Assembly (NCBI RefSeq): GCF_016412875.1
Contig: NZ_JAEKPD010000013.1
Coordinates: forward strand, 62,001-126,000
Source: Palleronia pontilimi
Lineage (GTDB): Bacteria; Pseudomonadota; Alphaproteobacteria; Rhodobacterales; Rhodobacteraceae
DNA: 64,000 nt
Direction of reading: 5' to 3'
Part shown: in pieces, positions 1 through 64,000 of the stretch
Numbering within the stretch: position 1 is the stretch's first letter
Layout: each line of letters opens with the position of its first letter
Program-made: the position numbers and the translations under genes
Notes under the pieces: generated by a model
Seen by the model: the letters and a program-made list of their open reading frames with translations, nothing else
Database searches by the model: none
Told to the model about the DNA's origin: nothing

Positions 1-989
1 GATGCCGCCGTTGTGGACCATGTGCACGTCGCCCGCGATCTTGCGGGTCTTGCAGGTGCCGCAGACGCCGAAGGTGCAGCCCGTGGGCAGGCGCACGCCG
101 CTGGTCTTGGCCGCGGCCAGCAGGGTTTCGGTCTGGCGCATCCGGGCGGTCTTGCCGGAGCGGGCGAAGCTGACCTCGACCGCCTCGGCCGCGTCGGGCA
201 CCACGTCTTCGGGCGCGTCGGTCACGTCGGCGATGGGGGCGTGGAAACTTTCCTGGTGGTAGCGGTCCATGTCGTAGCCGAGGCCCGCCAGAGCCTCGCG
301 GACCGCGCGCATGAAGGGTTCGGGGCCGCAGCAGAACACCTCGCGCTCCAGGTAGTCGGGCGCGACCAGGCCCAGGATCAGCTGGTTGAACTGGCCCTTG
401 ATGCCGGTCCAGGGGGCGTAGGGGTCGGCCTGTTCGACCACCCATGTCAGCGCGATCCCGGTGGAGCGCGACGCGATGTGTTCCAGCCGTTCGCGGAAGA
501 TGATTTCCGACGGGCGGCGCGCGCAGTTCAGGAACACGATGTCGGGGTCGGCGCCCGCGTCGTACATCTGCGTGGTCATCGACATCATCGGCGTGATGCC
601 GGACCCCGCGCTGATGAACAGGTATTTCGCCGCCGGGTGGACGTGGTGCGAGAAGTCGCCGCCCGGCCCGGTGGCCTTGATCGCCATGCCGGGGCGCAGG
701 TGGTCCAGCATCCAGCGCCCGCCGATGCTGTCGGGCTGGGCCTTGACCGTCACCGTCAGCGACGTGGGCCGCGAGGGCGCGGACGAGATCGTGTAGGTCC
801 GGTGCAGCGGCCCGCCGGGCACCGGCAGCTCGAGCGTGACGAACTGGCCCGGCTTGAAGTGAAAGAGCGCGCCCGATTGCGGGCGGAAGGTGAAGGTCGC
901 GGTGTTGGCCGTCTCGGGCAGGACGTTGACGCAGGTCAGCGCCTCGGAATCGGTCCAGAAGGCCAGCGCGGGGGGCGTATCGGGGCGCA

Positions 990-990
<1 letters not shown>
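1..990 (-). CDS. gbcB: GbcB-like betaine monooxygenase reductase (3' end cut off)
   Basis: Electron-transfer partner of the Rieske oxygenase upstream. It would pass electrons from NAD(P)H through FAD and a 2Fe-2S centre to the oxygenase. Reading the minus strand from ATG at 990-988 gives an FAD-binding barrel (RTYTIS motif), an NAD-binding domain (SAGSGITPM, then CCGPEPFM) and a C-terminal plant-type ferredoxin domain with the cluster motif CTFGVCGTCK. The last few residues lie beyond the left edge, so the stop codon is not seen. The start overlaps the oxygenase stop by one base (TAATG), so the two are translationally coupled. The order oxygenase-reductase fits GbcAB glycine betaine demethylation, but other quaternary-amine demethylases use the same pair. 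Confidence 0.85.
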
Positions 991-2291
<1,301 letters not shown>

Positions 2292-2304
2292 TTATTTTCA
2301 GCTA

Positions 2305-2323
2305 GGATGAAGTGAACTCATCC
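2305..2323. promoter_or_regulatory. inverted repeat in the gbcA/LysR divergent promoter
   Basis: GGATGA, seven bases, TCATCC: a perfect 6-base inverted repeat in the 121-base gap between the oxygenase start (2219) and the LysR start (2341). LysR regulators usually bind dyads in such divergent gaps and repress their own gene. It lies 18-36 bases before the LysR start, so it could be the autoregulatory site. No binding evidence is available from sequence alone. Confidence 0.35.
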
Positions 2324-2340
2324 ATTGCAAGGCGCCGCCC

Positions 2341-3249
2341 ATGCCACGCCCCTACAACCTGCCCTCCCTGCGCGCGCTGAGTAGCTTCGAGGCCGCGGCC
2401 CGCCACCTGAGCTTCAAGACGGCCGCGCGCGAGCTGAACGTGACGCCCACCGCGATCAGCCACCAGGTGCGCGCGCTGGAAGACGACCTGGGCCAGCCGC
2501 TGTTTCGCCGCCAGCATCGCGGGGTCGAGCTGACCGCGGCGGGCGCGTATCTGTTCACGACGTTGCAGCGCAGTTTCGAAGCGATCTCGGACACGGTGGA
2601 CGGGTTGCGCGGCACCGGGCGCGACGGCGTGACGGTGCTGGTTTCCACCGCCATGAGCGCGCTTTGGCTGACCCCCAAGCTCACCGATTACTGGCGTCTG
2701 CATCCCGACAGCGAGGTGTCGCAGATCGTGTCGGACGCCGACATACCCGACGCTGCCGCCGATCTGAGCCTGTGCTACGGGGACATCGACGCCGATACCG
2801 GCGACTGCGCCCTGCTGTTTCGCGACCGGATCTGCGCGGTGGGCGCGCCGGGTTTCGCGCGGCGCCACGTCATCACCCAGGCCCGCGATCTGCAGCGGGC
2901 CCCGCTGATCCACATGACCGACACGCGGCACCAATGGACCGACTGGACCGGCTGGCTGGGCGCGCTGGGATGCCCCGCGCCGCGCGGGCACAGGATCGCG
3001 GTGAACAATTACATGATCGCTTTGCAGATGGCGAAGGACGGGCTTGGCGCGGTGCTGGGTTGGGACGGGCTGGTGGGACCGCTGATCGAGGCGGGCGAGC
3101 TCGACCAGCTGGTGGACGACCGGATCGTGTCGCCGAACTGCTTCTACATCAAGACCCACCGCCGCGCGTCGGACCCGGCGCGGCGGTTCCGCGACTGGCT
3201 GGTGTCGACCCATGCGGGTGCGGTTCCGGTGGCGCGGGTTGCGGAGTGA
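2341..3249 (+). CDS. LysR-family transcriptional regulator
   Basis: Protein of 302 residues. The N-terminal winged helix (about residues 5-65) has the GcvA-type pattern SFEAAARHLSFKTAARELN followed by the recognition helix TAISHQVRALE. The remainder is the periplasmic-binding-like effector domain. Proteins of the GcvA/AmpR subgroup have this start. It is divergent from the betaine monooxygenase pair and followed 48 bases later by an SDR dehydrogenase, so it most likely controls one or both. The ATG at 2341 is the first in frame and sits where family members begin. Confidence 0.9.
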   Translation: MPRPYNLPSLRALSSFEAAARHLSFKTAARELNVTPTAISHQVRALEDDLGQPLFRRQHRGVELTAAGAYLFTTLQRSFEAISDTVDGLRGTGRDGVTVLVSTAMSALWLTPKLTDYWRLHPDSEVSQIVSDADIPDAAADLSLCYGDIDADTGDCALLFRDRICAVGAPGFARRHVITQARDLQRAPLIHMTDTRHQWTDWTGWLGALGCPAPRGHRIAVNNYMIALQMAKDGLGAVLGWDGLVGPLIEAGELDQLVDDRIVSPNCFYIKTHRRASDPARRFRDWLVSTHAGAVPVARVAE

Positions 3250-3297
3250 TCCCGTTTCGCGGACAGATGCGGGGCGGGCGAGCGGAAGGACAGGGCG

Positions 3298-4065
3298 ATG
3301 ATGGATTGGAGCGGCGCGGGCGCCATCGTGACGGGCGGCGCGTCCGGTTTGGGGGCCGCGACCGCGCGGGCGCTGACCGAGGCGGGGATGCGCGTGACGA
3401 TCTTCGATCTGAACGAGGACGCGGGGACAGAGCTGGCCCGCGCCTTGGGCGGCGGCTTCGCGCGGGTCGACGTGGCGGATCCGGCGTCGGTCGCGGATGG
3501 CATCGCAGCGGCCGAGGCGGCCCACGGCATCCCGCGCGCGCTGGTCAATTGCGCGGGCATCGGCCCGGCGGCCAAGACCGTATCGCGGGGTGCGGCACAC
3601 GACCCTGAGCTGTTCGCGACCGTGATCCGGGTGAACCTGCTGGGCAGCTTTTACTGCGCGTCCCAGGCGGCCGCGCGGATGGTGGCGGCCGATCCGCTGG
3701 GGCCGGACGAGGCGCGTGGCGCGATCGTGAACACCGCGTCGGTCGCGGCGTTCGACGGACAGGTGGGCCAGGCGGCCTATGCCGCGTCGAAGGGCGGTAT
3801 CGTGGGCATGACCCTGCCCATGGCGCGCGACCTGGCCGACAAGGGCGTGCGCGTGTGCAGTGTGGCGCCGGGACTGTTCCTGACGCCATTGCTCGAAGGC
3901 TTGCCGGAGGACGTGCAGCAGTCGTTGGGCCGACAGGTGCCGTTCCCGTCGCGGCTGGGCGATCCGGCCGAGTTCGCAGCCATGGTCGCCCATATCCTGG
4001 CCAACCCGATGCTGAACGGCGAGGTCATCCGCCTTGACGGCGCCATCCGCATGGCGCCGCGCTGA
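3298..4065 (+). CDS. SDR dehydrogenase (3-hydroxyacyl-CoA dehydrogenase type 2-like)
   Basis: Classical short-chain dehydrogenase/reductase of 255 residues. It shows the NAD-binding TGGASGLG motif near the N-terminus, the acidic residue after strand two (FDLNED) that favours NAD over NADP, NCAG after strand four, a catalytic serine (NTASVAAFDG) and YAASK as the Tyr-x-x-x-Lys pair. The late segment with SVAPGLFLTPLLEGLP resembles HSD17B10-type 3-hydroxyacyl-CoA dehydrogenases. Located directly after the LysR gene on the same strand. Substrate is not decided by sequence. Confidence 0.88.
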   Translation: MMDWSGAGAIVTGGASGLGAATARALTEAGMRVTIFDLNEDAGTELARALGGGFARVDVADPASVADGIAAAEAAHGIPRALVNCAGIGPAAKTVSRGAAHDPELFATVIRVNLLGSFYCASQAAARMVAADPLGPDEARGAIVNTASVAAFDGQVGQAAYAASKGGIVGMTLPMARDLADKGVRVCSVAPGLFLTPLLEGLPEDVQQSLGRQVPFPSRLGDPAEFAAMVAHILANPMLNGEVIRLDGAIRMAPR

Positions 4066-4224
4066 CCGGGCGCCAGCTTCGCTCGATGGCGCGTTGCACG
4101 GGTGAAACAGCCCGGACCGTTCCGCCGCCACCGGCACTGATCTGTCGACTTTGAAGCTGCACGCCGCATTATGGCCCCCGTGTTGCACCCGCCGCGTCGG
4201 GTGCGCTGCTTTCGGGATGGGTCG

Positions 4225-6009
4225 ATGACAGACGAGCGCATGTCCGGCGAAACCGCCGACACGAAAGGGCTGCTCGCGCATTACCCGTGGGTCCTGGGCT
4301 TCGCGATCCTGCTAGTGGTCGCGCTGCACGTGTCGGCCTTCCGAAGTGCCGGATTGTCGCAGGATTACGACTCGGTCCTGCGGCTGCTCGAACTGCGCGA
4401 CTTCATGGCGGGTCGGGGCTGGTTCGACACCGTGCAGCCCCGCGTCCTGCCGCCCGAAGGGCTGGACCTGCACTGGTCACGACTGATCGACGCGGTGCTT
4501 GCCGGGGCGATCGTCTTCGTGTCATTCTTCGTCGATCCCGCCCGCGCCGAGACGGCGGTCCTGTTCGCCTGGCCCGTCCTTCTTCTGATCCTGCTGATCG
4601 CCATCAGCGGTGCGATGGTGCGCGAGCGTTTCGGCGACAAGGCCGCGTCGCTGACCGTGCTGGTCGCCGCCACGTCCCAGCTGCTGCGCGGCGTCTATTT
4701 CCTGCCGGGCCTGATCGACCATCACAACGTCCAGATCGTCGTGATGGCGGGCGTCGCCTGGGGGCTTCTCAGCGACGGGGATCGCACCCGGTCGGGCCTC
4801 GCGGCCGGGGCGCTGACCGCGCTGTCGCTGGCGGTCGGCCTGGAAGCCGTGGGCTTCATCGCGGTCGCGATCGTGTTCCTGGGCCTGCGTTACATCGCCT
4901 TGGGCGGATGGGAGGCCGAGCGCGTCGGCGGCTTCGGCCTCGCTTTGATGCTAACCGCGCCGCTTCTGTTTCTTGCGCAAACCGCGCCGTCGGACTGGAC
5001 GGTGCCTCATTGCGACGAGCTGGCGCTGCCGGTCCTGTGGGTTACGACCGTCGCGGGGCTATACCTGCTGGGACTGGCGCGGATGACGCGCGACGCGACA
5101 AGGCCGGAGCGCGTGCGGGTCGCCTTGGTCCTGGCGGTGCCTGCCCTGCTGGCGTTGCTTCCGGCCGCGCAAGCCTGCGCCGACGGGCCTTACGACATGG
5201 TCTCGGACATGGTGAAGCGGATCGTGGTCGCCAATGTCATCGAAAACCTGCCGCTGAGATTCTTCCTGGTCCACCTACCCGTGCAGGGGTTGTCGATGGC
5301 CCTGCCCTTCCTGTGCGTAATCCTGCTGCTGGCACCGACCCTTGCATCGGGCAAAGCGCGGGACGCGCGGGCGCTGTCCGTGGCCCTATCGCTGCTGGCG
5401 CTGGCCGTGAGCCTCCTGCAGGCGCGCATGATGATCTGGGGCTTTGCGACCCTGCCCGCGGCCCTGGGCGTCGCGTTTCACGATTTCACGCGCCAGAACC
5501 GGATCAATCTGGTCTGGACCTTCCGCCTGCTTCTGGTAATTGCCGCGAGCTTTCCGCACCTCTTCGGACTGGCTTTCGTCGGCCTGTCGGCGCCCGCGCC
5601 GTCGCAGATCGCGTCGCCCACGGAGGATCCGCGCTGCGTCACCCGAGAAGCGATCGAAAGCCTGAACGCCCTGCCGCCATCGCTGATCTTCAACCCCATC
5701 GAGTTCGGGACGCTGCTTCTGGTCCATAGCCCGCACTCGGTCACCGGCGCGTCCTACCACCGCAGTCCGCGGGCGCTGGAATACGGGATCGTGCCATTCC
5801 TCTACGAGCAGAGCGACGCCTTGCGCGCGGCCTTGGCCGACACCGGCGCCGACTACGTGATCCTGTGCCGGGGCAAGTCCTATGGACCGGACACCACGGT
5901 TGCGACACGCCTTGCCGCGGGCGAGGATGTGGACTTCCTGACCGACACGCCTGTTCCGTCGGGCGGCGACATCCTGCGCGTGCTGAAAGTCGACAAGGAC
6001 AAGTTGTGA
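4225..6009 (+). CDS. STT3-like GT-C membrane protein, putative glycosyltransferase
   Basis: About 594 residues with roughly 11-13 hydrophobic spans and a C-terminal soluble tail. The segment GLIDHHNVQ resembles the DHH motif of STT3/AglB oligosaccharyltransferases of the GT-C fold, and the early PEGLDLHWSRLIDA loop lies where GT-C enzymes carry their first catalytic loop. The predicted role is transfer of a lipid-linked sugar at the outer face of the inner membrane. I chose ATG at 4225 (MTDERMSGE); an ATG 54 bases upstream adds a tail with no family character. It precedes an AAA ATPase and the Tad locus, so it may glycosylate surface structures, which is inference. Confidence 0.6.
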   Translation: MTDERMSGETADTKGLLAHYPWVLGFAILLVVALHVSAFRSAGLSQDYDSVLRLLELRDFMAGRGWFDTVQPRVLPPEGLDLHWSRLIDAVLAGAIVFVSFFVDPARAETAVLFAWPVLLLILLIAISGAMVRERFGDKAASLTVLVAATSQLLRGVYFLPGLIDHHNVQIVVMAGVAWGLLSDGDRTRSGLAAGALTALSLAVGLEAVGFIAVAIVFLGLRYIALGGWEAERVGGFGLALMLTAPLLFLAQTAPSDWTVPHCDELALPVLWVTTVAGLYLLGLARMTRDATRPERVRVALVLAVPALLALLPAAQACADGPYDMVSDMVKRIVVANVIENLPLRFFLVHLPVQGLSMALPFLCVILLLAPTLASGKARDARALSVALSLLALAVSLLQARMMIWGFATLPAALGVAFHDFTRQNRINLVWTFRLLLVIAASFPHLFGLAFVGLSAPAPSQIASPTEDPRCVTREAIESLNALPPSLIFNPIEFGTLLLVHSPHSVTGASYHRSPRALEYGIVPFLYEQSDALRAALADTGADYVILCRGKSYGPDTTVATRLAAGEDVDFLTDTPVPSGGDILRVLKVDKDKL

Positions 6010-6024
6010 GATGACTTAGGGGCT

Positions 6025-6042
6025 GTCCGGTTGGTGCCGGAC
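6025..6042 (+). terminator. weak hairpin after the GT-C gene
   Basis: GTCCGG, six bases, CCGGAC forms a 6-bp stem 16 bases past the stop codon at 6009. No T-run follows, so if it ends transcription it would do so weakly or with Rho. Confidence 0.25.
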
Positions 6043-6194
6043 CTGGCCTAATGGTCGCAAGGGGATGATTTCTTTCCGGCGGACGCAACAATTGTCAGAA
6101 ACTAATATTTGTCACAGGAAATGCCCGCTATCGTGATCCCGCGCCGGTCCGCAAACCGGTGCCTTGGGGTTTGATTTTCTGCGGGGGTCTGTAC

Positions 6195-7745
6195 GTGAAT
6201 TTTTTCGGAAAAGCGCAAGCGAAGGAAAGTCGACCTTCGACGGCGGAAGAGCATAAGCCCGCGACGGGGGCGGTCGCCGAGAACGATGCGATCGATCCGG
6301 CCGGGATGACCGACCCGACACCGCCCGCGGCCAAGGATGCTGAACCGCAGCCCGCCAAACCTGCCGAGCCGTCCCCACCACCCATGGCGGAAGACGCGGA
6401 ACCCGCCGTGCCGACGCCCGACACGATGACGGTGCCGAGCAACCAAACCAGGGCCGCGCTGGCACGCCAACAGCTGTTCCTTCCAGGCAAGCCGCCGAAG
6501 ACCATTTCCGAGACCGGCCTGAGCGATGCCTACCTGATCAATCTGGTCTGCAAGGTCATGCATTCCGGCGGCACCATGACACCCGCCGAGATCGCGGACG
6601 TGGTGAAGCTGCCGAAGCTTGTCTGCCGCCAGCTGATCAAGCTGATGACCGAGAAGATGCTGGTCGAGGCGCAGGGATTGGAGACCAGCGATATCAAGTC
6701 CGACATTCGCTATTCGCTGACGGACTTGGGCAAGAAATGGGCGCTCGACGCAATGATGGTGTCGCAATACGTTGGTCCGGCCCCGGTGACGCTGAAGGTT
6801 TTCGAGGAACAGATCCGCCGCCAGTCGATCAACCACGAGGAAGTGCATCGCAGCGAGCTGGATGCCGGATTCTCGCATCTCGTGATCCCCGACATCCTGA
6901 AGGCCCAGCTGGGACCAGCGGTCAATTCCGGCCGCTCGATGTTGCTGTACGGCGAGCCCGGCAACGGTAAGACGTCGCTGGCCGAGGCGCTCGGCGGCAC
7001 CTTCGTGGACGTCATCAGCTTTCCGTACGCGATCCTGGTGGGCAACCAGGTCATTCGCTTCCACGACGACACGCTGCACGAGACGGCGGACCTGCCGCCT
7101 GGCATCGACCCGATCGATCCGCGCTGGGTGCCGTGCAACAGGCCGGTGGTCATCGCCGGTGGCGAGCTGACGCTGGATATGCTGGACCTGCGGTTCGAGC
7201 AGACGGCGCGGTTCTACGAGGCGCCGATGCACCTGAAGGCGCTGGGCGGGATCTTCGTGCTGGACGATTTCGGCCGCCAGGTGGAAGTGCCGCAAGCCTA
7301 TCTGAACCGCTGGATCGTGCCGCTGGAGAAGGGCTTCGACATCCTGTCGCTGCACACGGGCAAGAAATTCAGCGTGCCGTTCGACCAGCTTGTCGTGTTC
7401 TCGTCCAACATGCTGCCCGAGGAAATGGGCGATGACGCCGCGCTGCGCCGGATCTATTTCAAGATCCACGTGCCTTCGCCCACGCGCGAGGATTACCTGA
7501 AGATCTTCCGCGATGTTTGCGATGCGCAGGGAATCGACTGGAACGCCGAGGTGATGGACGCTTTCTTCCAGCGCAAATACGAAGAGGGCGGCTTCGTGAC
7601 GTCCGGAGCGCATCCGGGCTTTTTGGTGCAGCACATCTTCGCCGCCTGCCGCTATCTGGAGCGCGAGCCGGAGTTGAGCATGGAGCTTCTGGACTTGGCT
7701 TGGCGCAACGTGGCGGCCAGCAAGAAACGCTCGATCCGCGCCTAG
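6195..7745 (+). CDS. AAA-family ATPase (MoxR-like), function unknown
   Basis: Soluble protein of about 516 residues. It has a Pro/Ala/Glu-rich disordered N-terminus (about 1-90), a winged-helix-like middle (about 100-190) and a AAA ATPase domain with Walker A GEPGNGKTS, Walker B GGIFVLDDFG and a sensor-1 SSN. I used GTG at 6195, which follows a GGGGG tract at suitable spacing; an in-frame ATG at 6159 adds only a hydrophobic stub. It is convergent with tadC, with 21 bases between stops. Homologous ATPases with this architecture occur in alphaproteobacteria, but I know no demonstrated role. A remodelling chaperone role is inference. Confidence 0.7.
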   Translation: MNFFGKAQAKESRPSTAEEHKPATGAVAENDAIDPAGMTDPTPPAAKDAEPQPAKPAEPSPPPMAEDAEPAVPTPDTMTVPSNQTRAALARQQLFLPGKPPKTISETGLSDAYLINLVCKVMHSGGTMTPAEIADVVKLPKLVCRQLIKLMTEKMLVEAQGLETSDIKSDIRYSLTDLGKKWALDAMMVSQYVGPAPVTLKVFEEQIRRQSINHEEVHRSELDAGFSHLVIPDILKAQLGPAVNSGRSMLLYGEPGNGKTSLAEALGGTFVDVISFPYAILVGNQVIRFHDDTLHETADLPPGIDPIDPRWVPCNRPVVIAGGELTLDMLDLRFEQTARFYEAPMHLKALGGIFVLDDFGRQVEVPQAYLNRWIVPLEKGFDILSLHTGKKFSVPFDQLVVFSSNMLPEEMGDDAALRRIYFKIHVPSPTREDYLKIFRDVCDAQGIDWNAEVMDAFFQRKYEEGGFVTSGAHPGFLVQHIFAACRYLEREPELSMELLDLAWRNVAASKKRSIRA

Positions 7746-7766
7746 TCCGACGCGGCGCGGGCGGCC

Positions 7767-8693
7767 TCAGGCGGGGGCCATCTGCAGGAACAGCTTGATG
7801 ATCGTCATCATGATCGGCACGACGACAATGATCAGGCTGACCGGGAACATGAAGAAAGCCATGGGAAACAGCATCTTGATGGGAAGCTGGTTGGCCTTTT
7901 CTTCGGCCTTGATGATCCGCATCTGACGCATTTCCGCTGCGAAGCTTCTGAGCGTCCGGCTGACATCCGACCCCAGCTCATGCGACTGGCGGAAAAGTAC
8001 GGCCAGCGTGCGCGCCTCTTCCACGCGCACGCGTTCGGCGAAGTTGGACAGCGCTTCGTGCAGCGAGCGCCCGGCGCGCATTTCGAGGTTCACGAAGGAC
8101 AGCTGCACGCCGAAATCGGGCACGGTCTGCAAGAATTCGCGCGTCACGCGGTCGATGGCGGCATTGATGCTGAGCCCGGCATCGACACAGACCAGCAGCA
8201 GGTCCATGAAATCGGGGAACAGCTTGCGGAACTCGCGCATCCGCTTCTTTCCGCGACGTTCCAGGAACCACGAACACAGGATGAAGACCAGTCCGCCCGC
8301 GATGCCGCCGAATGCGTAGGCCGCGGTCGTGCTGGCCTCGGGCAGGACGATCGGGAAGAGGACCTGAACCGCAAGGAAGACCAGGACCACGCAACCAAAG
8401 CGCAGCAGGTTGAACTTGTGGATTGCCGAGCTTGAGAAATAGCCGGCCTGAACCAGGCGCATCCGCAGGCTGTCGGCGCTCTCTTTGTTCACCACTTCAA
8501 GGTAGTAGCGCATCTGCTCGTTGCCCGAGCCGAGCAGTTCGTCGATCTGCTCGTCGGCCTTCCGCTTCGAGCGCGCGGCGTTCATGTTGCGCTCGACCTC
8601 GCGGCGCTGCACGACAGCGTTGATGATCGTGAAGGTCAGGATGAGCACCGCGGTGAAGATGGCCGCAAGGACTAGCGTTTCGTTCACGTCCAT
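7767..8693 (-). CDS. tadC: Tad pilus inner-membrane platform protein TadC
   Basis: Type II secretion F-domain protein, 308 residues. It has an N-terminal membrane span, two spans around residues 90-130, a cytoplasmic GspF domain (DLLLVCVDAGLSINAAI, RAGRSLHEAL) and two C-terminal spans. With TadB it forms the inner-membrane platform on which the CpaF/TadA ATPase drives Flp pilus assembly. Last gene of the Tad transcription unit, 33 bases after tadB. The ATG at 8693 is the natural start. Confidence 0.93.
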   Translation of the reverse strand: MDVNETLVLAAIFTAVLILTFTIINAVVQRREVERNMNAARSKRKADEQIDELLGSGNEQMRYYLEVVNKESADSLRMRLVQAGYFSSSAIHKFNLLRFGCVVLVFLAVQVLFPIVLPEASTTAAYAFGGIAGGLVFILCSWFLERRGKKRMREFRKLFPDFMDLLLVCVDAGLSINAAIDRVTREFLQTVPDFGVQLSFVNLEMRAGRSLHEALSNFAERVRVEEARTLAVLFRQSHELGSDVSRTLRSFAAEMRQMRIIKAEEKANQLPIKMLFPMAFFMFPVSLIIVVVPIMMTIIKLFLQMAPA

Positions 8694-8726
8694 TGTTCCC
8701 CGTCTATCGACGCCCAGGCCGGGCGC

Positions 8727-9683
8727 TCAGAAATCGAAATTGATCAGTTTGCGCACGACCAGCATGCCCAGAAGCATGAAGAACAGGCAGAAGCCCACGA
8801 TCAGCCCGCCATAGCCGCTTTCCCAAACTTCGTCGAAATAGGTCGGCACCATGGTGCGGATCATCGCGAAAAGCAGGAACGGAAACAGCATCATGATCCA
8901 GGCCGTCACGCGCCCCTCAGCCGAGATCGCGCGGATCTTCGCCTTGATCATCAGCCGGTCGCGGATCATCTTGGCCAGGTTTTCCAAGATCTCCGAAAGG
9001 TTGCCGCCGGTGCCGCGCTGCACGGTGATCGTCACGGCCAGTAGGTTGAGCTCTTCGGCGCCGACCCGGTCGACCATGGCCAGCAGCGCCTGGTCGATGC
9101 TTGAGCCGAAGGTCATCTGGTCGGTCAGGATCCCGAATTCGCTGCCGATCGGATCGGGCATTTCGCGGGCGACAAGGGCGATCGCGGCATTCGTGGGGTG
9201 GCCCGCGTTCAGGCTGCGCACGATGATGTCGATCGCCGGGGCCAGTTGCGCAGTGAATTTCTTGATCCGCATTGCGCGGATGCGCAGGACCGTCATCGCG
9301 CCCAGAAGCAGCGAAATCACGGCGGCGAGCACGAAATTCACCGGTGTAGGCAGATCCAGGAATATGACCAGCAGCAGGTATGAGGCGAGAGCGCCGAACA
9401 CCAGATAGGCGACCATGCGCGGACGGCTCGTCTCGAGCCCGCTTTGGGCATAGATCCGTTCCATGACCTGCGCGAGCGAACTGCCATCGCGCCCGATCCC
9501 GCGGCGCAGCAGTAGGTTGGTATAGGCTTCTTCTGTGCCTTGCTTCAGCTTGATGTTCTCGAGCCGGTTCTTGATCTCGCTTGAGCTGCGCCGGGACGCG
9601 AAGACGAAGCGCAGGACCGTGTCGACGACCAGCAATGCGGCCGCGAAGACCAGTCCGTAGATCAGGATGAGATTGTCAAACAT
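8727..9683 (-). CDS. tadB: Tad pilus inner-membrane platform protein TadB
   Basis: Type II secretion F-domain protein, 318 residues. It has an N-terminal span, a pair of spans around residues 90-135, the conserved GspF segment (DIIVRSLNAGHPTNAAIALV, QRGTGGNLSEIL) and two C-terminal spans. Paralogue and partner of TadC in the Flp pilus machine. Three bases separate its start from the ATPase stop, which points to tight co-expression. Confidence 0.93.
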   Translation of the reverse strand: MFDNLILIYGLVFAAALLVVDTVLRFVFASRRSSSEIKNRLENIKLKQGTEEAYTNLLLRRGIGRDGSSLAQVMERIYAQSGLETSRPRMVAYLVFGALASYLLLVIFLDLPTPVNFVLAAVISLLLGAMTVLRIRAMRIKKFTAQLAPAIDIIVRSLNAGHPTNAAIALVAREMPDPIGSEFGILTDQMTFGSSIDQALLAMVDRVGAEELNLLAVTITVQRGTGGNLSEILENLAKMIRDRLMIKAKIRAISAEGRVTAWIMMLFPFLLFAMIRTMVPTYFDEVWESGYGGLIVGFCLFFMLLGMLVVRKLINFDF

Positions 9684-9686
9684 GGC

Positions 9687-11099
<1,413 letters not shown>

Positions 11100-11119
11100 G
11101 GCTTATCCTTTTCCCCGCG

Positions 11120-11692
11120 CTAGCGGACGATGACTTTCGTTCCGGTGGGGACATTGGCGAAGAGTTCGAGCACATCCGCGTTGGTCAGGCGGAAGCAGCC
11201 CGACGTCTCGTAGGCGCCGACGGTACCCGCGCTGTTGGTGCCGTGAATGCGATAAAGCGTGTCGCGTCCGCCGGTATAGAGATAGAGCGCCCGGGCGCCC
11301 AACGGGTTGTAGGGACCGGGCGGGACGTAGCTGGGCAGGCCCGGGCTGCGCTTCAGCATGTCGCTGGGCGGTCGCCAGCCGGGCCATTCCTTCTTTGCGC
11401 CGACCACCGTGGTTCCGGTCCAGGTGAACCCTTCGCGGCCGACCGAAATGCGGTAGCGCTCGGCCTTGCCGCCGCCCAGGATCCTGTGCAGCGTCCTGTC
11501 CGCGTTCGAGATGATGATCGTTCCGGGCCGCTCGTTGCTGGAATAGGCAACGATTTCCTTGGTGCGGGCGCCGTGATCGCGCGGCACCTTGGCGTTCGCG
11601 GCGGTGGCCGCCTGCCCCGTTGCCAGCGTCGCGGCCGCCGCGACAGCGCCGATCAGGAAGCCGCGGCGCGATCTGTCCTGCGCGTCGGTCAT
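11120..11692 (-). CDS. L,D-transpeptidase (YkuD) with Tat signal
   Basis: YkuD-domain protein of 190 residues. The Tat-type signal (RSRRGFL, then a hydrophobic stretch to about residue 32) sends it folded to the periplasm. The active-site region has H150 (HGTN) and C166 (SGCFRL), which form the catalytic Cys/His motif. Such enzymes make 3-3 cross-links in peptidoglycan or attach proteins to it. Its ATG (11692) overlaps the cpaE stop by four bases (ATGA), so it is translated as part of the Tad operon. A longer reading frame upstream lies inside cpaE and is not used. Role in anchoring or passage of the pilus through the wall is inference. Confidence 0.9.
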   Translation of the reverse strand: MTDAQDRSRRGFLIGAVAAAATLATGQAATAANAKVPRDHGARTKEIVAYSSNERPGTIIISNADRTLHRILGGGKAERYRISVGREGFTWTGTTVVGAKKEWPGWRPPSDMLKRSPGLPSYVPPGPYNPLGARALYLYTGGRDTLYRIHGTNSAGTVGAYETSGCFRLTNADVLELFANVPTGTKVIVR

Positions 11693-12858
11693 GCGGACAC
11701 CTCGGTCAGTTCCATCGACTTCATGTATTTCTGCAAAGCGTTCAGAAAGCGCGAACGATGTGCCACTTCCGACGGGGGAACACCGCGATCGACGGCTTCG
11801 CCGATCTGCGCGCTGGCAAGCGGCAGGTACGTGAAGGGCACGTCGCCGAAAAGCTCTTTCAGGCGGCTTTTGCCGATCCGCTGGCCGAACAGCCTGGATT
11901 CGTACTTGTTGACGACGACCTGCAACGCGAAGTCCTTGCCTCGGAGTTCCCGGATCCGGTCGATCAGATCGACCGTATGCTTGAGCGCCGACATGTTCAG
12001 CTCGGTCACCAGCGTACAGGTGTTCACGGCCGACAGCACGTCGTCCTTCCACTCGGTTTCATAGTAGGGGATGTCCACGAAAGTCTGGTCGTGCTCGATG
12101 GTGACGGCGTCCAGCAGGCGCAGCACCAACTCATAGCCATTGATCTCGGAATTGAGCTCGGGGCGCTTGAAGGAATAGACCGCGAAGCCGTTTTCGTGCT
12201 GCTTCTGGATCACGCGGATGAATTCGGCATCCACCCGATGCGGCGCGGCGGCGACGCTGGCCAGGTTGTAGCCGTTGATCATGTTGATCGCGTAGCTGCA
12301 ATCGCCCAGCGAGAAATCCAGATCGAACAGCGCCACCGATCTTTTCTTGAACATACGCTGCGCGGCGATATCGGCCATCGATACCGCCAGCGTAGTGGCG
12401 CCCACACCGCCCACCGACGACACGACCGCGTGGACGCGATTGTTGTAGGTCTTGCGGAAACGCACCCCCTTGAAGATGCTTTCGATCAGGTCCTTGCCAT
12501 CGACCGGCTTGGGCATCCAATCGTGTACGTTGAACTTGAAGAGGCGACGGGTTTCGTCCGCGGTCAGGGCGGGAGAGGACACGATCAGCGGCATGTGCGG
12601 GACGGCGGCGCGCACGTCGGACAGTAGCTCGATCTCGGCTTCGGTCAGAGCCGACACGTTGACGATCACCAGGTCGCCCGCCTCGGGAGTCAGGTTCGTC
12701 TTCAGGGCCGACACTTCGATCGGGAAGACCATGATGCGCGGCGATGCCTCGACCAGCGCCTCGATCTCTTCGTTGGTGGCGTCATTGCCAGAAACCAGAA
12801 GAATGCGGGACATCGGGTTGGGCGTCATGCCGAGGGCCTGTTCGTTTTGAATTTTCAT
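11689..12858 (-). CDS. cpaE: Tad pilus localisation ATPase-like protein CpaE/TadZ
   Basis: About 389 residues. The N-terminal third is a receiver-like domain without a clear phosphorylation site; the rest is a MinD/ParA-type fold. The P-loop reads SVGGVGATTLA, lacking the usual signature lysine of MinD (KGGVGKT), and FDLDFSLGD is the following switch motif. CpaE/TadZ places the Tad machine at the cell pole. I take ATG at 12858 (MKIQNEQ), which shares one base with the stop of the preceding gene (TGATG); the alternative 12879 would overlap that gene by 22 bases. Confidence 0.9.
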   Translation of the reverse strand: MKIQNEQALGMTPNPMSRILLVSGNDATNEEIEALVEASPRIMVFPIEVSALKTNLTPEAGDLVIVNVSALTEAEIELLSDVRAAVPHMPLIVSSPALTADETRRLFKFNVHDWMPKPVDGKDLIESIFKGVRFRKTYNNRVHAVVSSVGGVGATTLAVSMADIAAQRMFKKRSVALFDLDFSLGDCSYAINMINGYNLASVAAAPHRVDAEFIRVIQKQHENGFAVYSFKRPELNSEINGYELVLRLLDAVTIEHDQTFVDIPYYETEWKDDVLSAVNTCTLVTELNMSALKHTVDLIDRIRELRGKDFALQVVVNKYESRLFGQRIGKSRLKELFGDVPFTYLPLASAQIGEAVDRGVPPSEVAHRSRFLNALQKYMKSMELTEVSA

Positions 12859-13493
12859 CAGCAGGTATCCTTGCTGCACAAGTCTTCACTGGTGACCGAA
12901 ACGCGATGGGGCGGCACAGCGATGCCCCCCGGAAGCCCAAGCGGCGTGAAGAATTTCATGATGTCGTCGAGAATGAAGAAATCGAAGAAAAGGTCTCTGA
13001 CTTCCAGGCTGACCGACACGATGGGCCCGCCCGGCCGGTTCACATAGCCCAGGTCGGACCGGGTATAGGTGATCTTGATCTTGTCCCTGGGGATGAAGGC
13101 CGCGATATCGCAGATGCCGACGATCGCGGTAGTGGCATCAAGGCACCTGCGATCGCCGCCGTAATAAAGCCGGTCCAGCCGGGCCGCTATGCAGGTGGCG
13201 CCCTGGCAGCTGATCGGAACCGCTGTGCCGATGCTGATCGGGCTGCCGGTCGACGACCCGGTGGGATATGTCGCCAGCGCCGAGATATCGACCAGCGGAT
13301 CCGACACGACCGCGTTGCGCGCACCGACCTGAAGCGCCTTCACGGTCTGGTTCCACTGGAACAGCACGACGCTGACCTCAATGGCCGCGGCGAGGGTCAG
13401 GATCAGCAATGGCATGACCAGAAGCGCTTCGGTCATCGAGATGCCGCGACGGTCGATCCAGAAGGACCGCACCCCATGGGCGACGATCACCAT
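12858..13493 (-). CDS. TadE-like pseudopilin 2 (TadF position)
   Basis: Protein of 211 residues. A short basic N-terminus leads into RRGISMTEALLVMPLLILTLAAA, the TadE-type prepilin-like segment that CpaA-type peptidases cleave, followed by a soluble domain with four cysteines (C100-C123 region and near the C-terminus) that may form disulphides. Minor pseudopilins of this type are needed for Flp pilus assembly. It overlaps the preceding TadE-like gene by seven bases and is coupled to cpaE. Confidence 0.85.
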   Translation of the reverse strand: MVIVAHGVRSFWIDRRGISMTEALLVMPLLILTLAAAIEVSVVLFQWNQTVKALQVGARNAVVSDPLVDISALATYPTGSSTGSPISIGTAVPISCQGATCIAARLDRLYYGGDRRCLDATTAIVGICDIAAFIPRDKIKITYTRSDLGYVNRPGGPIVSVSLEVRDLFFDFFILDDIMKFFTPLGLPGGIAVPPHRVSVTSEDLCSKDTC

Positions 13494-13972
13494 CCGATCT
13501 GCCTCATTTCGAGCGAGTAGCTGATCGTCACCGGGCTGCTGAGGATGGCGGAAAACGCAGGCGATCCCTGGTGCACGACGGTGCCCACAACCTTGACGAT
13601 GTCGTCATCCTGGGGGGCCGTGGAAAGCGACCCCTTCGAAGGGTACAAGAGCAGCTGGCTGCTGTCGTCCCAGCCCGGAACGCGTCGGGGCTCGTTTGTT
13701 CCCGGCACGGGCGTGCCGTAGAAGGCGATATTACGGGCGGTCGTCTCGTTGCAGGCGCTGGGCACGGTGGGCGAGAAGACAGGTCTGCAGCGCGACCAGT
13801 AGCGCGCAGCATCGCGCACGCCCATGGCCAGTTGCTGCCGCTCCCACATCATGTAGCCGAATTCCAGCAAGCCGAAGGAAATGATGGACATGACCGGGAA
13901 GGCGATCAGCGCTTCGACGAGCACGGCGCCGCGCTCGTCCCTAGAATACCCCAGTTTCCCCAACATCTTCAT
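13487..13972 (-). CDS. tadE: TadE-like pseudopilin 1
   Basis: Protein of 161 residues. The N-terminus is basic and polar (YSRDERGAVLVEALIAFPVM), then a single span, then a soluble domain with a Cys pair (C72, C79 region). This is the TadE-like domain pattern: a glutamate a few residues after the expected cleavage site. The overlap of seven bases with the next gene shows coupling. It starts 81 bases after the small lipoprotein gene. Confidence 0.88.
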   Translation of the reverse strand: MKMLGKLGYSRDERGAVLVEALIAFPVMSIISFGLLEFGYMMWERQQLAMGVRDAARYWSRCRPVFSPTVPSACNETTARNIAFYGTPVPGTNEPRRVPGWDDSSQLLLYPSKGSLSTAPQDDDIVKVVGTVVHQGSPAFSAILSSPVTISYSLEMRQIGW

Positions 13973-14053
13973 AACGACTTCTCAAATGAACTGAGTCGAT
14001 CCCGCGTCCCCACGACACGGGATGAACTCGTCTTGGCCCACCGCGCCGACGGT

Positions 14054-14266
14054 TCACCCGTCGGCGTCGATCGGTGTATTGTAGGTCGCGCGCGGAAACG
14101 CCTCGATCGTCTGGATGCCGGTATTCGCCATGTGTGCGTTGCCGCCCCGGAACGACACCGTGTCCCAGTGATTGAGGTAATCCGCGGATCCACAGCCCGA
14201 AAGCGTCAGCACGACCGCTCCGAGACCGAGTGCGAAACGCGCCTTATTTCTTGTTGATGACGGCAT
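14054..14266 (-). CDS. small lipoprotein at the CpaD position of the Tad locus
   Basis: Seventy-residue lipoprotein. The signal peptide ends in LTLSGC, a clear lipobox, so the mature protein starts with a lipidated cysteine and is only about 50 residues long. The tail (AHMANTGIQTIEAFPRATYNT) resembles the short stretch found in CpaD-like pilus lipoproteins that act with the secretin, but the large CpaD domain is missing. I chose ATG at 14266; a longer frame reads back into cpaC. It overlaps the cpaC stop by 23 bases. It may serve as a minimal secretin partner (pilotin-like), which is inference. Confidence 0.75.
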   Translation of the reverse strand: MPSSTRNKARFALGLGAVVLTLSGCGSADYLNHWDTVSFRGGNAHMANTGIQTIEAFPRATYNTPIDADG

Positions 14267-15695
14267 CTTCGAACTCCAGATCAATGATATGGCCATAGGG
14301 ACCGACGACGCCGTTCCCATCGCGGAAGCGGCGCAGAAGATCGCGGTCGACTTCGAGCATCCCCAGCAGGAACAGTTCGACATCGTTGGACGAGCGCGTC
14401 GAGTCCAGCGGTGAGCTGAGCGGCGTGTTCGGCCCGACCGGCGCGACCAGACGCGGCGTTACCAGGATCACCAGGTCCGACTCACGCTTCTGGAAGCTGC
14501 GCGAGCTGAACAGGGTGCCCAGCACCGGGATCTGGCCTAGCCACGGCACCTGACTGGTATTGCGTGCGTTGTTGGCCTGCAGAAGCCCCGCGATCGCGAA
14601 GCTCTGGCCGTTGCGCAGCGACACAGTCGTTTCCGCCTTGCGCGAGATGAAGGCGGGCTGACCGTTGACTGTCAGCGACGGGTCGATATCCGACACCTCG
14701 GGCGAGATGCGCAAGCTGATTAGCTCGTCGTCCAGCACCGTCGGCACGAAGTTCAGGCGCACACCGTATTCGCGGTAGTCGGTGCCCTCGACCACGAAGC
14801 CGTTCTCGTTGACCGAAGTGGACGAGATCGGAACCTCGCCGCCGACGACGAAATTCGCCTCGACCCCGTTGGTCGTAACGAGCTTGGGGTTGGCCAGGCG
14901 GCGGGCAAGGCCCTTGTTCTCGAGCGCGTTGATCACGACGTCGATCTGGACGCCGGAAATCTCGAGCAACTCGCCGATCAGCGACCCGAAAGGTGCCCCG
15001 TTCTGGGCCGCGACACTCGCGCCGTTGGTGACGAAGGCGGTCTGCCCGCTTTCGCGCGTGCCGGTCAGGCTGACGCCGAGGTTGCGGCCGGCGTTGCGCT
15101 CGACCTCGAGGATCCGCACGTCGAGCTCGACCTGCTGGGCACTGGCCACCGAAATCGTATCGATCACCGGATCGGTCGAGAATTGCGCCGCGATGTCGAG
15201 CACGCGCTTCTTGTCCACGTTGTCCTTCACCGTGCCCGACAGGCGGATGCGGTTGTTGACGTTCATCACGCTGATCTGCGCGCTGGGAACGGCGCGCGCG
15301 ATCGCCCGCTCGAGCTGCGAGAAATCCACCCGGACGCGCACGTCGATCACTTCGAGCAGCTGCTTGTCGTTCGAATACAGCGTGATGTTCGTGACGCCGG
15401 TGGTCTTGGCCTGGATGTATAGCGACGTGTCGGTTAGCGGAAAGACATCGGCAATCGCGTTATCACCGATCAGGATGTCCGCGAAGGGCCGGTCGGTCGT
15501 GACCGTGAGCGTCGTGCTTGGCGCGATCTCGACCGTCGACAGGACGCCATCGTCGATCCTGATGTCGCGGGTTTGGGCGTCGGCCGGGCCAGAGGCCTGG
15601 AAAAGCGCGGATACCGCGAGAAGCGCGGCCCCGATCAATGTTGTGAAATGGCGGGCCCCGGGGGGGCTGCCGATCTTGTGTTTCAAATGATTCAT
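14244..15695 (-). CDS. cpaC: Tad pilus outer-membrane secretin CpaC/RcpA
   Basis: Secretin of 483 residues. It has a cleavable signal peptide (ends near ADA at about 40), a BON-like/pilus-formation domain, then the secretin core with the conserved segments VPWLGQIPVLGTLF and SDLVILVTPRLVAP. It forms the outer-membrane channel for the Flp pilus. There are 58 bases between it and cpaB. Length and motif order match CpaC. Confidence 0.94.
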   Translation of the reverse strand: MNHLKHKIGSPPGARHFTTLIGAALLAVSALFQASGPADAQTRDIRIDDGVLSTVEIAPSTTLTVTTDRPFADILIGDNAIADVFPLTDTSLYIQAKTTGVTNITLYSNDKQLLEVIDVRVRVDFSQLERAIARAVPSAQISVMNVNNRIRLSGTVKDNVDKKRVLDIAAQFSTDPVIDTISVASAQQVELDVRILEVERNAGRNLGVSLTGTRESGQTAFVTNGASVAAQNGAPFGSLIGELLEISGVQIDVVINALENKGLARRLANPKLVTTNGVEANFVVGGEVPISSTSVNENGFVVEGTDYREYGVRLNFVPTVLDDELISLRISPEVSDIDPSLTVNGQPAFISRKAETTVSLRNGQSFAIAGLLQANNARNTSQVPWLGQIPVLGTLFSSRSFQKRESDLVILVTPRLVAPVGPNTPLSSPLDSTRSSNDVELFLLGMLEVDRDLLRRFRDGNGVVGPYGHIIDLEFEDAVINKK

Positions 15696-15753
15696 AACTG
15701 CGGGCCTGTTCCGTTTCTGCTCGATCTTCGTACAGAGCCAGCGATCCGTGATC

Positions 15754-16842
15754 TCAATTCGTCACTTGGATCAACTGCTCCGCGCCTTCTTCGATAGTCT
15801 CCACGCCGTATGTTTCGGCTTCGGTCGGATCGACCCGGTATTCTTGGCGCTGACCGTTGCCACGGGTCACGCCGATGACTGCCTTGCGCGGCGGCACGTA
15901 GGGCTGCGGGACGACGCGCTCGACCTCGACGACACGCTCGACGACAGTCGGCTCGGTTTCGCGCATCAGTTCTTCGAAATTCGACAAGCGGTCGGTGAAG
16001 CCGTCGGACATGTTGCGCAGCATCTCTTCGAGTTCCTGCAGGCGCTCGTCGTCGGCATCGGGCTCAGCGGCCAGTTCGGCCTCGGGCAGCAGGTTCTCGG
16101 CGACGTCCAGATCGCTCAGGTCGTCGATGGTGATCCGCTCATTCGCCTCGACCTCGGTCGATGCCAGGTTGCGCAGCGTCAGCGACAGCTGTCCGACATT
16201 GCCGGCCAGGACCAGCTTCTGCGCCTCTTCGGTGTTCACCTCGAACGTCACGGTGCGCACGACACTGGGCTGATCCTTGCGGTCGTCGGCGATCTGGTCG
16301 ATCGCCAAGACTTTCACGCCCTGCAGTAGGACATCGACGTATTCGCCGCGCACCAGAAGGATGTCGACGCGGTCGCCGGGAAGCACGAAGCCCGCCACGC
16401 CGAGCACGTCGTTCACACGGATCGACACGGCCTTGAGGCCGGGCGTCAGAGCTGTTGACAACTTGGCGCGCACGCCGGGAAGCGTGACCCTGCTAGCCAG
16501 GATCGGCTCGCCCGCCGCCATGGTCGTCAACGCGAAGCGCGCATTATCTTCCTGATCGTCAGGGATCAGGTCCGCGATCGTCTTGAATGCGCCGTCAGGC
16601 TCGATTTCGCCGGACCATTCGATCGTGCGCACCTTGTTGGGCAGCAGGCGTTCCCCGAAGCTGATGGACTCGGTCGCGACAACAATCGTGTTTTTTGGAG
16701 CCTGGTCGCCAGGTGCCCCCTGCTCGGTGATTTGACGGGTCAGCAATTGCCGTTCGCTTGCCAGCCAGCCGCGCGCACCGAAAACAGCAAGCGCCGCCAG
16801 AACGACAGCGACCATCAGACTCAGGACCATAGACAAGCGCAT
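15754..16842 (-). CDS. cpaB: Flp pilus assembly protein CpaB/RcpC
   Basis: About 362 residues. An N-terminal membrane anchor (residues 1-22) is followed by an SAF domain (VATESISFGERLLP, PGDRVDILLVRGEY) typical of CpaB, then an acidic linker and a C-terminal tail with RGNGQRQEYRV. CpaB is a periplasmic component that may hold the secretin to the inner-membrane complex. I prefer ATG at 16842, since the GGGGAG ribosome site lies 12 bases before it; a GTG at 16854 touches that site. Confidence 0.9.
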   Translation of the reverse strand: MRLSMVLSLMVAVVLAALAVFGARGWLASERQLLTRQITEQGAPGDQAPKNTIVVATESISFGERLLPNKVRTIEWSGEIEPDGAFKTIADLIPDDQEDNARFALTTMAAGEPILASRVTLPGVRAKLSTALTPGLKAVSIRVNDVLGVAGFVLPGDRVDILLVRGEYVDVLLQGVKVLAIDQIADDRKDQPSVVRTVTFEVNTEEAQKLVLAGNVGQLSLTLRNLASTEVEANERITIDDLSDLDVAENLLPEAELAAEPDADDERLQELEEMLRNMSDGFTDRLSNFEELMRETEPTVVERVVEVERVVPQPYVPPRKAVIGVTRGNGQRQEYRVDPTEAETYGVETIEEGAEQLIQVTN

Positions 16843-16894
16843 CGGATTTCCCACTCCCCCGGATGTGTGTCAGATATCACCCGCCCTTATTCAC

Positions 16895-16907
16895 CGTGTC
16901 AGACACG
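16895..16907. promoter_or_regulatory. short palindrome upstream of cpaB
   Basis: CGTGTC-A-GACACG, a perfect 6+6 palindrome 53-65 bases before the cpaB start. GTGTCAGA occurs again at 16867-16874, closer to cpaB. It could be an operator, or part of an mRNA leader, in the 300-base gap between flp and cpaB. No known regulator is matched. Confidence 0.25.
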
Positions 16908-17099
16908 ATGTTCCCGTGATGGAAATGTTTCAGGGTTGACATGAGCAGGCAACGAACTAGACGCGAATTTTCTAATCTGATGTATTTTTCCGACGATTTC
17001 TTCGGCGGGCTTCATGAACTTCGAAGCGAAACCATTTACGCTATTGAAATGAACGGGTTGCGGTCCCAGCTTGCACCGGGACCACGACTTGGCTTCGGT

Positions 17100-17131
17100 G
17101 TCCGGGCGCTGCGTGACGCGGGCGCCCGGAC
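17100..17131 (-). terminator. stem-loop just after flp (likely transcript attenuator)
   Basis: GTCCGGGCGC and GCGCCCGGAC form a perfect 10-bp GC-rich stem with a 12-base loop, starting 12 bases past the flp stop. No T-run follows on the minus strand. Such stems after pilin genes commonly stabilise the pilin message and let only part of transcription pass to the assembly genes. That is the likely role here, between flp and cpaB. Confidence 0.5.
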
Positions 17132-17142
17132 GCCGGTTCCGA

Positions 17143-17352
17143 TCAGGTCGGAGTGCTACCCAGCGCAGACGCGATCCACAGCCCCCAGTTTTGCCAGGCC
17201 AGCGACAGCTGCTGGCCAAAGATCAAAACGGTTCCGATGACGCCGCCGATCAGAAGACCCAAGACGACGAGATATTCCGACAGCGCCAGGCCTTCGTCCT
17301 CGCTGTAATAGCGACGCACCAGGTCAGTCATGTAAGAAGTTACTTTTTGCAT
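17143..17352 (-). CDS. flp: Flp/Fap type IVb major pilin
   Basis: Sixty-nine residues. A short cytoplasmic leader (to about residue 20) is followed by DEGLALSEYLVVLGLLIGGVIG, the Flp prepilin pattern: cleavage after the glycine, glutamate at mature position 5 and tyrosine next to it. The rest is one hydrophobic helix and a short tail. It is the structural subunit of the Tad pilus. A GGAG ribosome site lies nine bases before ATG 17352. It stands alone behind its own AT-rich promoter region. Confidence 0.95.
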   Translation of the reverse strand: MQKVTSYMTDLVRRYYSEDEGLALSEYLVVLGLLIGGVIGTVLIFGQQLSLAWQNWGLWIASALGSTPT

Positions 17353-17602
17353 TTAATTGCTCCAATTCCTCGAGATGTACCCCATGAACACCCCTTCACT
17401 TACGCTCGACATTCGGTTGCTTGGATGGATGCCTCGGTCCCCACTCCGGCCCGTCGTCTTTGTATTGCCAGAATTAAGCCATAATCCGCTGATCCCACAA
17501 GCTTATTAGCAGACTATTGCCACATTTTGCGTTTTGTGATGGCCAATTGCATCGACGTGACCCGATTATCTTACGAATGATTACAGTGTATTTCAGCGAC
17601 TC

Positions 17603-17622
17603 CCCCGGAATTAAATCCGGGG
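17603..17622 (-). terminator. stem-loop downstream of tadG
   Basis: CCCCGGA, six bases (ATTAAA), TCCGGGG: a 7-bp GC-rich stem with AT loop, about 90 bases after the tadG stop. No T-run follows leftward. It may end the tadD-tadV-tadG transcript or sit in the flp upstream region as a regulatory structure. Confidence 0.35.
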
Positions 17623-17682
17623 TTGAATTAAGAAGACCCATTAAACCTTGGATTGCGAACCATCCACAGTATCGCCGCAATT

Positions 17683-17709
17683 GATTCGCAGCGATTCGCG
17701 GTGATTCGC
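17683..17709. repeat. three GATTCGC repeats spaced exactly 10 bases
   Basis: GATTCGC occurs at 17683, 17693 and 17703, one DNA turn apart, ending at the tadG stop codon. This phasing is typical of multi-site protein binding or of a local duplication. Confidence 0.55.
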
Positions 17710-19434
17710 CTACCTGACCAGAAAAGCTTCTTTGCGAATCAAATCGTCGAGCGAGCCCAAGCCGCCACTGCCCAGCAGATCGACGATTTCGACATCGACC
17801 GTCGTGCCCGCGGACGGGTTCCAGGTCTTCATCGGACGCGTGAGGAAAATCCGGGCATAGGTGTTCACGTTCAGATCCGTGTTCCCCCCGGCCCCGGTTT
17901 CGGATTCACCCACGCAATCGATCATCGCGGCCACCAACGTCCGCGGATCCGCCGAAGGATCTACGGACGTGATCGACGTGAAGTTGCGGGTGAAATCCTG
18001 GGTCGAGCAATAGGGCGCGGCGACTTCGCCACCGGTGTCCTGGGCCTGGTTCGACGGCAGGCGCATCGTGGTTAAGTTCGGGGTCGGCGTCTCGATCTCC
18101 CAACGATAGACGTCATAACGCGACGCCTGTTTTCCGCTGAACGTCGAAGGGATCGACGCGGGCGTGTAGGCCTGCGATGGGAAGTTCACGTCCAGATACC
18201 GCTGCAGGTTCCAGTTCGAGTCCGTTCCCACATACGCGCCCGGCGTGCCCGTCTCGCCTGCCTTTTTCGGCGGGTTCGTCATGGCATCATTGTCTGGGAA
18301 GCCGTAGACGCCGTCGATCTTGCCGTTCTCGCCCCAGTATAGTCCCGAAACCGGGTCGATCTTCGTCGGGTCGGTCCATCCGGTCGCAAGGTCGATGATA
18401 TGGTCGTCGCCGAACCGGCCTTGCGGCGTCCCTGCAGGGGCGCCGGTGGGCTTCACGCAGTCGTTGAAGTTTTGGCCGGTCTTCTTCGGGATGAACCCCT
18501 TGCGCACGTTCTGCGCGATCGCGGGCAGGTATGTGAGCCCTTGCCCAGAGCCGTAGCCCTGGTTCGGCATCATGTCGAAGCGCACATTCAGGCCGTCGGC
18601 GATCGCCTCGCGCGCGCCGGGCGACGTGTTCACGGTGTCGCCGTTGCGGATGCAGATGGGCACGCGGCCGCCCGCGAAATAATCGTTCAAGGCCGCGGTG
18701 CCATTGGCCCCGTCCACCGACAGGAATCCGAAATTGCCCGGAAACGCCGTCGAGCCGCCGCCCGGATGCAGGCGGATCATGCGGCCGTGCAGGTTGCCTG
18801 CGGCGAATTCCCTTTGCAACCGGTCAGGATCGGCTACGCCGAGATCGGTGAATTCGAACGGGTTGCAAACGAAAAGCGGCGGCACCTCGCAGATCGACGA
18901 CTCGGACGTGGCGACGGCGATGGCGCCCACCGGCTGCGAACTGGGAACCCCGAACCGCGAGAAGATCCCGTCGAAAATCAGCTGAAGCGAGAATTCCGAC
19001 GGAGAATAGGCGCGCACATAGACGTATTCGGGCGAGGTCGACAGCGTCTCGGCGTTGTGCGCGGTGATCCAGGCCGTGTCGATGACGGTGGTGTCGTCGG
19101 TGGGAATGGCGTCCAAGAAGTAGACATCGAACCGGTCGTCGCTGGCGGGGTTGAACGTCACCGATTTGGTCGTCGTCCCGTTGAAGCTGAGCATCCCGAC
19201 AGGATTGGTCAACTCGCCCATGGCCGCGCGGGCGTCCGCGATCTGCGTTGACGTGCCGTCCAGTTCGCGCGCGCCGGTCAGCGCCATCGAATCGACCACC
19301 GCCTGAAGGTCTGCATGGGCATTGTTGCCCCGTCCGATATCGATCAGGATTAGTCCGAACCCCAGAAACACCGGCAGCAAAAGCAGCATCATGACCAAGA
19401 CGAAACCGTCCTGCAAATCGCGCAAATATTTCAT
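17710..19434 (-). CDS. tadG: TadG-like pilus assembly protein
   Basis: About 574 residues. The N-terminus (QDGFVLVMMLLLLPVFLGFGLILIDIGR) is the TadG/TadE-type membrane segment, followed by ADLQAVVDSMALTGARELDG, the segment always seen next in TadG proteins. The rest is a large periplasmic domain; I do not see a clear MIDAS motif of a von Willebrand A domain. ATG at 19434 (MKYLRDLQDGF) is chosen; the frame extends 24 residues further up with no family character. It follows the prepilin peptidase by 112 bases. Confidence 0.82.
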   Translation of the reverse strand: MKYLRDLQDGFVLVMMLLLLPVFLGFGLILIDIGRGNNAHADLQAVVDSMALTGARELDGTSTQIADARAAMGELTNPVGMLSFNGTTTKSVTFNPASDDRFDVYFLDAIPTDDTTVIDTAWITAHNAETLSTSPEYVYVRAYSPSEFSLQLIFDGIFSRFGVPSSQPVGAIAVATSESSICEVPPLFVCNPFEFTDLGVADPDRLQREFAAGNLHGRMIRLHPGGGSTAFPGNFGFLSVDGANGTAALNDYFAGGRVPICIRNGDTVNTSPGAREAIADGLNVRFDMMPNQGYGSGQGLTYLPAIAQNVRKGFIPKKTGQNFNDCVKPTGAPAGTPQGRFGDDHIIDLATGWTDPTKIDPVSGLYWGENGKIDGVYGFPDNDAMTNPPKKAGETGTPGAYVGTDSNWNLQRYLDVNFPSQAYTPASIPSTFSGKQASRYDVYRWEIETPTPNLTTMRLPSNQAQDTGGEVAAPYCSTQDFTRNFTSITSVDPSADPRTLVAAMIDCVGESETGAGGNTDLNVNTYARIFLTRPMKTWNPSAGTTVDVEIVDLLGSGGLGSLDDLIRKEAFLVR

Positions 19435-19546
19435 CTCGAATTCCCCGAAGTCCCCACTCCGAAATCCGGGGCGCGTCAGCAAACCAAGCCGTGCCCCAGA
19501 ATTCAATTAACGATGCTAACAAGTTCCGGTCAATTCTGAAACTTGG

Positions 19547-20038
19547 TTACGAAAAAATGAACCACCCCATGCGAAGCGCCATGACCGGCACCGCCGCGAC
19601 CGCCAGGGGCAACCCGTAAGGCACGCGGCCCGAGCGTTTAAGCTCGGCCAGCCAGCCGAAGGCTCCGCGCTCGGCCCCGGCAAAGGCCGACACGGTGATG
19701 ATCAGGTAGAAGAGGATCGAGAAGACCATGAGGAAGACGACGAACGGCGCCAGTCCCATGTAGCCGAGATGCAGTCCCAGCGGCAGCATCAGCTTGGAAT
19801 CGCCCGCCCCCAGCACGCCCAGCATCCACATCATGAACCCAATCACGAACAGAAGTCCGCCCGCCATCAGGTCTTGCCACAGGGTCGGGAAGCCCAGGAA
19901 TCCCTGCGCGGGAAGGTAGAGCAGCAGGAAGGCCAGGACTAACTGGTTGCTGATGGTGAAGGTGCGGATATCGCGCCACGCTATCCAGACGAGCAGGACA
20001 ATCGACGCCAGCTGCGCCAGCAGGGCGAGATACAACAT
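19547..20038 (-). CDS. cpaA: prepilin peptidase CpaA/TadV
   Basis: A24-family aspartic prepilin peptidase, 163 residues, with about five membrane spans. The two catalytic aspartates are in WRDIRTFTISN (the first) and GAGDSKL (the GxGD motif). It cleaves Flp prepilin and the TadE-type pseudopilins. It lies 18 bases after the TPR lipoprotein gene in the same transcription unit. Confidence 0.94.
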   Translation of the reverse strand: MLYLALLAQLASIVLLVWIAWRDIRTFTISNQLVLAFLLLYLPAQGFLGFPTLWQDLMAGGLLFVIGFMMWMLGVLGAGDSKLMLPLGLHLGYMGLAPFVVFLMVFSILFYLIITVSAFAGAERGAFGWLAELKRSGRVPYGLPLAVAAVPVMALRMGWFIFS

Positions 20039-20056
20039 CAGCGTGCGTCCAGGCGA

Positions 20057-20578
20057 TCAGATCCCTCTGAGATCGCCCGGTGCTCTTTTGGGAGAATTGA
20101 CCGAGTTGCGCAGCAGCTCGAGATTGTTGGCCGTCACCGCGTTTGCCGGATCGATCTCGTAGGCGCGCAGGAACAGGGCCCGCGCCGCGACCAGGTCGCC
20201 GCGCAGCAACTTCGAATAGCCGTAATTGTTCAGATACTCAGGGCGGTTGCCGATGACCGGCTGCAACCTGCGATACGCCGCGTCGGACTGGTCGAAGCGG
20301 CGCAGCATGTCGGCGCTGGCCGCGAAGCCCAGCAGCGCCAGCGCGTCGTCGGGCACGACTTCCAGCGCGTCCTTGTAAAGCTTGTAGGACTTTCCGTAAT
20401 TGCCTTCCCGGAACTGCAGCTTGGCCGGTACCAGGCTGGTATCGTTGGGATAGAAATTGACGCTGGCCGTGTCGCGCGTGGTTGCGGGCGAGTCGCTGTA
20501 GGCCGATGTTTCGTTCAGCCCGACGTTTTCGCAAGCCGCCAGCGCCAGAAGGATCGTAACTGCAAAGATACGCTTCAT
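20057..20578 (-). CDS. tadD: TadD-like TPR lipoprotein
   Basis: Protein of 173 residues with a lipoprotein signal (LLALAAC lipobox near residue 15) and three to four TPR-like helical pairs (GKSYKLYKDALEVVPDDALAL, ARALFLRAYEIDPANAV). TadD lipoproteins help secretin assembly in Tad systems. It is the first gene of the tadD-cpaA-tadG unit and has a strong palindrome 54 bases before its start. Confidence 0.85.
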   Translation of the reverse strand: MKRIFAVTILLALAACENVGLNETSAYSDSPATTRDTASVNFYPNDTSLVPAKLQFREGNYGKSYKLYKDALEVVPDDALALLGFAASADMLRRFDQSDAAYRRLQPVIGNRPEYLNNYGYSKLLRGDLVAARALFLRAYEIDPANAVTANNLELLRNSVNSPKRAPGDLRGI

Positions 20579-20631
20579 AGGATCAATCCGCGGCCCCGGG
20601 CAACATACGGTTCCGGCCTTCTCGATGTTTC

Positions 20632-20651
20632 AATGGCCAAGTTTGGCCATT
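20632..20651. promoter_or_regulatory. 20-base palindrome in front of tadD
   Basis: AATGGCCAA-GT-TTGGCCATT: perfect 9-base arms, two-base centre, 54-73 bases before the tadD start. That is the position expected for an operator overlapping or next to the promoter. Too short a loop for a hairpin terminator, so protein binding is the simplest reading. A single ATGGCCAA half recurs at 17539-17546 upstream of flp. Confidence 0.6.
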
Positions 20652-20688
20652 TGACGATAACTCAATGCGCATCAATAGGGAGCGAAAC

Positions 20689-20703
20689 TTGCCGTTCCGG
20701 CAA
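20689..20703 (-). terminator. possible terminator of the GtrA/flavoprotein/GT-C operon
   Basis: TTGCCG-TTC-CGGCAA, a 6-bp stem with a tight loop, 62 bases past the stop at 20765. Leftward it is followed by GTTTCGC on the minus strand, so the T-run is short. Plausible weak terminator. Confidence 0.35.
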
Positions 20704-20712
20704 CGCGGCGGG

Positions 20713-20725
20713 ATGCAAGTTGCAT
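20713..20725. promoter_or_regulatory. ATGCAA-G-TTGCAT palindrome in the tadD upstream region
   Basis: Perfect 6+6 palindrome around a single base, about 135 bases before tadD and followed on the plus strand by six T. Possible distal operator. Its TTGCAT half also follows the ATGGCCAA element upstream of flp (17547-17552). Confidence 0.3.
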
Positions 20726-20764
20726 TTTTTCCACAGTGAATAGCGGCTTTTCGGGCCAGCGATG

Positions 20765-22699
20765 CTATCCCGGCTGATCTTTCGCGCAGCGGTACAGGTA
20801 GTAGGCGGTGCTGCCCGACATGCCATCCGAGGGGTCCGTCGGCAACTTGAAGGCGCGCGGCGCAGCGTCCGCCACACGGTTGCGCAGCACCAGGACATCC
20901 AGGTCCCCCGCAGCGGCGCAGGCCTTGTCGATCTGCTCGGCGCGCTGCGGGCCGGTCTGCGTCGGATCCAGCTTTTGCGGACAATTTCCAAGCACGTATC
21001 CCCCGAAATCGCCGGAGTTCAGCCCGCGCAGGGCTTGGGCACGACGCTCGAATTCGAGGGCCTGGCCGCGGAAGAACTGGATTCCGCTTTTCTGGCGGCA
21101 GCTGAAATAGCTGGGCATCCCCAGCTTGAACCACAAAAGGCCCACGCCCTCTTCCCAATAGACGGTCTTTCCGTCCAGCGCGGCGACTATCGCGGGATCA
21201 ATGGGACTGACGCCCGTGTCGAACCGCTGCATCGCCGTCCGGTCGTCGATGCTTGTCCCCAGACCCACACTGACCGCGCCGAGCCCTGCAACCAGTGCCG
21301 CGCGCGCTTCGGCGCGGCCCGGCGGGCGCATCAGCCAGGTCAGCGCCAGGGCAATTGCCGCGATGCGCAGCGCGGTTTTCCATCCGTAGGCCTCGTCAGT
21401 CAGAGCGAACGCGTTCGTGCCGATCAGGCTTGCCGCAAGCAGCGCGCCGAGCGCGGCGACCGACAGTGCCAGCACGTCCAGCACGAAACGCGCCCTGCCC
21501 GCGCCTGCGCGCCCGGCCACCGCCGACAGCAGCGCGCCCAGCGCGACGATGGCCGAGCCCAGCGGGACCAGCCCCAGCGCCGCTTCCGCCACGGCGATGC
21601 CCAGAGACAGAATCAAAACGTTCGCGACGCGGCGCTGGGACAGGCGCAGCGCCTCGATCGCCAGCAGGTTGCCGAACAGCGTCACGAACAGCAGGACGCG
21701 CCAGAATTGCAGCGCCGCGATGAGCCGGTTGCCAAGCAGGTCGGCCCCGACAACGGACACCAGCAACATCGCGCAGGCTACACCGATCAGGCCGATGGCG
21801 AAGGACGCCCGCCGCGACGGTCCGGCCAGCCGTACCAGCAAAAGGACGGTCACGGACAGCTGGAGCGACGCGAAGATCAGCGACGCGTTCCAGCCGGTGG
21901 GATACACGATGGAATCCCGCAGGCGGGTCAGCGCGAACCATTCGGGATCGAGCGCTTGAAGCAGCCAGACGAATGGGCCGATCCCGGACCAGGCCAGCCC
22001 GAATGCCATGCCAGAACCGACCGCGGCCAGGATCGCGAAGCGCTTCCAGTCGCCTAGGGCGATCCACGCACCCACGGTCAGCGCGGCCAGGCCCGTCAAA
22101 GGATGCACCGCAAGCGCGACCAGCAGAAGCGCCCCGCCGGACAGATGCGCGCCGCGCCACAGCATCGCGAGGGCCAGCATCGAAAACGTCTCGGACAGCG
22201 GGCGCGGGGTGACGTAAGCCTCGCCATAGCCCAGCAGCAGGTTGCCGTATCCCGACGACAGGGCAAGGGCGAGTCCGGCGGCGATGAAAGCGCGGCGCGT
22301 GCCGCCGAAGACCGTCCGCGTCAGGACCACAAGGCTGGCCAACCACGCGGCAAGGCCCAACAGCCAGAATGCGAAAGTGGCGCGGCCCAATCCCAAAGCG
22401 TCGATGGCGGGGGCGTAGAGCTTGCCGAACAGGGCGAAATCGCCCTGGTTTCCGTAGCGAAACACCAGGTCCTGGCCCAGCGCTTCGCCGCCCAGGGCGC
22501 GCAGGGCCTGCACGGCGTAAAGATGGCCGTCCTGCGCAATGCCCGTGTAAGGCCGCGTCGCCAGCACCAGCACGATCAGCGCCAGCAGGCAGGCCAGCCC
22601 TTTGCGGCTGCTGAGCGGGACCCGTGCGTCAGCGCCCCCGAACAAGCCGCTTCGCGATGCCGGTGCGCCAGCGACGCCACCGGCGTCACTTGCTTTCAT
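20765..22699 (-). CDS. GT-C-like multi-span membrane protein
   Basis: Protein of 644 residues with about 12-13 membrane spans and a C-terminal soluble domain of about 140 residues. The first periplasmic loop ([17 protein letters not shown]) has the acidic residue just after span one that is typical of GT-C glycosyltransferases, but no family motif is decisive. GAGGAG lies six bases before ATG 22699. It overlaps the flavoprotein gene by 14 bases, and with GtrA upstream forms an operon whose products look fit for making or exporting a lipid-linked sugar. Function is inference. Confidence 0.6.
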
Positions 22700-24263
22700 G
22701 GTACTCCTCTTCCGTGTTCACGTCCCACAGAAGGTGGCGGACATCGCGGCCTTCGACCAGGCCGTCCACGGCGATCATCGCCGTCAGCATCGAATGGTCC
22801 TGGTTGTTGTAGCGGTGCATCCCATTGCGCCCGACGCAGAACAGGTTGTCGAACTGACGGGTGAAATCCTCGACCTCGTCGAATCGGTCATAGGTGCCGA
22901 AATAGGCCGGGTAGGTCTTTGGCGTGCGGACCACCACGCCGTCCAGAACGCTGTCGGCGGCAATCAGGCCCAGCTTTTCCATCTCGGACGCGCCGAAGGC
23001 GATCATGTCCGCGTCGTCGCGGGTCCAGAGGTCGTCGCCCTGCGCGACGAAATATTCTAGGCCCACCCAGGTCGTGTCCGGATCGGCGACCATGTAGGGC
23101 GACCAGTTGTTGAAGACCTGAAGGCGGCCGACCTGCACGTCGCTTTCCTGGATGTAGATCCAGTTGTCGGGGAAGGCCTGCGGCTCCATCGTGCCGCTGC
23201 CGAGGCCGCGCTTGTCCAGCAGCAGGCCGACGGTCATGAAATCGCGGTAGCTGAGGCCGTCTGCAACCTCGCGCACGGGGTCCGGCGCGGGGGGCGTCCA
23301 GCCGCCAATGAGCTCGGTGATCGGCATGGACGAGAAGAACATGTCGCACGCAACGTCCCGCTCGTCGCCGTCGGCGTCGCGCACCGTGACGCTGTTGATC
23401 CGCGCGCCGTCATGGGCGATCTTTTCCACGCGGGTGTTCATGTGGATCTGGCCGCCAAGGGCTTCGACCTGGCGGGCGACGACCTCCCACAGCTGACCGG
23501 GACCGTATTTGGGATACAGGAATTTCTCGATCAGACTGGTCTCGGTTTCCTTTTGCGACAGCGATTGGCGCCCCGGCTTCATCTTGCGCAACACGTTTCG
23601 GACCAGCCCGGTGATCGACACGCCCTTGATCCGCTGCGCGCCCCAGTCGGCCGGAATGTCCTCGCACGGGACGCCCCAGACCTTTTCGGTATAGTCGCGG
23701 AAGAAGGTGGCGTAGAGTTCTTCGCCGAAGCGGTTGACGATGAAATCGCGCAGGGTGACCTCGGGGCGGATCGGGTTCAGCCGCGCGCGTCCGTAGCTGC
23801 CGACGATGCGCGCGGTGCGCCGGGCGCCCAGGTTGGCGAAGGTCTTGCGGCTGAATTTCAGCGGGTAGTCGTACATCTTGCGCCCGTAAAGGATGCGCGA
23901 CACGCGGTTGCGCACCAGCATCACTTCGTCCACCGCGTCGGGATCGGGGGCGGCCGCGTTTGGCCCGTCGAGTTTTCGGTGACCGTTCTGGTAGCTGATG
24001 GTCAGTCCGTCTTCGCCGTCGGGCACTGCCTGTAGGGGCAGGACATGGGTCCACCAGTCCATCACCCGGTCGGATTTCGAGAAGAACCGATGCCCGCCGA
24101 TGTCGATGCGGTTGCCCTTGTAGTTCACTGTCTTCGAGATGCCGCCGACTTGGCTGTCGGCCTCGAAGATGATGGGCTTGATGTCGGTGCGGGTCAGCAG
24201 CTCGTAGGCGGCGGTCAGACCTGCGGGACCGGCGCCTGCGATCACGGCGATCCGGTCGCTCAT
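22686..24263 (-). CDS. UDP-galactopyranose-mutase-like FAD flavoprotein
   Basis: About 525 residues. The N-terminal Rossmann motif is [13 protein letters not shown], followed by the second FAD contact VGGISKTV and [10 protein letters not shown], which is the hallmark of a flavoprotein group related to UDP-galactopyranose mutase and protoporphyrinogen oxidase. The C-terminus has [17 protein letters not shown], the late FAD-binding stretch. ATG at 24263 overlaps the GtrA stop by four bases (ATGA). Predicted to act on a sugar nucleotide or lipid-linked sugar in the cytoplasm. Its exact reaction is not known to me. Confidence 0.78.
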
Positions 24264-24709
24264 CCCTTGGCGCCCCCGGCCGCGCACAGATCCTCCGACC
24301 GCGCGCGGCGGAAGCTGATGTGTTTGTGCGCGAAGAAGGAATAGAACGCGGTCAGACCGACCGCGGCCACGTGGGCCAGCGATTGCGTCGGGACCGGGGC
24401 ACCTTCGGCCAGGCTGGTCACGCGCAGCCCGGACCAGATCGCTTGCGCCAGCAGCGTCGTCAGCAGCAAGCCCCCGAGCGACACCAGGAAGAAATCGCGC
24501 AGCTCGTCCTGGGCCGCGCGGCCCGAGGCGTCGAAGGTATAGGCGCGGTTCAGCACGAAACTGACGCCCATCCCGGCTACGAAGGCGATCGCAACCGACA
24601 CCGCGTATTCGAACGACGCGTCAAGACCTAGCACCCCGTAGAGCAGGTAGCCGGTGACGAGGTTGACCAGCGCCGCGCACCCCGAAAAACACAAGAACCG
24701 CAATACCAT
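24260..24709 (-). CDS. GtrA-family membrane protein
   Basis: Protein of 149 residues with four membrane spans and the GtrA-type second-span motif ([15 protein letters not shown]) and late KHISFRR. GtrA proteins are thought to flip undecaprenyl-linked sugars for modification of surface glycans. First gene of a three-gene operon with the flavoprotein and the GT-C-like protein. Confidence 0.88.
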
Positions 24710-25281
24710 TTGTCAGACCCGCCGGACCGGTAATTGGTCCACCCCTTCGGTGAATACCCACTTTCGGCGCACCGTAAGGCGCGACCGGTGTGCGGACCAA
24801 GGATTATCTGGAAACTGACCCGAACATCCTGGGCAATGTGGCGGCGGCACTCGGACTGTGCACGCACCGAAAACAAATTCGCCCGCAATTTCGGAAGCGC
24901 GGCTGTCGGGCGTCAGCGCATTCGGTCCCGGACAGCGTGGTTCAAATTGGTCGTGCGAGTCCGGAATTAAAATTGCATTCATCGAGCGGAAAACAACCTG
25001 TGGGAGAGGTGCCAAACGGGAATTGTCGCATTTCTTTCCGGGCGGACCAAAATTCTTGAAAGTCGACGGCTTCTTTCCCGAAAGAATCCGTGAACGGTCT
25101 GTTTTCTGGGGTAAATCTTCACAATGCGGCCCATTCAAATTCGTCGGATCAGTTTGCGCATTTTCCGCGTTGATGGGCAGCGCGTATGCGCAAGCCGTCG
25201 TCGACCAGGACTTACGCGCGGAAATCGACTTCCGGGACACGGCCCTCAGCGTCTGCCTTGCGAGGACAGGCCGCGGGATCA
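24710..25281. other. gene-free stretch upstream of the GtrA operon
   Basis: About 570 bases with lower GC than the surroundings and no frame with good codon use. It must hold the GtrA promoter; GGACC-N7-GGTCC at 24724-24740 is a small dyad 15 bases before the GtrA start. A short reading with SALMGSAYAQAVVDQ around 25170-25210 looks like the end of a signal peptide but does not continue as a gene. Confidence 0.5.
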
Positions 25282-25566
25282 ATGGTCTTAGTATCCGTGC
25301 CGAACGGCGCAGCGATGACGGGCCGAGGCCGGATCACCTTCGACGGCTTAAAGCTGGGCGAGATCGATCCCGAGAAGATAAGCATCTTCGACGGCGTCGA
25401 GACCAAGCACGAGACGATCGCGATGTTGAACGGCGAAGTCGGCTGCATCCTCGAGACGCCCGTCACCGCCGACGATCTTGTGTTCTTCGCGCCATTCGAC
25501 GCCAGCAACGATTTTTGGATCGCCGGGATCATCCTGGAACAGGGTCCGGTTCGCGCCGTCGCATAA
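25282..25566 (+). CDS. short hypothetical protein, possible gene remnant
   Basis: Ninety-four residues from ATG 25282. Third codon positions are strongly GC, as in real genes of this DNA, and the protein reads smoothly (IDPEKISIFDGVETKHETIAM and DDLVFFAPFDASNDFWIAGI), so this strand was coding at some time. I recognise no family. No clear ribosome site precedes the ATG and reading frames before it are poor, so it may be the 3' part of a truncated gene. It ends only a few bases from an opposed fragment. Confidence 0.45.
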   Translation: MVLVSVPNGAAMTGRGRITFDGLKLGEIDPEKISIFDGVETKHETIAMLNGEVGCILETPVTADDLVFFAPFDASNDFWIAGIILEQGPVRAVA

Positions 25567-25824
25567 GGAGGGTTTGACGATGGCGATAAAGATCAGGTTC
25601 TGCGTTTCGAAGTCGCGATCCGTTAGGGTCGGGTAGCGCGCCCGGATCGTATCGTTCAGCCGCCCCAGTCCGGTTTCTGGGCGCGACGCCTTTTCTTCGG
25701 GGATCTCGCTATCGAAATAACGCTCGGTCAGGGCGATGACTTTATCCGTCCTGATCCAGCTCAGGCAGAGGGCGATGTGGTGCTCGGGACCCGGGTCGTA
25801 GGCCGCGTGCCCCCAATCGATCAT
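25567..25824 (-). pseudogene. gene fragment, possibly phosphotransferase-like C-terminus
   Basis: The minus-strand reading MIDWGHAAYDPGPEHHIALC has coding-type codon use and faintly recalls the Asp-containing loop of APH-type kinases. It continues for about 86 residues and then runs into the opposed coding fragment at 25566, after which the frame makes no sense. The preceding minus-strand bases (25830-25950) also carry a coding-like stretch (ALERDLIDRQRNILVLRAT) in another frame. I read this as decayed sequence. Confidence 0.35.
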
Positions 25825-25980
25825 TTTTCGCTGCCTGGCATCGTTTTACCAGATCGTAGCGCGTGGCCGTGGCACGCAGGACGAGGATGTTCCGCTGCCG
25901 GTCGATCAGGTCCCGTTCGAGCGCAAGGCGGCCCAGAGACCAAGCGGTCCAACTGCCGCATCAGCGGAGGTTTCTGTATA

Positions 25981-26367
25981 TTATGCGCGTTCTTGACCGC
26001 GACCAGCGCGTCCGGCGCATATTGGCGAGTCGATTATCAGAAGGTCAATCCGCGGCCCGGTCCAGATGAAGTCCTCGAACCGGGTATCGTGTATAGTGCC
26101 CTCTGCCCGTTTCGCCCCGGTCAGATCTTCGAAAAGCGGTCGGAAGGACTGGCCGGGCTTCAGCAGGCCGGGCAACCGTCGGTCATGGTCCTTGGTCCAG
26201 ATGAAATTGTCGACCCCGTGCAAGGCGCCGAGATGGGCCACTTCGACACTCAGCACGGCAAGCCAGGATCCCATCTCGGGGATGACCGCTTCGGGGGACA
26301 GACGGTCGGCCAAGCCGACGCCAAGCACAACAACCGCCTTGCCAATGTGGCCGAGATCCATCTGCAA
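25981..26367 (-). pseudogene. decayed gene fragment, methyltransferase-like
   Basis: A 128-residue frame whose middle reads like a true protein (GSWLAVLSVEVAHLGALHG, DNFIWTKDHDRRLPGLLKP, GPRIDLLIIDSP). The ending IDLLIIDSP is the kind of strand that closes the Rossmann core of small-molecule or sugar methyltransferases. The frame breaks on both sides and no ribosome site is seen, so I call it a remnant. Family assignment is tentative. Confidence 0.35.
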
Positions 26368-26842
26368 GGATGCGCCTAGTCACGCTGGCGCCAGGTCTTT
26401 TCGATATCTCTTGCTGGCGCTGCCGCGCGACTTCTATCAAAAGGCCGATGCAGAACTGCTGATGTAGCGGATCAAAGTAGGGCGAACGTGCTGCACGAGA
26501 CCCTTGCGCTCGGGATCCTGCTGGCAGGCTGCAATCAGGGACGTCTGTGGGGCGCCATCCTGCGCAATGGAAACTGCGCGGGCCTAGTGCTTGATGCGGA
26601 TGCAACACCCGGTGGGGCGGCGGTCCGGCTTGAAGCCTGGTTGCCGGGCGCGCTGGCCGCGGATCCACTGTACGACGGGATTTCATCGAAAGACGCTTTT
26701 CACTGCAGGCTTTGGGCCAACGTGCGCCCGAATTCTACCGCGTCGATTTCACGGAGCGTTCGTGACATGAGTACGGGCCGCCTAGCTGCGCGGTGCCGAT
26801 CGCCGCGTGAACGCCATCGTGCGCCGGGCAAGCGAAAGATCG

Positions 26843-27184
26843 GCCAATGACGCACGCGCGACCGGACTGACGGTACTGGCGCACCTGGCCGCCGCCTTTC
26901 CGCCGGATCGGCCGATCCTGTATGCCAATGCCTTGCGCAAATCCAAGAACGTGCTCGAGGTCTTCGCCTAGAAGGACGCGCAGACCTGGTCGATCACGGT
27001 GTTCCTGCCCGATCGCGGGCTGTCTTGCGTGGCCTCCACCGGCAAAGGGCGCCGCGATCTTGAAGTGGCTCTGAACCTGCCGGGCAAGTAGATCGTGGTC
27101 TTGGTCCGTTCCAGTCCGGACGCGAGGGCGGCCCCCAAGCCGGTCGAGCAGGTCGCCCGATCCGACCGGGCCAAATCCGGTTGA
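26843..27184 (+). pseudogene. pseudogene with two in-frame stops (small secreted-protein family)
   Basis: Reading from 26843 gives coding-like sequence interrupted by TAG at 26969-26971 and TAG at 27089-27091, ending at TGA 27182-27184. The middle (KNVLEVFA, stop, KDAQTWSITVFLPDRGLSCV) resembles the C-terminal pattern of short periplasmic proteins common in alphaproteobacteria, where GTWT...P-G--C is conserved. Codon use remains normal on both sides of the stops, which suggests recent inactivation. Between 26488 and 26840 another plus-strand coding-like piece (LALGILLAGCNQGRLWGAIL) is visible without a workable gene structure. Confidence 0.45.
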
Positions 27185-27199
27185 GCATCGCGTGCCAGA

Positions 27200-28456
27200 T
27201 CACGGGTCGGGGATCGCGACCCCGTTGAAATAGTCGCTGGTGCGCTGCTGCGCCGCCGTGACGATCCGCATGACCGATGGCAGCGCGGTCGCGGGGAAGG
27301 CGAAATCCAGGGTGTCGATCTGGAAGGCCCTGTCGCCCGCGATCAGGGGCACGATATCCTCGAGCGCGCCGGTGCTGCGCGACGATTGCGACTCGCCCGT
27401 TCCGAACGCCGCGTGTTGCGCATAGGCGCCCAGGAATTGCGCGAAGTTCCGGATCCGGCGCGGGCGGCCCCCGTAGTCGTGCAGCGCGAAGGACAGCGTC
27501 TTTGCCAGCGCGCCGCGCCGATGGGCGAAGGCCGTGCGCGGCAGGTTGTTCATGTAGCCACCGTCGACCCAAACCCCCTGCAAGGCGCGGGCGCTCAGGT
27601 TGCGCGGATGCCCCGCGGGGGCCGCGAAGGTCTGCGCGGTCGCGCTGTCGATGCGGACGGGCTTGAACGCCACCGGGATCGACATCGAGATCCGGGCCGC
27701 CGCGGCGACCGGCATCTTCGGCGACGTGTCGGCCGAGAAGAAGCCGGTCTTCCCGGTCGAAAAGTTCGATCCCGTCAGCACCAGATCGCAACGGAAGATC
27801 CGGCGATGCTCCGCGAAGGTGATGTCGCCATCTTCGGGGCGCCGCGCGCGGCCCTGCTGGGCTGCCACCTTGCGGGCGATGAGCGCGCGAAAGAGCTCGT
27901 GCGCCGCGATGCCCGAGAAGATGCCCCAGTGGCGGTAGATGTTGAAAAGATAGTGCAGCAACCGCGGGCTGCCCAGTTTGCGCAGCAGCGTATCGGTCGG
28001 CGCACCGATCCCGGCGCTGCGCCTGAGCACGGCGTTCAGCGGGTAGCTGAGCGGGCCCGGCAGGACCCGGGACGTCCAGGCGGCATGGTCATCCGTGGAT
28101 CGGCCCACCAGGGCCGGAATGGGCGCGGGATGGGCGGGCTGGTCGAAGAAACGGTTGAAATCGTAGCCGCCGAACAAGAGGCGCTGGAAATCGGCGGGCC
28201 TGAAGCCGCAACTGAGCAGCACCGCCGTCAGCGCCCCCGCCGACGACCCGGCGATCCCCTTGATCTGGCCATCGGGGTCAAGCCGGTGGCCCGCGTAGCG
28301 CAGCACGCCGCGCCGGTTCAGCTCGACCAAGGCGCCCAGGAAGACGATGCCCTTCCCGCCACCGCCCTCGAAACACAGGTATTCGACCGACGGCGCGGCG
28401 ATCCGTTCGATCGCCGTGGGACGGGTGTCTTCGTGGCCGTTGAGCTCGTCTCGCAT
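27200..28456 (-). CDS. patatin-like phospholipase
   Basis: Protein of 418 residues with a patatin fold. The oxyanion-hole glycine run is GGGGKG at 31-36, the nucleophile motif GSSAG puts the serine at 72, and DGG at 298-300 supplies the catalytic aspartate. This Ser-Asp dyad hydrolyses acyl esters of phospholipids. No signal peptide is seen, so the enzyme acts in the cytoplasm or is exported by another route. ATG at 28456 gives the start MRDELNGHED; the frame stays open far upstream inside the subtilase gene. Last gene of the operon, 11 bases after the subtilase stop. Patatins are often effectors or defence nucleases' partners, and here the setting points to a secreted or anti-membrane role, which is inference. 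Confidence 0.88.
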   Translation of the reverse strand: MRDELNGHEDTRPTAIERIAAPSVEYLCFEGGGGKGIVFLGALVELNRRGVLRYAGHRLDPDGQIKGIAGSSAGALTAVLLSCGFRPADFQRLLFGGYDFNRFFDQPAHPAPIPALVGRSTDDHAAWTSRVLPGPLSYPLNAVLRRSAGIGAPTDTLLRKLGSPRLLHYLFNIYRHWGIFSGIAAHELFRALIARKVAAQQGRARRPEDGDITFAEHRRIFRCDLVLTGSNFSTGKTGFFSADTSPKMPVAAAARISMSIPVAFKPVRIDSATAQTFAAPAGHPRNLSARALQGVWVDGGYMNNLPRTAFAHRRGALAKTLSFALHDYGGRPRRIRNFAQFLGAYAQHAAFGTGESQSSRSTGALEDIVPLIAGDRAFQIDTLDFAFPATALPSVMRIVTAAQQRTSDYFNGVAIPDP

Positions 28457-28467
28457 GATGCGCTCCT

Positions 28468-31467
28468 TCAGGCGATGGGTTCGGGTGTTTCGATCCGGTC
28501 CGGGCCCTGCGCGGGATGCGCCGCGCGGTAGGCGGCGAGCGCGCGCTGCGCCCGGGCCCGGCGCTCGGCGAAGACGGCCTGCGCTTGCGGATCGGTGCGG
28601 GCGCGACGGCGGCGGCGGCCCGGACGGGCGGGATCGGGTTCGAGCAGCCGGCCGGGGATTTCGTAGATGTAGACGAAGTCGTCGGCCGCCTGGTTCACCG
28701 TGCGGCTGGCGTCGCGCAGGTTGCGCAGCAGCGTGCGGAACCCGGCCGTGTTGCCCAGTTCGCTGACCAGCACGTCGATCTGCACGTCCATGAAATAAAG
28801 AACGTAGGCCCCCAGCGTGACCCCCCGGTAGCGATGCGCGAAGGGCAGCCGCCTGCGCCGCGCGGTGGTCCATTGGGCAAGGCCGACCCCGGGCAGACGC
28901 GGCCCGCGGCCCAACCGCCGCGAGCGGTCGCGCACTTCCTGGGCGCTGAAGCGCCGCCGGGGACCGCGCAGCGCCAGCGCCAGGCGCGGGGTCGCGCGCG
29001 CGGCGCTTTCCAGGCGTTCGGGCAGGATCCCGGACTCGGACTCGAGATTGCCGACGATCCCGGCGGCGGCGTTGACCGGGAAGCGGTAGTGGTCGATCAG
29101 CCGCTCCATCACGTGGACGCGGCGCTGGTCGAGCGGCACCTGAACCCAGTCCACGATCGGGCCCAGGCGGCGCAGCTGGCGCCGGGTGATCGCCGCCGCC
29201 GCCGAGGCGGGCGCGGATTGCGGGAAACCGCAGGCCGCCGACGGCCCGGCCACCCCGCCGCTGAAGGCGGTCTCGCGCTCGCAGGCGATCAGGTGCGCGA
29301 TGTTCAGCCGGTTGCGCGCGTCGTCCGGTCCGATCATCGGCGATGTCGGCGCGGGCGTGCTGCGATTGGCGGTCAGCTGCGCCTCGACGAAGCGCCCGAC
29401 CGTCTGCCAGTCGCCGTCGCCCAGCGGCATGGCGGCCACGAGCTGGCGCGCCAGCGGGTCGAGCACGGAGTCGCTGACGCGCGTCTGCCGCGGGATGGGG
29501 TGGGTTATGGTGGGTGTCCCCTGGATCCGATTGCGCCGGTTCAGAAGGGCCTGCGCGCAGGCGCGGGCGGCCGCGACGGGCTGGTCGGGCAGTGCCACGG
29601 CGTTCAGCGCGCTTTGGTTGGGGGCCAGGGCACCACCGCCGTCGACCGGCACCTGCCCGACGCTTACCCAGCTTTCCACCACGCGCCATTCGCTGGCGCT
29701 GATGCGGGACGCGAGCTGTTCCGCGGGACCGCCTGCTTCGCGCGCGGGACGGGCGGCACCGCGCCGGGCGGCGCGCACCGCGGCCGCGGCATCCAGGCGC
29801 CCCCAGGCGCTGCGCAGGCCGACCTCGTCGATATTGGCCGCCATGGGGCGGGCCGTGCGGCGCAGGATGTGTCGGATCTGCGCCTGGCTGAGCGTCGGCG
29901 CGGCCTGCAGCATCAGCGCGACGGTCCCCGTCACGTGCGGCGCGGCCATCGAGGTCCCGTTCATGCGCGTCACCTCGCGGCCCGTGGCCCGCGCCGAGGT
30001 GGCGGAGCGCGCCGACACAATCGCCTCGCCAGGTGCGGCGATCAGCGGCACCGAGCGGCCGTCCCGCGCGGGCCCCGCGGACGAGAAGCGCGTGAAGGCG
30101 TAGGGCGGATCTGCACGATGGGCCGCCACCTGGATCGGCCTGCGTCCGTGGGCGATGGTGCCGCCCGTGGTGCTGTCGCTACGCGGCCCGCGGGTGAAGC
30201 GGGTCTGGTTGCGGCTGCGTCCGTGCCGCTCGAGCCAGGCGTGCCACGTGCCGGTGACGATCCGGCGGGGCGCCAGCCCGGCCTGCCAGACGCCGTCGCT
30301 GCCAGACCCTTCGTAGAGAAAGACGTCGATATGGGTGTCGCCGTTGCCCGGATCGTCCAGCCGGTGATAGGCGCGGCCAAGCACGACGCCGTCCTTTTCC
30401 AGCACGACCCGCGCGCCGGGCGGCACGTCCCAGCGCGTGCCATCGGGGGCGGTGATCTCGAAATCGGTGGTGTCTTCGCCGTTCAGCCAGACTTCCAGTT
30501 CCTTGGTGCCCGTCGCCGCCGGTTGCACCCGCCAGGCGAAGCGGGTGGTCTGTCCGGGGCGCAGGGTGCCCGTGCAGTGGATGTTGCCGCCGTAGTAATT
30601 GCCCGCGCTCTGGACGATGGACACGCCGCGGCGGGTGTCCAGCACGTGGTCCATGGCCTGCTCGATCAGCGTGCTGCCGTCGTGCGGGCCACCGTGGCGA
30701 CCCATCGAGATGTTGACGGCGGCGGGCCGGTCGCCCGCGCTTTGCAGGATGAAGTCCAGCGCTTCGAGCACACCCACGCTGTCGCCGAAATTCAGCAGCC
30801 CCGACGTGTCGCCGCTGTCCACGTGGACGAACACGATATCCGCGTCCGGTGCCATGCCGACAGGACCGTCGCTGTCCAGGCCGCCCGCGGCGATGCCGAG
30901 CACGTGGGTGCCGTGGCTGGGATGCCTGCGGCCATCCGCGCCGCGCGACGACGGCATGTAGCCCAGCGCGCGATAGGGGTTCGCCTGGCGCAATGCCCGG
31001 TCCAGGTGGCGCGTCTTCCAGACCCGGCCCTGGTCGAACGGATCGGGGGACAGCCCGGTGCGGGCGCGCGCGCCCTGATGCCAGAGCGCTTCGATCCGGC
31101 TGGCCCCGTCGGGCTTGCGGAACGCGCGGTGGGCGAAATCGCAGCCGTAGTCGATGACGCCAAGCACGACGCCCGCGCCGGTCTCGCGGACCTGTGGACG
31201 GCGCACCTGGCCGCTCCGGGTGGGCGGGGTCGTGCCGGGACGCGACGCGGGTTCGAGCCCGCGCGCGGCTTTCAGCGAGCGCACCGAGGCATGGCTTCGC
31301 GCCGCGAGGATATCGCTGCGGCGCAGACGGCAGGTCAGGATGTCGCCGAAGCGGCTGACCGGGCGCAATGTGGCGGGCGGGCTCATGCCGGGATAGAGGC
31401 GCACGAGGGCGCGGATATCCTCGTCCGCGGCGCCACGCTCGATCTCTTCCCAAAGTTGCGGGTCCAT
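28468..31467 (-). CDS. subtilase (S8) fused to a phage-tail-lysozyme-like domain
   Basis: Protein of 999 residues. Residues 95-560 are a subtilisin-like protease with D106 (VIDYG), H185 (HGTHV), oxyanion Asn 290 (SAGN) and S506 (NGTSMAAPH), so the triad is complete. An insertion at about 295-415 looks like a beta-sandwich. The C-terminal part (about 770-930) has a segment with AAAGIVGNLESESG and GVGLAQWT, the pattern of the phage-tail-type lysozyme domain. No signal peptide; the N-terminal ~90 residues may be a prodomain. A protease joined to a wall-cutting domain could open or pass peptidoglycan. It is the largest gene of an operon of unknown small proteins plus a patatin. Confidence 0.85.
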   Translation of the reverse strand: MDPQLWEEIERGAADEDIRALVRLYPGMSPPATLRPVSRFGDILTCRLRRSDILAARSHASVRSLKAARGLEPASRPGTTPPTRSGQVRRPQVRETGAGVVLGVIDYGCDFAHRAFRKPDGASRIEALWHQGARARTGLSPDPFDQGRVWKTRHLDRALRQANPYRALGYMPSSRGADGRRHPSHGTHVLGIAAGGLDSDGPVGMAPDADIVFVHVDSGDTSGLLNFGDSVGVLEALDFILQSAGDRPAAVNISMGRHGGPHDGSTLIEQAMDHVLDTRRGVSIVQSAGNYYGGNIHCTGTLRPGQTTRFAWRVQPAATGTKELEVWLNGEDTTDFEITAPDGTRWDVPPGARVVLEKDGVVLGRAYHRLDDPGNGDTHIDVFLYEGSGSDGVWQAGLAPRRIVTGTWHAWLERHGRSRNQTRFTRGPRSDSTTGGTIAHGRRPIQVAAHRADPPYAFTRFSSAGPARDGRSVPLIAAPGEAIVSARSATSARATGREVTRMNGTSMAAPHVTGTVALMLQAAPTLSQAQIRHILRRTARPMAANIDEVGLRSAWGRLDAAAAVRAARRGAARPAREAGGPAEQLASRISASEWRVVESWVSVGQVPVDGGGALAPNQSALNAVALPDQPVAAARACAQALLNRRNRIQGTPTITHPIPRQTRVSDSVLDPLARQLVAAMPLGDGDWQTVGRFVEAQLTANRSTPAPTSPMIGPDDARNRLNIAHLIACERETAFSGGVAGPSAACGFPQSAPASAAAAITRRQLRRLGPIVDWVQVPLDQRRVHVMERLIDHYRFPVNAAAGIVGNLESESGILPERLESAARATPRLALALRGPRRRFSAQEVRDRSRRLGRGPRLPGVGLAQWTTARRRRLPFAHRYRGVTLGAYVLYFMDVQIDVLVSELGNTAGFRTLLRNLRDASRTVNQAADDFVYIYEIPGRLLEPDPARPGRRRRRARTDPQAQAVFAERRARAQRALAAYRAAHPAQGPDRIETPEPIA

Positions 31468-31537
31468 CTGCGGCTCCCTTTCACGATGCCTGGGGGAATG
31501 GGGGCGCGGGACCGCAGGGAACGGACCCGCGCCGGTG

Positions 31538-31936
31538 TCACTTCTTCGTCCGGGCGCTGTCCGACGCGGATTTCTGGTCCTGCTCGAGCGACGCCATGCG
31601 CTGGTTCAGCGTCTCTTGCGTGGCCGCCACGTCCTGCAGGCCCTGGTCCAGCCGATCCATCCGCTCGATCACGTCGGACATCTGCGCATCGGGCTGGGAC
31701 CCGGTCGGCGCTTGTGTCACGACCACGTCGCCCGGCCCGTTATCCGCCGGGCGCGGTGGCGGCGACATCGCTTTCAGCCGGGGCGCCAGCGCCAGGGGCA
31801 GGACGATCGCGGCGGTGGAATTGTCGCGCGCCACCGCGGCGTTCAGGATGCCCAGCCGCATGGCGGCGGCCTGGTTGAGCTGTTGCGTCCGGCCGACGAT
31901 GAGGCCGGTGGCAAAGGCGTTCATGTTGAAACTCAT
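31538..31936 (-). CDS. unknown 132-residue protein with C-terminal coiled coil
   Basis: Not recognised. The first half is alanine/leucine-rich (GRTQQLNQAAAMRLGILNAA, STAAIVLPLALAPRLKAM), then a proline-rich linker, then a charged helix (VIERMDRLDQGLQDVAATQ) with heptad spacing typical of a coiled coil, ending in a basic tail. It lies nine bases after the acidic 221-residue protein gene and 70 bases before the subtilase. Probably a small structural or adaptor protein of the operon. Confidence 0.65.
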   Translation of the reverse strand: MSFNMNAFATGLIVGRTQQLNQAAAMRLGILNAAVARDNSTAAIVLPLALAPRLKAMSPPPRPADNGPGDVVVTQAPTGSQPDAQMSDVIERMDRLDQGLQDVAATQETLNQRMASLEQDQKSASDSARTKK

Positions 31937-31945
31937 GGCACCCCC

Positions 31946-32611
31946 CTATTGCTTGAGGAGCAGCATCAGCATCAGCGGGTTGTCGAACCCCGTGCCGCCG
32001 CCCGATGATCCCATCATCAGCGGAAGCAGCGCCGTCAGCTCGTCGCCCTTCCGATCCAACGAGACCTGTTGCAGGTTGCCGGTCCCATCGAGCTTGACGT
32101 CGGTGACGTCGTACTGGGCCGATCCCGAATCCAGCAGCGACATCAGAAGGCTCAACTGCCGCTGATCCGCCATTTCCTTGCGGATCGCGGCGATTTCCTT
32201 CGACTGCTTGCGATTCAGCCGATCGACATTGCCGAGACGCGAACGGTTGGACGAGATCCGCCGGGCGTTGATCTTGATTGCGGCGCCGTTGCGGCGGATG
32301 TCGCGGCCGACCCGGGCCAGGCTCTTGCGCAGCTCGGTCCGCTTGACGTAGCCGCGCAGCTGGCGCTGCAGATAGCCCGTGCCACTGCCCGTCTTCGGCT
32401 TGCCGCGCCGGCGGCGGCGACGGCGGCGGCCGCGCCGCTCGGCGTCGTCATCGTCGTCTTCGTCGAACTCGAGGACGCCTTCGTCGAAGTCGAACTCGGC
32501 CGCCTCGTCTTCGTCGAGATCTTCGTCGAATTCGTCGTCATACATGTCGTCGTCATCGTGGAATTCGTCGAATTCCAGCTCGTAGTCGTTTTCGATCAGC
32601 TCGGGTTCCAT
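31946..32611 (-). CDS. unknown 221-residue protein: acidic block, arginine block, coiled coil
   Basis: Not recognised. Residues 1-58 are almost all Asp, Glu, Phe and Tyr, broken by short runs such as DEFDEDLDEDEA. They are followed at once by an arginine run (RRGRRRRRRRRGKPK, about 59-74). A helical region with coiled-coil character follows (KSLARVGRDIRRN, NRKQSKEIAAIRKEMADQ), then a C-terminal glycine/leucine tail (GSSGGGTGFDNPLMLMLLL). The charge switch is extreme and its codon use is normal, so it is a genuine gene. It may bind nucleic acid, polyanions or a partner with the opposite charge; none of this is shown by sequence. Confidence 0.7.
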   Translation of the reverse strand: MEPELIENDYELEFDEFHDDDDMYDDEFDEDLDEDEAAEFDFDEGVLEFDEDDDDDAERRGRRRRRRRRGKPKTGSGTGYLQRQLRGYVKRTELRKSLARVGRDIRRNGAAIKINARRISSNRSRLGNVDRLNRKQSKEIAAIRKEMADQRQLSLLMSLLDSGSAQYDVTDVKLDGTGNLQQVSLDRKGDELTALLPLMMGSSGGGTGFDNPLMLMLLLKQ

Positions 32612-32626
32612 CGTGACTTTCTCCTT

Positions 32627-33142
32627 TCAGTCAACTTGGCTGCGGGTGGCCGCGACGGACATGCGTCCGATGGCCGAGGGCGCCTGCGCATCCGTGGGCC
32701 GGCGGCGCGGGCGTTTCAGCCGGTCCAGGACCGGCAGAACGAAATAGTCGAAGGCTTCGCGGTGCGGCGGGCGACTGCCGGGCAGACCGTCTCCGTCGCA
32801 ATCGGGGCACGCGGGATCGCCGCCAAGGCAGCGGGGGCACGCGCCAAGGCCCTGGGCCACGTGGGCCAGCACGGTCTCGAGCCAGCCGATCCTGAGATCG
32901 GCCCGTTCCAGCAGGTCTGCCGCATGTGACGGGATCTGCGTTTCGCTGTCCGCACCGGGATCCGACGGTGCGCCTGGCGCGTCGGGCGGCGGGGTGTCGC
33001 CGGACATCATCGCCTGCAGCAGGCTGACTTGCTCGGCCGAGATCCGGCCGCGGGCCTTCAGCACCTCCAGGATCGCCGCGGGGCCTGACGGCAGGCTGGC
33101 GGCGAGATCGGGCAGCGACGCGGCATCTGTGGAATGGGTCAT
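32627..33142 (-). CDS. unknown 171-residue protein with DnaJ-like CxxC pairs
   Basis: Not recognised. Near residues 110-130 it has CPRCLGGDPACPDCDGDG, two CxxC pairs with glycines spaced as in the DnaJ zinc-finger repeat, so zinc binding is likely. The front half is proline and acidic-rich (PPPDAPGAPSDPGADSE). I take ATG at 33142, which has GAGGA eight bases upstream; another ATG at 33160 would overlap the preceding stop by eight bases. Second-last small gene before the acidic protein. Confidence 0.65.
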   Translation of the reverse strand: MTHSTDAASLPDLAASLPSGPAAILEVLKARGRISAEQVSLLQAMMSGDTPPPDAPGAPSDPGADSETQIPSHAADLLERADLRIGWLETVLAHVAQGLGACPRCLGGDPACPDCDGDGLPGSRPPHREAFDYFVLPVLDRLKRPRRRPTDAQAPSAIGRMSVAATRSQVD

Positions 33143-33152
33143 CGCGGTGTCC

Positions 33153-33995
33153 TCAGCCATGGGGGAAAGTGGGGCCGTAATCTTCGTTCCAGGTGTCGAA
33201 GACCGAGGCCGGGTCGGGCGCCTGGTAGACCAGCGCATCGAGCGCGGCGGTGAAGGGATGGGTGGCGGGGTCGGTTTCGGCCAGCGCCTGCCAGATGGCC
33301 GCGCCGTCGGGGAAGGCCGCCGCTTCGCCGTAGCCGGTGCCCGCGCCCGCCGCGCAGGCATAGGGCAGGACTTCCAGCACCGCTTCGGGCCGAACCGGGG
33401 TCTGCATCCGTCCCACCGGGACGCTTTGTCGACCCAGCGCGCCTGCCCCCAGCGCCATCAGCGCCTGGATGATTTCGGGCCGCGACAAGAGCTGCAACAG
33501 CTGCAGCGTCGCGGCCTGCGCCTGGGGCGCGCGGTGTTGCGGCATCATGGGGGATGGCGCGGCAGGGCGCGGCTGGGCCGGGCTGGGCTGCGCTGGGATG
33601 GGCGCGGGACTTGGGCCTTGGCGGCGGGCCTGTTGGGATTGCCGATAGCTCATCGCACCGCCGCCCAGCGCGCCCAGCGCGGCGCCCGCCAGCATCCCGT
33701 AGGGACCAAGCGCCGCACCCATCGTGGCACCCTGCATCGCGCCGCTCAGCGCACCCGGGGCCGCCTGCCCCGCGACCCGGCCGACGCTGCGCAGCCCTTG
33801 CGACAGGCCGCGGCCGATATTTCGCAGGTCCAGCTCGAGCGCATCCAGATCGACGCCGGGCACCACGTGGTATGCCGCCTCGGCAAGTTCGCTGTCGGAC
33901 AGGCCGACCAGGTCTTCGCGCAGGACGCTGCGCAGGGCCGGGTAACGGCTTGCCGCCGGAAAGGGATCCTGGTGGGCGAATTCGCTATGGGTCAC
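33153..33995 (-). CDS. unknown 280-residue protein with glycine-zipper segment
   Basis: Not recognised. Residues 1-60 are polar and acidic (SDSELAEAAYHVVPGVDLDAL). Residues 70-115 form a long alanine/glycine stretch (SGAMQGATMGAALGPYGMLA) with small-residue spacing of a glycine zipper, which can insert in membranes or pack helices. A Gln/Pro-rich linker and a C-terminal domain with one CACAAG-like cysteine pair follow. Proteins with a short acidic head and a glycine zipper occur in several gene clusters with secreted proteases, but I know no function. Overlaps the 74-residue gene stop by 11 bases. Confidence 0.65.
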   Translation of the reverse strand: MTHSEFAHQDPFPAASRYPALRSVLREDLVGLSDSELAEAAYHVVPGVDLDALELDLRNIGRGLSQGLRSVGRVAGQAAPGALSGAMQGATMGAALGPYGMLAGAALGALGGGAMSYRQSQQARRQGPSPAPIPAQPSPAQPRPAAPSPMMPQHRAPQAQAATLQLLQLLSRPEIIQALMALGAGALGRQSVPVGRMQTPVRPEAVLEVLPYACAAGAGTGYGEAAAFPDGAAIWQALAETDPATHPFTAALDALVYQAPDPASVFDTWNEDYGPTFPHG

Positions 33996-34209
33996 GGCGT
34001 GGCTCCTTTCGGGTTCGGGCCTCTTGCAAAGCGGCGCTGCTTTCCACGATCAGCCGCCGAAGCTCGGCGAAATCGCGAAACGTCTGCGAGACATTGGTTT
34101 CCAGGCAGCGCAGGTGCCCGCCGGGACCGTCGGACATCCGGATTGCGAGCTGGCGAAGCGGGATGCGGATCACGAAGGTCGCGCGGCCCTCGCCGGTCTC
34201 GGTCGTCAC
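33985..34209 (-). CDS. unknown 74-residue protein, first gene of the SARP-divergent operon
   Basis: Not recognised. Small, mixed-charge protein (GRATFVIRIPLRQLAIRMSD, TFRDFAELRRLIVESSAAL) with a probable C-terminal helix and basic end. It begins 221 bases from the divergent SARP-type gene and overlaps the next gene by 11 bases, so it opens the operon that ends with the patatin. Confidence 0.55.
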   Translation of the reverse strand: MTTETGEGRATFVIRIPLRQLAIRMSDGPGGHLRCLETNVSQTFRDFAELRRLIVESSAALQEARTRKEPRRDP

Positions 34210-34430
34210 GATTCGTCCCCTGTTCCGACTCGTTTCCCCGACGCTGGCAGAGCCCGGTCACGGCAGGCTCAACCCGGCTCACCGGAGTTTCACGGGGTGC
34301 GGGGGACAGGAAAAATCTGCGCGGCGCCCCGCTCACCGAGGGGGCCGCGGGAAAAACGCTTTGGCCGCCACAACTGCAGCGGTATCGTTGCGGCATTCGC
34401 TTATTTCTTCAGAAATCGCGGAATTTTTCG

Positions 34431-35294
34431 ATGCCTGACCTGACAATTCGCCATTTCGGCGGTCTTTCTCTTGCGTCCCGAAAGACGCCCGTTCAACTTC
34501 CGGGCGATTTCCCGGCGCCGCTTCTTGGCTTTCTCACGCTGCATCTGGGCAAGCCCGTCGCGCGGTCGATGATCGCGGGGACGCTCTGGCCGGATCTGTC
34601 CGAGCACCGCGCCCGCCGCGCGCTGAGCACCGCGCTGTGGCGACTGACCAGCGTCGAGGCGCTGGCGCCCCACATCCTGCGGTCGCGCAAATCGGTGCGG
34701 CTGGGCCGGGGCGCGTCGGTCTGGTCGGACCTGTCGGCCATGACCCGTCACCTGGCCAGGTCGCTCGGCTGTGCTTCGCGCGCCCCGCGCCAGGCCGCGG
34801 CCCGGCTGGAACGCGCCATCGCGCTGGCCGAGGGCGGCCCGGCCTTCGCCGAGCTTCCCGGCGACTGGGCCGCGGAGGCGCGGTTCACGCTGGAAAATGC
34901 CCAATGCGACGCGCTGTTCCTGGGCGCCCGGATCGCGTCCGAGCTGGGATGCGGCGAGAGGCTCAATCGCTACGCGGCGCGGCTGCTGCGGCTCGAGCCG
35001 TACCGCGAGGACATTCGCCGCTTGCAGATCGAACATGCGCTGGCCGACGGGCATCGCCTGTTCGCCCGGCATCTTTACGAGCAATACGTGGCAATCATGG
35101 AGCGTGAATTCGGCGAACGGCCCGGATTTGCCTTCGCCGATCTTGCGCCCGACCAGCCCGAACGCGGCGCGCGCCCCGATGCGTTCGGCCCGGCGCTGAG
35201 CGCGATCCGCGCGCGGCTGGGACGTGTCGAGCGCGCGCTGGCCGAGCGCCCGAACGCCCGCGACGCGGGGGCCGGTCGCACCGCCTTGGCCTGA
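34431..35294 (+). CDS. SARP/BTAD-type transcriptional activator
   Basis: Protein of 287 residues. The N-terminal half (LTIRHFGGLSLAS through DLSAM, about 1-100) matches the OmpR-like winged helix seen in SARP proteins, with LWPDLSEHRARRALSTALWRL as the recognition area. The second half (about 125-230, ARLERAIALAEGGPAFAELP and YEQYVAIMEREFG) is the bacterial transcriptional activation domain of TPR-like helices. SARPs bind direct repeats and are best known from actinobacterial antibiotic clusters. Divergent from the patatin/subtilase operon, it is the likely activator of that operon. No ATPase or sensor domain is attached. Confidence 0.82.
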   Translation: MPDLTIRHFGGLSLASRKTPVQLPGDFPAPLLGFLTLHLGKPVARSMIAGTLWPDLSEHRARRALSTALWRLTSVEALAPHILRSRKSVRLGRGASVWSDLSAMTRHLARSLGCASRAPRQAAARLERAIALAEGGPAFAELPGDWAAEARFTLENAQCDALFLGARIASELGCGERLNRYAARLLRLEPYREDIRRLQIEHALADGHRLFARHLYEQYVAIMEREFGERPGFAFADLAPDQPERGARPDAFGPALSAIRARLGRVERALAERPNARDAGAGRTALA

Positions 35295-35316
35295 GCTGAC
35301 GGAGGGCGGGCGCGCC

Positions 35317-36165
35317 TTAGCCCGGTCCGGCCGGGCGCGTTTTCGGGGCGGGCAGCACGTCGGTCACGCCGCCGCGCGTGAACAAGTCGGCCCGCGAGAT
35401 CCAGGCGACGATGGCTGTGACGGCCAGCAGGATCCAGGTGTCGAAGGGCTGCGCATCGGGCCAGAGCGGATTGATCAGCTGCCAGTGAAACAGCATGGGC
35501 CAGAGCAGCGATCCGCCCGAGCCGTTCAGGATCGGCGTCACCAGGATGGCCAGCACCACGTTGCCCACGAAGAACGGCACGAAATTCCAGTCCGCGAAGA
35601 CGGTGCCCGCCAGGAAGAAGGCGGGCAGGTGCCACAGGCCCCAGGTGGCGCCGACGGCCGCTCCGGCCCAGAACGGGGCGACGCGGCGCTGGAGCAAGGG
35701 CTGCAGCACACCGCGCCAGCCAAGCTCTTCGACGGGGCCGAGGGCCAGCATCGTGAAGAGCGTGGCGACGACCGCGCCCGCCCCGCCGGGGGGCAAGGGG
35801 GCCAGGACGGGGCCGCCTTTCATCAGCGCGCCCGCGACGAAGACGCCGGGCAGGACGACAAGGATGAAAAGCGGCCAGACCCACGGGATCCTCCAGATCA
35901 GCAGGCGCGACAGCAGCGCGCGCGGCGCCGACCTGCCGCCGTAGAGCGCGGTCACGGCAAGCCCGGCGATCGCGGGCGACCAGGTGGCCAGGAAGAAGAC
36001 CGGATGGGTGCCGCTGAGCGGCCCGAGCAGCGCCGCGGCACGCGCGGGCAGCAGGATGTAGAAGCCCATGAGCCCCCACGTGATCAGGAAGGTCAGGCCC
36101 AGGAAGGGCAGGATCGCGCGGGTCGGGATCGGCTTTCGCGCGGCGGGGGCAGCGACGACTGACAC
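35317..36165 (-). CDS. CPBP-family intramembrane metalloprotease
   Basis: Protein of 282 residues with seven or eight membrane spans. The glutamate motif is PVEELGWRG and the later histidine motif is LWHLP, the metal-binding signatures of CAAX-processing/bacteriocin-processing (CPBP, ABI) proteases. Such enzymes cleave within the membrane and often give self-protection or process lipid-linked peptides. The FNR-type box at 36233-36246 lies 68-81 bases before its start, so it may belong to the oxygen-regulated set. It is convergent with the SARP gene with 22 bases between stops. Confidence 0.85.
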   Translation of the reverse strand: MSVVAAPAARKPIPTRAILPFLGLTFLITWGLMGFYILLPARAAALLGPLSGTHPVFFLATWSPAIAGLAVTALYGGRSAPRALLSRLLIWRIPWVWPLFILVVLPGVFVAGALMKGGPVLAPLPPGGAGAVVATLFTMLALGPVEELGWRGVLQPLLQRRVAPFWAGAAVGATWGLWHLPAFFLAGTVFADWNFVPFFVGNVVLAILVTPILNGSGGSLLWPMLFHWQLINPLWPDAQPFDTWILLAVTAIVAWISRADLFTRGGVTDVLPAPKTRPAGPG

Positions 36166-36232
36166 GGCTGGACCTCATCTGCGGGGACGTGCGGACATGG
36201 GGCCAGGATGCGGCGCGCCGGTGCGGGGCGCG

Positions 36233-36246
36233 GTGATCCAGATCAA
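36233..36246. promoter_or_regulatory. FNR/FixK-type box GTGAT-CCAG-ATCAA
   Basis: One mismatch (G for T at the first position) from TTGAT-N4-ATCAA. It sits in the gap between the divergent CPBP protease and P-type ATPase genes, 68 bases from the CPBP start and 139 bases from the ATPase start. Confidence 0.55.
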
Positions 36247-36384
36247 GCCGCAGCCGCCCGCGCGTGGTCCCTTGAAACAATGGCGCGTCTTGATGAAACG
36301 TAAGGACGCGCGCGCCGGACGGGCGCAGATTGGTGTGACCATGCGGCCCCCCGATCCCGGGCGCGCGCAGGCAGGAGGGTCCGA

Positions 36385-39105
<2,721 letters not shown>

Positions 39106-39118
39106 GCGGTTGGCCCGG

Positions 39119-39739
39119 TCAGACCCGTTGCACCGCCCAGTCGGCCATGGCGGGAAGCAGCGTGTCGAGCAGTGCCTGGAAGGCGGCGACGATCGCGGCG
39201 GGCGCGTCGCTTGCCGCCGACCCGGCCTGCGCGAAACTGCGGGTGGCGATCACGCGCTGGTCGCGGTCGCGCAGCAGGGTCAGCGCCATGTCGATGCGCG
39301 CCGTGGCGCCGCCGTCGGGCCCGATATCCACCTGGAAGGCGTCCACGCGCACCAGCAGCGCCGTGTCAGGCACCGGGCCGCCCTGGGCCGGGCCCACGTA
39401 GCCGACGCGGCCCGTTCCCGAAATGCTGCGGATCAGCAGCGACTGGATCACCAGCGGCAACTCGTCCGTCCAGCGCGCGTCGGGCAGGTACGTCACCGAC
39501 ACCGCGTCGGGCTTGACCATGATGCGGTCGCTGGCAATGGCCGCAGGCGCGTCGGGCTGCGCCACCACAAGGGTGCGCGATGTGCGCCGCCCGGCGGTCG
39601 CGCCCGCGCGCGGCGACAGATCGTAGGTATCGAGCGGCTGGGACGCCGCGTCCAGCGACGCGAGCGCCGAGCAGCCGCCAAGCGCGCAGACACCGCCCAG
39701 GAGCGCCGCCCGCCGCGTCAGGTCTGAAGGGGGCATCAT
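39119..39739 (-). CDS. PqiC/ABC-auxiliary lipoprotein of the MCE transport operon
   Basis: About 206 residues. The signal (TRRAALLGGVCALGGC) ends in a lipobox, giving a lipoprotein. The domain is that of the ABC-type transport auxiliary lipoprotein, which partners MCE proteins at the outer membrane. It is the last gene of the minus-strand operon, overlapping none but separated by one base from the MCE gene stop. ATG at 39739 or 39736 are both possible. Confidence 0.82.
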   Translation of the reverse strand: MMPPSDLTRRAALLGGVCALGGCSALASLDAASQPLDTYDLSPRAGATAGRRTSRTLVVAQPDAPAAIASDRIMVKPDAVSVTYLPDARWTDELPLVIQSLLIRSISGTGRVGYVGPAQGGPVPDTALLVRVDAFQVDIGPDGGATARIDMALTLLRDRDQRVIATRSFAQAGSAASDAPAAIVAAFQALLDTLLPAMADWAVQRV

Positions 39740-39740
39740 G

Positions 39741-41459
39741 TCATCTCCGGTATTCGGGCACGCGGTCGTCTTCCAGCAGGAAGCGCGTGGGGTTGCGTTC
39801 GATGCGCCGCACCAGCCGGTCAAGCGACGTGACGAGGCCGCGCGCCTCGGCGCCCAGGCGGGTCAGTTCGGGCAGGCCGGTGCGGGCGAAATCGGCGACG
39901 CCCGGCGCGCTGGCGGCCACGGCGCCCTGCACCTGCACCACCACCGCGTCGGCCCGCGCGATCAGCGCCCGCAGGTCGCGCGCGATGGCGGGCACGTCGC
40001 GGGTCACGTCCTCGACCGCGACGCTGATCCGCTCGGACGCGGTGCGGATATCGCCCAGAACGGGGCTGATATCCGTCTCGAGCACGCCGGTCGCCGCGTC
40101 GAAGGCGCCTTCGGCCGAGGCCAACGCGCCATCAGCCCCCTGCAGCGTGGTGTCGAGCTGGTCCAGGCTGGTCTGCGCCCGGTCGAACAGCGCGTTGGCC
40201 GAGGTCAGCGCGTCCTCGGCCGCGCCCGCCATGGGATCGAGACGGCCGGTCAGCCCGGTCAGATCCTGCGCGATCCGGTCCACGGCACCCGATGCCGAGG
40301 CCACGGCGCGGCGGATATCGGCCACCACCGGCGGCACGTCTTCCAGCACCACGGTTTCGATCGTGGCGACCGCGGCCTTGGCGTCGGCCAGGAAATCGCG
40401 CGCCTCGGCGATCAGCAGCGTGCCGTCACCATCCACCAGGATATCGAAGCTGTCGGAGGCCTCGGTCACCGCCTCGAACGCGGTGTTGGCGCCCAGGAGC
40501 GTGCGCTCGAGCTCGGCCAGGCGCAGGTTCAGAAGGGCCGCGGATTCGCCGTAGCGGTCGATGGTCCGGCCCGAGCGGTCCTGCAGATCGGCGATGGCGT
40601 CGCCGGTGCGGGCCACGACGTCGTTGATGTCGGACAGGATCGCCGGGATCTGGTCGCGCAGCAGGATCTCGGTCTGGCCGAACGTGCCTTCGATCCGCTC
40701 GATCGCGGGCACCGACGCGGCCAGCGCGGTGTCTGCCGTCTCGAAGGTCTGCTGGGTCGCGGCCAGGGCGCTGTCGGCGCGCGCCATCGTCGTTTCGATC
40801 GCGGTGCCGATGCTGTCCAGCCGCTCGGTGAAGCGCGCGATCTCGGCGGTGGCGTCGCTGACCGAGCCGGTGACGGACGAGAAATCGCTGAGCGCCCGGT
40901 CAAGCTGGCCCGACGCCGCGTCGAGATTGCTGAGGATGTTGACGACCAGCGCCTGGTTCTCGGGTCCGGTCAGCTCTTGCATCTGACCGATCAGGCGCCC
41001 CGCTTCGACCACGAGGCCCGGCGCGTCTTCGACCAGGGTCTGCACGGACGAGCGCCGCGAGGGGATGATGGGCAGTTCGTCATCCTCGGCTTCGATCGGC
41101 GCGGCGCCGTTGTTGCCGCCCGACAGCGAGATATAGGCCACCCCCGTCACGCCCTGGGATTGCAGCCGCGCGATCGTGTTCTCGCGCACCGGGGTCGCCG
41201 CGTCGATCTGGATGGTGGTGTAAACCTTGGACGGATCGTCGTCGTAGATTTCCAGCCCGATCACCTGCCCCACCGCGATGCCGTTGAAGAGCACGTCGCC
41301 CGACGGATCGAGCCCCGAGACATCGTCGAACAGGATCGCGTAGTAGCTGTATTGCCGGTCGATCTGGACACTGGCGAGCCAGATGAAGAAGCCCAGCGTC
41401 CCCAGGATCGCGGCCAGCGTGAAAAGGCCGATCAGGATGAAATTGGCGCGCGTCTCCAT
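39741..41459 (-). CDS. MCE-family (MlaD-like) substrate-binding protein
   Basis: About 572 residues. One N-terminal membrane anchor (FILIGLFTLAAILGTLGFFIW), then a single MCE domain (about 40-125, VSGLDPSGDVLFNGIAVG) and a very long helical region rich in Ala, Asp and Ile repeats, ending in a basic tail. MCE proteins carry phospholipids across the periplasm from the inner-membrane ABC transporter. The extended helix is much longer than E. coli MlaD (about 183 residues). Start ATG at 41459 overlaps the ATPase stop by one base. Confidence 0.88.
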   Translation of the reverse strand: METRANFILIGLFTLAAILGTLGFFIWLASVQIDRQYSYYAILFDDVSGLDPSGDVLFNGIAVGQVIGLEIYDDDPSKVYTTIQIDAATPVRENTIARLQSQGVTGVAYISLSGGNNGAAPIEAEDDELPIIPSRRSSVQTLVEDAPGLVVEAGRLIGQMQELTGPENQALVVNILSNLDAASGQLDRALSDFSSVTGSVSDATAEIARFTERLDSIGTAIETTMARADSALAATQQTFETADTALAASVPAIERIEGTFGQTEILLRDQIPAILSDINDVVARTGDAIADLQDRSGRTIDRYGESAALLNLRLAELERTLLGANTAFEAVTEASDSFDILVDGDGTLLIAEARDFLADAKAAVATIETVVLEDVPPVVADIRRAVASASGAVDRIAQDLTGLTGRLDPMAGAAEDALTSANALFDRAQTSLDQLDTTLQGADGALASAEGAFDAATGVLETDISPVLGDIRTASERISVAVEDVTRDVPAIARDLRALIARADAVVVQVQGAVAASAPGVADFARTGLPELTRLGAEARGLVTSLDRLVRRIERNPTRFLLEDDRVPEYRR

Positions 41460-42253
41460 CACGCGGCCCCTTCGGTGACCGACGAGGCCAGGGCCGCGCG
41501 GGCGCGGGGGCCGTGGAAATATTCGCGCACCCAGGGGTGATCGACCTCCAGCATGTCGGCCATGGTGCCCACCGCCAGCACGCGGCGGTCCGCCAGCACC
41601 GCGACCCGGTCGCAGATGGCGTGCAGGCTGTCCAGATCGTGCGTCACCAGAAAGACCGTCAGGCCCAGCGCATTCTGCAGCTGCTTGATCAGGATATCGA
41701 AGGCGGCGGCCCCGATCGGGTCCAGGCCCGCCGTCGGCTCGTCCAGGAAGACGATTTCGGGGTCGAGCGCGATGGCCCGCGCGAATCCCGCGCGCTTGCG
41801 CATCCCGCCCGACAGCTCGGACGGATACTTGTCTTGGGCGTTTTCCGGCAGGCCGACCATGCGCACCTTGATCGCCGCCAGCGTTTCGCGCAGGTCGGGC
41901 GCAAGCTGGAGCTGCTCGCGCATGGGGGCTTCGACATTCTGGCGCACGGTCAGGGACGAAAACAGCGCGCCGTCCTGGAACATCACGCCCCAGCGGCGGC
42001 GCAGGGCGCGATACTCGGCGTCGGAGGTGTCGCGCACGCTTTGGCCGAAGACCTCGATCCGGCCCTCGGCGGGTTTCAGAAGGCCCACGATGGCGCGCAG
42101 CAGGACCGACTTGCCGGTGCCCGAACCGCCGACGACGCCGATGATCTCGCCCCGTCTCACGTCGAGATCCAGCCCGTCATGGACCACGTGGCTGCCGAAG
42201 CGGGTCACGAGGCCGCGCACCCGGATGATGCGATCTTGGTCCGCCGCCGCCAT
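41459..42253 (-). CDS. MlaF-like ABC transporter ATPase
   Basis: About 264 residues. Walker A GGSGTGKSV, signature LSGGMRKRAG, Walker B PEIVFLDEPTAGLDP, H-loop LVTHDLDSL. The C-terminal extension is short. It energises the MCE lipid transporter. ATG at 42253 overlaps the permease stop by one base; a longer frame would read through the permease gene. Confidence 0.93.
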   Translation of the reverse strand: MAAADQDRIIRVRGLVTRFGSHVVHDGLDLDVRRGEIIGVVGGSGTGKSVLLRAIVGLLKPAEGRIEVFGQSVRDTSDAEYRALRRRWGVMFQDGALFSSLTVRQNVEAPMREQLQLAPDLRETLAAIKVRMVGLPENAQDKYPSELSGGMRKRAGFARAIALDPEIVFLDEPTAGLDPIGAAAFDILIKQLQNALGLTVFLVTHDLDSLHAICDRVAVLADRRVLAVGTMADMLEVDHPWVREYFHGPRARAALASSVTEGAA

Positions 42254-43383
42254 CAGACGCCCACCACGGCGAAGAATATGGAAAACAGTGCATCCATCAC
42301 GATGACCATGAAAATCGACAAGACCACCGATGTCGAGGTCATGCGCCCCAGCGATTCCGCGTCTCCCCCCACCATCATGCCTTCGTAGCAGCCGATGATG
42401 CCGATGATGAGCGCGAAGAACGGCGCCTTGATCATGCCGACGCCGAAATGCCACACGTCGGTGTTGCTGACCAGGCGCGACTGGAAGACGGCGGGCGAGA
42501 CGCCCAGCTCGATCCACGACATGAGCGCCCCGCCGACCAGGCCCGACACGTCCGCGATCAGGCCCAGCGCGGGCAGCATGATCATCAGCGCCAGCACCCG
42601 CGGCACCACCAGGATCGTCACCGGGTCCAGTCCCAGCGTGCGCATGGCGTCGATTTCCTCGCGCATCTTCATGGATCCGATGGCGGCGGTGAAGGCCGAG
42701 CCGGACCGGCCCGCCACGATGATGGCGGTCAGCAGGATGCCCAGCTCGCGCAGGATCGAGATGGCGATCAGGTCCACCACGAAGACCTCGGCCCCGAACT
42801 GGCGCAGCTGGGCCGAGCCCTGGAACGCCAGCACCACGCCGATCAGGAAAGCCATCAGTGCGACGATGGGCACGGCGTTCAGGCCGACCTCCTGGCAGTG
42901 ATGCACCAGCGATGTCAGGCGCAAGCGCTTCGGGTGCACCACGATCCCCGCGATGGTGGCGACCGTCTGGCCCAGGAACGAGATCAGCTCGACCGATTTG
43001 CGGCCCGCGCTGGCCGTTTTGCGCCCGAACTCTTCCAGGTGGTCGACCGGCGACTTGCGGGGCGGCGGCGGGATGTCGTCCGGCGCCAGGTTCGCGCGCA
43101 CCCGCTCGATCAGCTGCGCCTGCACGGCGCTGGCCCCTTCGATGGCGATGCTCCCGCCGCGCGTGGCGATGCGCCGCTCGAGGTCGAGCAGGAACCACGC
43201 CCCGGCCGTGTCGATCTGCGACAGGCCCGCGATGTCCAGGACCGACACGCCCTGCCCCTGCCCTTGCGCGAGGATCGCATGGGGATCCAGGCGGCCCACC
43301 ACGCCGATGTCCAGCCGACCCGTCAGCGTCAGCCGCGCGTCTGCCACGGACAGCTGGACGGAACCGTTAATGGACTTGGGCAT
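42253..43383 (-). CDS. MlaE-like permease with N-terminal STAS domain
   Basis: About 376 residues. Residues 1-110 form a STAS/anti-sigma antagonist-like domain (VSVLDIAGLSQIDTAGAW), and the rest is the MlaE permease with five spans and the signature EEIDAMRTLGLDP. In E. coli the STAS protein MlaB is separate; here it is fused to the permease. ATG at 43383 is preferred; GTG 43392 is possible. First gene of the permease-ATPase-MCE-lipoprotein operon. No FNR-type box is seen in the region before it. Confidence 0.87.
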   Translation of the reverse strand: MPKSINGSVQLSVADARLTLTGRLDIGVVGRLDPHAILAQGQGQGVSVLDIAGLSQIDTAGAWFLLDLERRIATRGGSIAIEGASAVQAQLIERVRANLAPDDIPPPPRKSPVDHLEEFGRKTASAGRKSVELISFLGQTVATIAGIVVHPKRLRLTSLVHHCQEVGLNAVPIVALMAFLIGVVLAFQGSAQLRQFGAEVFVVDLIAISILRELGILLTAIIVAGRSGSAFTAAIGSMKMREEIDAMRTLGLDPVTILVVPRVLALMIMLPALGLIADVSGLVGGALMSWIELGVSPAVFQSRLVSNTDVWHFGVGMIKAPFFALIIGIIGCYEGMMVGGDAESLGRMTSTSVVLSIFMVIVMDALFSIFFAVVGV

Positions 43384-43643
43384 CAAACTCACGCGATCTG
43401 GGTGGCGAAATTGCGCCGGGGATCGGTTGGACCATCCACGACTTTGGTCCTATCCTCAAGGATGACCGCCCGGTCGGCCGATTTGCAGCCCGAGGGATGT
43501 GCAGAACCGCCACATGCGCCGTGCGCGCGATTTCGGCAGTTACAGCAGCATCTTGGGGCCAGAGGTGCCGACGCCGGAGCGGATCTTGGCACCCCGGGCG
43601 CAGGCCATTTCCGGCCGTGAGGCCGGACAGAAGGAGACGCCGG

Positions 43644-43724
43644 ATGACCGCGACGCACAAGCCCGCCGACCGGGGTTCGCTGAACTTGCGGGACGGCGCG
43701 CGCGGCCCGAGACCGGGCGCGTGA
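43644..43724 (+). CDS. 26-residue leader ORF before exoD
   Basis: ATG at 43644 has a strong AAGGAG ribosome site (43631-43636) and reads 26 residues (MTATHKPADRGSLNLRDGAR then a short end) to TGA at 43722-43724, which overlaps the exoD start as TGATG. Strong ribosome site plus coupling suggests a translated leader, though no known peptide family is matched. It could also be chance. Confidence 0.35.
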   Translation: MTATHKPADRGSLNLRDGARGPRPGA

Positions 43725-44362
43725 TGACCGGATCGCCGCAACCCGAACAATCGGAACAGCCCGACGCGGGCGGCTTCGCGGCCCTGATCCGCGACCTCGA
43801 CAGCCGCCGGGCCGATGGCGAGACGGTGACGCTCGGCGACGCGCTGGATGCCGCGGGCGCGCGGGTTCACGGGGTGGCGATCCTGCTGATGGCGCTGCCC
43901 GAGGCGCTTCCCCTGCCGATCCCCAGTTTCGGGGCCGTGCTGGGGGTTCCGCTGATCCTGGTGTCGCTGCACCTGGCATTCTACGGCGAGCGAGGCGATC
44001 TGCCCCCCCGCGCGCGCCGGGTCAGGCTGCCCGACCGGCTGATCGACCTTCTGGCGCGTCGTGTCGCCGGTCCGCTCGAACGGGCCGAACGGCTGACCGG
44101 CGATCGCTTGCCCGCGCTGGCGAACCTTGAACGGCTGGTCGGACTGGTCAGCATCATGCTGTCATTCCTGCTGTTCCTGCCGGTGCCCTTCCTGAACATG
44201 GCGCCCGCGCTGGCGCTGGTGTGCCTGTCCTGGGGATTGATCCAGCGCGACGGCTTCGTGGTCGGGCTGGGGCTGGCCGTGTCGGTCGGGATCTTCGTCA
44301 CGGTCTTCGCCTTGGGCGACCTGCTGGCCGGGATGCTGGCCACGGGCCTCGGCACGCCCTAG
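43724..44362 (+). CDS. exoD: ExoD-family membrane protein
   Basis: About 212 residues. It has an N-terminal cytoplasmic segment (LGDALDAAGARVHGVAILLMALPEALPLPIPSFG), then several spans, the pattern of ExoD. In Sinorhizobium ExoD affects exopolysaccharide production and alkali tolerance; the biochemical role is unknown. ATG at 43724 shares a base with the leader ORF stop. It is convergent with the DUF2892 gene with a four-base overlap. Confidence 0.85.
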   Translation: MTGSPQPEQSEQPDAGGFAALIRDLDSRRADGETVTLGDALDAAGARVHGVAILLMALPEALPLPIPSFGAVLGVPLILVSLHLAFYGERGDLPPRARRVRLPDRLIDLLARRVAGPLERAERLTGDRLPALANLERLVGLVSIMLSFLLFLPVPFLNMAPALALVCLSWGLIQRDGFVVGLGLAVSVGIFVTVFALGDLLAGMLATGLGTP

Positions 44363-44571
44363 CCTTCCCGCGTGGACATGCCCAGCAGTCGGTAGAGCGG
44401 GCAGAAGCCGAACACGCCGGTGACCAGCAGCACGATGGCCACGATCAGCGACACGATCCCGAGGGCGCTGGCGCCGCTGACCCCGAACAGTCCCAGAGCC
44501 GGGATCGCGAGCAGCACGAGCCCCAGCAAGATCCGCAAGCCGCGGTCGATTTTTCCGACATTCTCGATCAT
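44359..44571 (-). CDS. DUF2892/YgaP-type membrane protein
   Basis: Seventy residues, two membrane spans, beginning VGKIDRGLRILLGLVLL and with late GFCPLYRLLG, which matches the DUF2892 membrane part of YgaP-type proteins. Function unknown; often found in stress-linked operons. ATG at 44571 overlaps the stop of the 149-residue gene by four bases. Confidence 0.85.
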   Translation of the reverse strand: MIENVGKIDRGLRILLGLVLLAIPALGLFGVSGASALGIVSLIVAIVLLVTGVFGFCPLYRLLGMSTREG

Positions 44572-45017
44572 TGGAGTGGTCCTTTCCATTGCAGTGCCGG
44601 GGTCGCGGCCCCGCGAAGGGCCACGAGATGCGCCGAGGTGGCGCGAAAGATCAGGCCGCGGAACTCGGCGAAGCGGGCCAGAAGATCCTCGCAGGCCGCG
44701 CGCGTCAGCCACAACACGCGCAGATCCAGCCCGGCAAGCTGCTGCGCCATGGCGGGCAGGTCCACGCGGGGGGGTGCCGCGACGTGATAGGGCGGTTCGA
44801 AGTCCAGGCAGTAGAGCGTGACGGCCGGGCGGCAACCGATGGACGGCGCGACGTGCAAGGCCCCCGCCAACACCACCGGCAGGGGTCCGTCGCGCGGGCC
44901 CGCCCGGTCTGTCGGTCCCCGACCGGGACATGGACGGTCGACGGCACGGCGGCGCATTGCGCGGCGCAGCTCGGCGCTGGTCTGGAACAATCGGGGTTCA
45001 ATCAGGTCTGGTTGCAA
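44568..45017 (-). CDS. unknown 149-residue soluble protein under an FNR-type box
   Basis: Not recognised. Codon use is normal. The middle ([38 protein letters not shown]) reads as alternating strands and helices of a small globular domain. It is coupled to the DUF2892 gene. The FNR-type box at 45083-45096 lies 66-79 bases before its start and is shared with the divergent flavodoxin. Confidence 0.6.
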
Positions 45018-45082
45018 GGCAGATCCTCGTCTCTGGGCAGGTTGGCGTTCCGCTCACCCTAGGGCACCGGCGCTGTCGCAAA

Positions 45083-45096
45083 TTGATCCCGATCAA
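45083..45096. promoter_or_regulatory. perfect FNR/FixK box TTGAT-CCCG-ATCAA
   Basis: Perfect match to TTGAT-N4-ATCAA, in the middle of the gap between the divergent 149-residue gene (start 45017) and the flavodoxin gene (start 45161). Both are about 65-80 bases away, so one box could serve both. Confidence 0.8.
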
Positions 45097-45160
45097 CCCC
45101 TTGGGCGCGGTCCTACCGGACACTTCCCCGGCGTTCCGACCCGCCATTGCCGAGGATCCC

Positions 45161-45661
45161 ATGTCGTCACCGCCCCGCCAGCATGCCGTCGTCTTCTACT
45201 CGCGCGACGACCATACCCATGCGCTTGCCAGCCAGATCGCCGACGGGCTGGACGCGGACCTGTTCCGCATCGCCACCGACCGCTACGGCGACCAGCCGTT
45301 CAGCTACCTGCTGGCCGGGTTCGACAGCCTGGTCGGACGGCTGCCCGCGATCAAGCCGCTGCGGGACATGGCGGGATACGTCACCGTGTCGCTTGGCACT
45401 CCGGTCTGGATCGGCAACCCCGCGACGCCGCTGCGCGCGTACCTGGCGCAGGATCCGACGCTGCCCGGCACGGTCGGGCTGTTCACCACCAGCGGCGGCG
45501 ACGGACCGCAGGCCAAGGCGCGCAAGGTGGTCGAGGATATCCTGGGCTACAAGGTCGATGCGGCCGTGAACGTGCCCAACGGCACCGACACGGGCGAGAT
45601 CCGATCGCGCGTGGCCGGCTATTGCGAAAGCCTGCTGGCGGGACTGGGCAAGCCGCCATGA
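45161..45661 (+). CDS. flavodoxin-family protein
   Basis: Protein of 166 residues with a flavodoxin fold: N-terminal strand ([16 protein letters not shown]) with phosphate-binding loop residues, [19 protein letters not shown] as the second FMN loop and FTTSGGDG as the third. The binding loop is less regular than in bona fide flavodoxins, so electron carrier or HemG-like roles both remain open. Starts an operon with an ABC/FtsX exporter and HlyD, coupled by ATGA to the ATPase gene. Confidence 0.8.
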
Positions 45662-46377
45662 AGGACAGCGCCGATCTGCCGGTGTTCCGCACCGAGGGGA
45701 TCACCAAGGTCTATGCCACCGGCGCGGTCGAGGTGCGCGCGCTGGACGGCGTCGACCTGGAGCTGTTCACCGGCGAGCTGGCCGTGCTGCTGGGCCCGTC
45801 TGGCAGCGGCAAGTCCACGCTGCTGAATATCCTGGGCGGGCTCGACCATGTCACCGACGGGCGGGTGTGGTTTCGCGATCTGGAACTGACGGACCTGGGC
45901 GACCGGGGCCTGACACGGTACCGGCGCGACCACGTGGGCTTCGTGTTCCAGTTCTACAACCTGGTGCCCAGCCTGACCGCGCGCGAGAACGTGCAGCTGG
46001 TCACCGACGTGGCGCGCGATCCGATGCCCGCGGACGAGGCGCTGGCGCTGGTGGGGCTGCACGCGCGCATGGACCATTTCCCATCCGAGATGTCGGGCGG
46101 CGAGCAGCAGCGCGTCGCCATCGCGCGGGCCATCGCGAAACGCCCCGAGATCCTTCTGTGCGACGAGCCCACCGGCGCGCTGGACAGCCAGACCGGGATC
46201 CAGGTGCTCGAAGCGCTGCGCCAGATCAACGACCGGTTCGGCACGACCACGGTCGTCATCACCCACAACGCCGAGATCCGCCGCATGGCGCACCGGGTGA
46301 TCTATTTCCAGGATGGCCGCATCTCGCGGGTCGAGCGCAACGACCACCGCATCGCTCCGTCGGAGATCTCGTGGTGA
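45658..46377 (+). CDS. MacB/LolD-type ABC transporter ATPase
   Basis: Protein of 239 residues. Walker [19 protein letters not shown]-loop context ([16 protein letters not shown]), signature [15 protein letters not shown], Walker [16 protein letters not shown]-loop ITHN. This is the group of ATPases that work with FtsX-type permeases (MacB, LolCDE). ATGA overlap with the flavodoxin gene. Confidence 0.93.
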
Positions 46378-48740
46378 GCGGCCTGCACGCCCTGGACCGC
46401 AAGCTGTTGCGGGATTTCCGGCGGCTTTGGGCGCAGGTGCTGGCGATCGCGCTGGTGCTGGCCTGCGGCGTGGCGATCCTGCTCACGTCGTTCGGGATGT
46501 ACCGCGCGCTGGACGAGACGCGCGCGGCCTACTACCAGCGCAACCGCTTCGCCGATGTCTTCGTGGAAGCGCGCCGCGCACCGCTGGCCCTGCTGGCCGA
46601 AATCGCGGCGATCCCGGGTGTCCAGGCCGTCGAGGGGCGCGTCACCGGCGACGTGGTGCTGGACCTGCCCGGCCGGGTCGAGGCCGCCGTCGGCCGGGTG
46701 CTGTCGCTGCCCGATCACGCCGAGCCGCGGCTGAACCTGCCGCTTCTGCGCTCGGGGCGGCTGCCCGACACCCCGTCCGAGATCGCCGTGAACGAGCCCT
46801 TCGCCGACGCCAACGGCTACCGGCCCGGCGACACGATCCTGGCCAACCTGAACGGGCGCAAGCGCACGCTGACCATCACCGGCACGCTGCTGTCGCCCGA
46901 GTTCATTTACACGCTGGGGCCCGGCGCGCTGATGCCCGACAACGAGGGGTTCGGCATCCTGTGGATGCGCCGCGCGGGGGCCGAGGCCGCGTTCGACATG
47001 GGCGGTGCGTTCAACGACCTGGCGCTGAAGATCGATGCGTCCACCAAGGCCGAGCCGGTGATCGACGCGCTGGACGACCTGCTGGACCCCTATGGCGGCT
47101 TCGGCGCCTACGGGCGCGACAAGCAGCTGTCCAACGCCTTCATCGACGCCGAGATCAGGCAGTTGCGCAGCATGGCGATGATCCTGCCGCCGGTCTTCTT
47201 CGGCATCTCGGCCTTCCTGGTGGCCATGGTCATGGGCCGGATCGTGACGTTGGAGCGGGCCCAGATCGGGCTGTTGAAGGCGCTGGGATACGGCAACGGC
47301 GCGGTCTGCCTGCATTACCTGTTGCTGGCGGGGCTGATCGCGCTGGTGGGCATCGCGACGGGCTGGGTGGCGGGCACGTGGCTGGCGCGGGGGCTTGCGC
47401 ATCTCTACGCCAATTTCTTCGACTTCCCCTTCGTGATCTTCCGCATCGCGCCCTGGGTCTATGGGCTGTCCGCCGTGCTGGCGCTGGCGGCGACCACGCT
47501 GGGGGCCACCCAAAGCGCGTTGCGCGCGGCCCGGCTGGCGCCCGCCATCGCCATGCAGCCGCCCGCGCCGCCGAAATTCACGCAAAGTGCCTTCGACCGG
47601 GCCATGGACCGGGCCAACCTGACCCAGCCCACGGTGATGATCCTGCGCAGCCTGGTCCGCTGGCCGGTCCGCAGCGCGCTGACGGCGCTGGGACTGGCGC
47701 TGGCGGTGGCGTCGGTGATGACCGCGTCCTTCATGACCGATGCGCTGGATTTCGTCGTCGACAGCGCCTTCTACCAGTCCAACCGCCAGCACGCGATGCT
47801 GATCTTCCAGAGCGACGCGCCGCTGTCGGCGCTGCAGGACGTGGCCCACCTGCCCGGCGTGCGCCAGGTCGAGGGCCAGCAGATCGCCGCCGCCGTGCTG
47901 CGCCGCGGGCACCACGAAAAGCAGGTGGCGATCGAGGCGCGCCTTCCGGGCGCGGATCTGAGCCGGATCGTGGCGGCGGATGGCGGCGCGCGCGACGCGC
48001 CGCCGGGCGGGATCCTTCTGTCCGAGCGGGTGGCGGGCCAGCTCGACGTGCGGCCCGGGCAGACGATCACGGCCGAGCTGCTGGGCGGCAACCAGGGCAC
48101 CTACACGTTCGAGGTCGCGGGCATCGTGCCGCAATATTTCGGACTGGGCGCCTATGTGGACCTGGAGGGGTTCAACCGGCTGCTGCGGCAGGCGCCCCGT
48201 GTCTCGGTCGCCAACATCACGCTGGACGGCGCCCGGCACGATGCCCTGCACGCCGCCATCAAGGACACCCCCGGAATCGCGGGCACGGTGATGATGACCC
48301 ACACCCGCCGCTCGTTCCAGGAGACGATCCGCCAGAACGTCACGATCATGCTGACGGTCTATATCACCATCGCCGTGCTGATCTCGGTCGGCGTCGGCTA
48401 CAACAGCGCCCGGATCCAGCTGTCCGAGCGGGCGCGCGAGCTGGCCAGCCTGCGCATCCTGGGCTTCAGCCGCTGGCAGGTGTCGTATATCCTGGTGGGC
48501 GAGCTGATGCTGCTGGCCGTGCTGGCGCAGCCCTTGGGCTGGCTTTTGGGCCGCGTCTTCACCGGGCTGATGGTGCGCGCGTTTTCCAGCGATCTTTACA
48601 ACCTGCCGCTGGTCCTGAAACCGGCCACCTTCAGCTTCGCCAGCCTGATCGTGCTGGGCGCCACGCTGGCCGCGGTGCTGGTGGTGCGGCGCAGGCTGGA
48701 CCGGCTGGACCTAGTGGCCGTCATGAAGACAAGGGAGTGA
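46374..48740 (+). CDS. FtsX/MacB-type ABC permease
   Basis: About 788 residues with two four-helix FtsX domains (around 240-360 and 660-775) and large periplasmic regions, the full-length two-domain layout of DUF214/AttM-type permeases. Start GTG at 46374 (GTGA overlap with the ATPase stop), GGAG about eight bases before. Works with the ATPase upstream and the HlyD-like adaptor downstream, so export or extraction of lipophilic molecules or peptides is likely. Confidence 0.9.
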
Positions 48741-48743
48741 GCC

Positions 48744-49955
48744 ATGCGCGCCAAGGGACTGAACCTGCGATCCGTCATCGTGTCCCTGCTGGGCCTGGCC
48801 GCGGTGGCCGCGCTGCTGTGGGTTACCTTCCGGCCTGACCCGGTGCCCGTGGACCTGAGCACGGTCACGCGCGGACCGATGCAGGTGACGATCGACGCGG
48901 ACGGCAAGACGCGGGTCCGCGACCTTTACGAGATCGCGGCCCCCATCGCGGGGGTGGCGCGACGCTCGCCCGTGGCGGTGGGCGACGCGGTGACCGGCGG
49001 CGAGACCGTGGTCGCGGTGGTCGAGCCCGTCGTGCCCGGTCTGCTGGACGCCCGCACCCGGATGCAGGCCGAGGCCCAGGTGTCCGAGGCCGAGGCGTCG
49101 CTGCACGTGGCCGAAACCGACCTGCGCCGCACCGAAGAAGAGCGCGCCCGCGCCCAGTCCGAATACGACCGCGCCCAGGCGTTGGTCGAGCGGGGCGTCA
49201 GCAGTCTGACCCGGCTGGAGGACGCGGCCGAACGGCTGGCGGTGGCGACGGCCAGCGTCGAAGCCGCGCAGGCCCGCATCGACATGGCGCGCGGCAGCCT
49301 GAGCCGCGCCCGCGCCGCCCTGGTCGAGCCCGGATCCCCGGACGCGTCCGTCGGCGCCTGTTGCGTCGCCCTGCGCGCCCCGGTCGATGGCGTGGTGCTG
49401 GATATCGACGTGATCAGCGCCCGTCCCGTCGCCATGGGCGCGCGGCTGGCGACCATCGGCGACCCGCAGGACCTGGAAATCGTGGCCGATCTTCTGTCCA
49501 CCGATGCCGTGCGGCTGGACCCCGGGGCGCTGGCCCATGTGGAGCGCTGGGGCGGTGCGATGCCGTTGGAGGCGCGGCTGCGAAGGATCGAGCCGAAGGC
49601 GCGGACCGATATCTCGGCGCTCGGCATCGAAGAGCAGCGGGTCGACGCGATCTTCGATCTGACCTCGCCGCTGGCGGCACGCCCGCGGCTGGGCGACGGG
49701 TTCTCGGTCTTCCTGCGGATCGTGGAATGGCAGGCCGATTCGACGCTGCAGGTGCCGCTGAGCGCGACCTTCCGGCAGGGCGACGGCTGGGCCACCTTCG
49801 TGGTCGAGAACGGCGTCGCGCGGCTGCGCCCCGTCACGATGGGACGCAGTGCCGCGCAGGTCGTTCAGGTGCTGGACGGGCTTGCCGAAGGGACACGCGT
49901 CGTCACGCATCCCTCGGACGAGCTGGAAGACGGCAGCCCGGTGGTCGAGCGATAG
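48744..49955 (+). CDS. HlyD/RND-type periplasmic adaptor protein
   Basis: Protein of 403 residues. It has an N-terminal membrane anchor, a lipoyl-like half (IDADGKTRVRDLYEIAAPIAG), a coiled-coil hairpin (about 100-190) and beta-barrel domains. Membrane-fusion adaptors bridge MacB-type transporters with an outer-membrane channel. Begins three bases after the permease stop. No TolC-type protein is in the window. Confidence 0.88.
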   Translation: MRAKGLNLRSVIVSLLGLAAVAALLWVTFRPDPVPVDLSTVTRGPMQVTIDADGKTRVRDLYEIAAPIAGVARRSPVAVGDAVTGGETVVAVVEPVVPGLLDARTRMQAEAQVSEAEASLHVAETDLRRTEEERARAQSEYDRAQALVERGVSSLTRLEDAAERLAVATASVEAAQARIDMARGSLSRARAALVEPGSPDASVGACCVALRAPVDGVVLDIDVISARPVAMGARLATIGDPQDLEIVADLLSTDAVRLDPGALAHVERWGGAMPLEARLRRIEPKARTDISALGIEEQRVDAIFDLTSPLAARPRLGDGFSVFLRIVEWQADSTLQVPLSATFRQGDGWATFVVENGVARLRPVTMGRSAAQVVQVLDGLAEGTRVVTHPSDELEDGSPVVER

Positions 49956-49985
49956 CCGCCGTCCGTCGCGCGGCCGCAAAGCGGA

Positions 49986-50333
49986 TCAGGCGTCGCTGCG
50001 ATCCTTGTCCTTGCGGCCCATCTGGGCGGCCATCTTGCCGGTCATGTCGATCAGCTTGCCGGTCTCGACCTGGTAGTCGTCGATGGCGCGCTGCAGGAAC
50101 TCGGATTGCACGTGCCGAAGGTCGTGCATCGTCTTGCAATGCAGCATTTCATGCTGGGTCTTCACGTCTTCCTTGATGCGCTCGGCGACGAAATTGGTCA
50201 GCTCGCTGCCCAGGTCGGCGACGTTTTCGAACCACTTGGTGTTCATCCAGCCCGTCGCGGACAGCGGATTGAAGGCGGCGAGCGGGTCGAAGGTCTGTTG
50301 CGTGGTGTCGGTGTCCGCGGTCTTGCGTGGCAT
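49986..50333 (-). CDS. phasin-family protein
   Basis: About 115 residues. Core matches the phasin family (FDPLAAFNPLSATGWMNTKW, QSEFLQRAIDDYQVETGKLID) and the C-terminus is basic. Phasins coat polyhydroxyalkanoate granules. Start ATG at 50333 with GGGAG eight bases before; the frame extends further but has no family match. The PHA synthase is 10 kb away in the same island, and both have FNR-type boxes upstream. Confidence 0.85.
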   Translation of the reverse strand: MPRKTADTDTTQQTFDPLAAFNPLSATGWMNTKWFENVADLGSELTNFVAERIKEDVKTQHEMLHCKTMHDLRHVQSEFLQRAIDDYQVETGKLIDMTGKMAAQMGRKDKDRSDA

Positions 50334-50409
50334 CTTGATCTCCCTTGGGTTGCTTTTCTGGTTGGCCTGCACGTCCGCGGCGATGCTAGGGCGCAGGGCG
50401 CGGGCGCAG

Positions 50410-50423
50410 TTGATCGACATCAA
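50410..50423. promoter_or_regulatory. perfect FNR/FixK box TTGAT-CGAC-ATCAA (phasin)
   Basis: Perfect match, 77-90 bases before the phasin start, in the divergent gap with the APH/ATPase gene. Confidence 0.8.
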
Positions 50424-50485
50424 GCCCGTCGCGGAAGCCTGGCGCCGAACACCCCGGACGAAAGCGCAGGACGCCCGATCGGCGA

Positions 50486-50499
50486 TTGATTTGCCTCAA
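50486..50499. promoter_or_regulatory. FNR/FixK-type box TTGAT-TTGC-CTCAA (APH/ATPase)
   Basis: One mismatch from the consensus, 58-71 bases before the APH/ATPase start. Second box in the same divergent gap. Confidence 0.6.
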
Positions 50500-50556
50500 T
50501 GCTTTCGAAGCGGACCTGCCGTCTGATTGGGCCGGACCCGCAAGCAGGCCGATACG

Positions 50557-52158
50557 ATGGACCGAACACAGGACAGACCTTCCCGCGATTCGCCGCCCGA
50601 TGACGCGCAGGCGGATGTGGTGCGCTTTCTTCAGGGGGGCGCGGGACTTGGGGCGGAGGCCCGGCGCATCGACACCCATGGCGCGATGGTCTTCCTGATC
50701 GGGGATGTCGCGCTGAAGATGAAGCGGGCGGTCGAATACGATTACATGGACCTCTCGACCGTGGAAAAGCGCCGGACGCTGCTGATGCGCGAGCTGGCGC
50801 TGAACCGCCGCGCCGCGCCGTCGATCTATCGCGACGTGGTGCCGGTGACCCGGTCGCGCGACGGCACCTTGGCGCTGAACGGCGGCGGGCGCGCGGTGGA
50901 ATGGGTGTTGCGCATGGCGCGCTTCCCGGCCGAGGCCGAGCTGTCGCGGATCGCGGCCGCGCGCGGCATCGACGACGCGCTGGCCAACGACATGGGCCGC
51001 GCGGTCGCCCGCTACCACGCGGCGGCGCCCGTGATCTCGCTGGACGCGGTGGGGCTGATGCGCGACATCCTGGACGAGCTCGGGCGCGTCTTCGCCGAAA
51101 TGGGCGACGCGCTGGGTCCGGGTGCGCTGGACTGGGTGGCGCGCGCGCGCCGGGCCTGCGCGGACCAGCGGGCGGTTCTGCGCGAGCGGACACGGCAGGG
51201 CAGCGTCCGGCGCTGCCACGGCGATCTGCACCTGCGCAATCTCGTCCTGATCGACGATGTCCCGACGCCGTTCGACGCGCTGGAATTCGACGAGCGCCTT
51301 GGCACCTGCGACACCCTTTACGACCTGGCGTTCCTGCTGATGGACCTGGATCATCGCGGCCTCGGCCACGCCGCGAACCGCGTCCTGAACGCGTATCTGA
51401 TGGATGCGGCCCCGGACCTGTCCGGCGCGGGCCTGTCGCTGCTTCCCCTGTACCTGTCCGTGCGCGCCGCGATCCGCGCCATGGTCGAGGTGCAGACCGC
51501 CGCGCTGGCGGAAGGCGGTGCCACCCTGCGGCGCGAGGCGCGCGGCCACCTGGGCCACGCGCTGGGCTATCTGGATCCGCCCGACCCGATCCTGGTGGCC
51601 TTCGGCGGCCTTTCGGGCACCGGAAAGACCACCATCGCCGCGGCCCTGGCAGACCGGATCGGTGCGGCGCCGGGTGCGATCCACATCCGCAGCGACATCC
51701 TGCGCAAGGCGCTGTTGCACCGGCCCATCCTGAAGCCGCTCGGCCCCGAGGGCTACGCGGCCGACATCACCGGCCGCACCTACGACACCTTGCGCATGCG
51801 CGCGGGACAGGTGCTGGCCCAGGGCCATTCGGTGATCCTGGACGCCATGCACGCCACCCCCGATGCCCGCCACGACGCCGAAGGCGTGGCGCGCTCGGCC
51901 GGGTGCGCCTTCGTGGGGATCTGGCTTGACGCGGGCACGCAGACGCGGCTGGACCGGATCGCGGCCCGCCCGCCCGATGCGTCGGACGCGGATGCGGAGC
52001 TGGTGCGCAGGCAGGCCGAAGCCGATCCAGGCCCGATTTCGTGGCACCGGATCGACACGCGCCTGCCGCTGGATGCCGTCGTCGACGAGATCTCGCTGCT
52101 GCTGGCGCCGCGGCTGGGCGGCCTGCCCACAGACCAGGGGGCGGCCCATGTGGGGTAG
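50557..52158 (+). CDS. APH-like kinase fused to P-loop ATPase
   Basis: About 533 residues with two parts. Residues 1-340 are an aminoglycoside-phosphotransferase-like kinase with catalytic loop CHGDLHLRN and a metal-binding LEFDE. Residues 350-520 are a P-loop kinase with Walker [11 protein letters not shown] and [14 protein letters not shown]. Mycobacterium tuberculosis Rv2004c has this same layout and belongs to its dormancy regulon. The real substrate is unknown. Start ATG at 50557. It overlaps the M50 gene by 11 bases, so the two are co-translated. Confidence 0.85.
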
Positions 52159-53275
52159 CGGGATCAGGATCGCCCGCTTGCGCGGCTTCGACATCCGGAT
52201 CGACGCCAGTTGGCTGCTGATCGCGGCGCTGATCGTCTGGAGCCTGTCGACCGCCTATTTCCCGGCGCAGATGCCCGGGGCAGCACCCGCGACGCTGATC
52301 GTCGTCGCCACCGTGGCGATGCTGGGGCTCTTCGCGTCGCTGATCCTGCACGAGATGGCCCATGCCACCGTGGCCGAGCATTTCGGGCTGCGCATTTCCG
52401 GGATCACCCTGTTCGTCTTCGGCGGCATCGCCGAGCTGCGATCTGAGCCGACGAGCGGCGCCTCGGAATTCTGGATCGCCATCGCCGGTCCTATCGCCAG
52501 CCTGGCGCTGGCGCTGGCCTTCTGGTTCAGCGCGCAGGTCGTGGCGCTGGGCGGCGGGTGGCCCACCGTACAGCTGGTCCTGGGCTACCTGGCCTGGATC
52601 AACATGGTGCTGGCGCTGTTCAACCTGTTGCCGGCCTTTCCCATGGATGGCGGCCGGGTGTTGCGCGCCTGGCTCTGGGCGCGGTCGGGCGATCTTCTGG
52701 GGGCCACGCGCCGGGCCGTCGGGATCTCGGCCGGGTTCGCCTACGCCCTGATGGCGCTGGGCCTTTTCACCGTCTTTTCCGGCGCCATCGCGGCGGGGCT
52801 CTGGCCGATCCTGATCGGGCTGTTCCTGCTGGCCACGTCGCGCGCGACGCTGGGCAGGCTGGAAGCGCAGGCGGCGCTGGACGGGCGCACGGTGGCCGAC
52901 CTGATGACGCCGCATCCCTGGACGACCACGCCGGACCGGACGCTGTCGGAGCTGGTGGAAAAGGTGGTGCTGGAACATGGCGCAAGCTTCGTGCCGGTGG
53001 TCGAGCACGGCGTGCTTCTGGGCTATGTCGATCTGCAGATCGTGCGCAAGATCGGGCGCGAGCACTGGGCCCACACGACGGTCGACGACGTCATCGAAAG
53101 CGCTGCCCCCGACAACACGGTGGCACCAGAAATGGACGGCCTGGAGCTGTTGCAGAAGATCACCCGCACGGGCAGGCGCAAGTTCCTGGTGGCCCGCGGC
53201 ACCCGGCTTCAGGGCGTCATCACGGTGACCGACCTGATGGCTTATCTGAGCGCGTTTCGCCAGGTCTCGCCTTGA
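52148..53275 (+). CDS. site-2 protease (M50) with CBS pair
   Basis: Protein of 375 residues. Spans flank HEMAHA (the HExxH zinc site) and [12 protein letters not shown] (the third ligand motif). C-terminal half has two CBS domains ([15 protein letters not shown] and about 320-370) likely binding adenine nucleotides. Such Rip-type proteases cleave membrane anti-sigma factors or stress signals. Rv2625c of the dormancy regulon in M. tuberculosis is of this type. Co-transcribed with the APH/ATPase gene. Confidence 0.88.
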
Positions 53276-53352
53276 GCGCACAAGCGGCGATGGCGCAGCC
53301 CGCCGCGATCGGCGATAGTGGCCCGGTCTGCACCCGACGTGGATCATTCTGG

Positions 53353-54882
53353 ATGGACATTGCCGAAGACCCTGCCCTGTTGCTGGCGCTGCTGGATGCC
53401 GCCGTCGACGCCATCGTCGTGTCCGATCGCCAGGGCACGATCCTGCGGCTGAACAGCTCGGCCGCCGAGCTTTTCGGGCGCGACGCGGAGGATCTTCGCG
53501 GCCAGAACGTGCGCGTCCTGATGCCGCCCGGCATGGCCGTGCGCCATGACGGTTTCATGCACCATTACCTGAGCACGGGCGAGCGCCGGATCATCGGCAT
53601 CGGCCGCGACGTGGAGGGCCAGCGCGCGGACGGCACGGTGTTTCCGCTGCACCTGTCGGTGGGACGGGCCGACATCGCGGGCGACGTGGCGTTCGTGGCG
53701 ATCCTGCACGATCTGAGCGAGCGCAAGGTCGCCGAAGAGTCGGCGGCCCGGTCCCAGCGCATGGATGCGATCGGGCAAATGACCGGCGGCATCGCCCATG
53801 ATTTCAACAACCTGCTGACCGTCGTGATCGGCAACCTGGAGCTTCTGCAGGAAACCAAGACCGCCGGGAAGGCGGGCGCGCTGATCTCGGACGCGCTGGA
53901 GGCCGCCGAGCTGGGTGCGGACCTGACCTCGCGGCTGATGGTCTTCGCCCGGAAAAGCCCCCTGGCCCACGAGATCATCGACCTGAACGACGTGGTCGCG
54001 GGCTCGATTTCCATGCTGCGCCGGACGCTGGGGCCCAGGACCGAGCTGAACTCGGCGTTCGCCCGCGACCTGTGGCTGGTGCGGACCGACCCGACGCAGT
54101 TGCAGACGGCCGTTCTGAACCTGGTGCTGAACGCGCAGGACGCCATGCCGGGCGGCGGGCGCGTGTTCCTTGAGACGCAGAATATCCAGCTGGACGACAC
54201 CTATGTCGCGCAGGATATCGGGGTGTCGCCGGGCCGCTACATCCGCCTGACGGTCAGCGATTCGGGCGAAGGCATGAGCCCCGAGACCCGGATCCGCGCG
54301 ATCGAGCCGTTCTTCACCACAAAGCCGCCCGGACGCGGCACCGGGATGGGACTGTCGATGGTCTATGGTCTGGTCAAGCAATCGGGCGGGCACATGACGA
54401 TCTACAGCGAGCCGGGCCAGGGCACCACGATCAGCCTGTATTTCCCGGCCACGTCCGACAGCGCGGATGCCGCCGGTCCCGCGCCGAGCGATGCCGCCGA
54501 TGCCCTGTTCGGCGCGGGGCGGCGCGTCCTGGTGGTCGAGGACGATGCGCGCGTGTTGCGGCTGACGACCTCGCGGCTGAGGGCGCTGGGCTTCGAATGC
54601 CTGACCGCGCAAAGTGGCGACGCGGCCTGGGCGCTGCTTCAGACCCGCGACGACATCGCGCTGGTGTTCACCGACCTGGTGATGCCCGGCACCCTGTCGG
54701 GGCACGACCTTGCCTGCCGGATCGCCGCGGCACGACCGCAGGTGCGCGTGCTGATCACGTCGGGCTTTTCCGAGGCGGTCCTGCCCGGCGGACGGGTCGA
54801 GGCCGCGTTCGAGATCCTGCGCAAGCCCTATCGCCAGGCCGACCTGGCCCGTGCCCTTCAGAACGTGCTTGCCGAGCGGTGA
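53353..54882 (+). CDS. FixL-like haem-PAS hybrid histidine kinase
   Basis: About 509 residues: PAS domain (residues 5-115), HisKA with phosphorylated His 149 (GGIAHDFNNLL), HATPase, and a C-terminal receiver (FTDLVMPG). The PAS domain aligns with FixL: H65 (RHDG) takes the place of the haem-binding His200 of B. japonicum FixL, and R85 (IIGIGR) the place of Arg220 that senses bound oxygen. Arg206 and His214 of FixL are here histidine and arginine. It probably binds haem and senses O2. Start ATG at 53353 is taken; 53290 is possible. Follows the M50 gene, 77 bases away. Confidence 0.85.
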   Translation: MDIAEDPALLLALLDAAVDAIVVSDRQGTILRLNSSAAELFGRDAEDLRGQNVRVLMPPGMAVRHDGFMHHYLSTGERRIIGIGRDVEGQRADGTVFPLHLSVGRADIAGDVAFVAILHDLSERKVAEESAARSQRMDAIGQMTGGIAHDFNNLLTVVIGNLELLQETKTAGKAGALISDALEAAELGADLTSRLMVFARKSPLAHEIIDLNDVVAGSISMLRRTLGPRTELNSAFARDLWLVRTDPTQLQTAVLNLVLNAQDAMPGGGRVFLETQNIQLDDTYVAQDIGVSPGRYIRLTVSDSGEGMSPETRIRAIEPFFTTKPPGRGTGMGLSMVYGLVKQSGGHMTIYSEPGQGTTISLYFPATSDSADAAGPAPSDAADALFGAGRRVLVVEDDARVLRLTTSRLRALGFECLTAQSGDAAWALLQTRDDIALVFTDLVMPGTLSGHDLACRIAAARPQVRVLITSGFSEAVLPGGRVEAAFEILRKPYRQADLARALQNVLAER

Positions 54883-55619
54883 TCTTGGGGCACGGCCTGC
54901 TGGCTGAGCATGTAGCCCACGCCCCGCACGGTCTTGATCAGCAGCGGGCGCGCGGGATCGCGCTCGATCTTCTTGCGCAACCGCGCCACCTGGTTGTCGA
55001 TGGTCCGGTCCAAGGGCGTCCAGTCCGGCCCGTCGATCAGGTCCATCAGCCGGTCGCGCGACAGCGGGCGTTTCGCGTTCGCCAGGAACGCCGCGAAGAG
55101 CTTGAAATCGGCGGTGGTCAGCTCGCAATCGCGCCCGTCCCGCCCGATCAGCGACATGGCGTCCAGATCCACCGTCAGCCCGTCGAGGCACATCAGCCCG
55201 TGCCCCTGCATCGGCAGGGCAAGCCGGTCCGGGTGGGTCGGCCCGCCGCGGTCGGCCCGGCGCAGCACCGAGCGGATGCGCGCCAACACTTCGCGGATGT
55301 GGAACGGCTTGGTCAGGTAATCGTCGGCGCCCAGTTCCAGGCCCACGACCTTGTCGATCACGTCGTCCTTGCCGGTGACCATGACGATGGGCACGTCATG
55401 GTCGCGGCGCAGGCTGCGCGCGATCTCGAGCCCGTCATCCGCGCCCAGGTTCAGGTCCAGCGTCACCAGGTCGGGCAACGGCGGGTTCTGAAATGCCGCC
55501 CGCACGTCGGCGGCGCCGGCGGCCTCGGCCACGTCGTAGCCGTCGCTTTCGAGGCAACGCCTGAGAAGCAAACGGATCTTCGGATCGTCATCGACGACCA
55601 GCACCGTCTTGGCGGTCAT
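54858..55619 (-). CDS. OmpR-family response regulator
   Basis: Protein of 253 residues. Receiver domain with acidic pocket (VVDDD), phosphoacceptor D55 (TLDLNLG), Lys in YLTKPFH, then an OmpR/PhoB winged-helix DNA-binding domain (about 150-250, DRTIDNQVARLRKKIE, VRGVGYML). Start ATG at 55619 with GGAGG-like site nearby. Convergent with the FixL-like kinase gene, overlapping tail to tail by 25 bases, and divergent from the FixK-like gene. It is a natural candidate partner of the kinase, but the kinase is a hybrid, so the phosphorelay may differ. Confidence 0.9.
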   Translation of the reverse strand: MTAKTVLVVDDDPKIRLLLRRCLESDGYDVAEAAGAADVRAAFQNPPLPDLVTLDLNLGADDGLEIARSLRRDHDVPIVMVTGKDDVIDKVVGLELGADDYLTKPFHIREVLARIRSVLRRADRGGPTHPDRLALPMQGHGLMCLDGLTVDLDAMSLIGRDGRDCELTTADFKLFAAFLANAKRPLSRDRLMDLIDGPDWTPLDRTIDNQVARLRKKIERDPARPLLIKTVRGVGYMLSQQAVPQDHRSASTF

Positions 55620-55792
55620 CCTAAAGCCTCCAACGGGAATGCATTCTTTATAAACTTCGCAAATTGAACATGGCATCGGCGCAGGGATTCGGCACCGCAC
55701 TGATACAATTTGTTACAATTCATTACCACGACTCGCCTCTGCCTGAGACGCGGCCCCCACACTCTGATCGGGTCTTAGCCAGGAGATTCGCG

Positions 55793-56476
55793 ATGTATGT
55801 CACGCTGCCAACCGAACCTGCCTTCCCCGCCGCGTCGCTTCCCATGCGGGGCAGCCCGAAGCGCAGGGCCGCGTTTCAACGCACCCTGCGCTGCGCCGAG
55901 GGCCACACGCTGTTCTACGAAGGCGACGAGGCGGAGATGATCTACCAGATCAAATCCGGGGTCGTCCGCCTGACGCGGGTGCTGGAAAACGGGCGTCGGC
56001 AAGTGATCTCGTTCGGTCTGCCCGGCGACTTCGTGGGCTTTCCCGACGGCGACCGTCACCACAGCGATTGCGAGATCATCGCGCCCGCCGAGTTCATCGC
56101 CCACAGCCGCCGCGCGCTGGAAAGCGGCGAGGGCAACGTGGAAACCCACCGCCGCCTGCTGCACGCGGCGCTGCAGGAAATCAGCGCCATGCAGGATCAT
56201 TTCATGATGCTGGCGCGCAAGTCCGCCATGGAAAAGGTGGCGTCGTTCCTTCTGGTGCTGTCGCAGCGCACCGGGATCGGCTTCGGCGCGCAACTGGCCG
56301 TGTCGCTGCCCATGAGCCGGGCCGACATCGCCGATTTCCTGGGATTGACGATCGAGACCGTCAGCCGCTGCTTCAGCCAGCTGCGCAAGGACGGCGTCAT
56401 CGTGCTGGACACGCCCCAGAGCGTGCGGGTGCGCGACGCGGCCGCGTTGCGCCGCGCGGCACTGTCGACCGAATGA
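55793..56476 (+). CDS. Crp/Fnr-family regulator, FixK-like
   Basis: Protein of 227 residues: cyclic-nucleotide-binding-like beta-roll (20-130), dimerisation helix and HTH. The recognition helix reads ETVSR (188-192), with Glu, Ser and Arg at the positions that make FNR and FixK bind TTGAT-N4-ATCAA. There is no Cys cluster at the N-terminus like in FNR, so it is not itself an Fe-S oxygen sensor. C193 directly follows the recognition residues, a spot for thiol control. Start ATG at 55793, AGGAG seven bases upstream. Predicted reader of the boxes found over this region. Confidence 0.88.
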   Translation: MYVTLPTEPAFPAASLPMRGSPKRRAAFQRTLRCAEGHTLFYEGDEAEMIYQIKSGVVRLTRVLENGRRQVISFGLPGDFVGFPDGDRHHSDCEIIAPAEFIAHSRRALESGEGNVETHRRLLHAALQEISAMQDHFMMLARKSAMEKVASFLLVLSQRTGIGFGAQLAVSLPMSRADIADFLGLTIETVSRCFSQLRKDGVIVLDTPQSVRVRDAAALRRAALSTE

Positions 56477-56487
56477 TCCCGACCCGT

Positions 56488-56943
56488 CTAGTAGGCCCCG
56501 TCCTGTAGGACGTGGTCGTGGCCCAGCTCTTCGAGGCCGCTGGCGATTTCGTCGGCGGCCGTGGGATGCGCCAGCAGGTAGTGCGAGGTGGGCGTCACCG
56601 CCCGCTCGGCGGCCAGCGCCAGCGCCTCGTCCCAGTCATCGGCCGCGAAATCGCCGCGCCCGATCCACATGAGCGCGACGAGCTCGTGCTGGTGGTCGGG
56701 ATCCATGCCGTCGATTTCCTCGACCAGCTCTTCGATCGTGGCGTCGGGATCGACCTCTTCGGACAGGGTGATGTGATGGCCGCCCGCCTGCGCGTTGTCG
56801 CGGGCGTCGCGCGGCGTGTCCTCATCGCCCAGGCTGGCCGCGCGCATCTTGAAGATCAGCCGCCGCAGGTAGCCAGAGGGGATCGTCAATTCGACCCCGG
56901 TGTCGGTGTCGGTATCGGTGTCGGTGTCTTCGTCGCTGTCCAT
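56488..56943 (-). CDS. DUF3775-family protein
   Basis: About 151 residues. Family core reads VELTIPSGYLRRLIFKMRA and EEIDGMDPDHQHELVALMWIGRGDF, which is DUF3775. The N-terminus has a run of Asp-Thr pairs (DTDTDTDTDTG) coded by a short repeat. Function unknown. Start at 56943 (MDSDED) with AAAGGA upstream. Second-last gene of the minus-strand run from 58589. Confidence 0.75.
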   Translation of the reverse strand: MDSDEDTDTDTDTDTGVELTIPSGYLRRLIFKMRAASLGDEDTPRDARDNAQAGGHHITLSEEVDPDATIEELVEEIDGMDPDHQHELVALMWIGRGDFAADDWDEALALAAERAVTPTSHYLLAHPTAADEIASGLEELGHDHVLQDGAY

Positions 56944-56957
56944 CCGGATCGATCCTT

Positions 56958-57386
56958 TCAGTCGGGCCACAAGTCGCGGATCTGGCGCGGCAGGCCCGCT
57001 TTCACGTCGCGCAGCTCGCCCTCGGAGATGCGGTTGTCGAGCGTGCGGAAGACGGCGACGATATCCTCGACGCCGCGCCAGTCCTGCATGTCGTCAAGCC
57101 GCTCGCCGACCGCGGCGATGAAATCCTCGGCCTTGCGTTCGCGAACCGGGGTGTGGGACGGCCGCCAGCCTTCGTAGAACATCCCGCGGATGAGCAGCGG
57201 CATCTGGGCGGCGAATTGCGCCACCTCGTCGTGGCCCAGGTGATCGCGGATCTGCGTCATGGTCTGGCGCAACAGCCGCAGCGCATCGCGGCTGCTGGTC
57301 CAGCCCAGCCGGTCGCGCAGCTCGTTGATCCATTCGTGGGTCAGTTGCACCGTGTGGTCGATCACTTCGAGTTCCTGGGCCGACAT
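56958..57386 (-). CDS. DUF2267-family protein
   Basis: Protein of 142 residues. WTSSRDALRLLRQTMTQIRD and VAQFAAQMPLLIRGMFYEGW are the DUF2267 signature. Function unknown; such proteins often occur with Usp or Hsp20 in stress clusters. Follows the bactofilin-like membrane protein by 9 bases. Confidence 0.85.
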   Translation of the reverse strand: MSAQELEVIDHTVQLTHEWINELRDRLGWTSSRDALRLLRQTMTQIRDHLGHDEVAQFAAQMPLLIRGMFYEGWRPSHTPVRERKAEDFIAAVGERLDDMQDWRGVEDIVAVFRTLDNRISEGELRDVKAGLPRQIRDLWPD

Positions 57387-57395
57387 GCCGTCCTC

Positions 57396-58589
57396 CTATC
57401 GTTCGTCGCCCTCAACGGGGCGCATATCGACATCCAGGGCGGGGCCCGGATTGCCGATCAGGCGCTCGAACAGCGCCGTCGTCATGCCGCCGATGCCCAG
57501 CAGCACCAGCGCGAAATTCACCATCCAGCCCAGCACGGGAATGAAGTTGAGAAGCGCCGCGATGCTGACGCCGATCACCAGGGCCAGAAGCCTGATCCAG
57601 ATGGCGGGGCGCGGATCGGCGCCCAGGCCGCGCAGCACGCGCATGGCCAGCACGTAGGTGCCCAGGATGTAGCCCAGCGTCCAGACGAGCAGCACCACCA
57701 GCACCACGATGGGCACCAGCGGGATGCCGACGACGGTCATGGCGCTGATCGGCACCAGACCGAACAGGATCGACAGGCCCAGCGTGCCCAGCACCAGCGA
57801 CATGCCGGGCCGCGCGTCGATGCGCTCGCGCAGGTGGCGCACGGTTGCCGGTGCCAGCGTCAGGCACAGCGCGCCGATCACCACGAAAAAGCCCAGCGTC
57901 ACCAGGAAGCCGCCCAGAAGCGACAGGAAATCGGGTCGGCCGGGAAAGTCCTGGTCTTCCCACATATGGCGGGCGCGCTCTGCCATCTCGCTGCGCTGGT
58001 AGGGCTCGTAGCGAATGCGATCGGCCGGGGCGACGCGCGCCGGGATCTCGACCTGCTCGGGCGCGGAATAGGTCAGCGTGCCGCCGACCCGCGCGTCGGG
58101 TCCGAAGGTCAGCGTCTCGCCGGTCAGCAGGGCGTCGCCCGCGACCGCGGCGTTCAGCGTCACCTTCGCGCCCACCGCCGCCAGGGCGCCCTCGACCGGG
58201 CCGTCCAGCGTCAGGCGCGCGCCCGCCAGCCGCGCGTTGCCCGCGATGGAGGCCCCCCGCGCGGTGCGGACGCTGAACCCCGAGGCGGTCAGATCGCCGC
58301 CCACCGGGCCGCCCACGCTGACCGACATGCCCACGGCCAGCAGGTCACCGCCCGTCGCCGCGTCCACGTCGACGTCGAAGCCCGCGGCGTGCGTGTCCTC
58401 GGCCACAGCACCGTCAAGCGACACGGTCGCCCCTGCCGCCAGCACGTCGCGCGCGGCGTTCAGCGGCGTCTGCGTGTCGCCCGAGCGGAAGATGTCGCCG
58501 CCCAGTTCGCGGTCGCCGGACTGGGCGCTGCAGGGGGATGCGAGCGCCAGTGCGACACAGACCAGCAAGGTGCGCTTCAACCCGTCCAT
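57396..58589 (-). CDS. secreted polymer-forming (bactofilin-like) domain plus membrane domain
   Basis: About 397 residues. Signal peptide, then a region of short beta repeats (GGDLLAVGMSVSVGGPVGG, ARLAGARLTLDGPV) typical of beta-helical polymer-forming proteins, then four to five membrane spans. It may form a surface or membrane scaffold; the function is unknown. ATG at 58589 has GGAGG at correct distance (the ATG at 58598 touches that site). Begins a minus-strand operon, and its start is 60-73 bases from the shared FNR box with Hsp20. Confidence 0.75.
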   Translation of the reverse strand: MDGLKRTLLVCVALALASPCSAQSGDRELGGDIFRSGDTQTPLNAARDVLAAGATVSLDGAVAEDTHAAGFDVDVDAATGGDLLAVGMSVSVGGPVGGDLTASGFSVRTARGASIAGNARLAGARLTLDGPVEGALAAVGAKVTLNAAVAGDALLTGETLTFGPDARVGGTLTYSAPEQVEIPARVAPADRIRYEPYQRSEMAERARHMWEDQDFPGRPDFLSLLGGFLVTLGFFVVIGALCLTLAPATVRHLRERIDARPGMSLVLGTLGLSILFGLVPISAMTVVGIPLVPIVVLVVLLVWTLGYILGTYVLAMRVLRGLGADPRPAIWIRLLALVIGVSIAALLNFIPVLGWMVNFALVLLGIGGMTTALFERLIGNPGPALDVDMRPVEGDER

Positions 58590-58648
58590 CGGTGTCATCC
58601 TCCGGCATAACTGCCCGAAAGGATTGCCCGATCCGGTCTTCTTGGTAG

Positions 58649-58662
58649 TTGATCGGAATCAA
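58649..58662. promoter_or_regulatory. perfect FNR/FixK box TTGAT-CGGA-ATCAA
   Basis: Perfect match in the divergent gap between the bactofilin-like gene (start 58589) and Hsp20 (start 58741), 79-92 bases before Hsp20 and 60-73 before the other. Confidence 0.8.
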
Positions 58663-58740
58663 GTCACCGGCACGAAATCACCGTTAGGCCTGTGGGCGCC
58701 ACTTTCGGCATCCCCACGCAGACTGACGGAGGAATCTTGC

Positions 58741-59205
58741 ATGTCGAAACAGAAAAACCTTCCCCAAACCGCCGACGACCCGATCGGCTGGCCGCTGATC
58801 CAGTCCTTCCAGTCCGAGCTGAACCGCATGTTCGACCGCTTCAACGCCAACCCGTTCGGGATCGAGCACAAGCTGATGCCCGCGCTGGACGTGGCTGAAA
58901 CCGATAACGCGGTGGAGATCACGGCCGAGATCCCGGGCGTGAAATCCGAGGACCTGGACGTGTCCATCGTCGATGACACGCTGATCCTGAAGGGTCGCAA
59001 GAGCGACGAGCGCGAGGAAAGCGGCAAGGACTGGCACCATGTCGAGCGCAGCTTCGGCAGTTTCCGGCGCCGCGTGCCGCTGGGCTTCTCGCCCAAGGAC
59101 GGCGAGGTCGATGCGTCGTTCAAGGACGGCGTGCTGACGCTGAAGATCGCCAAGCCCGCCGAGGCCAAGCAGGTCGCCCGCAAGATCGAGATCGCAGGCA
59201 AATGA
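58741..59205 (+). CDS. Hsp20/alpha-crystallin small heat-shock protein
   Basis: Protein of 154 residues. Alpha-crystallin domain at about 50-140 (AEIPGVKSEDLDVSI, GSFRRRVPLGFSPKDGEVDAS, FKDGVLTLKIAKP). Prevents aggregation of proteins under stress. GGAGG nine bases before ATG 58741. Followed by the Usp gene 63 bases later. Confidence 0.93.
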   Translation: MSKQKNLPQTADDPIGWPLIQSFQSELNRMFDRFNANPFGIEHKLMPALDVAETDNAVEITAEIPGVKSEDLDVSIVDDTLILKGRKSDEREESGKDWHHVERSFGSFRRRVPLGFSPKDGEVDASFKDGVLTLKIAKPAEAKQVARKIEIAGK

Positions 59206-59268
59206 GTGCGGCCCGGACCGCGCCGCGGTTCGGGCGATTAAGACCAACGCCACAGAAGGGACGACGCC

Positions 59269-60108
59269 ATGACGATCAAGACCGTTCTTGCCTGCCTCAC
59301 CGACGAACAAGGTGCCGACAGCCTGATGAAGGCCGCCGCCGCCCTGGCCCGGCGCCACACGGCGCACCTGATCGGGCTGCACACGCTCGAAGCGCTGATG
59401 GTCTATCCCGCCATCGCCATGCACGTGCCCCAGGACGTCTATCGCACCTATGGCGAGTCGCAGCTGAAGAAGGCCGACGCGCTGAAGGCGATCTTCGATC
59501 GCCACACCCACGCCGAGGATTTCGTCGCGGAATGGCGCCTTCTGAAAAGCCAGACCCAGACCGCCGCCGAGCGGATCGTGGAAAGCGGCCGCTGTGCCGA
59601 CGTGGTCATGATGTCATCGGCGGCGGCCGATTCCGATCACGGTGCGCAGATGTTCCTGGTCGAGCAGGTCATCCGCGACGCGGGTCGGCCCGTCATCGTG
59701 GTGCCGCAGGGCTTCGATGGGACCACGCTGGGCCAGTCCATCCTGATCGGCTGGAACGCCACGCGCGAATCCGCCCGCGCCGCGCACGACGCGCTGACGC
59801 TGATGCGCGAGGGCGACATGGCCCATATCCTGCGCGTGGACGACACCGAATACGACGCCATGCGCGACGCGACGTCGACCGACCTGGCCGCGGCCTTCGC
59901 CCGCTACGGGATCGAGACGACCCTGATCCACGTCACGTGGGAGGATCCGTCGGTGGCGGACACGCTGAACCGCACGGCCTTCGAGAAGGGCGCCGACATG
60001 ATCTCGGTCGGGGCGTTCGGCCATTCGCGCGCCTACGCGCTGGTGATCGGCGCGGCGACGCGCAAGTTGCTCGAACATATCGACATGCCGGTCATGTTCT
60101 CGCGCTGA
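59269..60108 (+). CDS. tandem-domain universal stress protein
   Basis: Protein of 279 residues with two UspA domains. The second carries a loop like the ATP-binding one (GAFGHSRAYALVIGAATRK). Family proteins bind ATP and support survival in low oxygen or starvation. AAGGGA lies ahead of the ATG. Co-transcribed with Hsp20. Confidence 0.9.
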   Translation: MTIKTVLACLTDEQGADSLMKAAAALARRHTAHLIGLHTLEALMVYPAIAMHVPQDVYRTYGESQLKKADALKAIFDRHTHAEDFVAEWRLLKSQTQTAAERIVESGRCADVVMMSSAAADSDHGAQMFLVEQVIRDAGRPVIVVPQGFDGTTLGQSILIGWNATRESARAAHDALTLMREGDMAHILRVDDTEYDAMRDATSTDLAAAFARYGIETTLIHVTWEDPSVADTLNRTAFEKGADMISVGAFGHSRAYALVIGAATRKLLEHIDMPVMFSR

Positions 60109-60198
60109 GATGCGTGGCCGGACGTGGCCGAGCGTTCGGGGTGTCGTGATCGGGGTGGGCTGGCATTTGCGCGCGCATTTGCCGAACGGTCGCGCACT

Positions 60199-60212
60199 TG
60201 ATCCACATCATT
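60199..60212. promoter_or_regulatory. FNR/FixK-type box TTGAT-CCAC-ATCAT
   Basis: One mismatch (last base), 61-74 bases before the DUF4342 start. Confidence 0.6.
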
Positions 60213-60272
60213 CCGGACGCAGCCCGCGTTGCTAGGCTGCGGCCATGTTTCCCTGTTCAAAGGACCGGTGTT

Positions 60273-60566
60273 ATGGCCGAAGAGGTAAAAGTCGAGAAGA
60301 AGACAATCGTCGAAGAGATCGAGGTGGCGGGCAACCAGCTTGTCGACCGGGTCAAGGAATTGGCCAAGGAAGGCAGCGTGCGGCGGTTGAAGATCGTCGC
60401 GGATGACGGCGATGTCTTCCTGGAAACGCCGCTCAATATCGGCCTGGCGGTCGGCGGCGTCGTGGTGCTGGCCGCGCCGTGGCTTGCCATTCTGGGCGCG
60501 ATCGCGGCCATGGTCAGCAAGGTGAAGATCGAGGTCGAGCGCGAAAAGGACGACGCCGCGGACTGA
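60273..60566 (+). CDS. DUF4342-family membrane protein
   Basis: About 97 residues. A highly charged N-terminal helix is followed by a span (GLAVGGVVVLAAPWLAILGA) and a charged end. KIVADDGDVFLETPLNIGL is the family core. Function unknown. Start ATG 60273. Confidence 0.8.
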   Translation: MAEEVKVEKKTIVEEIEVAGNQLVDRVKELAKEGSVRRLKIVADDGDVFLETPLNIGLAVGGVVVLAAPWLAILGAIAAMVSKVKIEVEREKDDAAD

Positions 60567-60645
60567 AGCCGGGGGCCGGGGGATTATCCCTGCCCGCCCC
60601 GCGTGGACGGGCGTTGCGCGTCGTTCCGCCCCGGACCGGCGGGAT

Positions 60646-60659
60646 GTGATCTCGATCAA
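60646..60659. promoter_or_regulatory. FNR/FixK-type box GTGAT-CTCG-ATCAA (phaC)
   Basis: One mismatch, 77-90 bases before the phaC start. Confidence 0.6.
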
Positions 60660-60735
60660 CGTCGGCCCGTGCGCGGGCCGGTAAGGTTGCGGCACGGCCA
60701 TAACGGGCCCGCATCCGACCATCGAAAGAGATGCC

Positions 60736-62556
60736 ATGCCGTCCAGACGATCCACCACAGACACACCATCGCCCATCGAGACGCTTCGGACCCTTCCCAT
60801 GAAGATCCCCGAGCCGCCGCCCGTGCCGGAGCCGCCCGAGGACCACCCTTACCTGGCGCTGGACCGGATCGTGAACAACATGATCTCGCGCTCGACCGGC
60901 GGGGTGTCCCCGTTCTCGGTGTTCCAGGCGTGGAGCGATTGGTCCCTTCACCTCAGCCGCGCGCCCGGTCGCCAGGTCGAACTGCTCGAGACGGCGATGC
61001 GCAACATGCTGAAGGTTGCCGCCCACGCCGCACGGTCCCTGTCGACAGACGAGGATCCGCCGTTTCGCCCCAGGCCGCTGGATCACCGGTTCACCCATCC
61101 CGGCTGGGGCAACATGCCCTTCGCCTTCTGGCAGCAATCCTTCCTTGCGACGCAGGATTGGTGGGACCACGCCACGGACCAGCTGCACGGGTTGAGCACC
61201 GCGGATTCGGACCGGGTGCGCTTCATGGTGCGCCAGGCGCTGGACCTGGTATCGCCGTCGAACATGCCCGCGATGAACCCCGAGATCATCGAGCGCACGC
61301 TCGACTGCCACGGCACCAACCTGGCCGAAGGGGCGCAGCATTTCGCGGACGATCTGCTGCAGACCCTGACGCAATCGCGCAAGCCGCCGCCCGAGGGCTT
61401 TCAGCTGGGCAAGGACCTGGCTTGCACGCCGGGAAAGATCGTGCACCGCAACGAGCTGTTCGAGCTGATCCAGTACACGCCGACGACGCAGAAGGTGCAT
61501 CCCGAGCCGATGCTGATCGTGCCGGCCTGGATCATGAAATACTACGTCCTGGACCTGTCGCCCGAGAACTCGATGGTCCGCTTCCTGGTCGAGCAGGGCT
61601 TCACCGTCTTCATGATCTCGTGGTGCAACCCGACCCGCGACCAGGCGCATCTGTCGCTCGAGGATTACCGCAAGGACGGTGTCATGGCCGCGCTGACCGC
61701 GATCCGCGCCATCGTCCCCGGTCAGAAGATCCACGCGACGGGCTATTGCCTTGGGGGCACCATCCTGGCGATCGCGGCGGCCACGATGGCGCGCGACGGG
61801 GACGATCGGCTGGCCTCAATCACGCTGCTGGCGGCGCAGGTGGATTTCTCGGAACCCGGCGAGCTGATGCTGTTCCTGGACGAAAGCCAGCTGGCCTTCC
61901 TGGAGGACATGATGTGGGCGCAGGGCTACCTGGACCGCCCGCAGATGAGCCGGACCTTCGCCACGATCCGGGCCGAGGACCTGATCTATGCCCGCGCGGT
62001 CCGGCGCTATTTCCTGGGCAAGGAGGATCTGCCGTCGGACCTGACCGTGTGGAACAACGACACCACGCGGATGCCTGCGAAGATGCATTCGGAATACCTG
62101 CGCGGGCTGTTCATGGAAAACCGGCTGACGGCGGGCCGCTTCGCGGTCGAGGGACGCGTGATCGCGCTGAAGGACATCGCCGCGCCGCTGTTCATCGTGG
62201 GCACCGAGGCGGACCACATCGCGCCGTGGAAATCCGTCTACAAGGTGCGGCTTTTCACCGAAAGCGATTTGACCTTCGCGCTGACCAGCTCGGGGCACAA
62301 TGGCGGGATACTCAGCGAGCCGGGCCACCCGCGGCGGCACTACCGGATCGGCGCGCGCAAGGCCGGGGCGCGCTACGTGGATCCGGACACCTGGTACGCG
62401 ACCCACGACGCGATCGACGGGTCATGGTGGATCCCGTGGGCCAAGTGGCTACGCGGCGCGTCCTCCGGCGCGCAGAAGCCGCCGCCCATGGGCGCGCCCG
62501 AGGCCGGGTATCCGCCGCTGATGGAAGCGCCCGGCAGCTACATCTTCCAGCCCTGA
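60736..62556 (+). CDS. phaC: class I polyhydroxyalkanoate synthase
   Basis: PHA synthase of 606 residues that polymerises hydroxyacyl-CoA into storage granules. Lipase-box-like GYCLGGT holds the catalytic Cys, EADHIAPW the Asp, and SSGHNGG the His. The long N-terminal domain and length fit class I. The gene stands alone near the phasin's regulatory relatives rather than next to phaAB. The ATG at 60736 is the first in frame and gives MPSRRSTTD. Confidence 0.93.
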   Translation: MPSRRSTTDTPSPIETLRTLPMKIPEPPPVPEPPEDHPYLALDRIVNNMISRSTGGVSPFSVFQAWSDWSLHLSRAPGRQVELLETAMRNMLKVAAHAARSLSTDEDPPFRPRPLDHRFTHPGWGNMPFAFWQQSFLATQDWWDHATDQLHGLSTADSDRVRFMVRQALDLVSPSNMPAMNPEIIERTLDCHGTNLAEGAQHFADDLLQTLTQSRKPPPEGFQLGKDLACTPGKIVHRNELFELIQYTPTTQKVHPEPMLIVPAWIMKYYVLDLSPENSMVRFLVEQGFTVFMISWCNPTRDQAHLSLEDYRKDGVMAALTAIRAIVPGQKIHATGYCLGGTILAIAAATMARDGDDRLASITLLAAQVDFSEPGELMLFLDESQLAFLEDMMWAQGYLDRPQMSRTFATIRAEDLIYARAVRRYFLGKEDLPSDLTVWNNDTTRMPAKMHSEYLRGLFMENRLTAGRFAVEGRVIALKDIAAPLFIVGTEADHIAPWKSVYKVRLFTESDLTFALTSSGHNGGILSEPGHPRRHYRIGARKAGARYVDPDTWYATHDAIDGSWWIPWAKWLRGASSGAQKPPPMGAPEAGYPPLMEAPGSYIFQP

Positions 62557-62584
62557 CGCGCCCAAGGCCGCCCGGCCCGGCGAC

Positions 62585-62598
62585 CTGATCGGGATCAA
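62585..62598. promoter_or_regulatory. FNR/FixK-type box CTGAT-CGGG-ATCAA
   Basis: One mismatch from the consensus. It lies 39-52 bases before the MacA-like start (62637). Confidence 0.5.
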
Positions 62599-62636
62599 TG
62601 CGCCCGCCCCGCCCTGCACGGAAGATGGGAGGCGAC

Positions 62637-63899
62637 ATGCGCGAAAGGGAGGCAGACGTGAAGGACAAGGCGCCGGGTGACATCGCCGCGATCCTTGGCA
62701 TGGATGCGCGGCGCGCGGGGCGGCGGGTCTGGGTCCTGCTGGCCGTCGCCGCCCTGATCCTGGCCGCGATCGGGTGGTACCTGCTGGGCCGCGCCGGATC
62801 CCCGCAGGCCGTCGGCTACGTGACCGCCCCGGCCGCGCGGGGCGACATCGTGGTGACGGTCACCGCCACCGGCACTGTCGAGCCCACCAACCTGGTCGAG
62901 ATCTCCAGCGAGCTGTCGGGCACGCTTGCCACCGTCGAGGTGGACTTCAACGACGCGGTCGAGGTGGGCGACGTGCTGGCGCGGCTCGATACCACGAAGC
63001 TGGACGCCCAGTTCCAGATCGCCAAAGCGTCGCTGGATGCGGCCATCGCGCGGGTGGCGGTCGCCCAGGCGTCGCTGGACGACGCGCGCGAGAAGTTCGA
63101 GGCCGCGCGCGACCTGGACCAGCGGGGCGTCACGCCGCACCAGGCCTACACGACACAGCAGGCCACGTTCCGACGGGCACAGGCCGAGCTGCAGCTGGCG
63201 CAGGCCGACAAGTCGCTGGCGGAGGCCAACCTGGATCTCTACCGCGCCGAGCTGGACAAGGCCTGCATCTGCTCTCCGATCAAGGGGGTGGTGCTGGACC
63301 GGTCGGTGGATCCCGGCCAGATCGTGGCGGCATCGCTGTCGGCGCCGGTGCTCTTCACGGTGGCCGAGGATCTGAGCGAAATGGAATTGCAGGTCGACGT
63401 GGACGAGGCCGATATCGGCCGGGTCGCAATCGGCAACGCCGCCGAGTTCACCGTCGATGCCTATGACGAACGGCGCTTCCCGGCCGAAGTGTCCGAGGTG
63501 CGTTTCGCGTCCGAGACCATCGACGGGGTCGTGACCTACAAGACGATCCTGACCATCGACAACGCGCGGATGCTGCTGCGGCCCGGCATGACCGCCACCG
63601 CCGATATCGTCGTGGCCGAGGTGTCGGATGCACTGGTCGTCCCAAACGCCGCGCTGCGCTACGCCCCGCAACGGGCGCCCGAGGATGACGACGCGCGCAG
63701 CGGGCTTCTGGGGATGCTGATCCCCGATCGGGCGGACGATGCGGGCCGGGGCAACGACCGGACGCTGTGGGTGCTGCGGGATGGCGTGGCGCAGGAAATC
63801 CCGGTGCGGGCGGGTGACAGCGACGGGCGCGTGACGGAAATCCTGGAAGGTCCGCTGACCGAAGGGGACAGGGTCATCACGGAACAGAACGGTGGCTGA
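62637..63899 (+). CDS. MacA-like periplasmic adaptor
   Basis: About 420 residues. N-terminal span (VWVLLAVAALILAAIGWYL), lipoyl half VTATGTVEPTN, coiled-coil hairpin about 95-200 and beta-barrel domains. SD GGAGG five bases before ATG 62637; the frame has earlier in-frame starts at 62598 and 62625 with no such site. The adaptor of a MacB-type exporter, encoded next. Confidence 0.88.
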   Translation: MREREADVKDKAPGDIAAILGMDARRAGRRVWVLLAVAALILAAIGWYLLGRAGSPQAVGYVTAPAARGDIVVTVTATGTVEPTNLVEISSELSGTLATVEVDFNDAVEVGDVLARLDTTKLDAQFQIAKASLDAAIARVAVAQASLDDAREKFEAARDLDQRGVTPHQAYTTQQATFRRAQAELQLAQADKSLAEANLDLYRAELDKACICSPIKGVVLDRSVDPGQIVAASLSAPVLFTVAEDLSEMELQVDVDEADIGRVAIGNAAEFTVDAYDERRFPAEVSEVRFASETIDGVVTYKTILTIDNARMLLRPGMTATADIVVAEVSDALVVPNAALRYAPQRAPEDDDARSGLLGMLIPDRADDAGRGNDRTLWVLRDGVAQEIPVRAGDSDGRVTEILEGPLTEGDRVITEQNGG

Positions 63900-64000
63900 C
63901 CCGCCGCTGATCCAGCTGACCGGCATCACCCGGATCTACGGGTCGGGCGAGATCGCGGTACACGCGCTGGACGGGGTGGACCTGACCATCGAGGCGGGCG
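63892..64000 (+). CDS. MacB-like ABC transporter, cut by window edge
   Basis: Only the first 36 residues are in the window (GTG at 63892: ADPPLIQLTGITRIYGSGEI and then ALDGVDLTIEAG). This is the start of the ATPase domain of MacB or LolD. It overlaps the MacA-like stop by eight bases. Confidence 0.8.
   Translation, partial: MADPPLIQLTGITRIYGSGEIAVHALDGVDLTIEAG

Follow-up and report, generated by a model that had tools for sequence, protein, structure and literature searches.

Polymorphic toxin systems join a constant part to an exchangeable C-terminal toxin, carry a secretion leader or signal peptide and an adjacent immunity gene and, in the available part of their description (PMC3482391), include subtilisin domains among their processing proteases. 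The eCIS operons encode a sheath, tube, baseplate and spike; the accessible portion of PMC8213781 describes adjacent GerE or BTAD regulators and toxins that tend to lie at the 3' end. SARP/AfsR operons pair a BTAD activator with 11-bp direct repeats before the operon, the last of them 8 bp from the -10 element, and SARP operators are given as direct repeats at 11 or 22 bp in the sections of PMC10936776 and PMC5930380 that were available. 'Broken-hairpin' toxins attack the envelope without a signal peptide, and neither a secretion partner nor an immunity gene is known for them; their proposed exporter is a single short C-terminal domain, and the available part of that account (PMC12419801) mentions no partners like the proteins A–D described below. 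NucA-trypsin 'System 3', with a core of NucA nuclease and trypsin, is presented in the accessible part of PMC7159879 among alphaproteobacterial multi-peptidase systems with lysozyme-type effectors.

The locus analyzed here occupies positions 27200-35294 of the window, by which we mean the whole 64-kb stretch of DNA under study. It shares with polymorphic toxin systems the constant part and the exchangeable C-terminal domain, but no secretion leader was found in Pfam/NCBIfam scans and no signal by hydropathy, no immunity gene was recognized, and four extra proteins (A–D) stand ahead of the protease; A–D or the first gene of the operon, g1, could themselves be immunity proteins. The module recalls eCIS in its patchy distribution across phyla, in the enzymes that close the operon on its 3' side and in a nearby regulator of BTAD or GerE/LuxR type, whereas Pfam and PHROGs matched no sheath, tube, baseplate or spike in the window operon. 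The activator and its 11-bp repeats are those of a SARP/AfsR operon; the target, however, is no recognized secondary-metabolite cluster, and the repeat core is GTGA. The likeness to 'broken-hairpin' toxins lies in the signal-less envelope enzymes with neither a known secretion partner nor an immunity gene, and that to 'System 3' in the combination of peptidase and lysozyme-type effector; the NucA and trypsin core of the latter had no match in the scans of the window operon.

Gene reading and Pfam agree with the sequence-only reading that a SARP-type activator on the plus strand (34431..35294, 287 aa; Pfam BTAD 1.4e-10, 42.2 bits against a cut-off of 22.1) is divergent from seven minus-strand genes ending in a patatin. 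From the regulator outward, these are g1 (33985..34209, 74 aa), A (33153..33995, 280 aa), B (32627..33142, 171 aa), C (31946..32611, 221 aa), D (31538..31936, 132 aa), a fusion of an S8 subtilase with a phage-tail-type lysozyme (28468..31467, 999 aa) and a patatin-like phospholipase (27200..28456, 418 aa). The intergenic gaps, in the same order, are -11, 10, 15, 9, 70 and 11 bp, and a single operon is therefore likely. The activator is the sole BTAD match in the window's genome.

Protein A has a 'YPxLR' motif near its N-terminus and is conserved again around 'RPExxQAL'; its glycine zipper is a sub-threshold Pfam match (0.0035), as is DUF3482 (0.00011). The pattern of B, GAC-x2-C-x-G-x4-C-x2-C-x-G-x-G, holds four cysteines that are invariant in all 11 aligned homologues. 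C begins with an acidic N-terminus, followed by an Arg-rich stretch, a likely coiled region and a hydrophobic C-terminal tail, and its tails were compared across all eight loci described below. D is a small protein with hydrophobic stretches in its first part and a variable tail. Peptidase_S8 (1.8e-34) and Phage_lysozyme2 (3.1e-14) were matched by Pfam on one protein, and Patatin (2.3e-24) on the product of the last gene. The latter contains GGGGKG, GSSAG and DGG motifs, which we take to have their usual roles in patatins; its top PDB sequence matches, with the first nine residues left out of the query, are ExoU and VipD. Judged by hydropathy, none of the eight window proteins has a strongly hydrophobic N-terminus, in line with the earlier statement that the enzymes lack signal peptides, and the highest 19-residue hydropathy mean among them (1.54) is located within the lysozyme part. 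The operon was also said to be free of phage structural genes, and Pfam and PHROGs detected no sheath, tube or baseplate gene in it.

Neither A–D nor g1 reached a curated cut-off in Pfam or NCBIfam. Against PHROGs, no match of A–D or g1 was better than 0.019 (C, with a minor tail protein model). A–D, g1 and the SARP had no match in PADLOC, A–D finding none among 5027 models at E 0.1; elsewhere in the operon, a generic model recognized the subtilase (8.9e-26), and phospholipase effector models matched weakly (0.01). Profiles of A, B and C compared with the sequences of solved structures returned coil or chance matches only, the best being a designed coil (0.00069, C profile). Convincing HMM matches for the small proteins, first read as unknown, were thus found in none of Pfam, PHROGs, NCBIfam and PADLOC, and Pfam and PHROGs placed A–D in no phage or injection-system family. 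No earlier description of the module was found in the open-licence literature, so a prior account elsewhere is possible; on these comparisons we rate the gene system as new, with a function that can be inferred only.

The module of A–B–C–D and the subtilase is well supported as a conserved unit. The order A–B–C–D–S8 is kept in all eight full loci found, from three phyla; the neighbours do not differ in every genome, and the idea of a separate system stands. A subtilase scan of genome contigs yielded Loktanella sp. IMCC34160 (L021), which has every gene of the set, SARP and patatin included, in unchanged order, and Jannaschia sp. Os4 (L022), with A–D and a subtilase-lysozyme. Plasmid records gave the loci of Cupriavidus oxalaticus (L023), Gemmatirosa kalamazoonensis (L024) and Streptomyces canus (L025), which makes three loci carried on plasmids, and genome searches gave two from the window's family (L042, L081). 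Separately, a Tad-type pilus cluster, recognized by eye, is present at window positions 7767-20578, about 7 kb from the module, and was not seen in the 22.9-kb L021 locus.

Profiles of A and C matched in all eight loci. In held-out tests, where the tested row was absent from the profile, A, B and C of L042 were recovered at 4.7e-7, 1.1e-25 and 3.3e-12, B of L025, a gene unannotated in its record, at 5.2e-14, and A, B, C and S8 of L081 at 4.6e-40, 6.5e-22, 6.5e-21 and 2.9e-91. D is placed by position in 8/8 loci, and by position only in three of them (L024, L042, L081); matches of its profile are confined to the five loci that built it, and D of the other three did not beat shuffled decoys. In L042 an extra coiled-coil gene lies between D and S8. 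The likeness of g1 to the first gene of L021 is weak (E 0.005, against 0.04 for the best shuffled decoy), and none was detected in the L081 candidate gene. By sequence comparison, the conserved core is A–B–C–D plus the subtilase, and g1 is at most a candidate member. The five small proteins, initially taken as one set, hold together as far as A–D, conserved by order, with g1 outside the demonstrated core.

When 19 chosen subtilases, which are no census, were placed in a tree, the eight from the module formed one clade (support 97/100; present in 100% of the 200 bootstrap trees). The other sequences were 3 from the related operon described below and 8 relatives in whose fetched neighbourhoods A–D were not found. 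Catalytic D, H and N patterns are present in 8/8 module subtilases and the S pattern in 7/8 by regular expression; S506 of the window protein is invariant in an alignment of seven. The same seven have a conserved N-terminal region ahead of the catalytic domain, and L081 reads alike; this region is like a pro-region and may act as one.

Behind this constant part, the tails differ. A lysozyme is found in 3/8 loci (window, L021, L022). The L023 tail has two stretches of PG-binding type, that of L024 continues for about 1700 residues and gave a sub-threshold MBL-like match, and that of L081 joins PG-binding to an LCAT-type lipase; in L025 nothing was recognized, and L042 has almost no tail. Two L023 proteins and L024 have a 'GD[ILV]' region in common (L023-L024 1.8e-7), as do two L081 proteins (1.1e-33), the L023-L081 link being marginal (~0.001, partly via PG-binding). 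On the Cupriavidus megaplasmid (L023:1682-4653), a second, shorter copy of A adjoins a second effector-like gene, whose product has a GD and PG-binding region in common with the subtilase tail. The next gene, examined in seven loci, also varies: patatin was found in two (window, L021), an M4 peptidase by record annotation in L025, a PG-binding and PLD protein in L081 and a sub-threshold OmpA-like protein in L042; in L022 and L023 it had no Pfam match. Lysozyme and patatin thus look like exchangeable cargo. Of the enzyme set first described, the subtilase is constant; lysozyme was found in the three loci and patatin in the two. Envelope attack as the common theme is upheld by the PG-binding, LCAT-type lipase and PLD parts of other loci; the predatory or lytic purpose first proposed, and action beyond the cell, are conjectural. 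The annotated M4 metallopeptidase that follows the Streptomyces module (L025:13218-14387) has no obvious signal peptide and a start that is presumably protealysin-like.

The module is rare and scattered, and occurs three times on plasmids. The B profile matched 4/295 genomes of the family, or 3/295 after a weak match was dropped (L031, E 4.4e-5, with no other module gene in its 3.2-kb locus), and 1/385 in the class and 1/398 in the phylum, the window's own genome each time. The A profile matched 10/398 genomes in the phylum; nine of these matches were partial, to the glycine zipper, and B, C and D were not detected in their ~3-kb loci. Among relatives, 17/60 genomes matched the subtilase; of the 20 loci scanned (~2-6 kb), only the window's own had module genes. 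Fifty-two plasmid records had an S8 match, and A–D were present in three of the 11 neighbourhoods examined, one of which (L027) ends 590 bases before its subtilase match, so that the absence of A–D there is half seen. Single A or C proteins searched against plasmid records returned the query's own record or nothing. On Rhizobium/Agrobacterium plasmids (L026, L048, L050), related subtilases precede PLD-like genes without A–D; genes nearby encode a caspase (L026, L048) or CHAT (L050).

A richer B profile found 16/390 genomes in the order. Four of these loci are full modules (own, Loktanella, Jannaschia and L081), L082 has A and B only, at a contig start, and the other 11 come from one genus (L070-L080) with a related set. 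In 7/11, a TPR-bearing regulator is divergent from a PAP2 phosphatase, a distant subtilase and a B-type 4-Cys protein; in 4/11 species, B stands alone. The regulator of this set ('variant II') has no BTAD match and is 'SARP-like' on reading by eye; the regulator profile of the module rows found none of the L070-L076 variant II regulators, and that of Jannaschia only at 7.5e-5. The Jannaschia locus has parts of this second set (regulator, PAP2 and distant subtilase) directly next to the main module, which suggests that the two sets work together.

A BTAD gene adjoins A in 6/8 loci (window, L021, L022, L025, L042, L081), over the Pfam cut-off in each. In L042 and L081 it points the same way as the operon, and in the other four it is divergent. 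No BTAD was seen in L023 and L024, where the nearest regulators, AraC-type (L023) and a LuxR/GerE-type response regulator (L024), do not directly adjoin A. Between the window regulator and g1 lies a predicted SARP-type operator (34258..34293, minus strand), with four GTGA-like repeats spaced at 11, 10 and 11 bp, 48 bp before g1. With spacings of 10-12 bp allowed, a four-copy GTGA array stands between regulator and operon in 6/6 BTAD loci, in the opposite orientation in L025; the window array scores 14/16, and 0/500 shuffles reached the score in each locus, counts that are partly circular because the motif was chosen after the regions had been viewed.

Fairer controls were a whole-locus scan, the two non-BTAD loci, eight variant II regions and a search of the own genome. 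On both strands of the 64-kb window, the operon array is the only site scoring at least 13; all such sites in L021, L022, L025 and L081 are at the regulator–operon place, and three sites in L042 reach the threshold, one of them at the operon. In the two non-BTAD loci, the array is absent from the stretch of 400 bp that precedes A, and it was present in 0/8 variant II regions. In the 3.72-Mb genome, a three-copy pattern gave four matches at three places, two of them overlapping at the operon array, and the reversed-pattern control gave none. Control of the operon by the SARP, proposed from the outset, is very likely on this evidence, with binding and activation as predictions; it would offer a direct laboratory switch for the module.

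Three protein families without names (A, B and C) and D travel together across phyla with one subtilase clade whose tails change. As the best explanation, held tentatively, we hypothesize a SARP-switched escort or package for an exchangeable, signal-less hydrolase that is released for antagonism, with delivery and target as its conjectural parts. The SARP would bind the observed GTGA array and switch the operon on. A–D would form a cytosolic escort or package that holds or assembles the signal-less subtilase, with its exchangeable C-terminal part (here lysozyme) and an added free-standing membrane-lipid enzyme (here patatin); association or entry into membranes may be helped by A's glycine zipper and by hydrophobic parts in C and D. 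The load would leave through lysis of some cells or by some other route, the protease may free or activate the warhead, and the protein, peptidoglycan and phospholipid of a neighbour would be attacked.

This escort or package is favoured by the constant core with a variable warhead in 8/8 loci, the 97/100 clade, the SARP operator, the absence of signal-like N-termini among the window proteins, the location of three loci on plasmids and the varied next genes (patatin, M4 peptidase, PG-binding with PLD). Against it, the core has no secretion, attachment or injection gene and no immunity gene was recognized; binding of A–D to the enzymes is inferred, and D may not be a single family. Two loci showed no BTAD regulator, and L042 has a nearly tailless subtilase and an extra coiled-coil gene. 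If A–D do carry the enzymes, the module would be a new device for delivery or packaging, whose cargo could be read and swapped. A bolder form, possible but speculative, makes A–B–C–D a new self-assembling cytosolic carrier, non-contractile, Sec-independent and unlike a phage tail. Hydrolases would be loaded via the constant N-terminus of the subtilase, the glycine zipper of A and the hydrophobic C tails would insert into the target membrane, and the SARP would be the switch of a device whose warhead has been swapped between lineages in at least three phyla.

The main rival is programmed self-lysis or an abortive response, which we regard as possible though doubtful. The SARP would induce cytosolic enzymes that the cell turns on itself, the patatin would open the inner membrane, the lysozyme would reach the wall, and A–D would be a brake or sensor. 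The lack of signal-like N-termini and of a recognized immunity gene, together with the pro-like N-terminal region of the subtilase, fits this course of events. Patatins are effectors in known defence systems, yet the PADLOC phospholipase models matched here only at E 0.01; PADLOC also left A–D unmatched, and a reading by eye of the window showed no defence genes close to the module. PG-binding repeat tails, too, suit use outside the cell. Should self-lysis be true, this would be a new programmed-death module; either way, the unit is defined and testable.

A set of enzymes that serve feeding or development outside the cell or on its surface, with A–D as folding or surface-layer helpers, is unlikely. 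The PDB sequences that best match the subtilase are those of Csp-type germination proteases, and proteases of this type act together with a cortex enzyme. No export signals were seen, however, and the varied lipase, PLD, patatin and lysozyme parts, with plasmids in three loci, suggest conflict instead.

It is more improbable that the module readies a toxin load for an eCIS encoded elsewhere in the genome. BTAD/GerE regulators and 3' toxins are typical of eCIS operons in the available part of PMC8213781, and contig C18 of the window's genome gave two sheath matches, next to genes that read as tail-like by eye. Neither of the two other carriers tested (G197, G199) had a sheath match, however; the SARP array pattern was not found on C18, and the A–D profiles reached a best E of 0.014 there, none convincing. 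In the C18 locus itself (G000; L055:10600-20000, L056), genes recognized by eye as tube-, PAAR- and gp25-like accompany the two phage-sheath matches. This eCIS-like locus is near conjugation-type genes, also by eye, and the genome's sole BTAD match is elsewhere.

Phage-derived cargo, with the module as part of prophages, is very improbable: the Phage_lysozyme2 domain and the position of L081, the sole locus with a phage link seen, near P2-like tail genes (GpU; L083 by eye) speak for it, but reading by eye showed no tail genes next to the window locus or L021, and the seven phage records matched by the subtilase cover no more than 54% of the query. Three IMG/VR matches with A were set aside, as they look like glycine-zipper chance matches. 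In this region (L081:174-593 and 19264-19901, L083:12770-15759), the start of a tape-measure-like gene (by eye) and its small upstream gene are present on both sides of the L081 module, as if duplicated by insertion.
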